From an uncultured Siphonobacter sp. (GTDB taxonomy: Bacteria; Bacteroidota; Bacteroidia; Cytophagales; Spirosomataceae), in the NCBI GenBank assembly GCA_913775095.1, contig CAJYIW010000024.1, positions 62,001 through 126,000 of the forward strand: 64,000 bases of DNA. Reading direction: 5' to 3'. A program made the translations under genes and the position numbers. Shown piece after piece: positions 1 through 64,000 of the stretch (its first letter is position 1; each line of letters opens with the position of its first letter). The notes beneath the pieces are model-generated. The model did no database searches, had not been told where the DNA came from, and worked only from the letters and a program-made list of their open reading frames with translations.

Positions 1-179
1 CTGACTCCCACCAGAGGCATACCTTTCGAATCCTGAACGGTACCCGTTAAATTGACGAATAAGGAAGCTTTTTTATGAGTAGTGGGAAAGTTTTTCGTGT
101 GAGTATCCGCAAAGCTAACTTCCGAACAAAGCAGAACTCCTGAAAAGATTACACAAGTTACTTTTGTAATTTTCTTCAT
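1..179 (-). CDS. SusC/RagA-like TonB-dependent receptor, N-terminal fragment (runs off the left edge)
   Basis: Reading the minus strand from an ATG at 179 gives about 59 residues: a Lys-rich start (MKKITKV), a hydrophobic signal stretch, and then FVNLTGTVQDSKGMPLVGVS, which is the opening strand pattern of the carboxypeptidase-D regulatory-like domain found at the N-terminus of Bacteroidota SusC/RagA outer-membrane receptors. The remainder of the gene lies outside the window, so the plug and barrel cannot be seen. It starts 55 bases downstream of the DUF3826 gene on the same strand and may be co-transcribed with it. If it is a SusC, it would be the glycan importer for the nearby hydrolases, with SusD expected next. 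A non-TonB protein carrying the same regulatory domain remains possible. Confidence 0.6.
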   Translation of the reverse strand, partial: MKKITKVTCVIFSGVLLCSEVSFADTHTKNFPTTHKKASLFVNLTGTVQDSKGMPLVGV

Positions 180-234
180 AAGATGTCTGAGGCGTAAATA
201 AGACTCATAGCTAATCAGTTATATAAGGGGTGTA

Positions 235-903
235 TTAATGCTTCTTTTCACGGGCAATGCGTTCTTCCCATTCTTTACTGGCCTTTTTCATGTCAATACC
301 CGAAGCCGACAGGTAGTTATTGATGCGGCCTTTGTATTTTCCAAACCAGGCGTGTTTTTTCTCGGAAGATTCCGCATCCATGGCATAATCCCGGGCTTCG
401 TGTAACCAGGATAAAATCTGTTTTTTCTGTTCAGCCGTCAGGTTAGGTAACATTTCCTGATATCCCTTGTACGTAATGGGAACTACGCCGTAGGTCATGC
501 CGTCTTTTACCTTTTCCAGTTGCGATTCATCGAGGTATTTATCCAGTCTGGCAATGTATTTCCGGTGGCCTTTTTCCAGTTTGGCGAGTCGTTCCGTTTC
601 ATTCTTCTGAAGAGCAGATTCCTGCTTTTCTTTCGTATCAAAACGCTTTTCCTTAATCGCTTTTTTCTGGTCATTGTAATGATTATGAATGTCATTAATC
701 TGACGGTAACGGGCCACAATCACTTCTCTTACGTTCACGGAATCAGCCGTTCCCAGCGTTTGTACAATTTTATCGGCACGCTTGGTAATGGTTTGCGTAT
801 AGGCTCGTTCTTTTTCAGCCTTTTTTTCAATATCCTGTCCATTTGACACAATCGCTAGAAGGCAGAAGGCAGAAACCAGCAGGAACCCATAGTTAATTTT
901 CAT
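235..903 (-). CDS. DUF3826 family exported protein
   Basis: A 222-residue protein with a Sec signal peptide (residues 1-22, ending VSNGQ). The mature part is highly charged and helical, with the family-like opening YTQTITKRADKIVQTLG and the segment RYRQINDIHNHYN. DUF3826 proteins are found in Bacteroidota loci for plant cell wall polysaccharides, but no biochemical activity is firmly known to me, so no function is assigned. It is the first gene of a minus-strand pair leading into the SusC-like receptor at the left edge. The long Lys/Glu-rich helices (about residues 80-120) suggest a helical bundle, perhaps a periplasmic accessory protein of the glycan system. Length is usual for the family. 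Confidence 0.7.
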   Translation of the reverse strand: MKINYGFLLVSAFCLLAIVSNGQDIEKKAEKERAYTQTITKRADKIVQTLGTADSVNVREVIVARYRQINDIHNHYNDQKKAIKEKRFDTKEKQESALQKNETERLAKLEKGHRKYIARLDKYLDESQLEKVKDGMTYGVVPITYKGYQEMLPNLTAEQKKQILSWLHEARDYAMDAESSEKKHAWFGKYKGRINNYLSASGIDMKKASKEWEERIAREKKH

Positions 904-1464
904 AATGACTTGCTTGGTAGGTACGCGAATGAATGAACAATTAGTTGGAAGAGCTTAAAATGGAACAAAAAAAATGGATATAAGTAATCATTAATCCCTA
1001 TTAAATGATCCATTATTGAAGGCTTAATAAAACCATGTAATCCGCAAGAGCTGGCATTGAAAGCAAATGATTAGGCAATTGTTCTTTATTTGAATAGTAC
1101 AAATTTTGTCATATTTAGTCATAAGTAAGTCTTCGTTATTATCAACTTGTTATAGGAAATTATCATAGAATAAATTTGAATCATTATATTTGCCCTCTGT
1201 TACTTCCTATTCTTCCTGATACAATAATTCTATCTTAAGTATATAGCACCTGACGTTTTTTAGGGTTGATTACCCTGAAAAACAATGATTTATATTTTAA
1301 AAAATTTAGTTCATCGTCTTAATCACTTTAGAATCAAAGCCTTTCCCACGAGCAGTGAAGGGAGGAAAGCCGGGAATGCTAAGATTTGACAGAAGCGAGT
1401 CAAACCCGTTTTTCTGAGCCGATTCATTAAAAGGAGTGATTTAAGAAAACATCCTGGTGATACC
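904..1464. other. AT-rich intergenic region between divergent genes
   Basis: A 561-base non-coding region between the divergently read DUF3826 and AraC genes. It is clearly richer in A/T than the flanking genes. It contains candidate plus-strand -7 boxes (listed separately) and no convincing ORF, RNA gene or terminator. Its length is enough for regulatory input to both sides, such as binding sites for the adjacent AraC protein, but I saw no clear repeated operator. Confidence 0.5.
1147..1178 (+). promoter_or_regulatory. Candidate Bacteroidota promoter (TTG - 21 nt - TAAATTTG)
   Basis: TTG at 1147-1149 is followed after 21 bases by TAAATTTG at 1171-1178, matching the Bacteroidota -33/-7 pattern (TTTG / TAnnTTTG). 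A second box, TATATTTG, lies at 1185-1192. Either could drive the AraC gene, leaving a leader of about 270 bases. The region is AT-rich, so chance matches are possible. Confidence 0.35.
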
Positions 1465-2343
1465 ATGAAACCTCTATTCCATAAAGTTCCTGTTAAATTA
1501 GAAAGCTCTTTTAGTATTCGCCACGACGTTAAACCTAACTTCGGGACGATCTGGCATTACCATCCTGAACTGGAACTTCACTATGTCGTTCGGGGCGAAG
1601 GGGTGCGTTTTATTGGTGATAATATCAGTAACTTTTCGGAGGGAGAAATGCTGTTACTGGGCGAAAACTTACCTCATACCTGGCGGTGTAAAGAAGAGTA
1701 TTTTCAGTCTAATCCTGACTATGAAGTAGAAGCTCTGGTTTTGCATTTTCTGCCCGATTGCCTCGGTGAAGATCTAATTAAATTACCGGAAGCCTATCTC
1801 ATTCCCAAGCTGTTTGAAAAAGCTAAAAAAGGAATGGTTATTACGGGAGCGATTAAGGAAAAACTGGTGGAACTTATGCACGCCGCTACAACCGCTACCA
1901 ATCTGGATAAAATTATTATCCTGTTGTCCATTTTAAAATCACTGGCAGAGACGGATGAATATACCCCTATTGTGAATGGACAGGGAGCTTTTTACCAATC
2001 CAATGAAGCCGATACCCAGCGTCTCAATAAGGTTTGCACTTACACATTAACTAATTATAAAAAGGACATTACACTGGAGGAAATCTCAGCGATCAGTAAC
2101 CTCAGTGTAACATCCTTTTGTCGATATTTTAAGCTTTTAACCAATAAAACCTACTATGATTTCCTGATTGAAATCCGAATCAGTCACGCCTGTCGGGCTT
2201 TGATTGAAAATAAGGTTCCAACGGAAGTTATCTGCTTTGACTGCGGCTTTAATAATGTATCCAATTTTTACCGTCACTTCAAAAAAGTCACGGGGGTAAC
2301 TCCGCTCGAATACAAACGCAAATATTTGCAACGGGTTAATTAA
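1465..2343 (+). CDS. AraC family transcriptional regulator (cupin + HTH)
   Basis: 292 residues. The N-terminal half is an AraC-type cupin ligand-binding domain (IWHYHPELELHYVVRGEG, about residues 30-110, with conserved His residues). Residues 201-292 form the double helix-turn-helix DNA-binding domain, including LEEISAISNLSVTSFCRYFK and the signature CGFNNVSNFYRHFKKVTG near the C-terminus. Such regulators usually respond to a sugar or sugar-derived ligand. The gene converges with, and overlaps by 4 bases, the minus-strand aldolase gene that shares a unit with an SSS symporter, so regulation of that uptake/catabolism pair, or of the hydrolase block beyond it, is a reasonable inference. The ligand cannot be read from sequence. 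Confidence 0.9.
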   Translation: MKPLFHKVPVKLESSFSIRHDVKPNFGTIWHYHPELELHYVVRGEGVRFIGDNISNFSEGEMLLLGENLPHTWRCKEEYFQSNPDYEVEALVLHFLPDCLGEDLIKLPEAYLIPKLFEKAKKGMVITGAIKEKLVELMHAATTATNLDKIIILLSILKSLAETDEYTPIVNGQGAFYQSNEADTQRLNKVCTYTLTNYKKDITLEEISAISNLSVTSFCRYFKLLTNKTYYDFLIEIRISHACRALIENKVPTEVICFDCGFNNVSNFYRHFKKVTGVTPLEYKRKYLQRVN

Positions 2344-3266
2344 ACGACCATTTTCAGCTCGATTTCATCTGTTAACCGGCTGTAATTCTGGTACAAATCA
2401 TCGATTTCTACCTGAATCTGGTGCGTCATCTGGCCTACCTCACGCCGGGTAAACGTGTTCATTTCAAATCCCCGTTTGTTCAGAAACTGCTTGGATACCA
2501 CGGGATATACGTTGTGCATCACGTCCATGTGATCAATCAGGAATTTCTGTACCTTTTCCACGGCTTCGGGCTGGGTATCGTAATTCTCACATAACCAGAC
2601 AATTAACTCCGGGAAAAAGTTACCCTGAATGCAGGAAAGCCCCGCTGACCCCGCCTGTAAGGACTGAACCGCGTGCACCATGTATGCATCGTAGAGGCCG
2701 AAGCCATTACCGCTGGTGGCTTCCAGTTTACTCTTTACCTGACTGATGTCCAGACAGGTATCTTTATGATAGGTTACGCGTCCCGTTGCGACAAAACTTT
2801 TCAGCTGATCGGCCGAAAGTAATCGTTTATAGGGTACCGGACATTCGTAAAAACCGACGGGAATGGCATCGGTACAATCAAGTAACTCAAATACGCGTTC
2901 GTTAAACACTTCATCCGAGTCTTTTTCCTGAGCCAGTAGCCCGGTAATCAGAATGACCGCGTCCGTTCCCCGATCGTGTACTCTCCGGACAAAGTCAGCC
3001 TGGCTGGCAATGGGTCCGCCGAAGGTTCCGGTAGCGACCACGGGCACGCTGCCCTGCACTACCTGCACCACGTGTTCAATCACCCGCAGACGCTCTTCGT
3101 CGGTTAACTCAAACATCTCGCTGGACAGGCAATTGGCGAATAAGCCTTTGGCTCCGGCCTTCAGGTAAAACTCCGTTAATTTGGTAAGTGTCTCATAATC
3201 AATAGATCCATCATTATGAAAAGGCGTAAGCATGACCGGAATAAAGCCTTTGGCAGAATTCTTCAT
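2340..3266 (-). CDS. DHDPS/N-acetylneuraminate lyase family aldolase (2-keto-3-deoxy acid aldolase candidate)
   Basis: 308 residues, a class I aldolase TIM barrel of the DapA/NanA family and of typical length. The Schiff-base lysine is Lys168 in TYHKDT and the catalytic tyrosine is Tyr140 in VGFYECP. The usual GTTGE substrate-carboxylate loop is replaced by NCLSSEMFELT (residues 45-55), which argues against dihydrodipicolinate synthase and for a side-branch member acting on a 2-keto-3-deoxy sugar acid or a similar compound. It is cytoplasmic, with no signal peptide. It lies 44 bases downstream of an SSS symporter on the same strand, consistent with an import-and-cleave unit, for example for rhamnonate- or galactonate-type intermediates; the substrate is inference. 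Its stop overlaps the end of the convergent AraC gene. Confidence 0.82.
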   Translation of the reverse strand: MKNSAKGFIPVMLTPFHNDGSIDYETLTKLTEFYLKAGAKGLFANCLSSEMFELTDEERLRVIEHVVQVVQGSVPVVATGTFGGPIASQADFVRRVHDRGTDAVILITGLLAQEKDSDEVFNERVFELLDCTDAIPVGFYECPVPYKRLLSADQLKSFVATGRVTYHKDTCLDISQVKSKLEATSGNGFGLYDAYMVHAVQSLQAGSAGLSCIQGNFFPELIVWLCENYDTQPEAVEKVQKFLIDHMDVMHNVYPVVSKQFLNKRGFEMNTFTRREVGQMTHQIQVEIDDLYQNYSRLTDEIELKMVV

Positions 3267-3310
3267 AGGTAGTTAAGTTGAAATGTAAACTCGGAAAACG
3301 AGAAGTATGG

Positions 3311-4903
3311 TTATAGAATGGTACTGGTACTCACGGACTTATTCTCTTTCAGTGTGCGTTTTCTGAATTTGGTTAACAGTAATCCGGTCAGGAAGATGGT
3401 CAGGGTTCCCAACACAATAATCATATTCTGATGCAGAGGACTTCTGAACTGTTCGTATTCTTCGGGAATGTAACTGGAAAAAGTCATCCAGACGATTACC
3501 AGTATTCCTATAATGGTGGCGATAATGGCTTCATGATTACCCGACTGACGACTGATGATTCCCAGTAGAAACAGCCCCAGCATCCCGGCGGCAAAAATGC
3601 CCGACAAAGTCCACCAGATATCCAGGATACTCTTCACCCCAATCATGGCGATTCCGGCAGCCAGTCCCAGAAAACCAAACCCGATGGTAGCGATGTGCAA
3701 CAGCCTGAGGCTCTGTTTCTGAGGCATGTTGTTGTTAATATACCTTTTATAAATGTCCTCTGAAAATACCGTAGCTGAGGCATTCATGCCTGAACTGATG
3801 GTACTCATGGCCGCCGACAGGATGGCGGCTACAATCAAGCCCACTACCCCCGGCGGAATCTGCGTTACCATGAAATGCGGCATGACTTTATCACCGTAGT
3901 CGCTGGATTTCAGATGGGCCATGGCATTTGAGAGTTCAGCCGATGTTGCATTAGGACCCATTTGTTCGTTAACTACCTGTAGCTTAATAGACTCGATCCA
4001 TTCGGGATGTACTTCGTAATACGCAAACAAACAGGAGCCAATCACGAAAAACAGCAATGAAGCCGGAATATACAGCCACACACAAAGCCACAACGAACGC
4101 GACGCCTCCCGGGCTGAACTGGTGGTATGGTACCGTTGGATGTAATTCTGATCCATTCCGAAGTTGTTCAGGTTAATGAAAAACCCATACAACAACACGA
4201 CCCAGAAGGACGAAACCGTAAAATCCGGTGCAAAACTTCCCAGACTGAATTTATCGTTTTGTTCGCCAATGTCAATGATTCTGGAGATACCTCCCGGCAT
4301 TCCATTGATAATCAGATATAGAATAATTAATGCCCCGAGCGTTTTGATAATGGCCTGCACCACTTCCGTCCAGATGACGGCTTCAATGCCTCCCAGGACG
4401 GTATAGATAATGATGCAAATGCCCATTACCCACATAATGGTCTGCATGGAAAAGCCGGTCAAAGCCTGTAAACTCAGGGCAATTCCAAAAAAGATGGACC
4501 CCATTCGGGCTAATTGCGTCAATAGAAAACAGACCACCGCATAGGTGCGGGCCCAGGGGCCAAAACGTTTTTCCAGGTGCGTATAAGCTGAAATCTCACC
4601 CGTGTTCCGGTAGAAAGGCACAAAGAAACGGCTGGCCGTATACGCAGCCAGTGGCATGGACAAACTGAATACAAAGGCATTCCAGTTCCCCCCAAAGGCT
4701 TTTCCGGGTACTCCTAAAAACGTATTACTACTGAGGAAGGTGGCGTAAATCGATAATCCAATGGCCCAGCCCGGAATCAGGCCGGAGGCTTTGGTGAATT
4801 GCTCTTCGTTTTTATTACTCCGCGAAAAGTAAAAACCAACGCCTATCATGCCCACCAAATACAGGGCAATGATACTCAGATCAATGAGAGGCAAATTTTT
4901 CAT
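3311..4903 (-). CDS. Sodium:solute symporter (SSS/SLC5 family)
   Basis: About 530 residues from the ATG at 4903; a further upstream ATG at 4942 adds 13 residues before MKNLPLIDLSIIALYLVGMI, which is the usual SSS N-terminus, so the shorter form is preferred. There are about 13 membrane segments. Typical SSS features are the FTKASGLIPGWAIGLSIYAT region after TM1 and the SGMNASATVFSEDIYKRYI region in the middle of the protein. It sits in the inner membrane and takes up a monosaccharide or organic acid with Na+. It is paired with the DHDPS-family aldolase downstream, so a sugar acid or keto-sugar is a likely cargo (inference). A TACATTTG box about 170 bases upstream may be its promoter. Confidence 0.88.
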   Translation of the reverse strand: MKNLPLIDLSIIALYLVGMIGVGFYFSRSNKNEEQFTKASGLIPGWAIGLSIYATFLSSNTFLGVPGKAFGGNWNAFVFSLSMPLAAYTASRFFVPFYRNTGEISAYTHLEKRFGPWARTYAVVCFLLTQLARMGSIFFGIALSLQALTGFSMQTIMWVMGICIIIYTVLGGIEAVIWTEVVQAIIKTLGALIILYLIINGMPGGISRIIDIGEQNDKFSLGSFAPDFTVSSFWVVLLYGFFINLNNFGMDQNYIQRYHTTSSAREASRSLWLCVWLYIPASLLFFVIGSCLFAYYEVHPEWIESIKLQVVNEQMGPNATSAELSNAMAHLKSSDYGDKVMPHFMVTQIPPGVVGLIVAAILSAAMSTISSGMNASATVFSEDIYKRYINNNMPQKQSLRLLHIATIGFGFLGLAAGIAMIGVKSILDIWWTLSGIFAAGMLGLFLLGIISRQSGNHEAIIATIIGILVIVWMTFSSYIPEEYEQFRSPLHQNMIIVLGTLTIFLTGLLLTKFRKRTLKENKSVSTSTIL

Positions 4904-5071
4904 AATAATCGGTAGAGGATAGGTACCCTGGAAAGACGACATTTCCTGAATCTTTACAGTATAAACCCGTCCCGATTTTCCTACAGTACAATCAACCCGC
5001 CTTTATAAATTCTGCGTATAATCCATTAATCCACTCGTTTACAGACTTTTATAATTCGCTTGTTGACCGTA

Positions 5072-5079
5072 CAAATGTA
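5072..5079 (-). promoter_or_regulatory. Candidate -7 box TACATTTG upstream of the symporter
   Basis: On the minus strand these bases read TACATTTG, a full match to TAnnTTTG. They lie in an AT-rich gap upstream of the SSS/aldolase pair. No clear TTTG -33 box stands at the ideal spacing, and the resulting leader would be long (about 170 bases), so support is moderate to weak. Confidence 0.3.
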
Positions 5080-5137
5080 GTATAGCACTATTTGGTTTAT
5101 ATATATAATTTTTACAACAGATTGTACGATCTTATCT

Positions 5138-8100
5138 TCATTGAACATCCATTGCATCCAGATACAGGCCGACCGCATCGATGGATTTCAGGCGAAGGGT
5201 GTACGTACCGGCATTGATCATCGTTCCCGTGCTGGTGGCAAAGTACGTCCATTTTCCGGGTTTCGAAGGATCCAGCGTTTGAACCTCAGCAGGCTTAATG
5301 ACGGTACCATCACTCAGGATTAATTCGAGCTGCACCTTCAGGGGTTTCGAGGTGGGGTTATGATACTTGAGGGTCATCGAATAGGTATCCGCGACCCCGA
5401 CCGAAAACTTCCAGTCCAGCGTGCCTTTGTTATTTTCTTTAATCACGATTCGTTCCTTGTCCATCAGCGATTCTTTCGCCAGTCCCGCTCCGGTCACTCC
5501 GGCCTGCGTGGCTTTATAAGAGGTAATGGCTTTCAGATCATACGCCGGTTCCATCGAGCTGGCCGTTTGCCAGGCCACGAAATCAGCCTGGGGAATGAGA
5601 ACCTTCGTTCCAGCTTCCACTCGTTTTCGATACACCGCATACGTGGCGGGTTCGCCGGTTTGCATAACGGTCCGGGTATCGTCGAAGCCTTCCGGTTTCG
5701 GGAAGTTTCCTGCTACATATACATCCGAAGTTTGTGACAGAGGTAACTCGATGTCCGTTCGATCCGCCCGTTTTCGCTGAAGCCAGCAGGCTCCGTACAG
5801 GGTTGAGGGGAGAGATGAAATCTGCGTTTTCGAATCCGCGTACAGCTCATCTCCGGTATCCAGCCAGGATTTGAAGGAAGGGGCTTCACTCGTGAAGACC
5901 TCAGCCTTGCCTGATTTACCAATGGCAATGGCCGAAATGATGGCCTGTGCGGAGGTCACCTTCGGAAAAGAAATCGTCAGAATGCCACCCCGGACCGTAA
6001 CCGGAATGACTTTCTTCAGCAAGGCATCGTGCCCGACTTCTTTCCAGATATCCAGATTTTTGATTTTTACCTCGTCATTGATGGCTACGTCAAACAATCG
6101 CCAGCCCGTGCAGTCGAGTCCGCCGCCCGTGCCGTACCAGGGCTCAATGAAAAATAATTCGACGAAATAATCCCCGTCAGGCACCTGAAAGGTATAACTC
6201 AGCTTATCGCGACCGTACCGAAACGTTCGGTATAACTTCTGATCAGCCGTGCCCCGAATCGGATCAAACGTTCGGCGTTGACTGGCAAAGAATGAGGGCA
6301 TTCCCGGAAATTCATCCGTCCAGGAATTCGAGCCCCAAGTATTATCCTTCGTTTTGTGCTGATCGGCCAGCCATACGTTTTGCCGGGCATCTACGTACCC
6401 TGGCCCGCCACAGTTCACCCGGTACAGGTAACTACCTTTGGATTCGGTTTTCGGAACCATGCCGTATAGTTCGTTCAGGTGCGGTGCTTTGGGTAAGTGA
6501 TTCAGGACGATGACATCGCGAGCCACGGCCTTGCCTTTGACATACCCCACGGCGTAGAGCACGTTGTACTGAATCGGTACGTCGTCCCACTGAAAATGCG
6601 TCCCAACCCCCTGCCGGGTTCTTTTCCCCAGCGATATTTGATTAACATCGTTGAATAACTCGACCTCATCGCAGTTGGAATACACCATAATACTGTCTCT
6701 TTTCCCCGGCTTCAGCCAGCGGTCAGGCCAGGTATGCGAGACGAGGTAGACCATGGGCTGGGTTTCTTTCGGAGCGTAATTGGAGCGAAACAGGTAATAC
6801 GCATCCGTGGGTTCCTCCCAGGCCGTAAAGAGCCCTTTGTAATTGACCGGGCCAATGCGATCCAGTTCCCGAAGGCCTTCCCCACCCTGCACGCGACCGG
6901 GGTTATCGTGCGAGTTAAGCAACCAGAAAAAATGACCCGCCGTCTGATCTTTCACCGACTCGGCCAGCCTGATTTTGGTTTCCATCAGATCGGTCATGCG
7001 GTTTTCGGTGAATACACCGGGGCGTTCGGTATGCTCGTCGATGGTTCGCCAGGCTCCGTATTCTCCCACCAGAATCTGCCGTTTAAGATCTTCCCCGTAA
7101 GCCAGCGGATCACCGCCGTAGGTACCCGTCCAGTTTTGCGGGACGTCCCAATCGGTGCCTTTGCCTCCATTACAGGTGGTAATTTTTCGCTGTGAAGACG
7201 CCGTTGGGTCGAGTTCCCGAATCAGATCGCTGCATTCTCTGGCGAAATCTTCGGGTAAGGTACTTTCGTTTTCCAGTCCCCAGAGAATGATGGATGGGCT
7301 GTTGCGACGCTCTTTGACCCAGTCCACCAGTAGCTTTTTGAAATTGCTTCGAAACGCGGGCGTATCGTACCAGATGTGAGCGGCCATTTGCGGCCACCAG
7401 AGAATGCCACTTTTGTCCCAATACGGATGGTACCGTAGGTTATGCGGCTGGTGAGCATCCCGGAAGGCATTGAAGCCCGCCGATTTTACCTGATTTACCC
7501 GCGTGCGAATCTGCTCCACCGTGAAGGCGTGACTACCGCCCAGCAGATGTTCGTATTCAGCTACGCCATTAATAAAAACGGGTTTATCATTGATTTTAAG
7601 TCGATGCGGAGCCTTCTCGGATAAATCCCACTCCACTTTTCGAATGCCGTACGCCGTTTTCTGCTCGTCAATCAATTGCCCATTTTCGAAAATCTGCGTG
7701 TGGAGCTGATAGAGATAAGGGCTTTCGGGTGACCAGAGGTAAGGCTTTTTTAGCAGGGGTAACTCCTGTTTCAGGGTAAGAAGCTGCCGGGCCGTCAGTG
7801 TTTGAGTTACCTTTTTTTCTGAAACGATTCGACCCGAGGGCTCTTTTAGCTGATTAATAACCGCGAGCGTGCGATTTTTTGAAGAATAATTTCTGAGTTC
7901 ATTGGAAACATGAAGCCGAGCTGATTCCGTCGAAACCGTAGCGTCATTCCAGACATGAATACCAAACGGTTCGATGCGGACGTCATTCGTCACTACCAGC
8001 TGAACCGGACGAAAAATACCCAGCGGCTGGGAGCCTTCCGAGAAGCCGCGTTCGCTCGAACTACCGCCACTCACCCAGGGTAAATCCTGAATACGATCGG

Positions 8101-8551
8101 GATGATCCGCCCGAACGGCCAGCAGGTTGGGTCTATTATCCGTGTAAATCACCGAAGTAACGTCCAGGGTAAACGTGGTGCGACCCCCGGCGTGGTCACC
8201 CACTTTTGTTCCATTCAGCCAAACCGTGGCGTATGAACCGACGCCTTCAAAAAACAGGAAAAAGCGTTTTCCTGCCGGCGACTGCTTCAGGCGAAAGCTT
8301 TTGCGATACCAGCCCGTTCCGAAACGATTTCCGTTTACGTTCCGACGATACCCACCGTACTGATCCCAGTTATGCGGCACCTGCACGGTTTGCCAGCGTT
8401 TCGTTTCGAACGTACGGCGATGAAAATCGGGATACGTCAGGGAGTCCTCCGTTACCACGGATTGCCAGTGGGCATTCAGATCGATTTCCTGTCTGGTTTG
8501 ACCCCATAACGTCTGCACGACCAGCAGGCAGAAAAACGCAATTTTTCTCAT
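5138..8551 (-). CDS. Glycoside hydrolase family 2 enzyme with malectin-like and C-terminal carbohydrate-binding-like domains
   Basis: 1137 residues with a signal peptide (cleaved near Gly17). Domains in order: GH2 sugar-binding jelly roll (about 25-190), immunoglobulin-like domain (195-305), TIM barrel (310-600) with acid/base Glu429 in WGLENES and likely nucleophile Glu497 in LVGEYGAW, a DUF4982-like strand domain (about 615-700), a malectin-like domain (about 720-890, with FFIEPWYGTGGGLDCTGWR) and a C-terminal beta-sandwich (about 1040-1137). Family members remove terminal beta-galactose, beta-glucuronate or related sugars, or alpha-L-arabinopyranose; the exact sugar is undecided. Its ATG overlaps the TGA of the GH95 gene (ATGA), showing tight coupling. 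It is far longer than a plain GH2 because of the extra lectin-like modules. Confidence 0.88.
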   Translation of the reverse strand: MRKIAFFCLLVVQTLWGQTRQEIDLNAHWQSVVTEDSLTYPDFHRRTFETKRWQTVQVPHNWDQYGGYRRNVNGNRFGTGWYRKSFRLKQSPAGKRFFLFFEGVGSYATVWLNGTKVGDHAGGRTTFTLDVTSVIYTDNRPNLLAVRADHPDRIQDLPWVSGGSSSERGFSEGSQPLGIFRPVQLVVTNDVRIEPFGIHVWNDATVSTESARLHVSNELRNYSSKNRTLAVINQLKEPSGRIVSEKKVTQTLTARQLLTLKQELPLLKKPYLWSPESPYLYQLHTQIFENGQLIDEQKTAYGIRKVEWDLSEKAPHRLKINDKPVFINGVAEYEHLLGGSHAFTVEQIRTRVNQVKSAGFNAFRDAHQPHNLRYHPYWDKSGILWWPQMAAHIWYDTPAFRSNFKKLLVDWVKERRNSPSIILWGLENESTLPEDFARECSDLIRELDPTASSQRKITTCNGGKGTDWDVPQNWTGTYGGDPLAYGEDLKRQILVGEYGAWRTIDEHTERPGVFTENRMTDLMETKIRLAESVKDQTAGHFFWLLNSHDNPGRVQGGEGLRELDRIGPVNYKGLFTAWEEPTDAYYLFRSNYAPKETQPMVYLVSHTWPDRWLKPGKRDSIMVYSNCDEVELFNDVNQISLGKRTRQGVGTHFQWDDVPIQYNVLYAVGYVKGKAVARDVIVLNHLPKAPHLNELYGMVPKTESKGSYLYRVNCGGPGYVDARQNVWLADQHKTKDNTWGSNSWTDEFPGMPSFFASQRRTFDPIRGTADQKLYRTFRYGRDKLSYTFQVPDGDYFVELFFIEPWYGTGGGLDCTGWRLFDVAINDEVKIKNLDIWKEVGHDALLKKVIPVTVRGGILTISFPKVTSAQAIISAIAIGKSGKAEVFTSEAPSFKSWLDTGDELYADSKTQISSLPSTLYGACWLQRKRADRTDIELPLSQTSDVYVAGNFPKPEGFDDTRTVMQTGEPATYAVYRKRVEAGTKVLIPQADFVAWQTASSMEPAYDLKAITSYKATQAGVTGAGLAKESLMDKERIVIKENNKGTLDWKFSVGVADTYSMTLKYHNPTSKPLKVQLELILSDGTVIKPAEVQTLDPSKPGKWTYFATSTGTMINAGTYTLRLKSIDAVGLYLDAMDVQ

Positions 8552-11343
8552 TTGATGACTTTCAAAGCTCCGTCCAGCACGTAGCTTTTTCCTTTTTCAG
8601 TGGGTAAAGAAACTTCCTGCGTTCCGTAGCGAAGCAGGGCCGTTTGTCCGGCTTTGGAATGGAGGGTTACCTGTTTGAGTTTTCCCTGCTCCCAGTGAAA
8701 ATCCAGCTCAAATCCGCCCCTGGCGAGCATTCCTTTGATCGTTCCCGTGGGAATTTCGGAAGGCAAGGCCGGTAACAGGTCTACGTATGGAGTATGACTT
8801 TGCAGGAACATTTCCGCGATTCCCGCCGAGCCGCCAAAGTTTCCGTCGATCTGAAACGGCGGGTGAGCATCAAACAAATTGACGTAGGAGCCGCCCTTAC
8901 CCGAAACGGGCCGTAGCAGTAGTTTCACCAGTTCCAGGGCGTGTTCGCCTTCTTTGAATCTGGCCCAGAAGTTAATTTTCCAGGCCAGACTCCAGCCCGT
9001 TCCTTCATCGCCCCGGTAGATCAGCGACTGCCGGGCCGCCTTCATCAACTCCGGCGACTGCTCCCAGGTAATGTCATTGCCGGGATGTACGCCCCAGAGG
9101 TGCGACACGTGACGGTGCTTGTTGGTCATATCGTCTTTATCTTCCAGCCATTCCTGCAACTGCCCGAACTTCCCAATCTGATTGGGAGCAATCTGTTTCA
9201 GTTTCGACCGTAAGGTATCCCGGAAAACCGCATCCGTTTTCAGGATTTCGCTGGCGTTGATGGTATTGCGAAACAAGGTTCGGATGATCTGATGATCCAT
9301 CGTCGGACCAGCGACCAGGCCTCCGTTTTCGGGCGAGTTACCCGGCGTACTGATCAGCCAACCCGTTTTAGGATCTTTTACCAGAAAATCCACGAAAAAC
9401 TGAGCCGAGGCTTTCATCGCTGGATACGCCCGGTTTTTCAGGAAATTCGCATCCTGCGAGTACAGGTAATGCTCCCACAGGTGCTGACTGAGCCAGCCCC
9501 CGCCCGTTACCCAGATGCCGTGATTCGAGGCATTGATGGGAGCCGTGCCCCGCCAGAGGTCGGTATTGTGGTGCAACACCCAGCCACGGGCGTTGTAATG
9601 CTGCTTTGCCGTTTCCTTTCCCGCCTGAGCCAGCTCATCAATCATCCGGAACAAGGGCTCATGCAATCGGGAAAGATTCAGCACCTCGGCAGGCCAGTAA
9701 TTCATTTCGAGGTTAATATTCGTAGTGTACTTACTGCCCCAGGACGGAGCCAGTAAATCATTCCAGATGCCCTGTAGATTCGCGGGCTGCGACCCCGGCC
9801 GTGAACTGGCAATCAGCAGATAGCGTCCGTACTGAACGTATAAGGCCATGAACGAAGGATCGGGAGCCTTACTGAAATTCGCCAGTCGCTGATCAGTAGG
9901 CCGATAGATTTTCGTCGTGGGTCCGAGATCGATTGAGAAGGTTCGGTAATAACTCTGGTATTCCTGCACATGATCCTGACGAATCTGAGCGTAGGTTTTC
10001 CCTCTGAGTTTTTCCAGATCCTGTTTCGCCTTCACTTCGGGTTTACCGGATACGTCTTTGTAATTCACAAAATTGGTAGCAGCGGTCAGGTAGAAATGCA
10101 CCTCGTCGGCTCCTGCAATAACCAGCTCGTTATCAATTACATCCACCTTTCCTTTCTGAGCCTCTACCCGCAGGTAACTCGTGCCGCGTAAGGCTCCGTT
10201 CCGAACCTGCACGTCCAGCCGGATCGTCTCCTTACCTTCTTTCTGAATCCTATACTTCGCGTGTGGACTGGCGAGCAACGCCCTCAGGCTGATGCTTCCG
10301 GGCTTGCTGGCGGTCAGGCGAATCGCCATGGCCTGTTGCGGCTGACTGATCAGATATTCCCGATGATACTGGATTCCATTTGCCGTGAATTGGGTGTGTA
10401 CCGTTGCGTCTTCCAGCCGTAATTCCCGGGTATAATTACTGACATTCTTCAGATTCGGAAAATTCAGATAGACATCGCCGAAGGGCTGATAATCGGCCTG
10501 GTACCGCGGAACGGCGGGAGGCTCGCTGTTCTGAATTTTATACTTCCAATACCCGTTTAGAGAAATCTTCTCCGCCTCTGACGCACCGACCGGATACACG
10601 CCAATGGCTCGGGTGGTATCTTTGTAACCGGCCAGACCGCCTTTGTCAACGAAGTTAATGACCTGAATGGCAAGAGTGTTTTTTCCTGCGTTCAGCAGTT
10701 TAGCGGGAATTTTATATTGCCGAGGCTCAGCCGTCTGCATGGATCCGACCAGCGTTCCGTTGACATAGGTATGGTCTTCATCGCGAATGCGGTTTAAATC
10801 CAGCATCAGATCTTTGCCTTTCCAGGTTTCGGGAAGGTTGAAGCTCGTTCGAAACCACAAAGCTCCGTCGAGTCCTTCAAAACCCACAGCCTCCCACCCC
10901 TCAAACGACGGTACTTTCATCGTTTTCCAGTCAGCGTCGTTATAAGTGGCTTCAGCCGGGTTACCTGCAATGCCTTTCCCTACCCGCATATCAGCGAGCC
11001 ACTGCCCCCGGCTTCCTTCGTTGCTTTTCAAGCCCATGAAATGCTTTTCGGCCAGGGCTTCGGCTTCTTTCTGTTTGCCTTCGGCTAATAACTGTCGGAT
11101 TTCAGTGAGGTATTGGGCCGCTCCGGGGCGGGCAAATGCTCTGGGCTCGCCCGTCCACAACGTTTCTTCATTGAACTGAATGCGGTCTTTTTCTACACCA
11201 CCAAACACCATCGCTCCCATGCGGCCATTGCCCAGCGGCAGGGCATCCGTCCACTTCACGGCGGGCTGATGGTAACTCAGTTTGTAATTCTGAGCCTGGA
11301 CGGCGTAACTCAGCAATACCAGCAAGACTATTTTCAATTTCAT
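8548..11343 (-). CDS. GH95 alpha-L-fucosidase/alpha-L-galactosidase with an inserted beta-sandwich domain
   Basis: 931 residues with a signal peptide (to about Ala17). The N-terminal GH95 super-sandwich starts with PAVKWTDALPLGNGRMGAMV and RIQFNEETLWTGEP; the catalytic six-hairpin barrel contains WNDLLAPSWGSKYTTNINLEMN and DGNFGGSAGIAEMFLQSH. GH95 enzymes remove alpha-1,2-L-fucose or alpha-L-galactose from pectin and xyloglucan side chains. Unusual: between KHFMG (101-104) and YQPFGDVYLNFP (285-296), which are normally adjacent, about 178 extra residues form a jelly-roll domain of the type seen inside sialate O-acetylesterases (LDLNRIRDEDHTYVNGTLVG). It is translationally coupled to the following GH2 gene by a 4-base overlap and separated from the upstream GH28 gene by 391 bases of repeats. 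Confidence 0.9.
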   Translation of the reverse strand: MKLKIVLLVLLSYAVQAQNYKLSYHQPAVKWTDALPLGNGRMGAMVFGGVEKDRIQFNEETLWTGEPRAFARPGAAQYLTEIRQLLAEGKQKEAEALAEKHFMGLKSNEGSRGQWLADMRVGKGIAGNPAEATYNDADWKTMKVPSFEGWEAVGFEGLDGALWFRTSFNLPETWKGKDLMLDLNRIRDEDHTYVNGTLVGSMQTAEPRQYKIPAKLLNAGKNTLAIQVINFVDKGGLAGYKDTTRAIGVYPVGASEAEKISLNGYWKYKIQNSEPPAVPRYQADYQPFGDVYLNFPNLKNVSNYTRELRLEDATVHTQFTANGIQYHREYLISQPQQAMAIRLTASKPGSISLRALLASPHAKYRIQKEGKETIRLDVQVRNGALRGTSYLRVEAQKGKVDVIDNELVIAGADEVHFYLTAATNFVNYKDVSGKPEVKAKQDLEKLRGKTYAQIRQDHVQEYQSYYRTFSIDLGPTTKIYRPTDQRLANFSKAPDPSFMALYVQYGRYLLIASSRPGSQPANLQGIWNDLLAPSWGSKYTTNINLEMNYWPAEVLNLSRLHEPLFRMIDELAQAGKETAKQHYNARGWVLHHNTDLWRGTAPINASNHGIWVTGGGWLSQHLWEHYLYSQDANFLKNRAYPAMKASAQFFVDFLVKDPKTGWLISTPGNSPENGGLVAGPTMDHQIIRTLFRNTINASEILKTDAVFRDTLRSKLKQIAPNQIGKFGQLQEWLEDKDDMTNKHRHVSHLWGVHPGNDITWEQSPELMKAARQSLIYRGDEGTGWSLAWKINFWARFKEGEHALELVKLLLRPVSGKGGSYVNLFDAHPPFQIDGNFGGSAGIAEMFLQSHTPYVDLLPALPSEIPTGTIKGMLARGGFELDFHWEQGKLKQVTLHSKAGQTALLRYGTQEVSLPTEKGKSYVLDGALKVIK

Positions 11344-11734
11344 AGAGAACAGGTTTAGCTATTTTTTCTACGAGACAATCAATACGGGCCTTTCCGCAAG
11401 GTTAATAAGATGTTTTCTCTGGTAGAGACGTCCATTGATGGCGTCTGGGGCGGAGGCGGTTTTTATTACCCTTTCCTCACCTAATACAGTTGGGCTTACC
11501 TTTTCATTTCTTTTATTGCCCATCCTGGTTAGTGTCTTCACCAGCCAGAGAAACTGGTTGGTGAAGACACTAACCAGGGTAAGAGGGCGAAGAGGCGATT
11601 TTGGTTACCTTCCGGTTCTTTCGTTCCCCGGCGGAGACGCGATGAATCGACGTCTCTACAGGTATCGACCCATGGAAAACAAAGTAAAAGACGCGACAGA
11701 ATCGCGTCTTTACGGTAACATCTCCTTTACTTCT
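11344..11734. repeat. Intergenic cluster of palindromic repeats
   Basis: The 391-base gap between GH28 and GH95 holds no gene. It contains a 25-bp inverted repeat (one mismatch) at 11524-11578 around GGTGAAGACAC, and several ATCGCGTCT-type palindromes: about 11424-11448, 11632-11661 and a 10-bp-arm hairpin at 11687-11711. The same words recur in other gaps of this window. They may end or attenuate the GH28 transcript or be mobile repetitive palindromes; there is no T-tract typical of a strong terminator. Confidence 0.7.
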
Positions 11735-13285
11735 TTACTTCAAAACTATTTCTTCTTTCACCTCTTCTGCTTTCAGAACAGGTGTTTTGGCCGCCTTCAG
11801 CTGGTTGCTTTCCAGGCTTATATTTCGACTTTTGTCGCCGCTGATTTTCAGGTAGATATCTGTTCCGGCCACAGGAAAGGCATTTGTAATAAACGCATCC
11901 TGTACGTTCACCAAATCTAGTACGGGCTTACCCGCCTGAGGGGTAGGATTTTTCACGGCATTGATCTCCAGCATCTGCACGTTTTCGGCCTGAATGGATG
12001 GCCCCGCTTCCGTACTGACTTTGACCTGGTGAAAGGCAATATCCCGGGCCGATTTGATGACAAAACCCGTTTTCGCCCGGATTTGTAAGTCCGTGAAGGT
12101 CACGTTTTCAATCGGCATTTCTTCCAGACCGTTCAGATAACCCGCCTGATTTACCTGAGCGGTAATGTTACTGAAATGAATATTGCGGAAGGCGGGCGTG
12201 CGTTCACTGACGGGTTCGGGATTGGTTTTGGCGTACTGCATATCCAGCACAATGGCCTGATCCCGAATGTTTTTCATGATAATATTATCGACCCGAATGT
12301 CTTCCACTACCCCACCGCGACCGCGGGCCGTCTTGATGCGAATGCCGCGATCGGTTCCGTCAAACACGCAGTTGGAAATGGCGATTTTCTTCACCCCTCC
12401 CGACATTTCACTGCCAATCACCACACCTCCGTGACCCGATAACATGGTACAGTTCGTAATCGTGTGGTTTTCTGCGGGAACATTCATCTTCCGGCCGGCC
12501 CGGTCTTTTCCCGATTTAATGGTAATGCAATCGTCGCCCACGCTGATGTGACAGTTGGAAATGTGGACGTACCGGCAGGATTCGGGATTAATACCGTCGG
12601 TATTGGGCGATGGCGGGTTGTTGATGGTTACCCCGTTGACGGTTACGTTTTCGCAGAATTCGGGGTTAACCGTCCAGAAAGGTGAATTACGGATGGTGAT
12701 GCCTTCGATCAGCACGTTTTTGCAGTGCATGAACTGAATAAAGGGCGGACGCAGAAAGCCCCGCTCCACCCAGCCCGGCAGATCGGGACGCAGGATGTCT
12801 TTATTGAGGCGGTGAAATTCGTCCTGCCACCTGGAGCCGGGTGATTTTTTCACGTGAACTTCCGAATAAGCCCACCATTTTTTTCCGTGACCATCAATCA
12901 ATCCGCGGCCTTTAATGGCAATATTCTCCGCCTTATTCGCGTAAAAAAGCGGTGAAAAGTTGGTCACATCCGTTCCTTCCCAGCGGGATTCCACCATGGG
13001 TAAATAGGCATCAAAATTGTCGGTGAAATGAATTTCGGCTCCGGCATCAATCAGAATGGTGATGTTGCTTTTCAGGTGAATGGGTCCGGTTTTATACTTC
13101 CCCGGCGGAAAATAAACCGTTCCGCCACCGCCTTTGGCCGCCGCGTCAATGGCCTTTTTGATTGCCTGCGTCGCCAGGGCACTGCTGTCTTTTTTGGCTC
13201 CGTAGGTGGTGACGTTAAAGTACTGCTGGGCCTGACCTGCGGTAGCCAGGAAGGCAACCAGCAGTAAGGATAAAATGTATTTCAT
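11735..13285 (-). CDS. GH28 polygalacturonase-family enzyme
   Basis: 516 residues with a signal peptide (cleaved after GQAQ, near residue 20). A right-handed beta-helix carries all GH28 signatures: NTDGINPES with Asp230, GDDCITIKSG with Asp251/Asp252, SGHGGVVIGSEM with His285, and RIKTARG with Arg316 and Lys318. GH28 enzymes invertingly hydrolyse alpha-1,4-galacturonic acid linkages, or GalA-Rha links in rhamnogalacturonan hydrolases; the exo or endo choice and the substrate cannot be fixed. The N-terminal strand YFNVTTYGAKKD fits exo-acting Bacteroidota members. It is 20 bases downstream of the MGH1-type gene, so both probably share a transcript. A strong pectin marker for the locus. Confidence 0.93.
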   Translation of the reverse strand: MKYILSLLLVAFLATAGQAQQYFNVTTYGAKKDSSALATQAIKKAIDAAAKGGGGTVYFPPGKYKTGPIHLKSNITILIDAGAEIHFTDNFDAYLPMVESRWEGTDVTNFSPLFYANKAENIAIKGRGLIDGHGKKWWAYSEVHVKKSPGSRWQDEFHRLNKDILRPDLPGWVERGFLRPPFIQFMHCKNVLIEGITIRNSPFWTVNPEFCENVTVNGVTINNPPSPNTDGINPESCRYVHISNCHISVGDDCITIKSGKDRAGRKMNVPAENHTITNCTMLSGHGGVVIGSEMSGGVKKIAISNCVFDGTDRGIRIKTARGRGGVVEDIRVDNIIMKNIRDQAIVLDMQYAKTNPEPVSERTPAFRNIHFSNITAQVNQAGYLNGLEEMPIENVTFTDLQIRAKTGFVIKSARDIAFHQVKVSTEAGPSIQAENVQMLEINAVKNPTPQAGKPVLDLVNVQDAFITNAFPVAGTDIYLKISGDKSRNISLESNQLKAAKTPVLKAEEVKEEIVLK

Positions 13286-13305
13286 AGTGGGAATCTGATT
13301 AACCG

Positions 13306-14850
13306 TTACAAACTGGTTTTCAGGGCTTTCAGGGACTTACTCTTATAAATTTCCTTACCATCGGCAAATACCCGGAAGCCTTTGCCTTTGCCGTATTTCT
13401 TTCCGGTTTTGTCCCAGAGAAGCGTTAACGTCTTGCCGTGATATGGTACCTGATCCAGACAAAACCAGTCCCACGTTCCTTCGGGAATCAGCGGAGTGAT
13501 TTCGAGGATATTGTCTTCCCGGGGCTTCAGTCCGATGAGATCATTAATGATCAGATCGGCAAAACCCGAGTGGTTGTAAAACTTACTGCGGGGAATGTCG
13601 CCTTTGAGCCATTCGCCCGTTTTTTCATCCTGATATTCACCCAGGTAAATCTTCCCGTTCATGACGTGCGACTTCGCGTAGGTGTGTAGCTCCTCGTAAA
13701 AATCCTTCGGACTGACGACTGCATTATGCCTGTAATTCGTCAGATAATTAGACAAAGCTTTCAGGGTTTGCGTGGTCGCGAAGGGCCAGATGGCCCCATC
13801 CCACTCGCAGCCGTGTCCCGAACCGTGCGTGCGGAATTCCGGGTGTCGGCGTTCGGCGGTGGTTAACCCCCAGGGAGCGTTAAAACCCGTCGTGTCCCGC
13901 AATTGCTTCCACTGAGCTTCGTATTTGGGCAAATCGTCGGGCAGGTTAAAGTACCAGGGAATAAAGCCGATGGCTTCGCGGGCGTTGGAGAAGCCGCCTT
14001 TTTCGAGTTTCACCTCAAAGAAACCAGCGGACTCGTTCCATAACTCTTGTTGCACCAGCTGTTTGAGTTTCGCGGCTTTCTGTTCGTATTTCTGTTGCAG
14101 GGTATCGTTCTTTAGCAACTTACCAATGGCGGCCAGAGCCTTAGCATTTCCGTACATGTAACTGCTGATGGAGGGGCGAATATTCTTTTCTTTCCGCCCC
14201 CCGCTGATGGATTCCTCCATGGCGTCTTTCACGTCAAACTGCCAGAATAAGCCATTGGGAGCCAGCCGCTCGGATTCCCAGCGTCGGTAATCTTCATCCA
14301 GGGCAGAAGCCGTTTTTCCCAGAAAGGACTGATCTTTATTCACCAGAAAGCGATTGTAAACGGCGTCGTCAATCCAGCTGCTGAACGAGTGAAACCTTTG
14401 TACGGAATGCTTTGGGTCCACAAAAAGCCAGAACGAAATGTAATCGTCAACATATCTGGAATCGCGTAACCAGCGGCCCTCATAAATGTGATGCCCCAGA
14501 CCGCTGCTGATGGCATTATGCTTACCCGCGTGCTTGGCGGGCGTAATGAATTCCGTGAAAATAAAACCATCCGGCGTTTGTTTCAGGTGTTTCCGAAAGG
14601 CCCACCAGCGGAAGTAATAAGTCTTGTTCAATACCGCATCGGGACTGTCAAACCAGGGTACGTTTTTCGATAACCAATCCGCTGACTGAGCATTGGTTAC
14701 GTAATTTTTTACGGCTTCTTCCTGATCTTCGGCATTAAATGAAGCGACATGACTCCGCAGGCTTTTGTCGGATAAAATCAAACCCGACTGCCCGAAGCTC
14801 AGAACGCTTTGCAGGAATAAGAGACTGATTAAAAAGGTCTGACGCCTCAT
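13306..14850 (-). CDS. MGH1-type (six-hairpin) glycoside hydrolase
   Basis: 514 residues with a signal peptide (to about Gly20). The body is an alpha/alpha barrel like GH63/mannosylglycerate-hydrolase-type domains: RWWAFRKHLKQTP, GHHIYEGRWLRDSRYVDDYI (a likely catalytic Asp in LRDSRY), GLFWQFDVKDAMEESISGGR, and a late GCEWDGAIWPFATTQTLKAL block, followed by a short C-terminal beta-domain (about 425-514). Relatives in pectin loci are annotated only as MGH1-type domain proteins; a GH142-like beta-L-arabinofuranosidase role is one possibility but is not proven. It lies between the uronidase candidate and GH28 in one minus-strand unit and is therefore expected to act on a pectin side chain in the periplasm. 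Confidence 0.75.
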   Translation of the reverse strand: MRRQTFLISLLFLQSVLSFGQSGLILSDKSLRSHVASFNAEDQEEAVKNYVTNAQSADWLSKNVPWFDSPDAVLNKTYYFRWWAFRKHLKQTPDGFIFTEFITPAKHAGKHNAISSGLGHHIYEGRWLRDSRYVDDYISFWLFVDPKHSVQRFHSFSSWIDDAVYNRFLVNKDQSFLGKTASALDEDYRRWESERLAPNGLFWQFDVKDAMEESISGGRKEKNIRPSISSYMYGNAKALAAIGKLLKNDTLQQKYEQKAAKLKQLVQQELWNESAGFFEVKLEKGGFSNAREAIGFIPWYFNLPDDLPKYEAQWKQLRDTTGFNAPWGLTTAERRHPEFRTHGSGHGCEWDGAIWPFATTQTLKALSNYLTNYRHNAVVSPKDFYEELHTYAKSHVMNGKIYLGEYQDEKTGEWLKGDIPRSKFYNHSGFADLIINDLIGLKPREDNILEITPLIPEGTWDWFCLDQVPYHGKTLTLLWDKTGKKYGKGKGFRVFADGKEIYKSKSLKALKTSL

Positions 14851-14871
14851 TATATCATTTGGTTTCTATGC

Positions 14872-14902
14872 ACTTTCCGAAAGTTTAAAACTTTCGGAAA
14901 GT
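14872..14902. repeat. Palindrome of the CCGAAAGTTT/AAACTTTCGG family
   Basis: 31 bases with 15-bp arms (ACTTTCCGAAAGTTT and its complement) directly after the MGH1 gene's start region, in the gap to the uronidase candidate. Near-identical palindromes occur at 57722, 58928 and 62511. An ATCGCGTCT-type palindrome follows at about 14924-14944. Confidence 0.8.
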
Positions 14903-14960
14903 TGTTTATTAATTATTAACCCCAGATGCGATGAAGTCGCGTCTCTACCGTTCACTGAAG

Positions 14961-17666
14961 TTATTCAAACAGCCAGTCGATGTTTTTCTGGCTACCCGCC
15001 AGTCCGCCGTCAAATACGGGAATTTCCTGACTGCCGTCCACAAAACCCAGCAGTACGCACTGGCCCCGTCCTAAATGCAGCGTATGATCGCCCGCATCAA
15101 AACTGAAACTATGCACCTGAACGGGCGGGTATCCTTTGATTTGCACGCCATTGGTAATCTTGATCTCGGCCTGTCCGTAATCGTTGGCACTGGCGTCGGT
15201 TTCCAGTTCCGGGGCCCGTAAGTACAGAGCTGTGTTCTTTTCGGTGAAGAAACCAACCAGCAGTTTGACGGGTTTGTCGGTATGGAAAGTCAGCGTCGTG
15301 CGTTCGGTTTGCTGTTGCTTTTTAGCCATTTTTAAACCTCTCAGGTTCTGTAGTTCCGGGGCGATGGCCGCAATCGTACTGGTGGTATCTGAATAGATAT
15401 TTTCGCCTGCTTTCACCGGGAAATACGCCTGATTTTTAAGCTGAACTTCCGCGGGTTTGAAAGCCATTACCTGCTTTTGCTGAGCCCCCGTCTGAGCTTT
15501 CAGCGAATCAATTTTACGCTCGAAGGTGTGTAATTCCTTTTCGAACACGGGTAACATTTCGTACCAGTTTTTATAGGTCGCGTTCACGCCCCGCATCGGA
15601 ATTTTTCGCTGCGGCGTTTGCATGCTGTTGGCGTAGAGATAAGTCCCTTTGGTTAATTTCGTTAGCTCGGCGTAATGAGCGACGCTCGACTGTAATAAGG
15701 GAAGTGCTTTCTCTAAATCTTTGATATCGCTGGAATATTTGTACCGCAGAATCGACACGGCGGCCCGGGCTTTATCAGCGTAAAACTGAGCCATTTCGTT
15801 CTGGGCGTACACATCATTTTTCAATCGGTTGAACTCTTCCTGATCTTTGGTGACTCCTTTACTCGCCTGATTAATGGCTTCCACGGCTTTCTTTCCGTGA
15901 ACTACTACTTCATCCGCCACGATCATGGGGGTTTCACCAATGTGCTTTTCCTTTTTCCAGTCCTTTTCGGCGTACTCGATGATCATCTCTCCTTCCGGAG
16001 CTTCGGATTCGTACATCAGCGTAAACAGTCCGTAACGGAAAGGATTAATCAGCTGCGTCATCAACATCCCCAGCGTCAGGGTCTGGCGGTTTCCATCCGT
16101 GATCCCATAACGACGCAGGAGCTTAGGAGAAATCTCACCCGTCTGCTCATAGGCTTCCAGCACGGCTTTGCCTTTCTCCAGCGGCAAACCGTACTTTTGA
16201 GCCAGTCGATTTCCCCAGAAATTAATTTCCTGATTACGGTTCCGATCCGCTTTCCAGGCATAGCGGGCCCAGGTTTGATACCAGATCCAGTCACGATCCA
16301 GCTGAAATAAACGCGTGGATGCCGAATCGGCCGTGTAGGGCCAGTCCCAGTAAGAAGCCTGCGGATATAAATGCAGTCCGTTGGCCCCATACACCTTATG
16401 CATGGCCTGAACCGATTTCTGAACAAAGTCCGCCGAGCCGTAGCGGAACGGTTCGAGATTGGCCAGGATGTGCACGTTTTCAATATGAACCGTGCCAATG
16501 TTACTCAGCGTCCGGTGCAGCTCCGCCCACTTACCCCGGGGTGTATACGTCGTGAGGGCTTCGCCGTTGAACTTCGCCATTGTATACAGATTTTTATACA
16601 TGGGCAGGGCCGCTTTCATAACTCGGGGAGCGTCCGTATCGTGAGCCCGCAACACAATGGGAGGTTCTGTTTTCTGACCCAGTGCTTTCAGTCCGTCCTG
16701 AACGCCCGGAATGATGGTCTTCGTAAACCAGTCTACATCGTCCTGTCCAACGCCTTCCATCGCTTCGCCCAAAGTGATTAATAATCCTACATTGGGATAC
16801 TTACCCACAAATGCCGCGATGGATTTACGGGTGTAATCGGACATAAGCGGGGTAATGGGCCGCTCGCGGTCCTGCGTTTTCAGGTTATGCTTTTCGGCAA
16901 AAGGTTTGGACAGCAGAATGTTATAGAACATCTGAATTACCCAGATGCCGCGTTTGTCGGCTTCTTCTGTCAGAAATTTAAAGATCTCTTCGTTCTTTTT
17001 GAACGTCGCGTCGTCCACCTCTACGGCATACGGATATTCTTTCAGCTTCACCAGCGAGGCAAAGGGGTGCCCGTTCCAGAGGTAGAGGGAATTATACCGA
17101 TTCTCCACCATCATATCCAGGTACTGAATCCAGAGCTGTTTATCGTAAAACCAGGGAAAGGTTTCGGGGGTATAGGGGTATTCATACACCGTGCGTCCCG
17201 GCAGGTAATACGGCTTCTGAAGGCCAATGCAGGTGCCCCGAAGGACCATCTCGGGCTGATCACGTTCGGAAATTTTTTCGGGTAACTTCGGCGTCATCCG
17301 ACTGATCAACTCCAGACAGCCATACAGGGCTCCTGAAGCGTCGGCACCTTTTACTACCCAGGCTTTGCCGGGTGTTTTTTCCAGAATAAACCCTTCTTTT
17401 GCTGCGTTATCCAGCGAAGAAACGTTCGTTACCAGGGCATCCGCTCTCGTGCCGATCAGGATCTGCGAGGGCTGATTTTTAACTTCATTTTTCTCGATTA
17501 ACTCCGTTTGATAACCGGACTTCTGTAGTTGCTTCTGAAGTTTTTCTGCTCCAAAGCGAATCCGTTCGTGAGCGTTCACGGGAATAACCAGCGTCAGTTT
17601 TTGCTGAGCCAGCAACGGCTGCAGGCCGAGGATGAATAGAGTAAGTATGGTAAGAAAACGATTCAT
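14961..17666 (-). CDS. Glycoside hydrolase with GH20b/GH67-type N-terminal domain, alpha-uronidase candidate
   Basis: 901 residues, signal peptide to about Ala20. Residues about 22-135 look like the zincin-like domain preceding GH20, GH67 and GH115 catalytic barrels (ERIRFGAEKLQKQLQKSGY, ILIGTRADA, GALYGCLELISRM). The following TIM barrel starts at about 140 (VLRGTCIGLQKPYYLPGRT) and contains NRYNSLYLWNGHPF and LLITLGEAMEGVGQDDVDWF, the last with candidate carboxylates. C-terminal helical and beta-domains follow. Similar proteins are reported as alpha-uronidases (alpha-D-glucuronidase or alpha-D-galacturonidase type), which suits a pectin locus; the precise family and sugar are inference. It is the first gene of the train leading through MGH1 and GH28, with a TACATTTG promoter box 29 bases upstream of its ATG. 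Confidence 0.65.
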   Translation of the reverse strand: MNRFLTILTLFILGLQPLLAQQKLTLVIPVNAHERIRFGAEKLQKQLQKSGYQTELIEKNEVKNQPSQILIGTRADALVTNVSSLDNAAKEGFILEKTPGKAWVVKGADASGALYGCLELISRMTPKLPEKISERDQPEMVLRGTCIGLQKPYYLPGRTVYEYPYTPETFPWFYDKQLWIQYLDMMVENRYNSLYLWNGHPFASLVKLKEYPYAVEVDDATFKKNEEIFKFLTEEADKRGIWVIQMFYNILLSKPFAEKHNLKTQDRERPITPLMSDYTRKSIAAFVGKYPNVGLLITLGEAMEGVGQDDVDWFTKTIIPGVQDGLKALGQKTEPPIVLRAHDTDAPRVMKAALPMYKNLYTMAKFNGEALTTYTPRGKWAELHRTLSNIGTVHIENVHILANLEPFRYGSADFVQKSVQAMHKVYGANGLHLYPQASYWDWPYTADSASTRLFQLDRDWIWYQTWARYAWKADRNRNQEINFWGNRLAQKYGLPLEKGKAVLEAYEQTGEISPKLLRRYGITDGNRQTLTLGMLMTQLINPFRYGLFTLMYESEAPEGEMIIEYAEKDWKKEKHIGETPMIVADEVVVHGKKAVEAINQASKGVTKDQEEFNRLKNDVYAQNEMAQFYADKARAAVSILRYKYSSDIKDLEKALPLLQSSVAHYAELTKLTKGTYLYANSMQTPQRKIPMRGVNATYKNWYEMLPVFEKELHTFERKIDSLKAQTGAQQKQVMAFKPAEVQLKNQAYFPVKAGENIYSDTTSTIAAIAPELQNLRGLKMAKKQQQTERTTLTFHTDKPVKLLVGFFTEKNTALYLRAPELETDASANDYGQAEIKITNGVQIKGYPPVQVHSFSFDAGDHTLHLGRGQCVLLGFVDGSQEIPVFDGGLAGSQKNIDWLFE

Positions 17667-17694
17667 TCCGCGTAATCATAGAGTTTAGAGAATA

Positions 17695-17702
17695 CAAATG
17701 TA
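17695..17702 (-). promoter_or_regulatory. -7 box TACATTTG for the uronidase-MGH1-GH28 unit
   Basis: Reads TACATTTG on the minus strand (match to TAnnTTTG), leaving a leader of about 22-28 bases before the ATG at 17666. This is the typical close spacing for the group. No good TTTG -33 box is evident at the ideal distance. Confidence 0.5.
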
Positions 17703-17884
17703 AGCTGTGACCTGGCCCCGATTATCTAACATTTTCTCTATTAATTATACAATCTTAGCCAGAGCGAAAGTCCTTCTTGGAGGGAAGAACAGTCTTTTGT
17801 TTCTTTGAGTGTTTGCTTTCCCGAGGTCATGAAAATGTAAGCTTCTGGAAGATTTAAGTCGCTTATCCTCTAGTTATCTATTCT

Positions 17885-20206
17885 ATGCCTGCGTTTAAAC
17901 TGATTTTCGGTATTTTCTTTTTAGCCATAACGCTTCTGACCCGCACCGCTGTCCTGGCTCAGTCAGAAAAGATAAGATCCTATAATACCATATGGAAAAG
18001 CCCCAGCCGGCATTCGGGAGAATCCATGCCCTGCGGAGGAGGAGATATTGGACTGAACGTCTGGGTAGAAAAGGGCGATCTGCTGTTTTACATAGCCCGC
18101 AGCGGGACTTTCGATCAAAACAACTCGCTCTTAAAACAAGGACGAGTTCGGGTGAAGCTTTCCCCTAATCCTTTCGAATCTCCGAATGATTTTACGCAGG
18201 AACTCAGGCTACAGGAAGGATCCGTTCAGATCACGGCCCGCAAGGGGAATCTCTCCAGCACAATTCAGATCTGGGTGGACGTCTTTCAGCCCCTTATTCA
18301 CGTCGAGGTCACTGGTACAAAAGCCACGCTAGCCGAAGTCATTTATGAAAACTGGCGGTATAAGGACCGGGTTTCGAAGGGAAAGGAGAACAATCAGAAT
18401 TCCTACAAATTTGCTCCGCAGGGGGAGATTGTTACCCGAAAGGATGAAGTACAGTTTCGGGATAATGCCGTAGTATTCTATCACGAAAATGGCTCCGGCC
18501 CTTCCATTTTCGACGTGACGGTTCGACAACAGCAACTGGAATCGGTGAAAGATTCACTGGATAACCCCCTTCGGAATCTAACCTTTGGCGGGATCCTTTC
18601 CGGAGAAAATCTGAAAGCCAGCGGGATGCATCAGGACCGCTACCTGGACACTGATTTTCAGGGATATTCCTTGATTAGTCAAAAGCCCGCCCGACAGCAT
18701 CAGTTCACGGTTCAATTACATACGCAGAAAGCCGAAAATACTCAGGAGTGGCTGAAGGGATTGAAAAAACAGACGAAATCTGATGTGGCGGAAAGTCGTC
18801 AGAAAACGCTTCAGTGGTGGAAACATTTCTGGGAGAAAAGCTATATCCAGATCGGGAACGACTCCAGCCGGGCCGAATGGAAAATCGGACGAAACTATCA
18901 GCTTTTTCGGTACCTGCTGGCCTGTAATGCCAGGGGTTCTGCTCCTACCAAGTTCAACGGCGGTCTGTTCACGGTTGATCCTTCCCGAACGGATACGACG
19001 ATGAAATTCACCCCCGATTTCCGGAACTGGGGTGGCGGCATTCATACGGCTCAGAATCAGCGACTGGTGTACTGGCCCCTCCTGAAAAGCGGCGACTGGG
19101 AGCTGATGAAACCGCAGTTTGAGTTTTATCAGAATGCCTTAAAAAATGCGGAGCTACGGACGCGATTCTACTGGAAACACGGCGGAGCAAGTTTTACGGA
19201 ACAAATCGAAAATTTTGGGTTACCGAATTCCGCTGAATATACCTGGAAACGTCCCGCTGATTACGATCCGGGCATGGAGTATAACGCCTGGCTGGAATAC
19301 GAGTGGGACACCGTGCTGGAGTTTTGTCTGATGATTCTGGAAACGGAACGCTACGCCGGAAAGAACATCTCGGAATACCTGCCTCTCCTGGAAAGTTGTC
19401 TGACGTTCTTCAACGAGCATTACCAGTATCTGGCCAAAAAACGCGGCAGTAAGGCTTTTGATGGGAATGGAAAACTCATCTTATACCCCGGCTCGGCGGC
19501 AGAAACCTATAAAATGACCTATAATGCCACCTCTACGATTACGGGATTGCGAACGGTATTAACCCGATTACTGGAGTTACCTGACTCTTATCTGACCCCT
19601 GAACATCGCAAAAACTGGGCGTTAATGCTGAGTCGTTTGCCGGACATTAGTCACCGAACGATTGATGGACACGTCATGCTGGCTCCGGCTCAGCTCTGGG
19701 AACGGATCAATAATACGGAGTCTCCGCAGTTGTATCCGGTGTTTCCCTGGGGCACGCACGGTGTGGGTAAGGCCTATCTGGATACAGCGATTAATACGTA
19801 TCGCTACGATCCGGACGTGCTTCGGTTTCGTAGTCACGTAGGCTGGAAACAGGATAATATCTTCGCCGCCCGACTGGGCCTGAACGACGAAGCTGCCCGA
19901 CTGAACTTATTAAAATTACAGGATTCCGGTCGTCGTTTTCCGGCGTTCTGGGGACCGGGGTACGACTGGGTTCCGGACCATAACTGGGGCGGTTCGGGCA
20001 TGATCGGTTTGCAGGAAATGCTGTTACAGGCTGACGGTAGAAAGATTTATTTGTTTCCAGCCTGGCCCAAAACCTGGGACGTTCGTTTCAAACTTCATGC
20101 TCCGTATCAAACGACTGTGGAAGGAATTTTGCGAAATGGAACGCTGGAAGAATTGAAGGTAACTCCGGCAGAACGGAAGCAGGATGTTCTGCTGATGCTG
20201 AGATAA
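17885..20206 (+). CDS. DUF5703 domain, GH95-like six-hairpin hydrolase
   Basis: 773 residues, signal peptide to about Ala25. The N-terminal DUF5703 block is clear: YNTIWKSPSRHSGESMPCGG then GDIGLNVWVEKGDLLFYIAR (residues about 35-75), like the N-terminal super-sandwich of GH95. The central and C-terminal part is an alpha/alpha barrel with aromatic- and acid-rich motifs (RFYWKHGGASFTEQI, GMEYNAWLEYEWDTVLEF, WGPGYDWVPDHNWGGSGM) and a terminal beta-domain. The catalytic activity of DUF5703 proteins is not established to my knowledge; an exo-glycosidase on pectin side chains is inferred from fold and neighbours. It is read divergently from the uronidase-MGH1-GH28 unit across a 218-base gap that may hold shared control sites. 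Confidence 0.75.
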   Translation: MPAFKLIFGIFFLAITLLTRTAVLAQSEKIRSYNTIWKSPSRHSGESMPCGGGDIGLNVWVEKGDLLFYIARSGTFDQNNSLLKQGRVRVKLSPNPFESPNDFTQELRLQEGSVQITARKGNLSSTIQIWVDVFQPLIHVEVTGTKATLAEVIYENWRYKDRVSKGKENNQNSYKFAPQGEIVTRKDEVQFRDNAVVFYHENGSGPSIFDVTVRQQQLESVKDSLDNPLRNLTFGGILSGENLKASGMHQDRYLDTDFQGYSLISQKPARQHQFTVQLHTQKAENTQEWLKGLKKQTKSDVAESRQKTLQWWKHFWEKSYIQIGNDSSRAEWKIGRNYQLFRYLLACNARGSAPTKFNGGLFTVDPSRTDTTMKFTPDFRNWGGGIHTAQNQRLVYWPLLKSGDWELMKPQFEFYQNALKNAELRTRFYWKHGGASFTEQIENFGLPNSAEYTWKRPADYDPGMEYNAWLEYEWDTVLEFCLMILETERYAGKNISEYLPLLESCLTFFNEHYQYLAKKRGSKAFDGNGKLILYPGSAAETYKMTYNATSTITGLRTVLTRLLELPDSYLTPEHRKNWALMLSRLPDISHRTIDGHVMLAPAQLWERINNTESPQLYPVFPWGTHGVGKAYLDTAINTYRYDPDVLRFRSHVGWKQDNIFAARLGLNDEAARLNLLKLQDSGRRFPAFWGPGYDWVPDHNWGGSGMIGLQEMLLQADGRKIYLFPAWPKTWDVRFKLHAPYQTTVEGILRNGTLEELKVTPAERKQDVLLMLR

Positions 20207-20217
20207 GAATTAGGCAG

Positions 20218-20415
20218 AAGCGTCGCAGACGCTTTTCTCAGGCATCCGCGACTAAGTCGCGGACGAACACGAGTCCTCCGCCGTGGTTGGTGTCCTCACC
20301 AACCACGGGTTAGTCCGCGTTTCCAACGCGAATTCGAGCGAACAGCGTCTGCGACGCTGAGCGTTGTAAACGCTGTTTCCAGGCATCCGCGACTTAGCCG
20401 CGGACGAACCTTCCA
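20218..20415. repeat. Cluster of GC-rich palindromes between convergent genes
   Basis: At least five palindromes fill this gap: TCCGCGACTAAGTCGCGGA at 20245-20263 and a variant at 20386-20404, CGTGGTTGGTG..CACCAACCACG at 20282-20307, CGCGTTTCCAACGCG at 20316-20330, CAGCGTCTGCGACGCTG at 20343-20359 and AGCGTTGTAAACGCT at 20360-20374. The gap lies between the ends of DUF5703 and GH127, so a bidirectional transcription-ending role is possible, but the structure is far more elaborate than one terminator. Confidence 0.75.
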
Positions 20416-20426
20416 GCATTTCTTCA

Positions 20427-22457
20427 TTATCGAATAAACGGCAGCCAAACCGCCATTTCCGAATGCCCGCGATTACTCCAGGCGTAGTACGGAATCAGTC
20501 GAACGGTGGTTTTGGCTTCGGGAGCGTTGTTTACTTCGCGGTATAACTGATTGGTCCAGTTTTGTTTCGGTAATTGCGTTACTTTTCCTTCCAGAGCCAT
20601 GACCTGCGTTTTTTCGATTTGTACCCGTTTCGGATTCAGTTTGGTTTGAGACGATAAGGCAATCTGATCCATCGGTACTTTCTCGTCACCTACGGATTCC
20701 AGACAATACACCAGCGGTCCGCGTTTGACGGCTATCTGATTGCGGGTTTCCTCCACCAGCGGGTTCGCTTCAATCCACTGCGTTGTCATGGACAGGTTAA
20801 TCTCGATGCGATCTCCCGATTTCCAGGTTCGGCGGACTTCGGCGTACGAACCCGTTTGCGGAGCAGGCTGAGCTTTGCCATTGACCAGAATCGTAGCCCC
20901 CTTACTCCAGCCCGGAATCCGTACGAAAACCGAATACGCCTGTGCCGGAGCTTTTTCCAGGGTAAGCGTAATTTTTCCCTCCCAGGGGTAATCCGTTTCC
21001 TGTTTCAGATGCAGATCGGAACCATCCTTCAAAACCGTTTTTAACTGATTCCCGCCGTATAAATTTAACCAAACGCCCTGATCGGAAAGGCTATAAACGT
21101 AGTTACTTACCTCGGCAATGGTTCGGACGGCGTTCGGTGGACAGCAGTTCGACAACGCGATATAAGGCGAGCGGCCTCCCATCCAGCGAACCTTATACGG
21201 ATACTCATCCGAAGCAGCTAAGGGATTGGTATAGAAAAACTTATGACCATCGAGACTTACGCCCGACAAGATGCTGTTATACAAAGCCAGCTCCATCACG
21301 TCCGCGTACTTGGCCTCACCCGTGATTTGCAGCATTCGGTAATTCCAGAGCAGGTTACCAATGTTCGCACAGGTTTCATTATGGGCTGACAGGTTGGGCA
21401 ACTGATACGCCTTACCATACGCCTGATGAATTTTCTGGACGGTATCGGGCTGATAGGAAGTGCCTTCGGGCGAAACGCCGTCGTACAAAGCCCCGCAACC
21501 GCCGGTGACGTACATTTTGCGGTTCACGACATCGTCCCACATCAGATTGAGTGTCGACAGCAGGGTACTGTCGCCCGTTTCGGCGAATACGTCGGCGGCT
21601 CCGGCAAAGAGGTAATTCGCCCGCACGGCATGACCGATTACCTTCTTCATTTTCCGGAAAGGCACGCGGTCAGAGTTATCATCCGTACCATCGGTCAGGC
21701 CCCGAATGTCGATTAACTTCTGAGCCAGATCCAGGTATTTTTTATCACCCGTCGTCCGGTACATCTCCGTAATGCCCATGTAATGCGAAGGACAAATAGC
21801 ATTACGAGCCTGCTCAGGGCTGGCCTTGGTATAAAATCCAATCAGAAAATCAGTAGCTTTTTTAGCAATATTCAGGAAATCCGTCTTTCCCGTGGCCCGG
21901 TAATGAATGCAGGCCGCCGTCATCAAATGCCCGAAATTGTAGGCTTCAAAGCTGAGCTTATCGTCGAACATTTTCTGCTCGCCCGTCTTCTTCTGTTCGA
22001 TAATGGCCTTCGTATAAATATAGCCATCGGGCGTTTGGGCTTTGCCGATCACCTCAATAGCGTGATTGAGCATAGCTTCCAGCTTCGGGTCTTTCGTGAG
22101 GGCGTACATACTCGCCACCGACTCCAGGGTTTTGTAGAAATCGCCATCGTGAAAGGACGGGCCTTTGAAATTACCTTTTTCCAGTCCGGCGGCAATTTCA
22201 AAGTTCCGAAAAGCATGGCTTACGTTCGCGTCCGTGTAGGTTTTCCATAGGCCCGGCACCATCGCGTCGCGACACACCTGAAAGCGGTCGGCCCAGAAGC
22301 CCTGCGTCCACTGAACGGCCGAAAGATCCGGACTTTGTAAACGGGCAAATTTACTCTGGGACGTATTAACCAGACTTTTGCTTTGACTAAAAGCGGGAGT
22401 TAGCGTACTCAGGGCCAGCGTACCGGCCACGGAAATTTGAGTGAAGAGGTTAAGCAT
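20427..22457 (-). CDS. GH127-type beta-L-arabinofuranosidase
   Basis: 676 residues, signal peptide to about Ser24. An alpha/alpha barrel with the GH127/GH146 (DUF1680) zinc-thiolate signature: Glu361 and Cys363 in HNETCANIGN, and the Cys438-Cys439 pair in SNCCPPNAVRTIAEV, one of which is the nucleophile in this family. GGCGALYDGVSPEGTSYQ (319-336) precedes it. These enzymes release beta-L-arabinofuranose; in pectin it occurs on rhamnogalacturonan side chains, in plants also on extensin. It is a single gene on the minus strand with its own promoter-like TAGTTTTG box 44 bases upstream, separated from the uronidase train by the plus-strand DUF5703 gene. Confidence 0.9.
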   Translation of the reverse strand: MLNLFTQISVAGTLALSTLTPAFSQSKSLVNTSQSKFARLQSPDLSAVQWTQGFWADRFQVCRDAMVPGLWKTYTDANVSHAFRNFEIAAGLEKGNFKGPSFHDGDFYKTLESVASMYALTKDPKLEAMLNHAIEVIGKAQTPDGYIYTKAIIEQKKTGEQKMFDDKLSFEAYNFGHLMTAACIHYRATGKTDFLNIAKKATDFLIGFYTKASPEQARNAICPSHYMGITEMYRTTGDKKYLDLAQKLIDIRGLTDGTDDNSDRVPFRKMKKVIGHAVRANYLFAGAADVFAETGDSTLLSTLNLMWDDVVNRKMYVTGGCGALYDGVSPEGTSYQPDTVQKIHQAYGKAYQLPNLSAHNETCANIGNLLWNYRMLQITGEAKYADVMELALYNSILSGVSLDGHKFFYTNPLAASDEYPYKVRWMGGRSPYIALSNCCPPNAVRTIAEVSNYVYSLSDQGVWLNLYGGNQLKTVLKDGSDLHLKQETDYPWEGKITLTLEKAPAQAYSVFVRIPGWSKGATILVNGKAQPAPQTGSYAEVRRTWKSGDRIEINLSMTTQWIEANPLVEETRNQIAVKRGPLVYCLESVGDEKVPMDQIALSSQTKLNPKRVQIEKTQVMALEGKVTQLPKQNWTNQLYREVNNAPEAKTTVRLIPYYAWSNRGHSEMAVWLPFIR

Positions 22458-22500
22458 AACAGCAGCACTAGAGATAAAATGAACCCCTTGGGGTATTCTT

Positions 22501-22508
22501 CAAAACTA
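22501..22508 (-). promoter_or_regulatory. -7 box TAGTTTTG for the GH127 gene
   Basis: Minus strand reads TAGTTTTG, matching TAnnTTTG, 44 bases before the ATG. The identical octamer stands 43 bases before the start of the beta-propeller hydrolase gene at 48680-48687, which supports both. Confidence 0.5.
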
Positions 22509-22652
22509 AGACGGTTACGCGTGCCTATCTTCCCTGAATTTGACCAGTGGCTGTACGATCTTAGCTTTTTCAGAAAGAAATTTCCAGGCTGCTGCCGCAC
22601 TCCTCCCCGACTTGCCGTAAGTTTGAGTTAACCTATATTTTGTAACAAACGT

Positions 22653-22985
22653 ATGAGCCAATTACGACCCATCCGCGAAAACGAACGCACGCTGATTCAT
22701 TACCTGCTGGAACAACTGAATCTGAAATCCGAAGATTACCCTGTTAACGAACTGGTGGATGAATACGAAGGCGGGAAAATGGGAAGCATTTCCCTCGGCG
22801 GCGATCCCAACGCTTACGACGGCGATCTGATTCAGGTAGACTACGTAGATTCCGACGGAACCCCCGTGGTCATTACCCTGACCAAAGATGCTCAGGGCCG
22901 TGTGCTGGATCTGGATTTCTGGAAAACAGACTTTTCTAAATTGCTGGAATACCCGACGCCGGAGAAGGTGACGATTAGAGCATAA
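22653..22985 (+). CDS. Small DUF6984-like cytoplasmic protein
   Basis: 110 residues without signal peptide or membrane segment, acidic. The pattern LRPIRENERTLIHYLLEQ followed by a short beta-rich region (IQVDYVDSDGTPVVITLTKD, then GRVLDLDFWKTDFS) resembles the DUF6984 family; no function is known. It is a single gene divergent from GH127 and closed by a very strong hairpin. Nothing ties it to polysaccharide use. Confidence 0.65.
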   Translation: MSQLRPIRENERTLIHYLLEQLNLKSEDYPVNELVDEYEGGKMGSISLGGDPNAYDGDLIQVDYVDSDGTPVVITLTKDAQGRVLDLDFWKTDFSKLLEYPTPEKVTIRA

Positions 22986-23030
22986 AAGGAGAATAGCGAG
23001 ATTTTACGAGAATCTCGCTATTCTCCTTTT
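22984..23030 (+). terminator. Hairpin terminator with 20-bp arms
   Basis: Starting 2 bases inside the stop codon of the DUF6984-like gene, AAAAGGAGAATAGCGAGATT (22984-23003) pairs perfectly with 23011-23030 across a 7-base loop; the second arm ends in CCTTTT. A strong intrinsic terminator shape. Confidence 0.85.
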
Positions 23031-23088
23031 ACCGGAGTAGCGTTCCCTCTGCTCTAAGTTACTCAGGAATTATTTCTGATCGTTCAAT

Positions 23089-24240
23089 TTGGATTATTCG
23101 AACCTTTATGAAACAAACCATCGGCTCGGCTGGGTTGATGTATTACGCGTGATGGCCTGTTTTATGGTGGTTGTTTCACACAGCTGCGATCCTTTCGTGG
23201 CTCAGTTTGATCACGACCGGGCATCTTTTCTGACGGGTGTCTTTACCGGAAGTTTCGTTCGTCCCTGCGTGCCTCTGTTTACCATGATGACGGGCGTACT
23301 GCTGCTTCCGGTGAACGTTTCTTTGAAAGAATTTTACCAGAAACGCATTACCCGCATTCTGATCCCGCTGGCTTTCTGGTCGATTGTGCTGCCCCTTCTG
23401 TTTTACATTTACCTGAACTTTATTAATCCCGGCACGACGAATCCCGCCATTACCAAAGCCGATCACACCCTAAACGCTACCCTGACCAAGCTTTACACCT
23501 TCGTTTTCAATTTCAATTACGCCACCACGGCCCTCTGGTATTTATACATGCTGATTGGGCTTTATCTGATCATTCCCATTCTGAGTGTCTGGCTTCGTCA
23601 GGCTTCGCAGCAGGATATCAAACTCTTTCTGAAAGTCTGGGGCGTTTCCCTACTTTTACCTTACCTGAAAATGCTGGCTCCGGCCTTGGGCTATCCCGGT
23701 AACTACGGCAATAAAGGACTTTTCGGCGTTTGCGACTGGAATGATTACGGTACCTTTTATTACGTCTCCGGGTTTATGGGCTATCTGGTCCTGGCGTATT
23801 ACCTGGCCAGATATCCCCTGAACTGGAGCTGGCCTAAGTTATTACGCGTGACCATCCCGATGTTTCTGGTGGGTTATGCCATGACCTGCGGCGAGTATAT
23901 CCTGATGCAAAAGTACTTTCCGGGCAACTACGCGTATCTGGAAATCGTCTGGTATTTCACGGGTATCAATGTCTTCCTGATGACTTTTGCCGTATTCGTC
24001 ATCGTCCAGAAAATGAATAGCAAACCCTCGCCCGTAGTAGCAAAAATAGCCTCGCTTACCTTTGGTATTTACCTCTGCCATTTTGTTTTTGTAGGAGTGG
24101 CGTACGATCTTATCGGCACTATTACGGCGTTACCTTTACTCATTCGAATCATCGGAATCGCCCTTTTAACTTTCGCCATCAGTTATCTCATTGTCCGGGT
24201 GATGGAATCTTTTGCCTGGACCCGCAGATTTGTTCGGTAA
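23089..24240 (+). CDS. Acyltransferase family 3 membrane protein (putative O-acetyltransferase)
   Basis: 383 residues, about ten membrane segments. N-terminal RLGWVDVLRVMACFMVVVSH carries the catalytic His of acyltransferase-3/OafA-type proteins, followed by the loop with RPCVPLFTMMTGVLL. These inner-membrane enzymes transfer acetyl or other acyl groups to surface polysaccharides or lipids. Start choice: no ATG lies upstream of the first membrane helix in this frame; the frame opens with a TTG at 23089 after a stop at 23077, so TTG is the likely start. The gene stands alone, so its target glycan is unknown. Confidence 0.85.
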   Translation: MDYSNLYETNHRLGWVDVLRVMACFMVVVSHSCDPFVAQFDHDRASFLTGVFTGSFVRPCVPLFTMMTGVLLLPVNVSLKEFYQKRITRILIPLAFWSIVLPLLFYIYLNFINPGTTNPAITKADHTLNATLTKLYTFVFNFNYATTALWYLYMLIGLYLIIPILSVWLRQASQQDIKLFLKVWGVSLLLPYLKMLAPALGYPGNYGNKGLFGVCDWNDYGTFYYVSGFMGYLVLAYYLARYPLNWSWPKLLRVTIPMFLVGYAMTCGEYILMQKYFPGNYAYLEIVWYFTGINVFLMTFAVFVIVQKMNSKPSPVVAKIASLTFGIYLCHFVFVGVAYDLIGTITALPLLIRIIGIALLTFAISYLIVRVMESFAWTRRFVR

Positions 24241-24492
24241 TCATCCGGAGAAGCCGAAAGGAGCTTGCCTTTCGCAGGTATCCCGTTTTTTCTTCCGGCA
24301 AACGAAGCTATTTTCAGGCAATTTTGGTGCCGCTTCGGGCGTCTGATGCCAGTTGGGTAATCCGTCATGGAAATTCTTTCGAAAAGGTAAGGCAGTAATT
24401 GGTCACATCGACCGGTTACTATTTTTTATGGCAAATTCACGGCTACCGGCTTACAAAAATTTCTTATACTTTTTTAGTTCATTGGAGATTTA

Positions 24493-24500
24493 TAGATTTG
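24493..24500 (+). promoter_or_regulatory. -7 box TAGATTTG for the DUF1080 gene
   Basis: TAGATTTG matches TAnnTTTG and lies 33 bases before the ATG at 24533, in an AT-rich tract. Confidence 0.5.
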
Positions 24501-24532
24501 AGCCAGTCTAATATAAACATTGATACTTAACC

Positions 24533-25486
24533 ATGTACACCTCTATCCTACGCCGCTTCACGCTGGGAAGCCTGGCTCTGACTTTAGCTTCTTCTTCCGT
24601 TTTTGCCGATGATAAAAACCCCACCGCCAGCTCACTCGAAGGCCGCTGGGATATTTCCGTTCAGTCTGAGGGGAAGACCCTTCCTTCCTGGCTGGAAGTG
24701 ACCCATTCGGGGCATAGTACGCTTGTGGGTCGTTTTGTAGGCAGCAGCGGCAGTGCCCGCCCCATTTCTAAAGTCAATTTTACGGATGGTAAAATCAGTT
24801 TTTCCATTCCTCCACAATGGGAAAAAGCCGATCAGGATTTAGTCGTCAATGGCGTTCTGGAAGGAGATAAACTCAGCGGAACCATGGTAAGTCCCACCGG
24901 AAAAACCCTGACCTGGACGGGCGTACGGGCTCCTTCGCTGGCACAGACGAAAGCCGTGAGCTGGGGAAAAACCATTGATGTGTTTAATGGTAAAGACCTG
25001 AAAGGCTGGCACGCCATGGGCGAGACCAATCAATGGGTCGTGGAAAATGGCGTGTTGAAAAGCCCGAAATCGGGGTCCAATATTCAGACGGATCAGACTT
25101 TTTCGGATTTTAAACTTCACATTGAATTCAAGTATCCGAAAGGCAGCAACAGCGGCGTGTACCTGCGGGGACGCTATGAAGTACAAATCGTGGACAGCAA
25201 AGGTCTGGAGCCGCAAATTGATATGCTCGGGGCGGTGTATGGCTTCCTGACTCCCAACGAACTTCCCGACAATAACGCCGACCAGTGGCAGAGTTACGAC
25301 ATTACCCTGGTGGGGCGTCGGGTTACGGTGGCTCTGAACGGCAAGACCATCATTTGTGACACCACCATTCCGGGTATTACCGGCGGAGCCATTGACAGCA
25401 AAGAAGGCGAACCCGGACCCATTTACCTGCAGGGCGACCACGGCCCGATTGAGTTTCGGAATATTAAGATTACGCTACCGAAGTAA
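24533..25486 (+). CDS. DUF1080 (3-keto-disaccharide hydrolase-like) exported protein
   Basis: 317 residues, signal peptide to about Ala25. Residues about 35-130 form a lipocalin-like beta-region (LEGRWDISVQSEGKTLPSWL); residues about 145-317 are a DUF1080 concanavalin-like domain (DVFNGKDLKGWHAMGETNQW, GSNSGVYLRGRYEVQIVD, GPIYLQGDHGPIEFRNIKI). Some DUF1080 proteins act on 3-keto-glycosides; others are simply carbohydrate-binding. It is a single gene with its own promoter box and a hairpin after the stop. A role in sugar or 3-keto-sugar handling in the periplasm is plausible but not demonstrated by context. Confidence 0.85.
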   Translation: MYTSILRRFTLGSLALTLASSSVFADDKNPTASSLEGRWDISVQSEGKTLPSWLEVTHSGHSTLVGRFVGSSGSARPISKVNFTDGKISFSIPPQWEKADQDLVVNGVLEGDKLSGTMVSPTGKTLTWTGVRAPSLAQTKAVSWGKTIDVFNGKDLKGWHAMGETNQWVVENGVLKSPKSGSNIQTDQTFSDFKLHIEFKYPKGSNSGVYLRGRYEVQIVDSKGLEPQIDMLGAVYGFLTPNELPDNNADQWQSYDITLVGRRVTVALNGKTIICDTTIPGITGGAIDSKEGEPGPIYLQGDHGPIEFRNIKITLPK

Positions 25487-25492
25487 TTTTAG

Positions 25493-25530
25493 ATTCACAG
25501 CTCACGGTGACTTTATCGTGAGCTGTGAAT
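25493..25530. terminator. Bidirectional hairpin between convergent genes
   Basis: ATTCACAGCTCAC (25493-25505) pairs perfectly with GTGAGCTGTGAAT (25518-25530) across a 12-base loop. It sits between the stop of the DUF1080 gene and the stop of the convergent outer-membrane protein gene, so it can serve both. Confidence 0.75.
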
Positions 25531-25536
25531 GAATTC

Positions 25537-28182
25537 TCAAAAGCTGAAATCTACCCGTGCCAGAATATACCGCGGGACCAGCTGATAGGTAGACTGGCTG
25601 ATCAGAAAGTTACTTAACTGACTATACGTAGCCGTAGGACTTCCTAATAAATTCTTCGCGGAGAGTTCATACATGACCCGTTTTCCCGCAGGCGTAAAAC
25701 GAATAAGGGCATCGAGGAAATAGAATTGGTTATGGGAAGTCGTATTCTTCAGATCCGTCCATTCGGAGGTCGTGATCAGATACCAGCTTTTCGAAGGAGT
25801 AACTTTGATACCCGCAATGGGTTTTCTCAGCCGATTATACCCCAGCGAAAGTCCCGATTCCCGAATGTCCGACCAGTGGTCTTCGTAACCCGCTTCAAAA
25901 TTAACCATCCCATCAAAAGCCGTTCGCAGGGTTAATTTCCCACTCAGGGAACGAATCGCACCTTTGGAAATCAATGCCGAATTCAATGCACTCTGGTAGG
26001 AATTCCAGCCGGCGTTGAGCTGAAGCGTGCTATTTACTTCGAGGGCCGAAAGGTATTTACTCAGGTCAGAAGCCAGCTCATAGCCATCATTCCGAAAGGG
26101 GGAAGGAAGCTGTCCCATAAACGTAAACTGATCATTAACCCCAACCTGACTAACATACGGAGACTTCTCTGAGAGGTACGTAATTTCAGTATGCAGGGAA
26201 AACTGCCGGAGCCAGTCTGAATTGGAATAACTCAGCGTAAACCCATCCGATTGCGGACGATTCAGTCCGGCGTAGCCCCGTTGAAACGACCGGTACGTGG
26301 TCAGGACGTAACCCTTGCTCAGGTCCACGGCATTGGGCTGAGTCTGATTGCGGCGGTAATACGCCCGGAGTTTGTTGTCCTGATTGATTCGATACGTAAC
26401 ACCCAGCGTAGGATTCAGAAACACGAATTTTCCTCGCAGGCACAGCGATTTTTCCTGAATTTGAACCCAATTCAGTGAAGCTCCTGCGTATAGGTCTATC
26501 CGTCCCAGCGGAATTGCGGTATTGGCCTCCAGCGAACCCTGCCATTTCTCGTAACTCAGGTTATTCCGATACGATGAGTCAGCTAACGAACCCGCTTCCG
26601 AACGTAGTTTGGAGGCCAAACCCTCGCTTACGTAAGAGCCTGTGGCCAGTAACGCATACCTCTGTTTGCCGGGCAAAGCCCCCATCCAGCGGGATTGCAC
26701 CCCGTAGGTTTGAACTTCGTTGATAATCTGTTGAGTAACGTCGCCTTTAGCGGCTGGAAAAAGGGAAGCAAACCGCCCGGATGCTACGGTCAGTTGCTGC
26801 GGTCGATTTTGGTGCTGGTAATACGCATCCAGCGTAAGAGCCCGGTTTCGGGGAAAGCGGTGAATGAAACCTAACTGCTGCTGAATGCCCCGCTGACGCG
26901 TGGACATTTGCTGCTGAAGCCGCTCGGAAAAATCAGGGGTATGAGAGGCAATCTGATAGAAAGACGCGTCCTGCTGTTGCTGAAGGTTTCCCTGCCACTT
27001 GAGCAGGCTTGTTTCGCTGGGGTTGTACTCCAGCGTTACCTGACTTACCCGCAGGGAAGGTCGGATTTCCAGTCGCTGGGTATCCCGAACGATCAGCGAA
27101 TTTCCTTCCAGTAAATACTCATACTGATTACTGATCCGCTGGGTTTGTCGGTCGCCCAGCTGATAAGTAAAGGCTTTTAGCTTAAGTTTTGAAGTAAGGG
27201 TAAGGTTCATGTTGGCCGCCCCCAGCCAAACGCGATTCTGATTAAACCGCTCGGCCGGAATGCCCGGAACGGCTATTGGCTGAGCCCGTAACAAAGGCGG
27301 GCTTGCGTGCTGATCCGGTCCGTCGGAGGCGTCTGAGAGGTCGTTACTCAGGTCATACCTAAGCTCCGGTACCGGGTTTCTGCCCGTATTGTTAGCCGAG
27401 CCAATAATGCCCAGTTTCAGTCGATCGACCAGCGAAAAAAGATTGGCCCGGCCTTCGTAGCGACGGGTTACTCCGGCGGCCAGATCCACCGTTCCGAATA
27501 GGGTTTTGCGACGATCTTCCCTAAGCTTCAGATTCAGAACCGTTTTATCCGATCGTTCAATTCCTTTCAGTAAAGGGGTGCTGGCCGTGTTTTCAATCGC
27601 CTCGACTTTATCCAGCATATTGGCGGACAGATTCTTGGAGAGCATTTTATAGTTCTTCGCAAAAAACTCATCCCCTTCCAGCAGAATTTTGTCAATGGGC
27701 TTCCCCTTGAACGAAATACCGCCGTTGTCATCCACCCGCACGCCGGGCAGTTTTTTAAGGATATCTTCTACGACCCGCTCGGTGCCATCGGCAAATTTCT
27801 GAACGGAAAATGACGTGGTATCTTCATTCACCCGAATGGGCAACAGATCGCCTTTCACCGTAACCTGCCGAAGCTGCGTAGGCTCTGTCTCCAGCTGAAA
27901 TTGCTGCGTTTGACTTTGAGCTGTAACCCATCTACTCTGGCTGATATAACCCAGGTTATTTGCCGTTAATAAGTAATGAGAAGTATCGGCCTCTAATTCA
28001 AGGATATACTCGCCTTTCTCATCCGTCGAGGCATAACTTACAATGCTCGAATCGGCTTTGGAAAGAATGAGCATACCTCCAGCCAGAGGCTGACTGGAGG
28101 TAGCTACTACTTTTCCCTGAATCGTAACTTTACCTGGAACATGCTGACCGGAAACTTCCGATAGAAAAGCCAGAAAGCACAC
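25537..28182 (-). CDS. TonB-receptor-like outer membrane protein with carboxypeptidase-regulatory-like domain (GLPGLI partner)
   Basis: 881 residues from GTG 28182. Order: a signal-like start, a carboxypeptidase-D regulatory-like beta-sandwich (about 18-95, VTIQGKVVATSSQPLAGGM), a plug-like domain (about 105-215, VEDILKKLPGVRVDDNGGIS and KIDKILLEGDEFF-like region), then a long beta-barrel ending in Phe (RVDFSF), the usual outer-membrane terminus. Such proteins are regularly found next to GLPGLI genes; their cargo is unknown. Start problem: the GTG leaves a signal lacking its Lys; reading on upstream, CTG 28203 would give LKLLFVGVCFLAFLSEVSGQ, a proper signal peptide, and no ATG, GTG or TTG exists in between. 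The GLPGLI stop is directly upstream, suggesting translational coupling. Confidence 0.82.
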   Translation of the reverse strand: MCFLAFLSEVSGQHVPGKVTIQGKVVATSSQPLAGGMLILSKADSSIVSYASTDEKGEYILELEADTSHYLLTANNLGYISQSRWVTAQSQTQQFQLETEPTQLRQVTVKGDLLPIRVNEDTTSFSVQKFADGTERVVEDILKKLPGVRVDDNGGISFKGKPIDKILLEGDEFFAKNYKMLSKNLSANMLDKVEAIENTASTPLLKGIERSDKTVLNLKLREDRRKTLFGTVDLAAGVTRRYEGRANLFSLVDRLKLGIIGSANNTGRNPVPELRYDLSNDLSDASDGPDQHASPPLLRAQPIAVPGIPAERFNQNRVWLGAANMNLTLTSKLKLKAFTYQLGDRQTQRISNQYEYLLEGNSLIVRDTQRLEIRPSLRVSQVTLEYNPSETSLLKWQGNLQQQQDASFYQIASHTPDFSERLQQQMSTRQRGIQQQLGFIHRFPRNRALTLDAYYQHQNRPQQLTVASGRFASLFPAAKGDVTQQIINEVQTYGVQSRWMGALPGKQRYALLATGSYVSEGLASKLRSEAGSLADSSYRNNLSYEKWQGSLEANTAIPLGRIDLYAGASLNWVQIQEKSLCLRGKFVFLNPTLGVTYRINQDNKLRAYYRRNQTQPNAVDLSKGYVLTTYRSFQRGYAGLNRPQSDGFTLSYSNSDWLRQFSLHTEITYLSEKSPYVSQVGVNDQFTFMGQLPSPFRNDGYELASDLSKYLSALEVNSTLQLNAGWNSYQSALNSALISKGAIRSLSGKLTLRTAFDGMVNFEAGYEDHWSDIRESGLSLGYNRLRKPIAGIKVTPSKSWYLITTSEWTDLKNTTSHNQFYFLDALIRFTPAGKRVMYELSAKNLLGSPTATYSQLSNFLISQSTYQLVPRYILARVDFSF

Positions 28183-28205
28183 TCCAACAAAGAGAAGTTT
28201 CAGCG

Positions 28206-28979
28206 TTATTCGTTAGGGAAATTTTCCACGCTAAACGTATTCCATGTCGTCACCCCATTAGTACTGAAACTTCCAGTGGCCGTACCCGCCTTTTTCAGAC
28301 GATTGAATTTTTCCTTTCTGAACGTTACAAACTGAGCCAGCGTGACGGGTTTTTTATGCTCTTTAGGAGCCTGTAATGGGGGTCCATTGGGAGTTAACTG
28401 GATGGATTGAAACAGAAACCGAACCACCTCGTCACTGGAAGTAGCTTCCAGAATCAGGCCCGGAAGTCCCCATAATTTCCATGGCCCGGCACTGACGGGA
28501 ATCGCTGGCGTAAACCAGGCGGTGTAGGTTCTGCTTCGGAACGTGGTTACGGCTTTTAAACACTCATAGGTACCAATTTTACGCTTCCCCGGCACCATCT
28601 TCCAGTTAGGCTTACTGAGGGTATCTTTAACGAAAAAATACTTAGATAATATTCGCTCATTCGAAAGAATTTGCTGGGCGGCAAAATTGGTATAAGTATA
28701 ATCTACATTAGACGTAGAAGATTTACTATACACACGCGTTTCGTTCGTCTCTGCACTTGTTTCAGAGCCTTCTTTGTCAGCCAATACACTCTTCTCCGTA
28801 TACACAGAATTTGTCTTAGAGAATCTCAAGACTCCGTGTCCTTTATAGTTAGGATCGGATGGTTGTTTTTCTAATTGCAGGTAATTCACTACTCCCAGTT
28901 GAGACTGGGCGTTTGAATGTGTAGTTAGGAGAATAAAACAGATAAAGAAATCTAGCCTGACAAAACGTTTGAAATTCAT
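28206..28979 (-). CDS. GLPGLI family protein (intact copy 1)
   Basis: 257 residues, signal peptide to about Ala24. The defining motif GPWKLWGLPGLILEA is at 165-179, preceded by KPNWKMVPGKRKIGTYECLK (124-142) and AWFTPAIP. Function of the family is unknown; members are secreted or periplasmic and neighbour carboxypeptidase-regulatory/TonB-like outer-membrane proteins, as here. The gene starts 4 bases after the end of the broken GLPGLI copy and ends just before the outer-membrane protein gene, so the three form one unit. Confidence 0.9.
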   Translation of the reverse strand: MNFKRFVRLDFFICFILLTTHSNAQSQLGVVNYLQLEKQPSDPNYKGHGVLRFSKTNSVYTEKSVLADKEGSETSAETNETRVYSKSSTSNVDYTYTNFAAQQILSNERILSKYFFVKDTLSKPNWKMVPGKRKIGTYECLKAVTTFRSRTYTAWFTPAIPVSAGPWKLWGLPGLILEATSSDEVVRFLFQSIQLTPNGPPLQAPKEHKKPVTLAQFVTFRKEKFNRLKKAGTATGSFSTNGVTTWNTFSVENFPNE

Positions 28980-28983
28980 TTCT

Positions 28984-29748
28984 TTAATTAGGAAATTTTT
29001 CTTTAGAAAATGTATTTACATTGAATTCATACCGGCTACCCAAGGGAACAGGTCTGCTTTCGAAAGACTTTTTTGTATCCCGAAAAACTTTTTTTCTAGT
29101 CTCTACGAAAGCATCCAGCGTTAAAGGTTTCCCATAGGTTTTGGGCATCGTAACTTTTTCATTTTTAGGATTGAATGTCAACGATTCGAAAAGGAATTTT
29201 ACTTCCCCATCTTCTGATTCAGCTTCGAGTATCAATCCTGGTAATCCGTGTAACTTCCAGGGTCCAGCCTGACTTGGGACTTCAGAAGTAAACCAGGCCG
29301 TATAATTCCGGTTTCGATCAAAAGTCTTTGCTCTCTGGCACTTAAAAGTGCCTATCTTCTTATACTCTTTCATAATTATTCATTTCGGATCCGCTATTTT
29401 TTCCTGCACGAAGTATTTTCTTGAAAAGATAGCTTCGTTAGATGATAGCTTTTTCGATGAATAATCATGATAATTGAAAAACATCAACCCATCATTTCCT
29501 GGATCTATCTCAATATTTTCAGCATTATCATTTGTTCCTGTCTTTGCACTAGGTACTACGTTTTTCGAATCCTCGTAATATAAACTCTGGGAAGAATTAA
29601 ATAAAAGAACACAGTCAACATTCCTTTTAGCTGCTGCATTTTTACTGGGCATCTCTTGTTGTCGATACACAACTTTTGCAACGACATTTTGACCATTACT
29701 TTTACTACATACAAGCAAATAAATGACAATAGTTAAGATCTTTTTCAT
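28984..29748 (-). pseudogene. GLPGLI family gene interrupted by an in-frame TGA
   Basis: Two ORFs in the same frame, 29380-29748 (122 residues, signal peptide, ends IADPK) and 28984-29373 (129 residues, with GPWKLHGLPGLILEA), together make one GLPGLI protein of usual length. The only interruption is TGA at 29380-29382. In both intact paralogues the aligned residue is the Trp of PNW, so a single G-to-A change of TGG to TGA explains it; spacing to the following KKIG is identical (13 positions) in all three. The downstream half has an ATG at 29373 but no signal peptide. Recent inactivation, or less likely readthrough or a sequence error. Confidence 0.85.
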
Positions 29749-29998
29749 AGAATAAATAATAAAACTTAATTGTACCAGAATAGATTCAAATAAAACTCGC
29801 TGTACGGATGAATTCCATATCGTATTATTGACTGTCCCCTAGTTATTACAATTTATGTATTTAGAAAGCATTCGGATATTTATAGCTCCTACCTACATTC
29901 ACTACTCCTATATTATCAAAGACTAAATTATCTGTATATCAGTCAATTGAATAACCAACCAAAGCGTCATTCAATTATCACAACAGTAAAACTTATTT

Positions 29999-30760
29999 CT
30001 AATTGGGATACTTATCTTTACTAAAGGTATTAGGCTCAAAAAATATCTTTCCATTGAAAGAGCTCGAGTTAATTTCTTTAGTTATATTTTTAATAAGTTC
30101 CTTTCTTTTATTTACAAACTGATTCGAACTCATGCTCTTTGAACGTTTAGATGAGGTATACTTAATAAAATTATTATAGTTACCCTTCGAATAGCTTTTA
30201 AAAATAAATGCAATCTCCCCATCCAGGGAATTGGCTTCTATTATTAAACCTGGCAAACCCCATAGCTTCCATGGGCCCCATTCAACCGGAATTTTTGGTG
30301 TAAACCAAGCTACGTATTGTCGATTCCTATAAGTTGTTTCTGCTCGCTGGCATTCAAACTCTCCAATTTTTTTCCTACTAGTTGTTATCTTCCAGTTGGG
30401 CCTAATCAAAGTATCTTTAACTGGATAAAGTCTGGCTAGAATAAATTCATTACTTAACAATTGCTTTGATTTCAAATCCATATAGAATGCTTCAGACTTA
30501 AATTCACCTCCCAAAAAGAGAGATCCACTTTGCCCATCTGGATTTATCTCTTCTCCTTGCTTCTTGGAAGCTACAGATTCACTATCTGTAAAATACGACT
30601 TTGTAGCATTGAAATAAAGAACAGATTCGCTAATATTATTGTACTTATAACCAATTTTAGCATGTTCTATTTGCTGATATATTACTTTACCATCGTTTTG
30701 TGCAACAGATATTCTACCAACTAAAATAAGAAATAGTAGATAAAATTTAAATAAGTCCAT
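29999..30760 (-). CDS. GLPGLI family protein (intact copy 2)
   Basis: About 253 residues from ATG 30760, chosen because MDLFKFYLLFLILVGRISVA gives a clean signal peptide; an upstream ATG at 30802 would add 14 residues. Motif GPWKLWGLPGLIIEA is present, with RPNWKITTSRKKIGEFECQR before it. It is more AT-rich than copy 1 and its C-terminal half is Lys/Ser/Asn-rich. It is separated from the other GLPGLI genes by 250 bases in which I see no gene. The function is unknown; it may share an outer-membrane partner with the other copies. Confidence 0.88.
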   Translation of the reverse strand: MDLFKFYLLFLILVGRISVAQNDGKVIYQQIEHAKIGYKYNNISESVLYFNATKSYFTDSESVASKKQGEEINPDGQSGSLFLGGEFKSEAFYMDLKSKQLLSNEFILARLYPVKDTLIRPNWKITTSRKKIGEFECQRAETTYRNRQYVAWFTPKIPVEWGPWKLWGLPGLIIEANSLDGEIAFIFKSYSKGNYNNFIKYTSSKRSKSMSSNQFVNKRKELIKNITKEINSSSFNGKIFFEPNTFSKDKYPN

Positions 30761-30780
30761 AGATTGGTTCAGTATAGCAG

Positions 30781-30819
30781 TAATCAGTTCATAAGGCATC
30801 ATACCTCATGAACTGATTA
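30781..30819. promoter_or_regulatory. 12-bp-arm inverted repeat between the Cys-rich peptide and GLPGLI genes
   Basis: TAATCAGTTCAT (30781-30792) and its exact complement at 30808-30819 with a 15-base loop. On the minus strand it lies after the Cys-rich peptide gene and about 20 bases before the ATG of GLPGLI copy 2; it could be a terminator, an operator or a leader structure. Confidence 0.5.
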
Positions 30820-30865
30820 AATTCATGTTTGGTAAAAATAACAAACTACTTCATTGAGTTTAATA

Positions 30866-31090
30866 TCAACAAAGGCGTATTCTTGAGAGATTACTTTTAG
30901 CATCTTCTCGAGCTGCTTCACACGTATCACCGTATCCGTAAACGAATCCAACATCCCTACAGCCACAATACACATGATATCCAAATTGGCATCTTAATTT
31001 TGGACTGTAATCAGGTATTACCAATGATTCAGAAAACACTTGATATTGAGAAATCATCAGTATAAATCCTAACATAATAGTTCTTTTCAT
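30866..31090 (-). CDS. Small secreted Cys-rich protein
   Basis: 74 residues: a Sec signal (MKRTIMLGFILMISQYQVFS) and a mature part of about 54 residues with five cysteines at 34, 42, 44, 57 and 74, the last being the C-terminal residue, plus aromatic/Gly spacing (YHVYCGCRDVGFVYGYGD). I recognise no family. It precedes the GLPGLI genes on the same strand. The odd cysteine number suggests that a pair forms between molecules or that one Cys is free. ORF length is short, but the clear signal peptide and the AT-rich promoter-like upstream tract support a real gene. Confidence 0.6.
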   Translation of the reverse strand: MKRTIMLGFILMISQYQVFSESLVIPDYSPKLRCQFGYHVYCGCRDVGFVYGYGDTCEAAREDAKSNLSRIRLC

Positions 31091-31217
31091 AATAAATCTA
31101 TTTTAATATAAAACATTTCTTATAACCCATTTACAATGGCAAGACTACACTAAAAATTTCAGAAATTAAAAAATCAAAATAAATACCCGTTAACAAGTAT
31201 TTTAGCTCATAATCAAG

Positions 31218-31466
31218 TCACTTATTCTCTATATTATTCTGCCTTATTACATATAAAACCAAAGCATTCTTCTTACCCGTAAGTCCCAGCTTCGCTTTAA
31301 TGTTTCTTCGATGCGTATCGACTGTATTTTTACTGATAAACAGCCGGTCAGCAATGGCCTGGCTATCCAGGCCCAGTGCCACTAGATCAATAATATCTTT
31401 TTCACGGGCTGATAAGGGTAGACGGGAAGTTGGAGTTACCATAGATTTGATACAGGTTGAATTCAT
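31218..31466 (-). CDS. Stand-alone LuxR-type HTH protein
   Basis: 82 residues consisting almost only of a LuxR/GerE DNA-binding domain: LSAREKDIIDLVALGLDSQA then IADRLFISKNTVDTHRRNIK and KLGL. No receiver or sensor domain is present; the frame opens close upstream, so it does not look like the tail of a larger gene. Such small regulators may be controlled by partner proteins or by amount alone. It lies upstream of the Cys-rich and GLPGLI genes on the same strand and might regulate them (inference). Confidence 0.8.
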   Translation of the reverse strand: MNSTCIKSMVTPTSRLPLSAREKDIIDLVALGLDSQAIADRLFISKNTVDTHRRNIKAKLGLTGKKNALVLYVIRQNNIENK

Positions 31467-31803
31467 AAAACTCAGGTATGAACTGTTCTACAATCAATCG
31501 AGCGTGTCACATGTAACCACACTACCAGGAAAATTTATATAAATAATACCTATAAATGTTAAATTTATTTGATTAATTATACTTAATATATTCGTATACC
31601 TACTTAATTAATCCAGTAACCCTGCCTTGAATTCTTACTCCCTACCTTCAGGCTCAGTATTGTAATCCATGCCGCCTTTCCGTTATATTTCGCAGGACAT
31701 TCAATCCCTGTCTTTTTCAAGGGTGCAGGATAAGCCTTGAAGGAATATAGGTCTGGCATCAAAATTTATATTTTCACAGCGTTCAACTTTAAAACTTCAA
31801 TCT
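31467..31803. other. Intergenic region, nothing recognised
   Basis: 337 bases between the divergent LuxR-type and zinc metallopeptidase genes. The left half is very AT-rich. I see no full TAnnTTTG box, hairpin, RNA gene or ORF with support here. Confidence 0.4.
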
Positions 31804-32652
31804 ATGCGTTGGTTAGGTGGTCGCGAAAGCGATAACGTCGATGATCGTCGCGGCAGTGGCCGGGGCGGTATGATTGTTGGTGGTGGAATCGGCACCATTG
31901 TTATTGCCCTCATTGTTACCTTATTGGGCGGAGATCCTTCGAGTGTAATTAACACTCAGAACACAGCTCAACAAGCTCCTGTCAATCAGCAGGCCGACGA
32001 CGCGGCGGCTCAGTTTACGCGGCGGGTGCTGGCCAGTACCGAGGACGTGTGGACACAGATTTTCAAAGAGCAAAACTCTCAATACCCCAAGCCGGTACTG
32101 GTCATGTACCGGGGCGTTACGTCGTCGGGTTGCGGTACGGCTCAGAATGCCATGGGGCCTTTCTACTGTCCGGCGGACGACAAAGTCTACATCGATTTAT
32201 CTTTCTACGATGAGCTGGCGGAGCGTTTTCAGGCTCCCGGAGAGTTTGCCATGGCTTACGTCATTGCCCACGAAATTGGTCACCACGTTCAGCATAAAAT
32301 GGGTATTACGGATAAGGTAGACGCCATGCGGCAACGCCTCAGCGAAAAGGAATACAACAAATTATCCGTTCGGCTGGAGCTTCAGGCGGATTTCTTCGCG
32401 GGTGTCTGGGCCAATCGGGCTCAGGGGCAAAGTGTTGCTCTGGATGAGAAGGATATCGAAGCGGCTATCCGGGCGGCCAATGCCATTGGCGACGATAAAA
32501 TTCAAAAGGAAACTCAGGGCCAGGTCGTTCCCGACGCCTTTACCCACGGTACTTCTGCCCAGCGGGTGTACTGGTTCAGAAAAGGCCTGAAAACGGGCGA
32601 CATTAAACAGGGAGACACCTTTAACAGCAACGAAGACGCCAATCTTCAATAA
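31804..32652 (+). CDS. Neutral zinc metallopeptidase, YpfJ-like
   Basis: 282 residues. The N-terminus MRWLGGRESDNVDDRRGSG is typical of this family, followed by one membrane helix (about 22-45, Gly/Ile-rich). The catalytic zinc site is HEIGHHVQ (His-Glu-x-x-His), with a downstream Glu in LELQADFFAGVWA. The peptidase faces the periplasm or outside, anchored by the N-terminal helix. Substrate unknown. The usual family length is about 280-300, so the gene is complete. The next plus-strand gene follows after about 120 bases. Confidence 0.9.
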   Translation: MRWLGGRESDNVDDRRGSGRGGMIVGGGIGTIVIALIVTLLGGDPSSVINTQNTAQQAPVNQQADDAAAQFTRRVLASTEDVWTQIFKEQNSQYPKPVLVMYRGVTSSGCGTAQNAMGPFYCPADDKVYIDLSFYDELAERFQAPGEFAMAYVIAHEIGHHVQHKMGITDKVDAMRQRLSEKEYNKLSVRLELQADFFAGVWANRAQGQSVALDEKDIEAAIRAANAIGDDKIQKETQGQVVPDAFTHGTSAQRVYWFRKGLKTGDIKQGDTFNSNEDANLQ

Positions 32653-32742
32653 GCTTACTCGATATTCATTCAGGCTGATATGGATTTGTTGAAGAATCTG
32701 TATCAGCCTTTTTTTGTTACTACCCCCTGCTCCTATACGTTA

Positions 32743-32770
32743 TTGAAATGCTTCCGTTTTTTCTATCTTG
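32743..32770 (+). promoter_or_regulatory. Candidate promoter for the M81 gene
   Basis: TTG at 32743-32745, 18 bases, then TATCTTG at 32764-32770, a near match to TAnnTTTG, ends 5 bases before the ATG at 32776. The proximity to the ATG would imply a very short leader; support is weak. Confidence 0.25.
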
Positions 32771-32775
32771 TTGCT

Positions 32776-34329
32776 ATGAAAAAACAGATCCTTCTAAGCC
32801 TTACCTGCTGGTTGGTAGCCCTGAACGCTGGTTCAGCTCAAAACCACCTGCCCCGCATTGCCATTGCGGGACTGGGCATTGAGTCCAGCACCTTTTCTCC
32901 CGCCGTTACTCATGAAGAAGCCTTTCACGCCAAAACGGGCGATCAGGTATTTACCTCCTACCCCTTCATGAAGGACGAGTCTCCTTTGAGAAAACAGGCA
33001 CAATGGTTTCCTTCGCTGGTGGGTAAGTCCATTCCCGGCGGTGCGGCCACGCGGAAAGCGTACGAATCGCTGGTAACGAAAATGCTGGATTTACTGAAGA
33101 AAAACGCTCCCTATGACGGCCTCTACCTGGACATTCATGGAGCCATGAGTGTACAGGGCCTTGACGATCCCGAGGGTGATCTCATTACCCGAATCCGGCA
33201 GGTGGTGGGTTATAAGACCTTACTTTCCACATCCATGGATTTGCACGGTTGTGTCACGAAGCGACTGGCTCAGAATACCGATTTAATGACTTGTTACCGT
33301 ATGGCCCCGCACGAAGATGCCATGCAAACCAAGGAACGGGCGGTCCAACATTTGCTGGATCGACTGAAAAGTGGAAAAGGAAAACCCGCCTATAAAGCCT
33401 GGATTCCGGTGCCGATTCTATTACCCGGCGAGCAAACCAGCACGCGTATCGAACCCGGCAAAAGTCTGTACGCCGAAGTTGCTCCCATTGCCGATCACAA
33501 CGAAGGTATCGTAGATGCGGGCATCTGGATTAGTTATGCCTGGGCCGATGCTCCGCGAAATCACGGGGTGGTCATGGTAGTAGGTGATGACAAACAAAAG
33601 GTAGAGAAATCGGCCGAAAAGCTGGCCAAGCACTTCTGGGAAGTTCGCTCGAAATTTGATTTTGTAGCTCCCGTAGGTACGCTGAACGACGTTCTGAACA
33701 AAGCCATCGCCAGTAAGAAAAAACCCTTTTTCATTAGTGACACGGGCGATAACCCCACAGCTGGGGCGGCGGGTGATGTAACCTGGACGATTACCGAAAT
33801 TCTGAAACGTCCGGAGTTTCAGAAAGCCGACGGCCCGGAGTTAATCTATGCGTCCATTCCTGACCCAGCATTCGTGAAAAAGGCTCAGGGCCTTGGGGTT
33901 GGTGGAACCATTGAAGGCACTGCCGGAGCCCTTGTGGATCATCGTTTTGCTAAACCCGTTGCTTTGAAAGGAACGATTGAATCCATCGTCGAAGGCGACC
34001 GCGATGCCGTGGTGGAAGTGGTGGTCAAAGTGGGCAGCGTTCATGTCATTGTTACCCAAAAACGCAAACCTTACCACAAAGAAAAGGATTTTGAACGCCT
34101 CGGGCTGAAGCCCCGTGAAGCCGATATAGTGGTGGTAAAAATCGGTTATCTCGAGCCAGAGTTATACCACATGCAGAAAGACTGGATCATGGCTTTAACG
34201 CCCGGTGGGGTCGATCAGGATTTGTATCGCCTCCCCTACAAACACATTCAACGCCCCATGTATCCGCTCGATAAAGACATGAAAACGCCGGATTTATCGG
34301 CCCAATGGATTCCGGTCTCCGGGAAATGA
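32776..34329 (+). CDS. M81 family metallopeptidase, MlrC-like
   Basis: About 517 residues from ATG 32776, chosen because MKKQILLSLTCWLVALNAGS then AQ is a normal signal peptide; reading further upstream to 32680 would add an implausible 32-residue leader. Hallmarks: GLGIESSTFSP, DIHGAMSVQG with Asp and His, STSMDLHGCVTKRL, and YRMAPHEDAMQTKERA, which are the zinc-binding and conserved blocks of MlrC (microcystin-degradation) proteins. In most bacteria the natural substrate of M81 proteins is unknown; the MlrC name does not imply toxin use here. It is a single gene closed by a hairpin. Confidence 0.88.
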   Translation: MKKQILLSLTCWLVALNAGSAQNHLPRIAIAGLGIESSTFSPAVTHEEAFHAKTGDQVFTSYPFMKDESPLRKQAQWFPSLVGKSIPGGAATRKAYESLVTKMLDLLKKNAPYDGLYLDIHGAMSVQGLDDPEGDLITRIRQVVGYKTLLSTSMDLHGCVTKRLAQNTDLMTCYRMAPHEDAMQTKERAVQHLLDRLKSGKGKPAYKAWIPVPILLPGEQTSTRIEPGKSLYAEVAPIADHNEGIVDAGIWISYAWADAPRNHGVVMVVGDDKQKVEKSAEKLAKHFWEVRSKFDFVAPVGTLNDVLNKAIASKKKPFFISDTGDNPTAGAAGDVTWTITEILKRPEFQKADGPELIYASIPDPAFVKKAQGLGVGGTIEGTAGALVDHRFAKPVALKGTIESIVEGDRDAVVEVVVKVGSVHVIVTQKRKPYHKEKDFERLGLKPREADIVVVKIGYLEPELYHMQKDWIMALTPGGVDQDLYRLPYKHIQRPMYPLDKDMKTPDLSAQWIPVSGK

Positions 34330-34357
34330 TCCGATGGATTACGTCTTCTTTCTCCCT

Positions 34358-34408
34358 AAACTACCTCACGTTGACAAAGACCATTCATTTGCCAGCGTGA
34401 GGTAGTTT
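34358..34408 (+). terminator. Hairpin after the M81 gene
   Basis: AAACTACCTCACG (34358-34370) pairs perfectly with 34396-34408 (CGTGAGGTAGTTT), ending in a T-run. Loop of 25 bases. It stands about 30 bases after the stop. Confidence 0.7.
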
Positions 34409-34446
34409 ATCAAAAAACGAATAAGATGTTATATACCTGAAAAGTC

Positions 34447-34570
34447 GCTGGTGAAGACACCAGCCACGGGAATAGAAAATCAAATTAATATTGCACTTCC
34501 ATGCTTAATCTAACCATTCCAAATTTATTGAAAGGTTACATAAAAAGTGGCTGGTGAAGACACCAGCCAC
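34447..34570. repeat. Two copies of the GGCTGGTGAAGACACCAGCC palindrome
   Basis: GCTGGTGAAGACACCAGC at 34447-34464 and GTGGCTGGTG..CACCAGCCAC at 34547-34570, both followed by CACGG. The same core occurs at 11524-11578, 20282-20307, 37973-37996 (degenerate), 55988-56003 and 56034-56055. Confidence 0.8.
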
Positions 34571-34597
34571 GGAAGATGAAATGAAACCAAAGGTCGG

Positions 34598-37594
34598 TTA
34601 CTCCGCTTCCACAAAGCGATTTTCAAACTTCTGATACTGCCGCTCAAACTGACCTTCGTAGGCTTTCGCGAGCTTTTCCTGTTTGGCTTCCTGCAATTGC
34701 TGCACGATTCGATTCATCTGAAACAGGTTTAGACGGATATCTTCCCGGTCGCCGCGGGTAGCGTAGTAATAATTCAGGTTTTCATCGCAACGCTGCATTA
34801 TTGTACGGGCCATTTGTAGGGCTTTCTGCGTTTCCCCCACGGCCATCAGCGGCCCAATAAAACTAACCGAGACCTGGTCGTAGGGCAGCGAACGGTCGGG
34901 CATAACTTCCAGGCAACGGTTTAGGGCCGCTTTAGCCGTATCGAGTTTACCCTCCTGAATAAGCTGGGTGGATAGCCGGTAAAAAGCCAGCCGGGCTGAA
35001 ACCACCGGAGCTCCGCGAATGGTATCATCGTAATACACATCGGGATTACTCATTTCACGCCACGACATTTGATTCATCATTTTGTTATACATGATATCCG
35101 TGTTCACAAATCCGTCGGCAGCTCCCTTCACTTTAAACGGCATCAGCCGATACGCGTATCCTTCCAGCTGCATGTATTCTTTCAGACCCAGGTAATTAGC
35201 CGAGGCCAGCGTTGAGGCAAAATAAACCGGACGCTTAAACTGGTTCTGAGCGATAATATCCAGCTGAATGAGTCGGTCCTTAATGAGATCGCCCGTACCG
35301 ATATCCCAGGTCATGCGGTCTTCGGTGAACAGGGGTTCCATCCCTTTGGCAATCACGCCCGACTTCTGAATCGTATCCCGATCCAGTTTCAGGGAAAAAA
35401 TTCTGGAGGGTAGTGTATTCAGCGAGCCAATGGTCGTTTCCACCTGAATGGCGGGATTGTTTTCCTTGACCAGTTTCAGGTATTCCACCAGATCAATGCC
35501 TTCTTTCACGTTCGGATGTTCTGAAAACATAATCTGATCGTTAATACCTTTCCGGTAATTATCCATCTCCAGTGAAATGGGCAAGGGCTGAGAGCCATCG
35601 GCTTTTTCCTTCATCTGCTGAATGTACCATTCGGTTCCGAGTAAGGATAAACAACAGACCCGAACGTCCTTCCGAAAGCCTTCGACTTCCTGCACGTACC
35701 AGAGCGGAAAGGTATCGGTATCTCCACCCGTAAACAGAATGGCGTTGGGAGCACAGGAATTTAGCAGATTCCGGGCAAAATCAGCCGCCGCGTACCGATG
35801 GGAACGGTCGTGATTATCCCAGCTTTTCGCCCCCATCAACACCGGAACCGTTAAGGCCAGCACGCCCGCCAGCGAAGCCGACAGCAGGGGTTTCCGGGAC
35901 ACGTTCTGTACCAGCTGCTGCAGGGCTATAACACCCAGGCCCGCCCAGAGAGCGAAGAAATAAAACGAACCCGCGTAGATATAATCCCGTTCACGGGGTT
36001 CGACGGGCGGAGCATTCAGAAAAAAGACCAGAGCCAGACCCGTCATCAGAAAAGCCACGGCAACCACCAGCCCGTCTTTTTCCCGCTTCATGAACTGGAT
36101 TCCAAAACCCAGTAAACCCAGCAGCAGCGGCAGGTAATAGAAGTTATCGTGGCCTTTGTTGGTTCGGATGCTTTCGGGTAAATCCACGCTTTTGCCCAGT
36201 CGCGGATACCAGTCGGCCCAAAGTACATCACTTTCACGGCCCACGAAATTCCATAGGAAATACCGCATATACATGAACCCCATCTGATGACTGAACATGA
36301 ACTGGAGATTCTGGGCAAAGGTGGGTTTGAGGTATCGAGAAGGGTCCGCAGGGTCTTTTCGTAAACCTACGGATGCCGCGTATAACTCATCGTGGCCGGG
36401 CTGATTGGAACCTAACCGCGGCAGGAAAGTCAGCTGGTCTTTTTCCCAGATGTAAGCGGGTTCGTAATCGTAGATCTTATATCGGTTTCCCTCCTGCTTG
36501 TATTGCGGGGTGCCGCGTTTAAAATCCGTTACCCGGGCCGTAAACTGCGGCCCATACAACAGCGACCGACTGCCGTACTGATCCCGGTTGAGGTAATGCA
36601 GGTAATTAATGAGATTGGAAGGATCGTTCTCGTTAATCGGCGGATGGTAGTTGGAGCGAATGACAATCGACGTGTACGAGCCGTAGCCAATCATAATGAA
36701 AAGGACGGATAACAGAGCCGTACTGAGCAGGGATTTCTGCCGCTTCTGGGTGAAGTAAATGCCGTAACTCAGGAGTCCAGTAAACAGAATCAGGGTTACC
36801 CAAACGCCGGAATTAAAAGGTAAGCCTAGGGAGTTAACCAGAAAACGATCCGCCGCGAACATGATAGCTCCCAGACCGGACAATAACCCACCGTTAATAA
36901 AACCCAGAATGAATACCCCGGCCATCATCGCCAGCACGCTCTGAAAAAAGGATTGATCCGGCTTTTTGCGGTAATAATAGATCAGGGCCAGGGCCGGAAT
37001 AATGACGAGGTTAACCAGGTGAATCCCAATGGAAATGCCCGTCAGGTACGCCACCAGAATGATCCAGCGATTGGCGGTGGCTTCGTCTTCAATCAGCTCC
37101 CAGCGAAGCATAGCCCAGAAAACCAGAGCCGTAAAAAAAGACGAAAGGGCATAGACTTCCGTTTCGACGGCCGAAAACCAGAAACTATCGCTAAAGGTAT
37201 AGATCAGGGAACCCACCACACCCGCTGAAAAGATACCAATGGCTTCGCTGCTGGTTAGCTGCTCCGATGTTTTCCCGACTACTTTTCGTCCCAGTAAGGT
37301 AATCGTCCAGAACATGAAGAGAATGGTAAAGGCACTGGCGAGCACGGAAACCATGTTAATCCAGTACGCCACCTGCGTGACATCCTTACCCGCCAACAGA
37401 GAGAACAGTCGGCCAATGATCAGGAAAATGGGGGCTCCGGGCGGGTGCGGCACCTGAAGTCGAAAGGCACAGGAAATGAATTCGCCGCAATCCCAGAAAC
37501 TCACGGTCGGCTCGATCGTGAGGGCGTAGGTAAGGAGAGCAATGCCAAAAACCAGCCACCCCAGCAGGGTGTTTGTTCGTAGAAAGTTTTTCAT
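34598..37594 (-). CDS. DUF2723 membrane protein (GT117/PMT-like glycosyltransferase)
   Basis: 998 residues. The N-terminus has LTYALTIEPTVSFWDCGEFI, the DUF2723 signature with the acidic residue pair used by GT-C transferases, then roughly a dozen membrane helices up to about residue 560, a large soluble region, and a C-terminal TPR-like tail (about 900-998). These proteins are thought to transfer a mannose-like sugar to exported proteins in Bacteroidota. It is a single gene with an unusual 12-bp inverted repeat abutting its start codon. Length is normal for the family. Confidence 0.88.
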   Translation of the reverse strand: MKNFLRTNTLLGWLVFGIALLTYALTIEPTVSFWDCGEFISCAFRLQVPHPPGAPIFLIIGRLFSLLAGKDVTQVAYWINMVSVLASAFTILFMFWTITLLGRKVVGKTSEQLTSSEAIGIFSAGVVGSLIYTFSDSFWFSAVETEVYALSSFFTALVFWAMLRWELIEDEATANRWIILVAYLTGISIGIHLVNLVIIPALALIYYYRKKPDQSFFQSVLAMMAGVFILGFINGGLLSGLGAIMFAADRFLVNSLGLPFNSGVWVTLILFTGLLSYGIYFTQKRQKSLLSTALLSVLFIMIGYGSYTSIVIRSNYHPPINENDPSNLINYLHYLNRDQYGSRSLLYGPQFTARVTDFKRGTPQYKQEGNRYKIYDYEPAYIWEKDQLTFLPRLGSNQPGHDELYAASVGLRKDPADPSRYLKPTFAQNLQFMFSHQMGFMYMRYFLWNFVGRESDVLWADWYPRLGKSVDLPESIRTNKGHDNFYYLPLLLGLLGFGIQFMKREKDGLVVAVAFLMTGLALVFFLNAPPVEPRERDYIYAGSFYFFALWAGLGVIALQQLVQNVSRKPLLSASLAGVLALTVPVLMGAKSWDNHDRSHRYAAADFARNLLNSCAPNAILFTGGDTDTFPLWYVQEVEGFRKDVRVCCLSLLGTEWYIQQMKEKADGSQPLPISLEMDNYRKGINDQIMFSEHPNVKEGIDLVEYLKLVKENNPAIQVETTIGSLNTLPSRIFSLKLDRDTIQKSGVIAKGMEPLFTEDRMTWDIGTGDLIKDRLIQLDIIAQNQFKRPVYFASTLASANYLGLKEYMQLEGYAYRLMPFKVKGAADGFVNTDIMYNKMMNQMSWREMSNPDVYYDDTIRGAPVVSARLAFYRLSTQLIQEGKLDTAKAALNRCLEVMPDRSLPYDQVSVSFIGPLMAVGETQKALQMARTIMQRCDENLNYYYATRGDREDIRLNLFQMNRIVQQLQEAKQEKLAKAYEGQFERQYQKFENRFVEAE

Positions 37595-37661
37595 AAAGTA
37601 GAGTTAATCTGATCGGTTAAAAAAAGGCTTACTAAAAGCACCGAAAGTATAACTCTACTTT
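37595..37661 (-). promoter_or_regulatory. 12-bp inverted repeat in the DUF2723 leader
   Basis: AAAGTAGAGTTA (37595-37606) directly next to the ATG (37594) is the exact complement of TAACTCTACTTT at 37650-37661; 43 bases lie between. In the transcript this could form a stem ending at the start codon and limit translation, or be a paired protein-binding site. Confidence 0.5.
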
Positions 37662-37725
37662 AAAGCATTAAAAATCAGAACGTTAATAGTTGTTAAGGGA
37701 AGTGTTAAAAGTTGTTAGAAATGGC

Positions 37726-37940
37726 GGATTGTAAATCCTTTACAGAGGGCTTTCGGATTGCAAATCCGAAAGAGCATACTACAATAGTCACGTAGCAAAC
37801 GTAGAGACATCGATTGATCGCGTCTGGTCTCCTCCGCTGTTCTGGATTTGCAATCCAGAACCAGTCTGTTAAGGATCTGTGATCCGTAGGTGGAGATTAT
37901 AAATCTCAAACCGATCACTTTCGGATTACAAATCCGAAAG
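37726..37940. repeat. Array of GGATTTGCAATCC-type palindromes
   Basis: The 414-base gap between DUF2723 and the S9 peptidase contains no gene. It holds at least six palindromes of one type: 37726-37738, 37750-37772 (CTTTCGGATTGCAAATCCGA then AAG), 37840-37860, 37873-37885, 37893-37907 and 37918-37940, the second and last being near-identical. A ATCGCGTCT-type palindrome (37800-37827) and a degenerate GGTG..CACC palindrome (37973-37996) are also present. Confidence 0.8.
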
Positions 37941-38008
37941 AGCGAATTAACTGAAAATGTTTTTCAAAAAAAGTAGCTGGTGTATCCACCATCCACGACA
38001 GCAAATTA

Positions 38009-40327
38009 TTACTTCACCTCATTCCTCGGATCAGCTACGCTTTTAATCAGGTATTCTTTCGGCGGTTCGGCTCCCAGCAGATGCCGCACAAAGTAATCCC
38101 AGCGGCGACGCATCATGTAATTGGAATACGCTCCGAACCCGTGACGACTGTTGGGAAAAATCACCAGATCGTAATCCTTATTCGCTTTTTCCAACGCTTC
38201 CACTACCAGCAGAGTGTTATACGGCGGCACGTTATCGTCCATCATCCCGTGAGCGAGCATGAGCTTGCCCTTCAGATTCTTCGCGTGTACCTGATTGGCC
38301 TGATTTTCGTAGTTCGACTTCCCGTCTTTACCTTTCGTTTCCAGACCAATGTACCGCTCACCCCAGTCGTCTTCGTAGTTGCGGTTATCGTGGTTACCCG
38401 ATTCTGAAATACCTACTTTAAAGAAATCCGGATACACGAACATCGCACAGGCCGTGGCAAAACCGCCGCCTGAATGCCCCCAGATGCCTACTTTACTGGT
38501 ATCCATGTACGCGTACTTCGAAGCGAGTTGCTTAATCGCTGAAATCTGATCGGGCAGCGTATTTTCAGCCATGTTTCCGTAACTCATGTCGTGGAAACTC
38601 TTCGAACGTTTGGGGTTACTGGTTCCTTCCAGTTCCACCACAATAAAGCCCAGTTCGGCCAGAGCCTGGTTATCCCGGCGGGAAGCCGCAAAACCCCAGT
38701 TACCCACGCTTCCGCCCTGCGGACCGGGATAGATGTAATCAATCACCGGATACTTTTTAGCAGGATCAAGGTTAGTTGGCGTATAAAGTAACCCGTAAAC
38801 ATCCGTTTTCCCATCGTGAGCTTTTGCTGAAAACGGAATCGGAGCTTTCCAGCCCGCTGCCTTCAACCGCGTAACATCCGTCTTTTCGAGTGAAGCGATT
38901 AACTTGCCGCTGGTATTTCGAACCGTCAGAACGGAAGGCACATCGGGCTGAGCGTAAAGATCGCTGAAGTAATTCCCCGAAGGCGAAAGCGAGATCTGGT
39001 GAGTACCCGGCTCGGGCGTTAGGGAAACCAGATTTTTTCCATCAAAACCTACCTTATACAAATGAGCGAAATACGGGTTACCCGCCTCTTTGCCCCCGGC
39101 CATGAAGTAAATGGTTCGGTTTTTCTCGTCTACATTCGTCAGGTTTAATACCACCCAGTCACCTTTGGTAATCTGATTTTTCAGTTGTCCGGTCGTGGCA
39201 TCGTAGAGGTACAAATGCCCCCAGTTATCCCGCTCGGAGTACCAGAGGAATTCCTTCGTTGTAGGCAGATATCGCCAGCTAATGGCAGTCTGACCGGATT
39301 CAAACTGGGTAGGTGACGTTTCACTGAACACCTCCCGGACGGTACCCGTCGCGGCGTCGGCAATGCGTACTTTTTCCTGCTTGTGATCGCGGGAGGTAGA
39401 CACAAAGGCCAGTTGCGAAGCGTCCTCACTCCACTGTACATCACTCAGTTCTCCACCCCGACTGATGTCATCGCCCAGCGTCGAACGGTGGGGATCCGGA
39501 CTTACCTGCAATCGAACAACTTTCGGGTTTTCGACTTCGATAATGACCCGGTGAATCATCGCAATGGCACTGTCGCCGGGCAGAGGATACTTCCAGGCTT
39601 CGAGCGTCGGATGACCTACATTCGTCGTAGCTAGATACATGTCACCCACGGCCCGCTCATCCTGCTGAAACGTAGCAATTTTTCTGGAATCCGGCGACCA
39701 GAGCACAATCGCCCGGTCCGAGTGTTTCCAGCCCGCGTTATCCGTGGCGTAGCCGAAATCTTTTATCCCATCTTTGGTAAGCTGGGTCAGTTGGCCCGTG
39801 CCGAGGTCCCGGAGCCAGAGGTTATAATCCTTGATAAAAACGGCTTTTTTGCCATCGGGCGACAGCGTTTCATTCCGGTCGGCCCGACTCTTCGGAGCTT
39901 CCCCCGCCGTAATCTGATACGATTTCAGATCACATTTCCAGGACTTGCCAGCCGCCGAAAACGTAATAAATTTCTCATCCGGCGAGTACGCAAACTCCTG
40001 AAAAGGTAGCATCGAAGCTGTGTAAGTTTTACCCGTCAGTGCCGAAAGGCTTTCGGCCAGCTTCTGATGGTCGAAGGCAGGCGTACGCGTTCCTTTGGCG
40101 GCTTGAACCAGAATAAATTCGCTACCCTGAGTGGTCAGGTTCCGGTACCAGAAACGGTCGCCCGAAAGCCACGTGGGTCGTCCCGGCAGATTATCTACGT
40201 ACTGTTGCGTTGCCGTCAGGAAACGTTCCGCCCGGGCGTAGTCCTGCGTCGTGACGACGGGCCTTTGCTGAGCGTAAACACTACCGGACAGTAACACCGG
40301 CAGCAGAAAAGTACTCCATGATTTCAT
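38009..40327 (-). CDS. S9 family peptidase (dipeptidyl peptidase IV-like)
   Basis: About 772 residues from ATG 40327, where MKSWSTFLLPVLLSGSVYAQ is a signal peptide; an upstream ATG at 40405 only adds an implausible 26-residue leader. The N-terminal half is a DPP4-type beta-propeller; the C-terminal alpha/beta-hydrolase holds the triad: Ser in WGHSGGGFAT (about residue 617), Asp in MMDDNVPP (about 693) and His in SRHGFGAY (about 731). It is a periplasmic or surface enzyme that trims dipeptides from peptide N-termini. It is a single gene, divergent from the 2H phosphoesterase, with no link to the glycan loci. Confidence 0.92.
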   Translation of the reverse strand: MKSWSTFLLPVLLSGSVYAQQRPVVTTQDYARAERFLTATQQYVDNLPGRPTWLSGDRFWYRNLTTQGSEFILVQAAKGTRTPAFDHQKLAESLSALTGKTYTASMLPFQEFAYSPDEKFITFSAAGKSWKCDLKSYQITAGEAPKSRADRNETLSPDGKKAVFIKDYNLWLRDLGTGQLTQLTKDGIKDFGYATDNAGWKHSDRAIVLWSPDSRKIATFQQDERAVGDMYLATTNVGHPTLEAWKYPLPGDSAIAMIHRVIIEVENPKVVRLQVSPDPHRSTLGDDISRGGELSDVQWSEDASQLAFVSTSRDHKQEKVRIADAATGTVREVFSETSPTQFESGQTAISWRYLPTTKEFLWYSERDNWGHLYLYDATTGQLKNQITKGDWVVLNLTNVDEKNRTIYFMAGGKEAGNPYFAHLYKVGFDGKNLVSLTPEPGTHQISLSPSGNYFSDLYAQPDVPSVLTVRNTSGKLIASLEKTDVTRLKAAGWKAPIPFSAKAHDGKTDVYGLLYTPTNLDPAKKYPVIDYIYPGPQGGSVGNWGFAASRRDNQALAELGFIVVELEGTSNPKRSKSFHDMSYGNMAENTLPDQISAIKQLASKYAYMDTSKVGIWGHSGGGFATACAMFVYPDFFKVGISESGNHDNRNYEDDWGERYIGLETKGKDGKSNYENQANQVHAKNLKGKLMLAHGMMDDNVPPYNTLLVVEALEKANKDYDLVIFPNSRHGFGAYSNYMMRRRWDYFVRHLLGAEPPKEYLIKSVADPRNEVK

Positions 40328-40474
40328 ACAGTGGGGAAAAGAATGTTTGGTACATGATGAAGTTACTGACGCAAAATACGCTTTTCTTAAAGAATTCAGG
40401 TTCAATTAATAGATGAAACGGCCTGATTCATCGGAAGCTCATTTATATTGTTGGATCATCAACTCGTACTTCCC

Positions 40475-41035
40475 ATGACTTCCCAACCCATCCGGTATCT
40501 GATAGCGGCCCTGCCCCCCGAACCCATTTTCGAACAGGTCTGGTCTTATAAACGTTATGTAGCCGATACGTATGGAAGCCTTCGGGGGATGCGGGTCTTG
40601 CCGCATATTACTTACCTTCCGCCTTTCACGATTCCTGAGTCATCTATAGAACTAGTGGAGCAAGGTCTTGCTGGACTCATGCAATCGTTTCAGGCCGAAA
40701 CGATCAGCCTGAAGGGGTTTGGGTATTTTCCAGGAAAGAAAAGTCATGTCATTTACATAGCTGTTGAAAAGACGGAACTCATGCAACAGCAGTATGCAGA
40801 GTTAATAGCGTATGTAGTCCAACACGCACTCGTGCCAGCATCCCAACTTCGACCCACATTCACCCCTCATCTGACCATTGCTTACCGGGATTTAAGCGAA
40901 GAAAAATTTCAGCTGGCCTGGCCTTACTTTAAAGATCGCCCTTTTTCAGAAACCATGCGTTTGAATCACCTCTGGTTGTTGAAGCACGAAGGGAAAGGCT
41001 GGGAACCAATGACCCGGTTTGATTTTGGGGGGTAA
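40475..41035 (+). CDS. 2'-5' RNA ligase family (2H phosphoesterase) protein
   Basis: About 186 residues from ATG 40475; the frame is open from a TTG at 40448, but MTSQPIRYLIAALPPEPIFE is a better start. Two H-x-T/S motifs define the 2H superfamily: HITYLPPF near residue 43 and HLTIAYRD near residue 130. Cytoplasmic. Members hydrolyse cyclic phosphates or ligate RNA ends; the specific substrate is unknown. It is a stand-alone gene followed by the 143-base tandem repeat. Confidence 0.85.
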   Translation: MTSQPIRYLIAALPPEPIFEQVWSYKRYVADTYGSLRGMRVLPHITYLPPFTIPESSIELVEQGLAGLMQSFQAETISLKGFGYFPGKKSHVIYIAVEKTELMQQQYAELIAYVVQHALVPASQLRPTFTPHLTIAYRDLSEEKFQLAWPYFKDRPFSETMRLNHLWLLKHEGKGWEPMTRFDFGG

Positions 41036-41057
41036 TGCATTTCTGATTATATAGAAA

Positions 41058-41343
41058 CTCCCCCGCTGTCATCCTGAGCGAAGCGAAGGACCTTGCTGGT
41101 CATTCAGACAACTCTCCAGCAGGAGAGTATCTTTCAACTTTAAGCAAGGTCTCTCCATACGGTCGAGATGACAGAACGGGGACAGGTCGTTTGCATTACC
41201 CTCTCCCGCTGTCATCCTGAGCAGAGCGAAGGACCTTGCTGGGCATTCAGATGACTTTCCAGCAGGAAAGTGTCTTTCAACTTTAAGCAAGGTCTCTCCC
41301 TACGGTCGAGATGACAGAGCGGGGGCAGGTCGTTTGCATTACC
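41058..41343. repeat. Two tandem copies of a 143-base imperfect palindromic repeat
   Basis: Copy 1 is 41058-41200, copy 2 is 41201-41343, about 90 percent alike by eye. Each begins with CCCGCTGTCATCCTGAGC, includes GAAGGACCTTGCTGG, an internal stem (ACTCTCCAGCAGGAGAGT in copy 1; ACTTTCCAGCAGGAAAGT in copy 2, where both arms changed together), and ends with AGCAAGGTCTCTCC, CGGTCGAGATGACAG and GCGGGG, the complement of its start. The compensating change supports a structured, MITE-like element. It fills the gap between the 2H gene and the end of GH106. Confidence 0.85.
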
Positions 41344-41372
41344 CATCTGTTCCAAGGAATCCTATAAAAATC

Positions 41373-44300
41373 CTATTTCGTAACAATCCGCACCGGTCCC
41401 AGTAATCCCGCCTTCAGCAAAGGTTTGCCTTCCAGCCGGAAAGGAGCGGTGGTATTCGTTAATCGCTGCTTTTCGGGTAACCGCTGATCACCGATGAGTC
41501 GATTGGCCCAGGTGTTGCTTACTTCGATGCTGAGCTGATTTTCGCCCGCTTTGAGGTAAGGCGTTAACTCCACCTGATAGGGATACGTCCAGGCTACGCC
41601 GCAGGAGTTGCCGTTGAGTTTTACCTCGGCCACATTCGCGACTTTGCCTAAGTCCAGCCAGAAGCGACCTTTTTCGGCAGACCACTGGAAGGTTTGCTGA
41701 TACGTAGCCGTACCGGAATAATAGCGAACGGCCGAATCTGCGTGTTTGCTCCAGTCGCTTAACGTTGCGAACGCCTGCGGTTGAGCCGGGCCGCCGAAGG
41801 CTGGATCAAACTGTACCTGCCAGGGCTGATCGAGTACTTGCCTGGGTTGCGATCCCTTCCAGTTTTGTCCCGTTGAAGTGAGCTTTGCCGCAGGTTTCCG
41901 GAAGATGACAAATACCGAAGCATTCGGCTCCAGACGAAGGGTTAATGCAGTACGATTCTGCTCAATGTTCCACTGCGAAGCATCCATCAGCTCATCCGTG
42001 ACGGCATTGTACAACTCCGGTATCTTTCCTTTCACCCGAAAGGATACGGAAATTTCACGAGCTTTTTCCTGCTGATTACTAATGAAATACAAATCCATAG
42101 TGGACGTACGGCGGTGCGTCCAGGCGAGGTCCCGGGCGTAGCTCCCATCCGATTCGCTGAAATCAATGTCCCGCTCGATTCCTAAGGATTGGAAAGACTC
42201 CAGCTCGTAGGGTAACTGCAACACCTGCCCTTTGCCGAATTTCTTCACCACGATTCCTTTTTCCATCGCGAAGCGTCCTTCCCACAGGTCATTGTTCACC
42301 TCTTTGACGCCCTTCCCCGCCGGGAACAAGGCCTGATCTTCCATCAGAAGCGTGGCTCCGGCCTTCACTAAATCAGTCAGCTTCTGAGCCGTCTCGGGTG
42401 TTACGTAGGGCTGATTGACGTTCAGGGGATGTTTACCCGGTACGACGATCAGTTGATACTCCGCTCCGGGAGCAAAACTCACGCCCGAGCCTTTGGCTTT
42501 CGCCAGCGTTTGCAGAGCATCCGCACTGAAGGAATCGTAGGCATAACCCCGCAGGGGATCAACCCAGTTTTCCGGATCAGCCATGTTCGCGGAATGCGAA
42601 ACGCCCATGGGCTTGATTCGTAAAGGTTCGCCTGCGTTCGCTAATCGCTGAGTTTCGGCAGTTACTCGTTCTTTCCCGAAAATTCCGGGTAAAAAGGGAA
42701 CCAGACGGTCGGGTAATACCGAACGGCGGGGCAGATCGTCGCCCGTAAACACGGCAATATCCGCTACGGGTTTTCCCAGTTGTAATAAGGTCTGGCAACG
42801 CTCGGCGTAATCCACCCACGCCCGACCGGGTTTCCACCAGGTCTGATCGCGTTGGAAGTATAAACCCACGCCGTCGAGCGTCATACCCGGTTTCCGGTCC
42901 AGCCAGGGGTTATGCGAGAATACGTGATAGACCAACTTATTAATCCCCAGAGCATAATTCCGATCCTGCAAGGTTTTCAGCATACCGGGATGTTCGGACC
43001 AGTCCATTCGCACGGTGGTGAAGCCTTCGGCCTGAACGATGTTTTTCCCGTAAATATGAGCCGCCGAAGTCGCATCGAGCATATCATTGGGTTTGTCGTG
43101 CGTGGGGCTATTCAACCAGAATTCGCCCATGGGAATATCGACTTTCCGGTAGTGAGCCAGTCCGTCACTGGTCATCGTCGGAGCGATACTTTCCGCTGAA
43201 AACCGGACGCCGTGCTGTTTGGCTAAAGCGGACAGAGTCGTGTAAAACTTGTCCACGACCAGCTCCGCTACCGTCCTTCTCACATCATATATCACCTGTT
43301 CAGAGGCCTCGACCGACTCCAGCGGAATGCCCGCCAGCACGGGCAGGTACGGAATCAGATCATAGCCCCGACGTTTTTTAAATTCTTCGGGAAAGGTAAC
43401 CGACCAATTCTGACTGCCGCACTCCCAGCTATCGACGTGTAATACCTTTAACACCTCCTTGCTCAGCTGCGAACCAATCTGTTTCTGAGCCTCGGCAAAC
43501 CAGCTATTAAACTGAAGCGTAATGGCCTCGGGATTAAACTTATCGCACTCCAGTCCTTTGCCTCCACCCGCCGTTGCGTTGGTATGCCCCGTGGACGTAT
43601 GGCCCATGCGGATGATCGTCCAGTTACCCGCCGGTGCCTGCCAGTTCAGACGTCCATCCGGCTCGACTGACTTCGTCAGGTTGATGATTTTGTTCATGGG
43701 AACACATAAATCTGTCGAAATCTGCTGGTCCGTCGAACGCGGACTTACCCGCCAGACTAAGGCCGATTTTCCTTCGAACTGATGAATTTTAGGTTCGGAA
43801 GAAAGGAACAGTCCGGTTAGTTTGAGAGTTGGTTTCCACTTGGCCGCGTCCAGATCTTCCGAGCCGGGTTCGGAGCCTTTTTTATCGTAGGTAAAGCGGA
43901 AATAGCGGGCCGTCGTGGCCGGAATGGCATGCGTAACGTCAGCATCGGTATCCTGCCAGCCGTGACGCGGTGGCTGGAGCTGCGTCACCCGCCGAAAGGT
44001 TTTTCCGTCGTCACTCGCTTCAATGTTCAGTCGATGAGCCTGTACGTTGTTCCCCGGTGTTTTTACCAGAAGTGAACGCAGGGTAAAGGGTCGTTCATAG
44101 GCATACTGAATCCAGCAAAGCGTGTCACTGCGAAAACTCTGCTTATTCGCCGGATCCAGCAAAAACTGCGGGTTATTCCCTTGCTGGCTGGACGTAATCA
44201 CCGGCATTTGCGGTTCGGAGACTTGCGTAGGAATGGCAAATACGGCAATATCCCGGTAATACTTTTCAATCGTTTCGGGTTGCGGTAATGTCCCGGAAAA

Positions 44301-44750
44301 TGGCTGATTTTCCTTCACGGAAACCGTCGCATATACTACTTTCTGCATGGATAATTCCGGCGTAATCCAGGGTCCACCCGCCAGAGCGAACCCATCGCTG
44401 ACGTGCATGCCCATATCCAGCCCGAGGCGTCTGGCTTCCTGCATGGAATGTCGCACCATCTCCCACCAGCGGGGCGTCAGCTGAACGGCCGTCGGGGTAT
44501 ACACCGGCGGATTTTTCGGTCCCTGAATGGGCATGAGGTACGCCCCACCGATTCCCGCCTGTTTCATTGCTTCCAGATCGGCAGTAATGCCTTCTTTAGA
44601 GACGCCTGCCTGCATCCAGTACCAGAATACCCAGGGCTTCGCGGAGGCGGGCGGATCGGGTACCAGTTTTTTCAGTCCGCCGCCCGTTTGAGCGAAACTG
44701 GTGGTTATTGCTGAGAATAAGAGAACTACGGAAAAGCGTTTAAATCTCAT
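41373..44750 (-). CDS. GH106 alpha-L-rhamnosidase
   Basis: 1125 residues, signal peptide to about Ala20. The start is characteristic of GH106: PWVFWYWMQAGVSKEGITAD then LEAMKQAGIGGAYLMPIQGP, with a TIM barrel interrupted by beta-domains (a discoidin-like sandwich around 185-315), and a GH2-like C-terminal sandwich (about 1000-1120, ending GLLGPVRIVTK). GH106 enzymes remove alpha-L-rhamnose from rhamnogalacturonan by inversion using two Glu residues and calcium; candidate carboxylates sit around DSWECGSQNW and RFSAESIAPT. Downstream of the GH2 and propeller genes on the same strand. Length is normal for the family. Confidence 0.88.
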   Translation of the reverse strand: MRFKRFSVVLLFSAITTSFAQTGGGLKKLVPDPPASAKPWVFWYWMQAGVSKEGITADLEAMKQAGIGGAYLMPIQGPKNPPVYTPTAVQLTPRWWEMVRHSMQEARRLGLDMGMHVSDGFALAGGPWITPELSMQKVVYATVSVKENQPFSGTLPQPETIEKYYRDIAVFAIPTQVSEPQMPVITSSQQGNNPQFLLDPANKQSFRSDTLCWIQYAYERPFTLRSLLVKTPGNNVQAHRLNIEASDDGKTFRRVTQLQPPRHGWQDTDADVTHAIPATTARYFRFTYDKKGSEPGSEDLDAAKWKPTLKLTGLFLSSEPKIHQFEGKSALVWRVSPRSTDQQISTDLCVPMNKIINLTKSVEPDGRLNWQAPAGNWTIIRMGHTSTGHTNATAGGGKGLECDKFNPEAITLQFNSWFAEAQKQIGSQLSKEVLKVLHVDSWECGSQNWSVTFPEEFKKRRGYDLIPYLPVLAGIPLESVEASEQVIYDVRRTVAELVVDKFYTTLSALAKQHGVRFSAESIAPTMTSDGLAHYRKVDIPMGEFWLNSPTHDKPNDMLDATSAAHIYGKNIVQAEGFTTVRMDWSEHPGMLKTLQDRNYALGINKLVYHVFSHNPWLDRKPGMTLDGVGLYFQRDQTWWKPGRAWVDYAERCQTLLQLGKPVADIAVFTGDDLPRRSVLPDRLVPFLPGIFGKERVTAETQRLANAGEPLRIKPMGVSHSANMADPENWVDPLRGYAYDSFSADALQTLAKAKGSGVSFAPGAEYQLIVVPGKHPLNVNQPYVTPETAQKLTDLVKAGATLLMEDQALFPAGKGVKEVNNDLWEGRFAMEKGIVVKKFGKGQVLQLPYELESFQSLGIERDIDFSESDGSYARDLAWTHRRTSTMDLYFISNQQEKAREISVSFRVKGKIPELYNAVTDELMDASQWNIEQNRTALTLRLEPNASVFVIFRKPAAKLTSTGQNWKGSQPRQVLDQPWQVQFDPAFGGPAQPQAFATLSDWSKHADSAVRYYSGTATYQQTFQWSAEKGRFWLDLGKVANVAEVKLNGNSCGVAWTYPYQVELTPYLKAGENQLSIEVSNTWANRLIGDQRLPEKQRLTNTTAPFRLEGKPLLKAGLLGPVRIVTK

Positions 44751-44759
44751 ATACAGGCC

Positions 44760-44993
44760 GCTGCCAGCTTTTTCGCTGGCAGCCTCGGTTTAGTAAATGC
44801 TAAGCTCATGCCGCCAGCATTTCCTCTGGCAACCGTGGCGATTTTTTGTAGGAACAAGGCTTCCCGAAAAGTTGCGTGACTCCCGGTTTTTAAACTTTCG
44901 GCAAGTTTGAACCATGGGTTTTCCCGATTTATACCTCTGCCAATTTGATCTAATACCGCCCTGTTTCATGTTACCAGCAAAAAAGCTGGCAAC
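44760..44993. repeat. GCTGCCAGC/GCTGGCAGC palindromes between GH2 and GH106
   Basis: A hairpin with 8-bp arms at 44760-44783, a weaker copy around 44810-44833 and another at 44970-44993 (one mismatch). A decayed copy of the CCCGAAAGTTT family lies at about 44861-44909. No gene in this 272-base gap. The best copy of the GCTGCCAGC palindrome occurs at 58961-59016. Confidence 0.65.
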
Positions 44994-45022
44994 GGCGTAG
45001 CAGGCTTTTAGTTATTCAAAAT

Positions 45023-47392
45023 TTATTGACTAACCAACTCAATCTCTGCTCCCTGTAACCCCTCCGCCAAAGCTTTCAGGCGGATGCTTCCGGCTTTTTC
45101 TTTCGTTTGAATAATGGCCAGACACAAGCCATTGTAAGCCCGGTGTTGCGGTGCCTGGAAAGACTCCATACTGGCCGGAAAACCATTATCGGCTCCAGCC
45201 AGACTTCCTTCTCCTTCCACTTCAAAGTGAATCAGGTGGCCCGCATCCGGGATGAGATTGCCTTTTTCATCAAGTACCCGAACCGTAACAAACGATAGAT
45301 CCCGACCGTCGGCTTTCAGAGCTTTGCGGTCGGCTACGAGTTCAATTTTAGCAGCTTTGCCAGCCGTATGAATTTCCCGGGTCAATATGGTTTTTCCATT
45401 TTTCCGGGAAACGGCTTTCAGCGTTCCCGGCTCGTAAGTAAGACGCCATTGTACGTGTAACTGATCTTCCGTTTTCTGCTTTGCTCCGAGTGATTTTCCA
45501 TTCAGGAATAACTCCACCTCATCGGCCTGATTATAATACGCCCAAACATCGACGGTCTGATTTTTGGCCCAGTTCCAGTGCGGAAAGAGGTGCACCATAG
45601 GTTTATCCGTCCATTCCGACTGATACAGGTAATAAACGTCTTTCGGGAAGCCTGCCAGATCAATGATGCCGTAATACGAACTTCGGGCGGGCCAGGCGTA
45701 CGGGTGCGGTTCGCCCAGAAAATCAAAACCCGACCACACAAAACAGCCGGCCAGATGCGGATATTTCTTGGTTACCTTCCAAACGTCTTCGTGCGTCGAC
45801 CCCCAGTAGGCAATGACATTATCGTAAGCCGAAGCCGTTAAGCCCATGTTTCCTTCCACAAACTTAGACCGTCCGTTGCGGGGCCAGAGCTGAATGGAAT
45901 CGGAAGGCATCAGGTAATCCCCCCGCGTTTGCAGGCCCGAAACGGTTTCAGAAGCGAGGAATAACTGGTTAGGAAACGTTTTCGGAAAATCGGCGTAGGC
46001 TTCGTGTTTGTAATTGAAGCCCAGTAAATCGAGAGCTTTGGACTGATAGATAAAGTTTTTTTCGGGAATGTTTTCCGTTAACGCCGACGTGACGGGGCGA
46101 GTCGCATCCAGATTTTTCACGATCTGCACGAGTTCTTTGGTAATCGTCGTCCCCGTCGAATCGAACTGCTCGCGGATTTCATTACCGATGCTCCACATGA
46201 TAATGGAAGGGTGATTGCGGTCGCGTTTCACCAGATCTTCCAGATCCCGGCGGTGTTCGGAGTCCCAGAAAATGGAATAGTCTTTGCTGGATTTTTTCTT
46301 CTTCCACATATCAAAAGCCTCGTCCATGACCACAAAACCCATGCGGTCACATAAGTCCAGAAATTCGGGAGCGGGCGGATTATGAGCCGTTCGAATGGCA
46401 TTACATCCCATCGCTTTCAGCAGCTCCAGCTGACGTTCCATGGCCCGCACATTCACCGCCGCACCCAGTGCCCCCAGATCGTGGTGCAGACAAACCCCGA
46501 GGATTTTCATCGGCTGGCCGTTGAGTGAAAAGCCGGTTTTCGAATCAAAGTTAAAAAAACGCACCCCAAACGTTATTTCCGTCTGATCGACTAACTGCTT
46601 CTTTTGAAAAAGCTGCGTGCGAAGGGTATAGAGGTAAGGTTTTTCAACGGACCAGAGCTGAGGCTTACTGAGTTTGAGCGTAATCGGACTTTTGAGATTT
46701 CCTGACTCCTGCGACTGGACTACGTTGCCGCTGACATCCAGAATGGTTTGAACGAGACGATCTCCGCCCGTCGCCTGACTTAGCACCCGAACCTCTGCTT
46801 CCTTCGTAGTTACTTTAGGAGTGGTTACAAAAACGCCCCAGTGGTTGATACGAGCGGCCGAGGTCGTCACCAGTCGCACGTTTCGGTAAATGCCCGACCC
46901 CGTGTACCAGCGGGAATTGGGCTGAGCCGAGTTATCCACCCGGACGGCAATAATGTTGGCTTCATTCCCGAATTTAAGGTATTGAGTCAGTTCATACTGG
47001 AAGGAACTATAACCACTCGGACGAACGCCCAGCGAATGGCCGTTAATCCAGACTTCGCTATTGCGATGCACACCGTCGAATTCAATGAAAACCTTTTTGT
47101 TTTTGGACGTGACCGGAACGGTAAAGCTCTTGCGATACCAGCCCGTTCCGGTGGGTAAGGCTCCGCCCTGAGTGGTAGTAAGATGGTCTTTGCTGAAGTC
47201 TCCGGCAATGCTCCAGTCGTGCGGCAGGGTTACGGACTGACTTTTAGGGTGACGGAAACCAGCTTCTCTGGCCTCCGGTACGTCCGCAAGTATAAAGGTC
47301 CAGTCTTTATTAAAAGACTCCGTTTGTCGGGGTGAGGGCTGGGCGTACGTCTGAAAAGCTACCAGCAACGAAAAAAAGAATACGTATTTCAT
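45023..47392 (-). CDS. GH2 beta-galactosidase-type enzyme
   Basis: 789 residues, signal peptide to about Ala17. Sugar-binding domain with GTGWYRKSFTVPV (82-94), Ig-like domain, then a TIM barrel with IRTAHNPP, acid/base Glu405 in IIMWSIGNE and nucleophile Glu482 in FLASETVSG; a DUF4982 strand domain (about 600-670, DVWAYYNQADEVELFLNGKS) and a C-terminal Ig-like domain (about 685-789). Typical of GH2 beta-galactosidases, though beta-glucuronidase or alpha-L-arabinopyranosidase activity cannot be excluded. It follows the propeller hydrolase by 144 bases and precedes GH106; in the RG-II degradation systems of gut Bacteroides, GH106, GH2 and propeller hydrolases also cluster. Confidence 0.9.
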   Translation of the reverse strand: MKYVFFFSLLVAFQTYAQPSPRQTESFNKDWTFILADVPEAREAGFRHPKSQSVTLPHDWSIAGDFSKDHLTTTQGGALPTGTGWYRKSFTVPVTSKNKKVFIEFDGVHRNSEVWINGHSLGVRPSGYSSFQYELTQYLKFGNEANIIAVRVDNSAQPNSRWYTGSGIYRNVRLVTTSAARINHWGVFVTTPKVTTKEAEVRVLSQATGGDRLVQTILDVSGNVVQSQESGNLKSPITLKLSKPQLWSVEKPYLYTLRTQLFQKKQLVDQTEITFGVRFFNFDSKTGFSLNGQPMKILGVCLHHDLGALGAAVNVRAMERQLELLKAMGCNAIRTAHNPPAPEFLDLCDRMGFVVMDEAFDMWKKKKSSKDYSIFWDSEHRRDLEDLVKRDRNHPSIIMWSIGNEIREQFDSTGTTITKELVQIVKNLDATRPVTSALTENIPEKNFIYQSKALDLLGFNYKHEAYADFPKTFPNQLFLASETVSGLQTRGDYLMPSDSIQLWPRNGRSKFVEGNMGLTASAYDNVIAYWGSTHEDVWKVTKKYPHLAGCFVWSGFDFLGEPHPYAWPARSSYYGIIDLAGFPKDVYYLYQSEWTDKPMVHLFPHWNWAKNQTVDVWAYYNQADEVELFLNGKSLGAKQKTEDQLHVQWRLTYEPGTLKAVSRKNGKTILTREIHTAGKAAKIELVADRKALKADGRDLSFVTVRVLDEKGNLIPDAGHLIHFEVEGEGSLAGADNGFPASMESFQAPQHRAYNGLCLAIIQTKEKAGSIRLKALAEGLQGAEIELVSQ

Positions 47393-47402
47393 ACCAGTAC
47401 CC

Positions 47403-47507
47403 CGGATTTCATCCGGGGCTGTTTAAATGGAAGCCCTCCGGGCTTATTCGGCCAACATCGGCCTAAGACGGGAGGGCGTGAATGTGATGAGCCCCGGATG
47501 AAATCCG
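47403..47507. repeat. Nested inverted repeats between the propeller hydrolase and GH2 genes
   Basis: An 18-bp perfect inverted repeat pairs 47403-47420 (CGGATTTCATCCGGGGCT) with 47490-47507, enclosing GCCCTCC (47433-47439) with GGAGGGC (47471-47477). Arm 1 itself forms the small hairpin CCCCGGATTTCATCCGGGG; a related element, CTCCGGGTTTCACCCGGGGC, lies at 61531-61550. Confidence 0.65.
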
Positions 47508-47536
47508 AAGACGATCCGGGAATCTATCGATTCTTA

Positions 47537-48637
47537 CTAGTTCTTAAACTCCTTTTCGCTCTTGCCTACTTCTTTCGAAGTGGCCACGGCAATGCCCCGC
47601 TGGTCTTTTTTGTTGACCGCACAATAGAAATGATACACGATGCCTTTATGCTTGAGAACAAACGACTTATGAGCATATAATTCGTCGTAAGGCTCGGAGG
47701 GTTCGACCAGATTCGGCCCCGTCCAGTCGGTCCAGTGTACTAAGTCTTTCGAGGCCGCGAAACGATTGAACCCTTTGGCTTTCTGATCTTTCCAGAAGGC
47801 TCCGAAATAAAACATCACCCAGGTATCCCCCATTTTTTGCAGCACGGCATCGCCCGTAATGCCTACCGGATGCTGTAAGACGGGTTCGGCCCCGAAGCGT
47901 TTCCAGTGTTCCATGTCATCCGAAACGGCCATGCCGATGCGTTCAAACCAGCGGGTTTTGAGGTTATTCTTTGCGGAATCGCCGTTGGCGTTGTAATACA
48001 TTACAAAGCGGTGTCCGGTGAGCTTCTGCGGGTCTTCGATGACCGAACTTTTGAATAACTTCCGGTTTTCCCACCAGCGGGTATCCGGGTCTTTGGCCGT
48101 AAAAATGGGTTGGGCCGAACGTTGCCATTCATGCACCTGGGTAGGCTCTTTCGTCGTATGAGCCATTCCGATGGATAAATCTCCGGCTTCGTACCCCCGG
48201 GCTCTGCCACCGAAATACGACATCCAGTATTTGTTCTGATAGGGCTTCAGCTCGTAACTGCCGCCCCATTTCGTATCCTGTAAAGCGTTGTAACCTGCTT
48301 TCTGATTGGCATCCCAAAGCGTGGTATCCGAGGAAAACGACATCAGGCGACCTTTCTTTTCCCAGTGTAACAAATCTTTACTTTCCGCCAGCCAGGTTTC
48401 GTAGCCACGCCCGTCGTACAGGAGATAGGTCATGTACCAGTTTTTACCTTTTCGAAACACCGTCGGACAGTCCATCTTTTGGGATTCCTCGTCAGGAATG
48501 ACCACCAGACCGTATTTATGGGGCGTTTTTACTTCTTCGTAGATCTGTTGCATTTCCGAAGAGGAAACATCGGTTTTCTGGGCAAAAACGGAGGTAACCA
48601 GAAGAGAATATAATAGAATCAGAGGCGTACGAATCAT
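47537..48637 (-). CDS. Five-bladed beta-propeller glycoside hydrolase (GH43/GH32/GH137-like)
   Basis: 366 residues, signal peptide to about Ala19. Repeated blades with W/F-Y motifs: DCPTVFRKGKNWYMTYLLYD, LAESKDLLHWEKKGRL, SYELKPYQNKYWMSYFGG, IGMAVSDDMEHWKRFG, GDAVLQKMGDTWVMFYFGAF, ASKDLVHWTDWTGPNL. Acidic residues in DCPTV, SSVIEDP and GITGDAV are candidate catalytic groups. It could be a GH43-type or a GH137-like arabinofuranosidase; the exact family is not resolvable by eye. It starts the unit propeller - GH2 - GH106, with a TAGTTTTG box 43 bases upstream. Confidence 0.75.
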   Translation of the reverse strand: MIRTPLILLYSLLVTSVFAQKTDVSSSEMQQIYEEVKTPHKYGLVVIPDEESQKMDCPTVFRKGKNWYMTYLLYDGRGYETWLAESKDLLHWEKKGRLMSFSSDTTLWDANQKAGYNALQDTKWGGSYELKPYQNKYWMSYFGGRARGYEAGDLSIGMAHTTKEPTQVHEWQRSAQPIFTAKDPDTRWWENRKLFKSSVIEDPQKLTGHRFVMYYNANGDSAKNNLKTRWFERIGMAVSDDMEHWKRFGAEPVLQHPVGITGDAVLQKMGDTWVMFYFGAFWKDQKAKGFNRFAASKDLVHWTDWTGPNLVEPSEPYDELYAHKSFVLKHKGIVYHFYCAVNKKDQRGIAVATSKEVGKSEKEFKN

Positions 48638-48679
48638 GGAAAAGAGACTTGTTTTGTCCAGCTAGTTCTTTGAACTTTA

Positions 48680-48687
48680 CAAAACTA
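48680..48687 (-). promoter_or_regulatory. -7 box TAGTTTTG for the propeller-GH2-GH106 unit
   Basis: Minus strand TAGTTTTG (match to TAnnTTTG), 43 bases upstream of the ATG. The same octamer at the same distance precedes GH127 (22501-22508). Confidence 0.5.
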
Positions 48688-48798
48688 TTCCCACCAGCGG
48701 ATAGAATCGTCTACCATTTTTTCTAAAGATTGTAGGAAGTTGGCTTATTGATTTTGCACTGGCAGGAAGGAGAGAAACTTTCCGAAGATTATCTCTAT

Positions 48799-48841
48799 GT
48801 CAAACAAAAAAGCCCGCTTAAAGCGGGCTTTTTTGTTTGAC
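48799..48841 (-). terminator. Bidirectional intrinsic terminator, 21-bp perfect arms
   Basis: GTCAAACAAAAAAGCCCGCTT at 48799-48819, one central base, and its exact complement at 48821-48841. GC core flanked by A-run and T-run, so it can act in both directions. It lies 10 bases after the stop of the 48851 gene and insulates the YidD unit from the propeller hydrolase promoter. Confidence 0.92.
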
Positions 48842-48850
48842 AGGCCTTAA

Positions 48851-49381
48851 TTACTGAACGTTAATATTCATATTCGTAGCGACGTGAGCGTTGAATTCGT
48901 AACCAGCAGGCACTTCGGCATTTTTACCCTTCATTGTTAAGAATAGCACGCAAACGGCGATTCCCAGTACAATGGAAAGCGTCTGTTTGTCTTCACCTTC
49001 CTGGTACAGATTACCACCCGTCAGAAATACCTCCTGTTGATCAACCGACGGCACTGATTTAATCTGAATTTCGACAAAGCCTTCCTTTCCCAGGCCTTTT
49101 GCTTTTTGAGCACGCATTACCTGTCCTTTCGCAATGGATCCAGCGGCAATTACTACTTTATCATCCACTTTAACATCATATTTTACCCGCAGATCAACAA
49201 TTTGTCCAGGTATTACCTGGTCCGATCGAATCATAGACATCGTTTCTACGGGAATAGGCGTACCCGCATTCAGTATTACGTCGCCATTCCCACGCATCTG
49301 GAAAGACATACAGGTACAGCAAATCAATAATAGTAAAGCAACATACTTTACGCAGGCTGATTGGTAGATGGACTGAATCAT
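48851..49381 (-). CDS. Membrane-attached beta-rich protein of unknown function, paired with YidD-TPR gene
   Basis: About 176 residues from ATG 49381; the open frame extends upstream into the previous gene, but MIQSIYQSACVKYVALLLLI starts a signal/TM segment. The body VILNAGTPIPVETMSMIRSD then VIPGQIVDLRVKYDVKVDDKVV and AAGSIAKGQVMRAQKAKGLG resembles a SAF/FlgA-like beta-domain seen in many Bacteroidota proteins; a hydrophobic helix (about 136-152, TLSIVLGIAVCVLFLTM) and a short tail follow. No function known. It starts 10 bases after the YidD-TPR gene, so both are likely co-translated. Confidence 0.6.
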   Translation of the reverse strand: MIQSIYQSACVKYVALLLLICCTCMSFQMRGNGDVILNAGTPIPVETMSMIRSDQVIPGQIVDLRVKYDVKVDDKVVIAAGSIAKGQVMRAQKAKGLGKEGFVEIQIKSVPSVDQQEVFLTGGNLYQEGEDKQTLSIVLGIAVCVLFLTMKGKNAEVPAGYEFNAHVATNMNINVQ

Positions 49382-49391
49382 AAGAAAAAGG

Positions 49392-50597
49392 TTATAGGTG
49401 AGAATTAAATTGAAGTTTGCGAACGATATTTTCTTTCCGTTTTTCATTAAAACGTTTCGTGCTCTTGATGGCACCCGTAATATTTCCCAGGTAAAAACTT
49501 AAATTAAATACACCCGTCAGAGCGGCCATTCCATAGTTTTCTTTTTTCAAATTCGAGTAGGTAGCGAACGTTAGCAGGCCATTCATGATGAATGCAGCCA
49601 CTGCGGTTTGTTTATGCCCGGCGTACCAATAACCCGCTCCCGGAATAATAGATATAGCTCCGGCCAGGGCAGGACTGCGAAACCGCATTTTTTCGGCTTC
49701 ACTGAGTAAAACAATTGCTGATTTAGAAGGATTTACGTAATTATCAAATCCGGAAAGAAGACGATACGTTTCAGCAGAGGCCTGCCAGTTGTGTTGTTTA
49801 GCGTAGAGTAGTGCCTGCAATGAGAGTAATTTAGGCTTGGCCGGGCATGACTGGCATTGAATCAAGGCTTTATTAACCAACGCATTAGCCTCCGCATAGT
49901 TGGCTAATTTTTCCTGTACCAAAGCCACCTGATACAGTAGTTCAGGTTCATTTTTAAATAAACCTGGGGCTTTGGTTTCGTATTCAAAAATGGCTTTTTC
50001 GTAGTGCCCTAACGCGTGAAGACATATGATCTTATTGATAAACAGTTCGTTACCAGTGATTTTCCGTGTATTTTCTACGCGTATAATTTCCAGAAGAGCC
50101 TCCTGATAATATTCATTATTGATTAGATTTTTAATCAGTTTTAACGTAGAATCCGGCTTACTTAAGTCTGTATACGCGTAAAAATATCGGTTTCCTGTAT
50201 ACTCCAGATTTCTGGGAATTGTATCGTAGACTGGATAATCAATGTATTTAAATCCGCTCTTATTTAAGGTTAAAGCGTAGTAATCCCGGTCGTGTCCACA
50301 CCGTAACAATCGATCCGAAGTGAGTAGAAAAGCTTCGGTAAATGAGGTTTCCTGAAATACTTTAAGTCCATAGTTCGAACAGCTGGGATACATAGGACAT
50401 TCATGCCCCCGAATACCACTGATCTGTTGCTGATAAAGAGAAATATAGTCTGTCACTGAAGATTCTTTCTTTCGATTTTCATTAAAGAAAGAATAAGATT
50501 GTTTTAACTTTTGTCCATCAGAAAAGTACGTAAATGCTTGCCCATTTACTTGTATACCTAAACATATAAACGCTAAAATAAGTATTAATTTATTCAT
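49392..50597 (-). CDS. YidD-domain protein fused to TPR-like and C-terminal membrane regions
   Basis: 401 residues, signal peptide (to about Gly19). Residues about 45-105 hold the YidD (membrane protein insertion efficiency factor) pattern: LYQQQISGIRGHECPMYPSC then SNYGLKVF and SDRLLRCGHD, with the family's conserved Cys residues. Residues about 150-290 form helical TPR-like repeats (HALGHYEKAIFEYETKAPGL, LLYQVALVQEKLANYAEANA), and about 310-380 two or three hydrophobic helices (AISIIPGAGYWYAGHKQTAV). Ordinary YidD is about 70-110 residues and cytoplasmic-face; this is an exported fusion, so the role may differ. It has a TATATTTG box about 25 bases before its ATG. Confidence 0.75.
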   Translation of the reverse strand: MNKLILILAFICLGIQVNGQAFTYFSDGQKLKQSYSFFNENRKKESSVTDYISLYQQQISGIRGHECPMYPSCSNYGLKVFQETSFTEAFLLTSDRLLRCGHDRDYYALTLNKSGFKYIDYPVYDTIPRNLEYTGNRYFYAYTDLSKPDSTLKLIKNLINNEYYQEALLEIIRVENTRKITGNELFINKIICLHALGHYEKAIFEYETKAPGLFKNEPELLYQVALVQEKLANYAEANALVNKALIQCQSCPAKPKLLSLQALLYAKQHNWQASAETYRLLSGFDNYVNPSKSAIVLLSEAEKMRFRSPALAGAISIIPGAGYWYAGHKQTAVAAFIMNGLLTFATYSNLKKENYGMAALTGVFNLSFYLGNITGAIKSTKRFNEKRKENIVRKLQFNSHL

Positions 50598-50621
50598 ATG
50601 GCTGACTATTCAAGTCGAGGC

Positions 50622-50629
50622 CAAATATA
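50622..50629 (-). promoter_or_regulatory. -7 box TATATTTG for the YidD-TPR unit
   Basis: Minus strand TATATTTG matches TAnnTTTG and lies 25-32 bases before the ATG at 50597. Confidence 0.5.
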
Positions 50630-50771
50630 AAATCATTTCTTAAACCTAATTAATTACCTATCCTTTATAATCTATGTTTTAACTAATCTTAACGATAAGG
50701 CGTAGATTTTTATTTTCTACTATAATTTCTACACTTCTACTTATCATTCCCGATACATAAATAAAAAATTA

Positions 50772-50818
50772 ACCGTGTCTTAACCATACATCTGTACATG
50801 TATAGTAAAAGACACGGT
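50772..50818 (-). terminator. Intrinsic terminator after the GH78 gene
   Basis: AAGACACGGT (50809-50818) and its complement at 50772-50781 form a 10-bp stem; an inner palindrome ATACAT..ATGTAT lies in the loop. On the minus strand the stem is followed by TAATTTTTTAT. It stands 20 bases past the GH78 stop and closes that unit. Confidence 0.8.
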
Positions 50819-50837
50819 CCGCTAATGGTTGAAGTTC

Positions 50838-53603
50838 TCAGTCTATTTTTGAACGGAATTGATAGCTCCCGGACCCTACTTTTATTTTTACTTTTCCTTT
50901 TTCCACCTGTATGTCCTGTAATGCCTTTCCTTCACCTTCTTCGCTTAGAGACGCTGGTAATTGAGTAGGAAAGTAGAGGATAGCCGTCGTATTCGCCGGA
51001 ATTTCTACCCGGAGTTCCAGCGTATCCCCTGACTTTTTCCAGTCGCTGATAATCAGGCCATACGGAGATTCATACGTGGCTTTGGCATGCGTAACCTCTC
51101 CCACCGGTTGGGGTTCAATCACAATTTCCCGGAAGGCTACTGATGATTCCTGTTGCTTAATTCCGGCCAGTCCGGCGTAAAGCCATTCCATCAAATGCCC
51201 AAGCATGAAATGATTATTCGAAGAGGTAGGTAACGCTTCCCAGGATTCCGTTAAGGCCGTGGCTCCCCTCGCAATCTGATAGCCGTACCCCGGCACATCG
51301 CTGCGACTGTTCATGTCAAAAATCAAATCGGAGCGTCCGGCCTCTTCCAGTACCCTCAACAGATAGCGATACCCAATATCCCCCGCAGTCAACCCATTGT
51401 TGCGACTTCTGATGTCTTTGATCAGGTGCTCAAGTACCGCTGGTTTGTCTGCCTCGTTCACCAGTTTCATGTAAACGGCCATCGCGTTAGCCGTCTGACT
51501 ATTGGTGGCGTATTGTTTGGTTTTTGAATTAAAAAAGGCTTCGTTAAACGCCTGCTTTACCTGCTCAGCCAGGGTCTTGTATTCTTCTGCATCTTTCGGT
51601 TTGTTCAGCAACCGGGCCACTTCCTGAAGAACTGTTAAATCGTAATAATACATCGCCGTTCCGGTCACACCCATGGGAGTGAGCTGAGACGTTCCCGGCG
51701 GTTTAGGTCCCAGATCGTACCAGTCGCCTAAGCCCTGGGAAAGAATGTGATTGTTTGCTTTCGTGCCTAAATACTGGACGTACCGCCGCATCATGGGGTA
51801 ACTGGACGCCAGCTCGTTTTTCTCGCCGTACCACTGATACAGATACCAGGGCACCAGCACGGCACTGCTGCCCCACTCGGGCGAGTCCCGGAAGATGCCG
51901 TCCCCCCAGTGAAATTCAACGTATTCTGGAGCGATTTCGGGAATGAGTCCGTTTTCCAGCTGTGAATCTTTCATGTCCTGAATGGACTTTTTCAGCAGCG
52001 GAGCAATGTCGTACGGATACCGAACCGAGCTTCCCATGAGGTGCACCTGCTCCAGCCAGCCCAGCTTTTCCCGGTGCGGGCAATCCGTAAACACGCTGGC
52101 CATATTACTTTTTATGGCCCAGTCAATCAGCGTATGCGTTTGATTCAACAGCGTATTCGAGCTACTAAAACTGCCCGTCCGGGGAGCAACGTTTCGGGTA
52201 TGCAAGCCCCGCAGTTCCAGAATTTCGGGCTGCTTACCGGGGTTGCTTTCTTTCGCGGGAACGCCGCCCCGCACCTGCAGGTAACGGAAGCCATAATACG
52301 TAAATCGGGGCTGCCAGGTCTCAATTCCCTGACCTTTCAAAATGTATTCGAAGTAATACGGCCCGCCCGTCGTTCGCTGGGTAATTACGCCGTCTTTCAA
52401 TAATTCAGCGGGGTAAATCCGAACGGTATCACCTTTGTTGCCTTTGACTTTCAGATAAATAATACCCGAAAAATTCTGTCCGAGATCATATAACCATTCA
52501 CCGGAAGTCGTTTTTCTGATCGATTTAGCCTGAAAAACTTCAGCTATTTTGAGGGGTTCCTGCATCTGAGAAACCAAGGCTGGCGAACCCGTTACCAACA
52601 ACGGTTTTTTCCAGGCAGCGTCATTAAAACCCGCACTATCCCAGCCCGTTTGTTCCAGTCGGGCGTCGTAGTTTTCGCCGCCGTAAATACTGGAGAAGGT
52701 AATCGGTGAGGGAGCCGTTCTCCAGGAATCATTGGTTACGAGATCTTCAGAAGTGCCGTCCTGGTATTCCAGATGCAGGCGACCGATGAGCCTGGGGTAC
52801 CCAAACTGAACTTTCAGTTTCCGGAAACGTCCTTTCACCGGAGGGATGTAATAAAAGCCATTGCCCAGCATGACTCCGACCACATTTTCACCTTTCACTA
52901 ACTGATTGGTAATATTAAAAGTGACGTACTGAACCTCTTTGTCATATTTAGTCCAGCCCGGATCGAGGAAGTGATCGCCGACTTTCTGGCCGTTCAGACT
53001 CATTTCAAAATGGCCTAATCCTGATACGTAAGCCGTGGCTTTCCGGATGGGTTTTCGAAGAATAAAGCTTTTGCGAAACTGGGGTAAGATATTACTGCCC
53101 AGCACCTTGTCTTTCACGTCGTCGCGGGGTAAGGGATTAACCAGCGAATCGGCCAGTTTTTCGTACGCGATCCACCGACTGCCTTTCCAATCGGCGGGAG
53201 TTAACAAACCCATTTGCCAGAACGCCGGGGCACTCCATAGGGAAACATGATTCTGATTATCCCAGATTTTCACTTTCCAGTAATACGACCGGGTAGATTG
53301 CAGGGCTTTTCCGCGATAACTGATTTGCAGGGAAGAATCGGAGGTTACCTTTCCCGAATCCCAGTAATTCCCCTGATTTCTTCCTAAGGCTTCTTCCGAG
53401 TCTGCTACCAGAATCTGGTAGGCCTGCTGCCGAACATTGCGTGCCTCCGAAAGAATCTGCCAGCTTAATGCCGGATTTCTGTTCTCAACCCCCAATGGCT
53501 CGGTTCGGTATTCGCAACGCAGGTTCACAACCCGCAGGGATTGGGCGGACAGTGGAAGGTATATCAAAGAAAACAGTACTGATATCAAGAGCAATAGACG
53601 CAT
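50838..53603 (-). CDS. GH78 alpha-L-rhamnosidase
   Basis: 921 residues, signal peptide to about Ala20. Domains: an N-terminal fibronectin-like module (about 22-135, LRCEYRTEPLGVENRNPALS), two beta-sandwich domains (175-470, VSGLGHFEMSLNGQKVGDHF), then the six-hairpin barrel with TDCPHREKLGWLEQ (506-519), the conserved acidic block that contains the catalytic acid, and a C-terminal beta-domain. GH78 releases terminal alpha-L-rhamnose with inversion. It is the last gene of the unit starting with the 717-residue GH78-like protein, closed by a terminator. Full length for the multi-domain type. Confidence 0.92.
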   Translation of the reverse strand: MRLLLLISVLFSLIYLPLSAQSLRVVNLRCEYRTEPLGVENRNPALSWQILSEARNVRQQAYQILVADSEEALGRNQGNYWDSGKVTSDSSLQISYRGKALQSTRSYYWKVKIWDNQNHVSLWSAPAFWQMGLLTPADWKGSRWIAYEKLADSLVNPLPRDDVKDKVLGSNILPQFRKSFILRKPIRKATAYVSGLGHFEMSLNGQKVGDHFLDPGWTKYDKEVQYVTFNITNQLVKGENVVGVMLGNGFYYIPPVKGRFRKLKVQFGYPRLIGRLHLEYQDGTSEDLVTNDSWRTAPSPITFSSIYGGENYDARLEQTGWDSAGFNDAAWKKPLLVTGSPALVSQMQEPLKIAEVFQAKSIRKTTSGEWLYDLGQNFSGIIYLKVKGNKGDTVRIYPAELLKDGVITQRTTGGPYYFEYILKGQGIETWQPRFTYYGFRYLQVRGGVPAKESNPGKQPEILELRGLHTRNVAPRTGSFSSSNTLLNQTHTLIDWAIKSNMASVFTDCPHREKLGWLEQVHLMGSSVRYPYDIAPLLKKSIQDMKDSQLENGLIPEIAPEYVEFHWGDGIFRDSPEWGSSAVLVPWYLYQWYGEKNELASSYPMMRRYVQYLGTKANNHILSQGLGDWYDLGPKPPGTSQLTPMGVTGTAMYYYDLTVLQEVARLLNKPKDAEEYKTLAEQVKQAFNEAFFNSKTKQYATNSQTANAMAVYMKLVNEADKPAVLEHLIKDIRSRNNGLTAGDIGYRYLLRVLEEAGRSDLIFDMNSRSDVPGYGYQIARGATALTESWEALPTSSNNHFMLGHLMEWLYAGLAGIKQQESSVAFREIVIEPQPVGEVTHAKATYESPYGLIISDWKKSGDTLELRVEIPANTTAILYFPTQLPASLSEEGEGKALQDIQVEKGKVKIKVGSGSYQFRSKID

Positions 53604-53621
53604 AGAAAAGCCTTACTTTCA

Positions 53622-53645
53622 TTTTACTCAATACGTTGAGTAAAA
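53622..53645. promoter_or_regulatory. 10-bp-arm inverted repeat upstream of GH78
   Basis: TTTTACTCAA TACG TTGAGTAAAA at 53622-53645, 18 bases before the GH78 ATG; a further CAACGTATT at about 53652 complements part of it. It could be an operator or a leader hairpin. Confidence 0.45.
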
Positions 53646-53692
53646 CACCACAACGTATTAATCAAAATCATAAATAACTAACAACCAGAAAC

Positions 53693-55846
53693 TTACAACG
53701 AATAACTAACCACATAGCTCTTTCCTTTCTCAATCGTCAGTTCATACACGCCCGCACTGCCCGAGCGGATGTCTCCCTGCTTACTGGAAGGCTTCTTCCT
53801 GCTTTTGAAGCGAAGCGTTCCCGTTCCGGCGGCTCCGGTTACCCTGATTTCTTTGGTACTGCAATACACCTGAATTTCGCCCTGAGCCGTAGGCACCTTG
53901 CCTTCCATCCACTGCAAACCACCCAGATTGGGTTCGATGGTGTAAGTTTCGTAATTCGGAGTCGTGGGTTTCACGCCGATGTAATACTTGCCCAGCAGGT
54001 AAATCGGACTTGCTCCCCAGGCGTGGCAAAGGCTCTTACCAAACTCCCGACCGTACATGGCATAATGCTCGGCTCCTTTTTTGGAGGGGTTGAATTCTTC
54101 CCAGAAAGAGGTGGCCCCGAGCTTGAGCATGCCGCCCCAGTACGCTTTCATTTCCTGCGTTACGTAGGCCTGCTCACCTAAGGCACACAGAGCTTCGAGT
54201 TCGTAAAAACGCATGTAAGGCGTCGTGATTTTCGGCACTTGGCTGTTGAGTAATACCTTTTGCTTCACGCCCTGTTTCTGAGCGTCATTCAGGTAATCAA
54301 AGAACACGGCGAACATGTTGGCATACCTCGTGACGTGTTGCGTAGGCACGCCATCGACCCGACTGTGCACAAACGCCTGCTTTTCAGCGTTCCAGTAGTA
54401 TTCGAAAAGTTTACCTTTTACTTCTTTGGCGAGCTGGTTATACTGTGAAACATCGGCAGTATTATTGACGATTCCGGCACAGAGAGCCATCGTTTCCAGG
54501 CTCCGGGCGAAGAGTAACTGTTCAAAACTAACTTCTCCTTTCTTGCTCAGGCCTTCGGCCCAGTCGATGAACACCCAGTCACCCGACAGCCCTTCGAGTA
54601 AACCGTTTTTATTGCGGCGACCCAGGCAGTAGTCCATCAGGCTTTTCATGCGGGGATAGAATTGCTGAATGAAGGTTTTATCACCCGTAAACTGGTAATA
54701 ATCGTAGATGCTGATGAACCAGTAAAAGGTATAATCCATGATGGTATTAACGTGAGCCGTGACGGGATCTTTCCCCCGTAAATTCAGCATGGTACGGGTC
54801 ACTGAAGGCGAATCGAAGAACGAGTAATAATTCATCAGGTAACTCTGGGATGCATCCCCCGACCAGACCCAGCGGTCGCGTTTGATACCGTCGATGAAAA
54901 ACTCCCGCGTGTTCAGATGCAGCGTATAGAGAGCCACGTCGTAGATTTTATTAATCTCTTCGTCCGAACACCGGAAACTGCCGCGGTTGGTCACGGGCAG
55001 GAATTCATACAACATCGAAGCTCCGTCGAGGCTGGTACTCCCCTCCAGCTGCACGTTTACGAAACGGAATGCTTTGGTTAATTCCATGACCGAATCCTTC
55101 TTCGCCGACTCAGAAATATCAAGTTCATCCGTCGTCTCGCAGGTTTCCGTCGCCAGAGCTTCTTCTTTTGATTCTCCGTAATAGATTTTCACTTTTCCTG
55201 TTCCGGTTAGCCCTTTCAGTTTCAGGAACCCAAAGGTTTCTTTGCCGAAATCCAGAAAGAGGGATTTGGCCTGTTTATCAGCGGCCACGGGGTTTTCTTC
55301 TCTCGTATTTAGTCTGAATTGCGAAGGAAGGGAACGCGGGTCGTTGAAATTCCAGGAGCCCGCCTGTAACCAGGTCGTCCCCGACTGATCGGAAGCTTTG
55401 CCCGTTTCATCAATCCATTCCTTATCTTCAAAGGTAACCAGCCAGGAAGCATCCGAATGAATGGTTTTTCCGCGAACAAAAATGGCCGGAACATGGGCCT
55501 GATTGAAGACTTTCAAACTCAGCTTGTGCTTACCTGCCGGAACGGTCACTCGTTTGGGGTAGCCCGAAAAGGGTTTCCCATCAATCTTGACGTTGTATTG
55601 ACCTTCCACGAAAATTTCCACTTCCTCAGGCTGAGTCAGGGTGAATTCTTTGTGAAAATCCATGAGGTTATAGTGGCTGTCGAGCTTCCAGAAGGGCGGC
55701 ATAAACGTGCCCCGTTCCGTGCGACGGTTCTGCATCTGGTTACCCAGCCAGATTTCGTAATCACCCGGATACCAGATCCAGGTGGCCTGAGCGAAGGCTG
55801 AAAAATTCATTAATAACAGGCTCAAAAAGAGGAGGTTTCTTTTCAT
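53693..55846 (-). CDS. GH78-like alpha-L-rhamnosidase (six-hairpin)
   Basis: 717 residues, signal peptide to about Ala19. N-terminal beta-sandwich (ATWIWYPGDYEIWLGNQMQN) followed at about 290 by the alpha/alpha barrel: IYDVALYTLHLNTREFFIDG then IKRDRWVWSGDASQSYLMNY, which replaces the DCPxR block of standard GH78 but keeps an acidic Asp-Arg-x-x-W-x-GD arrangement. GDWVFIDWAEG and SFWEEFNP line the active site. Shorter than the neighbouring GH78 and lacking its fibronectin module; a related Bacteroidota subgroup annotated as alpha-rhamnosidase. First gene of the GH78 unit after SSS symporter, 90 bases before the next. Confidence 0.8.
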   Translation of the reverse strand: MKRNLLFLSLLLMNFSAFAQATWIWYPGDYEIWLGNQMQNRRTERGTFMPPFWKLDSHYNLMDFHKEFTLTQPEEVEIFVEGQYNVKIDGKPFSGYPKRVTVPAGKHKLSLKVFNQAHVPAIFVRGKTIHSDASWLVTFEDKEWIDETGKASDQSGTTWLQAGSWNFNDPRSLPSQFRLNTREENPVAADKQAKSLFLDFGKETFGFLKLKGLTGTGKVKIYYGESKEEALATETCETTDELDISESAKKDSVMELTKAFRFVNVQLEGSTSLDGASMLYEFLPVTNRGSFRCSDEEINKIYDVALYTLHLNTREFFIDGIKRDRWVWSGDASQSYLMNYYSFFDSPSVTRTMLNLRGKDPVTAHVNTIMDYTFYWFISIYDYYQFTGDKTFIQQFYPRMKSLMDYCLGRRNKNGLLEGLSGDWVFIDWAEGLSKKGEVSFEQLLFARSLETMALCAGIVNNTADVSQYNQLAKEVKGKLFEYYWNAEKQAFVHSRVDGVPTQHVTRYANMFAVFFDYLNDAQKQGVKQKVLLNSQVPKITTPYMRFYELEALCALGEQAYVTQEMKAYWGGMLKLGATSFWEEFNPSKKGAEHYAMYGREFGKSLCHAWGASPIYLLGKYYIGVKPTTPNYETYTIEPNLGGLQWMEGKVPTAQGEIQVYCSTKEIRVTGAAGTGTLRFKSRKKPSSKQGDIRSGSAGVYELTIEKGKSYVVSYSL

Positions 55847-55987
55847 AGTTTTTACGGGTATTGACGCTACTGACTTTGGAGATAGAATCGGTAACTCCAG
55901 GCTTACTTTTCTCTAACCAATGCCCACCGCCAGAGAATGTTCTTCGCTTCACTGTGAATGACAGAGTTGAGTAGCTCTCCATTGCAA

Positions 55988-56055
55988 TTGGTGAGGACAC
56001 CAACCAGGACTAACAAAACCTTTCGCTTACCCCTGGCTGGTGTCTTCACCAGCCA
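55988..56055. repeat. Two GGTG-palindromes between the symporter and rhamnosidase genes
   Basis: TTGGTGAGGACACCAA at 55988-56003 and TGGCTGGTGTCTTCACCAGC then CA at 56034-56055; members of the GGTGAAGACACC family. The 288-base gap holds no gene. Confidence 0.75.
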
Positions 56056-56134
56056 TTTTTCACCAAAAGATGATTAATAAATAATAGCCTAATCCACGGC
56101 TTTCACTGCTTAATAGACGTACGAAACCGCGTCT

Positions 56135-57712
56135 TTACCTGAACAGGAGGTATAAGCTCAGCATCGTAATCGTTAAGGCAATCCAGGCAGTCCAGACGTT
56201 TCGTGTAGGTTTAATGATTACCTGCCTGGTATCAACCTGATAAATGATTGGGTTTCGATCCAGTAAGGAGAGGATGACGGCTACCAGCATTAAGAATGCA
56301 AAAATCAGGAAGGACAAAATCAGGTAATGTGGCCAGAAATCATAGCGGTCGGGGGGAAATACCCACAAATACACGACGCCCAGACCCAGACTGAACACCG
56401 AACCGAATGATAAAATCGCGTTAACGGCCAGTCGGGTGGTGCCTTTCCAGAATACGGTTAACAAAAACACCACGGATAAGGGCGGAGCAATGAAGCCTAA
56501 GACCGATTGAAATACATCGAAGAGGTTCAGCCCTTTAATGCTGTCAATGGCCAGAGCCATGCCTACGGCAAATACGCAACCCGCAATGACGGTCAGTCGC
56601 CCGACCCGAATGAGGTCTTTGTTGGTAGCCGAAGGGTTAATTTTTCGGGCGTAAACGTCCATCGTGAAAACGGTACTCAGCGAGTTCAGCGATGAACCAA
56701 TCGTTCCCACCAACACTGCGATTAATACAACAATGACCAGTCCATTCAGTCCCGGAGGAAACAGATTCGTCACCATCGTCATATAAGCTTCCGCCGGATC
56801 GCTCAGGTTGGGAAAGAGGATGTAACAGAGAATGCCCGGAAGAATAAACAGCGGCAGCGAAAGGATCTTCAGCCAGCCAATAAAGTTGACCCCGAGTTGT
56901 CCCTGTTCCAGATTTTTAGCTCCCAGGACGGATTGCACCATGGCCTGATCGGTACAGAAAAAGGCAATGGCCGCTACGGGATACCCTAACAGAATGGCGT
57001 ACCAGGGATATTTTGGATCGTCAGCCGGGTGAATCAGGCTCCAGTAATCGGCAGGAGCTTTGGCGAGTACGGCTTCCATCCCTCCTACTTTCTGAATCCC
57101 TAAAATCGTCAGCGTTAAGGATACGCCAATGAGCAGAAGCATCTGAAAAACGTTCACGCGGGCAATGGCTTTGAGGCCGCCCGTATACGCAAATAACCCG
57201 GCGAAGGCCACCAGGACCACTACTGACGTACTCATCGGAATGCCCAGAATCTGCCGTACCAGAAAACCTCCGGCAAACAACCCCAGCGACAACCAGGAAA
57301 TCAGGATTTTGATCAGGGCGTACCAGGCCAGAATCGTTTGCGTAGACTCTCCGTATCGCTGCCCCATGAATTCGGGCATGGTGCTAACATTCGCCGCCAG
57401 GTATTTAGGAGCGAAAACAATAGCCAGCAGGAATAGAAACACGAAGGCGTACCAATCAAAATTGATGGCAACGATCCCCGTACTGTATCCGATACTGGCA
57501 AATGCCAGCAGCATCGACGGCCCCACGTTAGTTCCCCACATGTTGAAGCCGATACTCGCCCAGCCCAGCGATTTATTAGCCAGAAAAAGAGTCTCCTCAT
57601 CCGCCGATTTCTTCGTCACACTGGCCCTGAAACCAATAAAAGCCAGAATCAGCACATAGGCCGCGACGATGGCGTAATCCAGCAGGGTTAAACGGTCAAT
57701 GATGTTATTCAT
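56135..57712 (-). CDS. Sodium:solute symporter (SSS family), second copy
   Basis: 525 residues, about 13-14 membrane helices. N-terminal LLDYAIVAAYVLILAFIGFR, then DEETLFLANKSLGWASIGFN, and the middle GTIGSSLNSLSTVFTMDVYA are SSS hallmarks, with sodium-site-like Ser/Asn residues. It belongs to the SGLT-like branch that carries sugars. Inner membrane. Placed between the Gfo/Idh gene upstream and rhamnosidases downstream, it probably imports L-rhamnose or another released monosaccharide; the cargo is inference. Different in sequence from the symporter at 3311, so two separate cargoes are likely. Confidence 0.88.
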   Translation of the reverse strand: MNNIIDRLTLLDYAIVAAYVLILAFIGFRASVTKKSADEETLFLANKSLGWASIGFNMWGTNVGPSMLLAFASIGYSTGIVAINFDWYAFVFLFLLAIVFAPKYLAANVSTMPEFMGQRYGESTQTILAWYALIKILISWLSLGLFAGGFLVRQILGIPMSTSVVVLVAFAGLFAYTGGLKAIARVNVFQMLLLIGVSLTLTILGIQKVGGMEAVLAKAPADYWSLIHPADDPKYPWYAILLGYPVAAIAFFCTDQAMVQSVLGAKNLEQGQLGVNFIGWLKILSLPLFILPGILCYILFPNLSDPAEAYMTMVTNLFPPGLNGLVIVVLIAVLVGTIGSSLNSLSTVFTMDVYARKINPSATNKDLIRVGRLTVIAGCVFAVGMALAIDSIKGLNLFDVFQSVLGFIAPPLSVVFLLTVFWKGTTRLAVNAILSFGSVFSLGLGVVYLWVFPPDRYDFWPHYLILSFLIFAFLMLVAVILSLLDRNPIIYQVDTRQVIIKPTRNVWTAWIALTITMLSLYLLFR

Positions 57713-57721
57713 TCTTATCAG

Positions 57722-57756
57722 GAACTTCCCGAAAGTTCAAAACTTTCGGGAAGTTC
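57722..57756. repeat. Palindrome of the CCCGAAAGTTT family directly after the oxidoreductase stop
   Basis: 35 bases, 16-bp arms (GAACTTCCCGAAAGTT and complement) around CAA; it abuts the stop codon at 57757. Near-identical to 58928-58960 and 62511-62542. Confidence 0.8.
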
Positions 57757-58830
57757 TTATAGTAGGTTAGTTAATCCGTGAGCTTCCAGTAAGGCCTTGA
57801 TTTTAACCGGCTGCCCCGTTTGCAGGGACTGATCCATGGCCTGAAGCAGAGCTACGGTACCAATTCCTTCTTTCACGTCAGGAAACGCCGTTTCACCGCT
57901 TTCCAGACAGTCAGCAAAGTATTCGAGGTAATTCTGGTACTCCCCGGCATGATGGCTTTTCCCCTCGAAACGGAAGTAATGTTTCAGCTTATGCTCCCAG
58001 GTCATGATGCGTTCTTCACCGGTTTTGTCGGTAATGGCGTAACGCAAATCCATGTAATCGCCCTGGCTACATCCTTCCGTCCCGCGAAGGATACAACTCA
58101 TTTCGCTGTCGCGGGTGACGGGCTGCACGGGGCCGGTGTAAGCTCCACTGACGCGGGCAATGCGGCCGTCGGTTGCTTTGAAGATGAAGTGCATGGTATC
58201 GGCATTTTTCAGGCCGCCGTTTTTACCATTGGAACTTAACATGCCGTATCCCATTACCTCTTCAATATTGGGCAGATACCAGCGGATGAAATCCACGGGG
58301 TGACTCAGACCGCCGTATAACCATTTGAAGGCATTTTCGAGAGACCAGCCTTTGTCCAGAAACCAGCGGTGATCGGCGTGGTAATAACTTTCGATGGTAA
58401 TCAGCTCCCCAATGAGTCCGGCTTCGTAATCGGCCCGCTGTTTTTTCATAGGTTCAAAAAAACGGGAGCTTTGTCCGATAAACACCTTCTTACCCGTCTG
58501 TTCACTCAGCTCGATCAGTTCTTTCGCTTTGGATAAATCGTCGATGAAGGGTTTCGTACAAATCACGTGTTTACCGTGGAGCAGGGCTTGTTTGGTATGC
58601 TCGGCGTGGAATTTATCGGGCGTATAAATGGCGATGGCGTCGATGGAAGGATCGTCCAGTAACTCCTGGTAATTAGTCGTATACGAATGATAATCAAATT
58701 CTTTGGCCCGTTGCTGACACAGTTCCAGTTTCTGATCACAGACTTTTACGAGTTCAATTTTCTGACTTTGAATGGCGGCTGACATCGTACTCCGGCCCTC
58801 GCCTAATCCTAAAATTCCTAGCTTTAACAT
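57757..58830 (-). CDS. Gfo/Idh/MocA family oxidoreductase
   Basis: 357 residues, no signal peptide, so cytoplasmic. N-terminal Rossmann fold LKLGILGLGEGRSTMSAAI, then IDAIAIYTPDKFHAEHTKQA and HGKHVICTKPFIDD (the EKP motif of the family appears as TKP), and the C-terminal alpha/beta-domain with GGLSHPVDFIRWYLP. Such NAD(P)-dependent enzymes oxidise sugars or sugar alcohols, for example inositol, rhamnose or uronate derivatives. Upstream of the SSS symporter in the same unit, it is a plausible first cytoplasmic step on the imported sugar; substrate unknown. Confidence 0.85.
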   Translation of the reverse strand: MLKLGILGLGEGRSTMSAAIQSQKIELVKVCDQKLELCQQRAKEFDYHSYTTNYQELLDDPSIDAIAIYTPDKFHAEHTKQALLHGKHVICTKPFIDDLSKAKELIELSEQTGKKVFIGQSSRFFEPMKKQRADYEAGLIGELITIESYYHADHRWFLDKGWSLENAFKWLYGGLSHPVDFIRWYLPNIEEVMGYGMLSSNGKNGGLKNADTMHFIFKATDGRIARVSGAYTGPVQPVTRDSEMSCILRGTEGCSQGDYMDLRYAITDKTGEERIMTWEHKLKHYFRFEGKSHHAGEYQNYLEYFADCLESGETAFPDVKEGIGTVALLQAMDQSLQTGQPVKIKALLEAHGLTNLL

Positions 58831-58927
58831 GGTTGATTTATTACTGATTTACCACCTGTTTTTTCTGGTAGCTGATTTCGTGATTAACTAAGTCTTTACG
58901 GTTGTGAGTAGTAACCCCTGGTTATTG

Positions 58928-58960
58928 AACCTCCCGAAAGTTTAAAACTTTCGGGAGGTT
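58928..58960. repeat. Palindrome of the CCCGAAAGTTT family
   Basis: 33 bases, 16-bp arms AACCTCCCGAAAGTTT and complement around one A, between the beta-helix/RhaM gene and the oxidoreductase. Confidence 0.8.
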
Positions 58961-59016
58961 GTAAGGAGTACTTCTTGCTGCCAGCTTTTCCGCTGGCAGC
59001 AAGAAGTACTCCTTAC
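58961..59016. repeat. 25-bp perfect inverted repeat overlapping a stop codon
   Basis: 58961-58985 is the exact complement of 58992-59016 with a 6-base loop (TTTTCC); the core is GCTGCCAGC/GCTGGCAGC. Arm 2 includes the stop codon (59013-59015) of the beta-helix/RhaM gene. It directly joins the palindrome at 58928-58960, giving two adjacent hairpins. Confidence 0.9.
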
Positions 59017-61523
59017 TTCAATTCCACCCAGACCTCTCCCGCTTTCGTTCCCGGAATGCCTTCCTGATATTTCTTCATTCGCTGATTCCATTCCACTACT
59101 CTCGGATTATTTTCTACCGTTTTCGGATCCAGTTTTTCCAGACTTTCTCCTTTCGGTATGCTGATGACCAGCATCAGCTGACGACCGTTTCTGAACAAAA
59201 GCAATTGTTGAAAACTGGCGTTACAGAAACCTTTGGAGACTTCGGGCCATTTTTCAAGCTGCGTGGCGTGGTAGTCCATGTATTCCCGCTGAAGTTTGGG
59301 ATCGGCTACCAGATTAGCCGTCAGAACCGTATGCTCCCATTCTTTCGCTTCGGCGGTATCGTCACACTTTTTACGATTGAATTCGTAGAATAAATCATCG
59401 TAGGTTTTGATCTGAACGCCGGGGAAGGCCGATTTCAGTCGCTCCCGCAGCAGATACACATCCTGCACTTTATCAAAAATGACGTAATGATTTTCCCAGC
59501 GATGCAGGGCCTTTTCGGATACGTTTCCCTTCGTTAGTACCGCCCGTAACTTCTCTTCGTGCAGCGGCTGGGAAGTAATCAACTCCACGATTACGGGTTT
59601 CTCGACGTTAATCTGCCAGTAGGTATCTGGTTTGGAATTATACTTCAGCAAATGACGATACCCGGCTTCCAGCCCCGCCCGGTTTTTGATGCTGTCAGCT
59701 ACGCCGGGACCGTTATTCGTCCAGACGTTGTTCGGTCCGTTGGCGTTTTGCAGGTATTTTTCCGAGGGCGTCCAGTTGTCCCGTATCGTGAAATACGATG
59801 AGCCTTCATCCGTATAGAGGTAAAACCAGTGCTGCGGAATGTGGGCATACGGAGCCTTATAAATGCTGTCGATTTTGTTCTCAATAATCTGCGAACCGGG
59901 CTGAGCCGAAAGCGTATACACGGCCGCCACATCGTACATGTGTTTGCCGTAATGATGGATTTTATTGGCCCGTATCAGGTTGTTACGCATCACACTGATG
60001 GTACGAGTCCACCCCCAGCCCAGGCTGATTCCGCTGTAGCCAACTTCGTTGATTTCGTTGTGCTCGACGGTCAGCTCCCGAACAAAGCCCGCTCCGATTC
60101 CAACGCAGCCCCAGTCTTCGTTGGTCACATTGGTAATGAGGTTATTACGAATGGTCAGACCACTACAAACCTCCCGGTCGTCTTTCGGCTGATACGGCAA
60201 ATGAGCTTCGATGGATTCATCGGAGAACACGCCCGCCTGAATGCCCGTACCGCCAATGTCTTTAAAAAGGTTACCAATGATCTGGTTGTCCTGAACGCCC
60301 CGGTGATAATCGAGGCCAGTAGACGCCAAATGCTCAAAACGACAGTTTTCAAAGCCCGTATGGTTGGCATACGAAACTTCTACGGCTCCCGTCGGTCGAC
60401 CCACCCAGGCCTGGTTTTCCAGTGTTTTTTTATCGGGTGTACCGGGAATTTTCAGCTTATACGCATCAAGCATATACAAACCCGCCTGATGCGGCACGTG
60501 TCCTTCGCGGGAAGGCCGGAGCCAGCCTGCGTGCTCGAAAGAAATGCCTTTGAAATGCACCTGTGATACGGGTCGATCCATTGTACCCGTCATCCGAACC
60601 AGCGTTTCCAGATACGGAGCCATTACTTCCGCCTGGCTCAGGTTCTCCCCTGCTTTGGGGTAATAATACAGTTTTTGTGTATTCGTATCGAGGAACCATT
60701 CACCGGGCTCGTCGAGCAACTGAATGGCGTTGGTCAGGTAGTACGCCGAATTGCCCGTTTCCTTCGAAATCCACGGAGCGGGCCAGGGATGTTCCGACTG
60801 AATACGGCTTTCAGGCTGGTGGAAATACACTTTGGCACTGTCGCCCTGAATTTCCAGTTTTTTCACCCGAAGATTAGCCACCGCCCACCACTGATGAATG
60901 AAAAATTCGAGTCCGGTTGCCTGTGATAAATCGCCGAATTTCGGAGCGGGAATCCAGCAGGTTTGTTCGGATTTGTTCCAGGATAAAATTCGGTTCATTT
61001 TCGAATACGGCGTATCCTTGGCTCGTACGGCTTTTTCGCCGTTCACCCACAATTGCCGGAATTCGAACGGTCGACCGCCCACTAATGGAACATTCGTTAC
61101 CCAGACTTTCCCTGCCACTGCTCTGGGTAATCCTGATACTGAACCTTTGAGTTGCTGCCAGCCCGTGATGGCCACGCCACCACTCAGGACGGAGCGTTCC
61201 TGCGGAGCCGATTGAATGACGGTTGGACTAGCCTCCGTACCCGAATCTTCCGGACGAATCCAAACGGTTTCTTCCAGGAAATACCTACCTCCGGCCAGGA
61301 AAATATTCGCTCCCTGCGTTACTGAGGGATCGGACAGCCGTCGCCATTCACGTACCTTCCGCAAGGCCATAGGCAGGCTGGCCAGCGGTTTGTCTTTCGT
61401 ACCGGGGTTCGCATCCGAGCCTTGTTTCGAAACCCAGATTTCTGCTTTTTGGGCGAAAAGGGAGGTCGAGCAAAGGCCTAAGGCAAGCAGGATGTACGCT
61501 AGTTTATTCATTGCATTCATCAA
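59013..61523 (-). CDS. GH141-like right-handed beta-helix protein fused to L-rhamnose mutarotase-like domain
   Basis: 836 residues, signal peptide to about Ala24. Residues about 28-640 form a right-handed beta-helix of GH141 style (IWVSKQGSDANPGTKDKPLA, SGLDYHRG-like STGLDYHRGV, GYSGISLGWGWTRTISVMRN, AVYTLSAQPGSQIIENKID). Residues about 731-836 resemble RhaM, the rhamnose mutarotase: REYMDYHATQLEKWPEVSKG matches E. coli RhaM around its catalytic His, followed by QLMLVISIPKGESLEKLD and NPRVVEWNQRM; residues 643-730 may be a second, degenerate copy of the same ferredoxin-like fold. GH141 members are alpha-L-fucosidases or xylanases. Fusion of a hydrolase with a mutarotase for rhamnose is unusual. 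Confidence 0.8.
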   Translation of the reverse strand: MMNAMNKLAYILLALGLCSTSLFAQKAEIWVSKQGSDANPGTKDKPLASLPMALRKVREWRRLSDPSVTQGANIFLAGGRYFLEETVWIRPEDSGTEASPTVIQSAPQERSVLSGGVAITGWQQLKGSVSGLPRAVAGKVWVTNVPLVGGRPFEFRQLWVNGEKAVRAKDTPYSKMNRILSWNKSEQTCWIPAPKFGDLSQATGLEFFIHQWWAVANLRVKKLEIQGDSAKVYFHQPESRIQSEHPWPAPWISKETGNSAYYLTNAIQLLDEPGEWFLDTNTQKLYYYPKAGENLSQAEVMAPYLETLVRMTGTMDRPVSQVHFKGISFEHAGWLRPSREGHVPHQAGLYMLDAYKLKIPGTPDKKTLENQAWVGRPTGAVEVSYANHTGFENCRFEHLASTGLDYHRGVQDNQIIGNLFKDIGGTGIQAGVFSDESIEAHLPYQPKDDREVCSGLTIRNNLITNVTNEDWGCVGIGAGFVRELTVEHNEINEVGYSGISLGWGWTRTISVMRNNLIRANKIHHYGKHMYDVAAVYTLSAQPGSQIIENKIDSIYKAPYAHIPQHWFYLYTDEGSSYFTIRDNWTPSEKYLQNANGPNNVWTNNGPGVADSIKNRAGLEAGYRHLLKYNSKPDTYWQINVEKPVIVELITSQPLHEEKLRAVLTKGNVSEKALHRWENHYVIFDKVQDVYLLRERLKSAFPGVQIKTYDDLFYEFNRKKCDDTAEAKEWEHTVLTANLVADPKLQREYMDYHATQLEKWPEVSKGFCNASFQQLLLFRNGRQLMLVISIPKGESLEKLDPKTVENNPRVVEWNQRMKKYQEGIPGTKAGEVWVELK

Positions 61524-61582
61524 CTAAATTCTCCGGGTTTCACCCGGGGCTATGGATAGGTTGATTCCTCCGGGGTCGTATT

Positions 61583-62473
61583 TCAAGCCTGAAAAATGGA
61601 TTTCAGGTACTTTGTGTTGGCACTGAAATTCTTTTTGACGTTCCGGGGATCGCTGGCGTCGCGGGAGCGTTCGATGACCAGCCAGCCTTTCCAGTCCATG
61701 TCGTCGAGCGTCTGTTTGACTTTTTTCAGGTCCATCCGCTTGTTATTTTCCAGCCATACGCCGTCTTCATCGGTCGCGTGAATCATACAGATCCGTTTTT
61801 TACCGAGGATGCGGAGTTCTTCGTGCAGATCCCGACCGTTTTTGAGGGGATTGGAGAAGTTGAAATAGCTTTGAATGTGTTTAGAACCGATGTCGTTCAG
61901 TAAGGCCACTTCGCCTTTGGCATCCAGGGCTGTTTCGATCCCAATGACGACTCCGGCTTTTTTCGCCATTTTACCCACCACTTTCAACCGCTCCACGATG
62001 GCCGGACGTAACTCCGGATTTTTCACCAGATCCCCCTGCGTACCGAGGGGCAGAAACCCGACTTTTACGTTCATGGCTTTCATCGTATCGATGCAGTCCT
62101 GCACCATTCGTTCGTAGGTTGCCCGCGTAGCAAAACTTTGGGCGTAGAATCCGCTCATGGCAAGCGAACAGATTTCCAGATTCAGTTCTTTGGCTTTATC
62201 CAGAAATTGCTGACGGATTTCGGGTTTGGCTAACTGACTGTCGAAGGTCTCACGGTTACCCAGTCCGCCCATGTCTACTTCCAGTCCGTCGGCTCCAATT
62301 TCTTTGGTTAATTGAAACGCACTCAGCTTCTGCCGTTTGAGAATCATCAGATCCACTACGGCAATTTTATAGGCCTGTTTATCCTTCGCAAACACCTCAA
62401 AAGGCGAGCTATATAATGCAGCCGACAGAAATACCGACTGACCCAGAAACTGACGACGATTGATGTTTTTCAT
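61583..62473 (-). CDS. Tat-exported sugar phosphate isomerase/epimerase-type TIM barrel protein
   Basis: 296 residues. The N-terminus NINRRQFLGQSVFLSAALYS has the twin-arginine motif R-R-x-F-L, so export through Tat is predicted. The rest is a xylose-isomerase-like TIM barrel: EIGADGLEVDMGGLGNRETF, VIGIETALDAKGEVALLND, SYFNFSNPLKNGRDLHEELR, CMIHATDEDG and MDWKGWLVIERSRD, with metal-binding-type Glu/His/Asp positions. Activity on a free sugar such as rhamnose/rhamnulose or a keto-sugar in the periplasm is inferred; its substrate is unknown. It follows the STN-esterase gene and precedes the beta-helix/RhaM gene on the minus strand. Confidence 0.82.
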   Translation of the reverse strand: MKNINRRQFLGQSVFLSAALYSSPFEVFAKDKQAYKIAVVDLMILKRQKLSAFQLTKEIGADGLEVDMGGLGNRETFDSQLAKPEIRQQFLDKAKELNLEICSLAMSGFYAQSFATRATYERMVQDCIDTMKAMNVKVGFLPLGTQGDLVKNPELRPAIVERLKVVGKMAKKAGVVIGIETALDAKGEVALLNDIGSKHIQSYFNFSNPLKNGRDLHEELRILGKKRICMIHATDEDGVWLENNKRMDLKKVKQTLDDMDWKGWLVIERSRDASDPRNVKKNFSANTKYLKSIFQA

Positions 62474-62510
62474 AGAATTCCTATTACTTTTTTGATTATC
62501 CGAAGAATTA

Positions 62511-62542
62511 CCTTCCCGAAAGTTTTAAAACTTTCGGGAAGG
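62511..62542. repeat. Perfect 32-base palindrome of the CCCGAAAGTTT family
   Basis: CCTTCCCGAAAGTTTT and its exact complement, no loop, between the esterase stop and the TIM-barrel start. The least decayed member of the family. Confidence 0.85.
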
Positions 62543-62566
62543 TGTCAGGTCGTATGACTCCACTGA

Positions 62567-63943
62567 TTAATGAATCATTTTCTCCAGTTCCTCAAAGCTC
62601 CGAATCGCGTTTTCTGGCAGGTTTTCGCCTTTTTCTCCGAACACATACATCGCCGGATATTTTTCTACGGTGCACTTGGATTCATCAAACTGACCGGAAG
62701 CATTCTGCCCTTTTTTCGCATCCAGTTTAAACTGTTCAACTAAGAACTGATACAAAGCCAACCGTTTATTAATGCCGTAATCGTGGCCTTCCTGCGATAA
62801 ATGCACGTTTTTGATGACGGCTGCTGAGCCGTAAAAGCCATAGGTCCGTTGCAGAAAAGGAAACTCCTGCTCGGGGACGTATTGGGTCCAGTCTTTGCCG
62901 TCGGAGATGACCAGTTGCGGGCGGGGAGCTGCCATGGCGGCCATCTCTACATTGTTGGTTCCGTGACCACACAAATGCACGCCCATCCCACTCTCGCAGG
63001 GGCAACCGCCGCTGTGGTACGAAGAAGTCATGACTACCGGAACGCTTAGATCTATACGATCATCCAGAGCCGTCAGCAGCATCGTCTGGCTTCCGCCCCC
63101 CGAACCACCCGTTACAGCCACGCGATGGGGGTCAGCGTTTTTCTGGGTTAACAGCCAGTCGAGAATCCGCATGCCGTTTACAATCTGGATGGTATTGGCC
63201 AGACTCCGGCGGTGATCCGCCGACTGAAATTGTAGCAGGGATTCTCCCCAGGCAAACAGATCGTAGCTAAAAGCCATGGCTCCCATCCGGGCCTGCATGG
63301 CACAACGCAACTGCGAGTCCTTCCGGTAGCGACCATCGCCAAAGTGCCCGTCGGGATTAAGGATGACGGGCATCAATCCTTTAGTATTCGTGGGTTTATA
63401 CAATGATCCACACACGTACACGCCGGGTAAGGTTTCAATGGCTACATTTTCCACCGTATAACCATCAAACGTGCGTTTGTTGGTAAGGATCGGCTGACTA
63501 TTCGGCGAGGCCGGAAGCTGATCGATTTTCAGCGTTTTCCGCATGCAGGCTTTAAGTTCGGCTTTTCGTTTTTCCCAGCTGGCCTGATCCGTATACAACG
63601 AAGCCAGGTAATCCAGCTGCTGCTTGCCTTCTTTGGGTGTTTTCAGGTGATACTGAAAGGCCTGGAGCTTGTATTTATGATCGCCTTCTTTGGTGAACGT
63701 GATGTCCTGCGAAGCAAAGATATTCGACATCGTTTGCTCCACGTCAGGACGGAAACGCCATTCGGCATAGGTAATCTGACGATCTTTTACCAGCTCTTCG
63801 GGATATCGGATCTTTACGGAATACTGCGTTTCAATTTCCTGAATGATGTCTTTCAGGGGCTTTTTAAACGCATCATCCGAGTTTTGGGCGAATGCCTGCG
63901 AGCCCATCAACAATGAAAGAGCGATCTGGACCAGTGGTTTCAT
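62567..63943 (-). CDS. STN domain fused to an alpha/beta-hydrolase (putative carbohydrate acetylesterase)
   Basis: About 458 residues from ATG 63943 (MKPLVQIALSLLMGSQAFAQ is a signal peptide; the frame stays open 9 codons further). Residues about 22-95 resemble the STN (secretin/TonB N-terminal) domain: KPLKDIIQEIETQYSVKIRY then two further strand pairs and FASQDITFTKEGDHKYKLQ. The C-terminal alpha/beta-hydrolase has the nucleophile elbow GGSGGGSQT, a His in LSQEGHDYG and a Cys-rich loop GGCPCESGMGVHLCGHG. A sugar-ester hydrolase such as a pectin acetyl-esterase is the best guess by context. STN domains normally occur on receptors or sigma regulators, so this fusion is odd. Confidence 0.75.
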   Translation of the reverse strand: MKPLVQIALSLLMGSQAFAQNSDDAFKKPLKDIIQEIETQYSVKIRYPEELVKDRQITYAEWRFRPDVEQTMSNIFASQDITFTKEGDHKYKLQAFQYHLKTPKEGKQQLDYLASLYTDQASWEKRKAELKACMRKTLKIDQLPASPNSQPILTNKRTFDGYTVENVAIETLPGVYVCGSLYKPTNTKGLMPVILNPDGHFGDGRYRKDSQLRCAMQARMGAMAFSYDLFAWGESLLQFQSADHRRSLANTIQIVNGMRILDWLLTQKNADPHRVAVTGGSGGGSQTMLLTALDDRIDLSVPVVMTSSYHSGGCPCESGMGVHLCGHGTNNVEMAAMAAPRPQLVISDGKDWTQYVPEQEFPFLQRTYGFYGSAAVIKNVHLSQEGHDYGINKRLALYQFLVEQFKLDAKKGQNASGQFDESKCTVEKYPAMYVFGEKGENLPENAIRSFEELEKMIH

Positions 63944-64000
63944 AGGCTTAAAGGAGATAGTTTCAACCATCGGGCGAATTAACCGTCCGTTCGGTCTTTC

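Follow-up and report, generated by a model that had tools for sequence, protein, structure and literature searches.

Among described enzymes, the closest to the main part of the gene considered here is BT1002 (BT_1002), an alpha-L-fucosidase that releases 2-O-Me-Xyl-alpha-1,3-Fuc from RG-II chain A (excerpts of PMC10154630 and PMC12786026). For the tail of the protein, the closest described relatives are the L-fucose mutarotase FucM (7byu/7byw) and E. coli RhaM (1x8d). A described counterpart for the step between sugar release and import is NanM, a periplasmic mutarotase that is reported to speed the conversion of alpha- to beta-Neu5Ac and has been proposed as an aid to uptake; the SSS-family transporter SiaT binds the beta-anomer of Neu5Ac (excerpts of PMC10017367, PMC10942642 and PMC5931594). 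We found no description of a GH141-mutarotase fusion in the literature searched, which included excerpts of PMC12282258, PMC12786026 and PMC8857213, and none in the open literature of uptake of the RG-II methylxylosyl-fucose fragment.

The gene lies in a stretch of 64,000 nucleotides, the whole of which we call the window. The window is an RG-II locus. It holds an alpha-D-galacturonidase gene (above the cut-off of NF049878), two genes that match the B. theta GH2/GH137 beta-glucuronidase/beta-L-arabinofuranosidase model (each below the whole-protein cut-off), and further genes of the GH106, GH95, GH127, GH28 and, twice, GH78 types. The fusion gene, its parts and its neighbours are as follows.

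59013..61523, minus strand: GH141-mutarotase fusion gene, 836 aa as ORF
59646..61448, minus strand: GH141 domain of BT_1002 type, residues 26-626 (phmmer, and model against 5mqp)
59931-59933, minus strand: putative catalytic Asp531, GH141 domain
59808-59810, minus strand: putative catalytic Asp572, GH141 domain
59376..59600, minus strand: first half of the tail module, residues 642-716, ferredoxin-like (model, hhalign)
59019..59339, minus strand: second half of the tail module, residues 729-835, RhaM-family, PF05336 (Pfam, hhalign, Foldseek)
59280-59282, minus strand: Tyr748, invariant, second half of the tail module
59268-59270, minus strand: His752, invariant, second half of the tail module
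59223..59366, minus strand: span of the invariant pair Cys720 (59364-59366) and Cys767 (59223-59225)
57757..58830, minus strand: Gfo/Idh/MocA oxidoreductase, conserved partner
56135..57712, minus strand: SSS-family Na+/solute symporter, conserved partner
50838..55846, minus strand: two GH78-type alpha-L-rhamnosidase genes (53693-55846 and 50838-53603), downstream, RG-II context
61583-62473, minus strand: xylose-isomerase-like TIM barrel, upstream
62567-63970, minus strand: esterase-like protein, upstream

The sequence-only reading had given the ORF these boundaries and had placed an SSS symporter two genes downstream; both points held, the symporter as part of a conserved unit. Translation probably begins at the ATG at 61511 (residue 5), since this is where L095, a Siphonobacter homologue and the best named match to the window genome (89%), has its start. 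The N-terminus looked signal-like when judged by eye, as the proposal of a secreted hydrolase had presumed, so the enzyme would be exported. An assembly or frame artefact as the source of the fusion was ruled out, since the same fusion recurs in 23 other genomes and in 62 of 80 loci (the best 80 of 265 candidates).

A GH141 enzyme of the BT_1002 type

The proposal that the N-terminal part is a GH141-like beta-helix was confirmed by profile search and structure prediction. Pfam placed GH141_M at residues 138-290 (E=1.3e-72) and also matched Beta_helix in the fusion protein (E=1.1e-10; a right-handed beta-helix); an NCBIfam search of the same protein gave no match. With phmmer, residues 26-626 aligned with BT_1002 (5mqp, chain positions 24-623 of 624) at E=3.4e-222. 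A full-length AlphaFold model (residues 24-836, pLDDT 88.6, pTM 0.84) superposed on 5mqp with a TM of 0.96 and 1.6 A, at 54% identity over 610 alignment columns. Asp531 and Asp572 were both invariant in the 42 of 42 aligned rows and would correspond to D523 and D564 of BT1002, a mapping drawn from their common 41-residue spacing and from a presumed chain-index offset of 5. Kinship to BT_1002 including the GH141_M insertion domain, the parallel beta-helix fold and the Asp pair were all found, in keeping with membership of GH141. The likeness extends over the whole beta-helix enzyme, with its insertion domain and the putative catalytic pair, whereas the solved 5mqp chain of 624 residues stops before the tail module. 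We therefore take this part to be of the BT_1002 type, the kind of alpha-L-fucosidase that acts on RG-II chain A, and it probably cuts a fucose-containing piece off pectin.

The tail module and its sugar

The roughly 198-aa module that forms the tail and recurs across Bacteroidota is new here. Pfam assigned residues 738-835 to rhaM (PF05336; E=5.5e-10, 39.8 bits against a cut-off of 23.4), and hhalign likewise identified the second half as a RhaM-family domain (probability 99.3%, E=7e-21, 101 columns), as the sequence-only reading had suggested for the C-terminus. A model of residues 627-836 alone, built with 50 sequences (pLDDT 89.9, pTM 0.85), predicted a single chain of two ferredoxin-like halves. 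Residues 643-730 had been interpreted as a second, decayed RhaM copy. The ferredoxin-like fold agrees with that idea, but a second RhaM copy was rejected on the profile comparison, as hhalign detected no significant kinship of the first half, either to the second half (probability 0.1%) or to 37 stand-alone RhaM proteins (10%).

The top Foldseek matches of the module were monooxygenase-like proteins, which fitted loosely over its whole length (3mcs: TM 0.45, 7.3 A). For the two-domain proteins of this kind (3mcs, HmoB 4fvc and 9ltx) the alignment covers most of the module, but only loosely, at TM 0.43-0.49 on the query and an rmsd of 5-7 A, and a common function is not implied. Among RhaM-family structures the L-fucose mutarotase 7byu ranked highest (rank 5, E=6.6e-4, TM 0.76 on the target, 2.9 A); the matches listed included no further structure of that family. 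A PDB match of the module alone to calmodulin was weak (E=0.097) and was set aside.

Residue conservation was followed in 50 modules, namely that of the window and those of 49 of the 80 loci (best 80 of 265). Tyr748, His752, Trp812, Met816, Gln820, Trp832, Cys720 and Cys767 were invariant in all 50, and the first six of these were also present in 36 of 36 stand-alone relatives from Bacteroidota. Tyr748 and His752 occupy the positions of E. coli RhaM Tyr18 and His22 in the alignment (Tyr-x3-His), His752 being the residue that had been aligned by eye with the catalytic His. In that enzyme we take Tyr18, His22 and Tyr41 to be the active-site residues. At the position of Tyr41, the second Tyr of RhaM and 7byu, 49 of the 50 modules have Leu, and the second Tyr is likewise absent from the 36 of 36 stand-alone Bacteroidota relatives. 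The module thus shares with FucM and RhaM the fold, the Tyr-His pair, the Trp-Pro of WPE and the last-helix Trp; the Met that follows this Trp is found in the module and in RhaM but is Cys in 7byu, and a C-terminal Q...GE.W is common to the module and 7byu but not to the RhaM references. It differs from both in its signal-like N-terminus, the added ferredoxin-like half in the same chain, the invariant Cys pair, a 3-residue insertion before WPE and the missing second Tyr. Cys720 and Cys767 may form a disulfide in a secreted module.

Across 23 relatives the identity of the RhaM part to the window was 61-94%, compared with 56-84% for GH141 and 27-83% for the first half. It was higher than that of GH141 in 21 of the 23, the exceptions being L089 and L077, and higher than that of the first half in all 23. 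The dN/dS values for RhaM and GH141 were 0.039 and 0.088 for L078 and 0.026 and 0.070 for L079, whereas L082 went in the opposite direction (0.068 and 0.060); L080 and L081 were left out of this comparison because of saturation. For the first half, the sole computable pair gave 0.182.

A tree of the RhaM family was built from 54 rows (13 of the 50 modules, 37 stand-alone proteins and 4 PDB references), and its bootstrap was not settled. On one side of a split supported at 99/97 lay E. coli RhaM, RhaU, 6hhn, 7byu and the window genome's own mutarotase L002; on the other lay the modules together with the remaining 36 stand-alone proteins. At 2.8 changes per site, the branch of the modules is a long one. 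L002 adjoins an L-rhamnose isomerase gene, so a rhamnose mutarotase exists elsewhere in the window genome. On the modules' side, L003 has a GH29 alpha-L-fucosidase gene as its direct neighbour, and the same stretch also contains, at a greater distance, an aldo/keto reductase gene. In this tree (13 of 50 modules) 7byu is itself on a long branch among the RhaM references, away from the module, although the fold ranking and the C-terminal residues speak for a link between the two; the assignment to fucose is therefore drawn mainly from the GH141 partner. The tail domain appears to stand outside the L-rhamnose mutarotase clade, and L-rhamnose as its substrate is not supported.

Distribution of the module and its partners

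We searched a phylum sample of 296 genomes and a relatives sample of 149, the window genome being counted in both. In the phylum sample the module was present in 12 genomes, at 46-58% identity apart from the window itself; in 31 further genomes only stand-alone RhaM-type proteins or weak pieces matched. A Gfo/Idh orthologue (at least 69% identity) occurred in exactly these 12 genomes, with one additional match of 39% (G093), and the SSS symporter occurred in exactly the same 12. These genomes span 6 genera, so that the co-occurrences are not independent. BT_1002-like GH141_M (>200 bits) was found in 14 of the 296, two of which have it without the module (G238, 617 aa; G166, 693 aa). Among the relatives, 13 of 149 had the module, and Gfo/Idh was present in 12 of these 13 and in no other relative. 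As to individual genomes, G376 has the fusion while a genome-wide search found both Gfo/Idh and SSS absent, G455 and G685 have the module without Gfo/Idh, and G684 has module, Gfo/Idh and SSS with GH141 matches of only 30-32%. The best solved relatives of the Gfo/Idh protein are DgpA-type proteins (E=1.5e-17).

A search of genome contigs passed 265 candidates, of which the best 80 were kept as loci. In 75 of these 80, Gfo/Idh lay downstream in the same orientation (within 400 bases in 70); SSS lay downstream in 69, and the GH78 gene at 53693-55846 had a homologue in 50. Eleven loci were without SSS. In four of them (L095, L113, L135, L151) less than 1.8 kb of sequence follows the module; L106 and L130 offer enough space there yet no SSS; and five belong to the Arcicella/Flectobacillus branch. 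Five genomes of this branch have the symporter away from the module, at 75-79% identity. At L133, L137 and L144, module, Gfo/Idh and SSS stand together with no GH141 in the stretch examined; two of the genomes have a 55% GH141 elsewhere and the third only 30-32% matches.

The module is fused to GH141 in 62 of the 80 loci and separate in 18 (best 80 of 265). At one of the fused loci, L128, the GH141 part is broken. Thirteen of the 18 separate ORFs start between -53 and +4 bases from the GH141 stop codon, seven overlapping it by 4 bases. As for the other five, a 55% GH141 lies elsewhere in two genomes, G684 has only the 30-32% matches, one 2.0-Mb genome is without GH141, and at L164 GH141 is ~8 kb downstream. 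The separate modules are apparently secreted, judging by eye, and 10 of the 18 match a lipobox-like pattern of our own making. In a tree of the modules the label fused or separate changes about 4 times (3-5 across bootstraps); the well supported branches are compatible with a single change.

In Bacteroidales, the order of G238, 3 of 247 genomes carried the module, always as a separate ORF, and no Gfo/Idh lay beside it in the stretches examined of these three. Searched genome-wide, G499 and G654 have Gfo/Idh (75% and 78%) adjoining SSS (61% and 57%), on the contig of their GH141 and apart from the module, and G455, which is Dysgonomonas sp. 511 and the record from which L164 comes, has SSS (52%) and no Gfo/Idh.

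Proposed route and competing explanations

The reading that we somewhat favour is that of a secreted RG-II chain A alpha-L-fucosidase with its own mutarotase, the equilibrated product of which feeds the symporter. GH141 would release a fucose-ended product in one anomeric form, by analogy with BT1002 2-O-Me-D-Xyl-alpha-1,3-L-Fuc. The tail module, with the Tyr-His site in its second half, would then equilibrate the anomers at the reducing-end L-fucose in the periplasm, the SSS symporter would import its preferred anomer, and the Gfo/Idh enzyme would process the imported sugar in the cytoplasm by oxidation. Within this scheme we infer the mutarotase activity, the sugar, the preference of the symporter for one anomer and the reaction of the Gfo/Idh enzyme, and it is the co-occurrence of the module with one importer and one oxidoreductase in the genomes sampled that points to a release-flip-import route. 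Counting against the scheme are the Leu at the position of the second Tyr, the long module branch with 7byu placed elsewhere, the module-less GH141 genes of G238 and G166, the incomplete sets of G376, G455 and G685, the weak GH141 matches of G684, the dN/dS values of L082 and the origin of the 12 genomes from 6 genera. As with NanM and the sialic acid transporters, a glycosidase product would be brought to the anomer taken by a Na+-coupled transporter; NanM, however, is a beta-propeller and a separate protein, whereas here a RhaM-type domain is mostly fused to the hydrolase. If this is true, anomer control would be a selected step of glycan uptake, and the NanM principle would reach beyond sialic acid to the sugars of plant cell walls. 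A mutarotase fused to a hydrolase and linked with a single symporter and a single oxidoreductase would also give experimenters a short protein list.

Several other explanations have to be weighed against this route. The module might be an active mutarotase that mainly serves a different RG-II sugar, one that Gfo/Idh and SSS handle (e.g. D-apiose, L-rhamnose or a methylated sugar), with the fusion to GH141 only keeping its place and amount. This would account for the tighter link of the module to Gfo/Idh and SSS (12/12/12) than to GH141 (14) among the 296 genomes, for L133, L137 and L144, and for the GH78 homologue in 50 of the 80 loci; we nevertheless regard it as unlikely, given the strong tie to a presumed fucose-releasing enzyme (62 of 80 modules fused to GH141 and 13 more directly behind it, best 80 of 265) and the position of the domain outside the L-rhamnose mutarotase clade. 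Less probable again is a non-catalytic module that serves in binding or assembly, either capturing sugar or docking GH141 to the symporter or the outer membrane. That Tyr748, His752 and four other shared residues never vary among the 50 modules, and that conservation is highest in the RhaM half in 21 of 23 comparisons, argues against such a role, although the long branch, the missing second Tyr, the added first half without detectable RhaM kinship and the lipobox-like pattern in 10 of 18 separate modules would suit it. The sequence-only reading, in which the enzyme releases L-rhamnose and then mutarotates it, is very improbable in our view. The family name in Pfam (rhaM) and the GH78-type genes nearby speak for it, but L-rhamnose as the substrate was rejected on GH141 kinship and on the tree: the GH141 part shows 54% identity with an alpha-L-fucosidase across 610 alignment columns, and L002, beside its L-rhamnose isomerase gene, groups with E. 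coli RhaM, RhaU and 6hhn, which the module does not. The Q...GE.W motif, as in 7byu and not in the RhaM references, points the same way.

The favoured fucosidase-mutarotase route could also take the form of a dedicated disaccharide route, which we put forward tentatively, as a possibility that is on the whole doubtful. GH141 would free 2-O-methyl-D-xylosyl-alpha-1,3-L-fucose, the fused mutarotase would act on its reducing end at the hydrolase itself, SSS would be an anomer-selective disaccharide symporter and Gfo/Idh an NAD-dependent glycosidase. At L151 and L164, both from Dysgonomonadaceae and without Gfo/Idh, a GH31 gene comes no more than 75 bases after the module, in the same orientation. 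The two GH31 proteins share 71% identity across the 205 aa that remain at L151, and no signal peptide is visible in the GH31 of Dysgonomonadaceae. GH31 in the Gfo/Idh slot hints at the methylxylosyl-fucose disaccharide as the imported sugar, a hint from one full locus (L164) and one cut-off locus (L151). A cytosolic alpha-xylosidase together with O-demethylation would fit 2-O-Me-Xyl-Fuc. No homologues of the corrinoid genes were found in the other 79 loci (best 80 of 265) at E up to 1e-20. In Dysgonomonas sp. 511 itself the cluster comprises an apiosidase (PF13204), SSS, a B12-binding corrinoid protein, a URO-D methyltransferase, GH141 and a protein with a B12 activation-domain match, and this corrinoid methyltransferase set, in a family where GH31 replaces Gfo/Idh, could strip the methyl group.

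Other genes of the window

Two genes lie upstream of the GH141 fusion (window 61583-63970), encoding a TIM-barrel protein, with an N-terminus judged by eye to be twin-arginine-like, and an esterase-like protein. Among the 80 module loci (the best 80 of 265 candidates), homologues of the former were found in 28 and of the latter in 32.

The beta-glucuronidase/beta-L-arabinofuranosidase model NF049877 (1400 positions) comprises a GH137 and a GH2 part, which in the window are two separate genes 39 kb apart.

Window matches to NF049877
5138-8551: GH2 part, profile positions 366-1400
47537-48637: GH137 part, profile positions 2-358

Two further regions, both on the plus strand, were observed, and the DUF5703_N protein has a 64% homologue in locus L214 too, near the module-less GH141 there.

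17885-20206, + strand: DUF5703_N protein within the RG-II cluster
23089-25486, + strand: acyltransferase gene, then a PF06439 3-keto-disaccharide hydrolase

Module surroundings in other genomes

The RG-II cluster of Dysgonomonas sp. 511 (locus L164, 8674-16150; also L221) holds GH31 and an SSS symporter, together with a corrinoid protein, a URO-D methyltransferase and a B12-activation-like protein; the corrinoid/methyltransferase set is a candidate for O-demethylation of RG-II methyl sugars. In a Dysgonomonadaceae MAG (L151, 30-4639), Fe-ADH, PdxA and D-threonate-kinase-like genes immediately precede the module, and a GH31 gene lies behind it. One record (L140) is titled Williamsia sp., an actinomycete, yet carries a GH141-module locus of Bacteroidota type, and is probably a mislabelled MAG.
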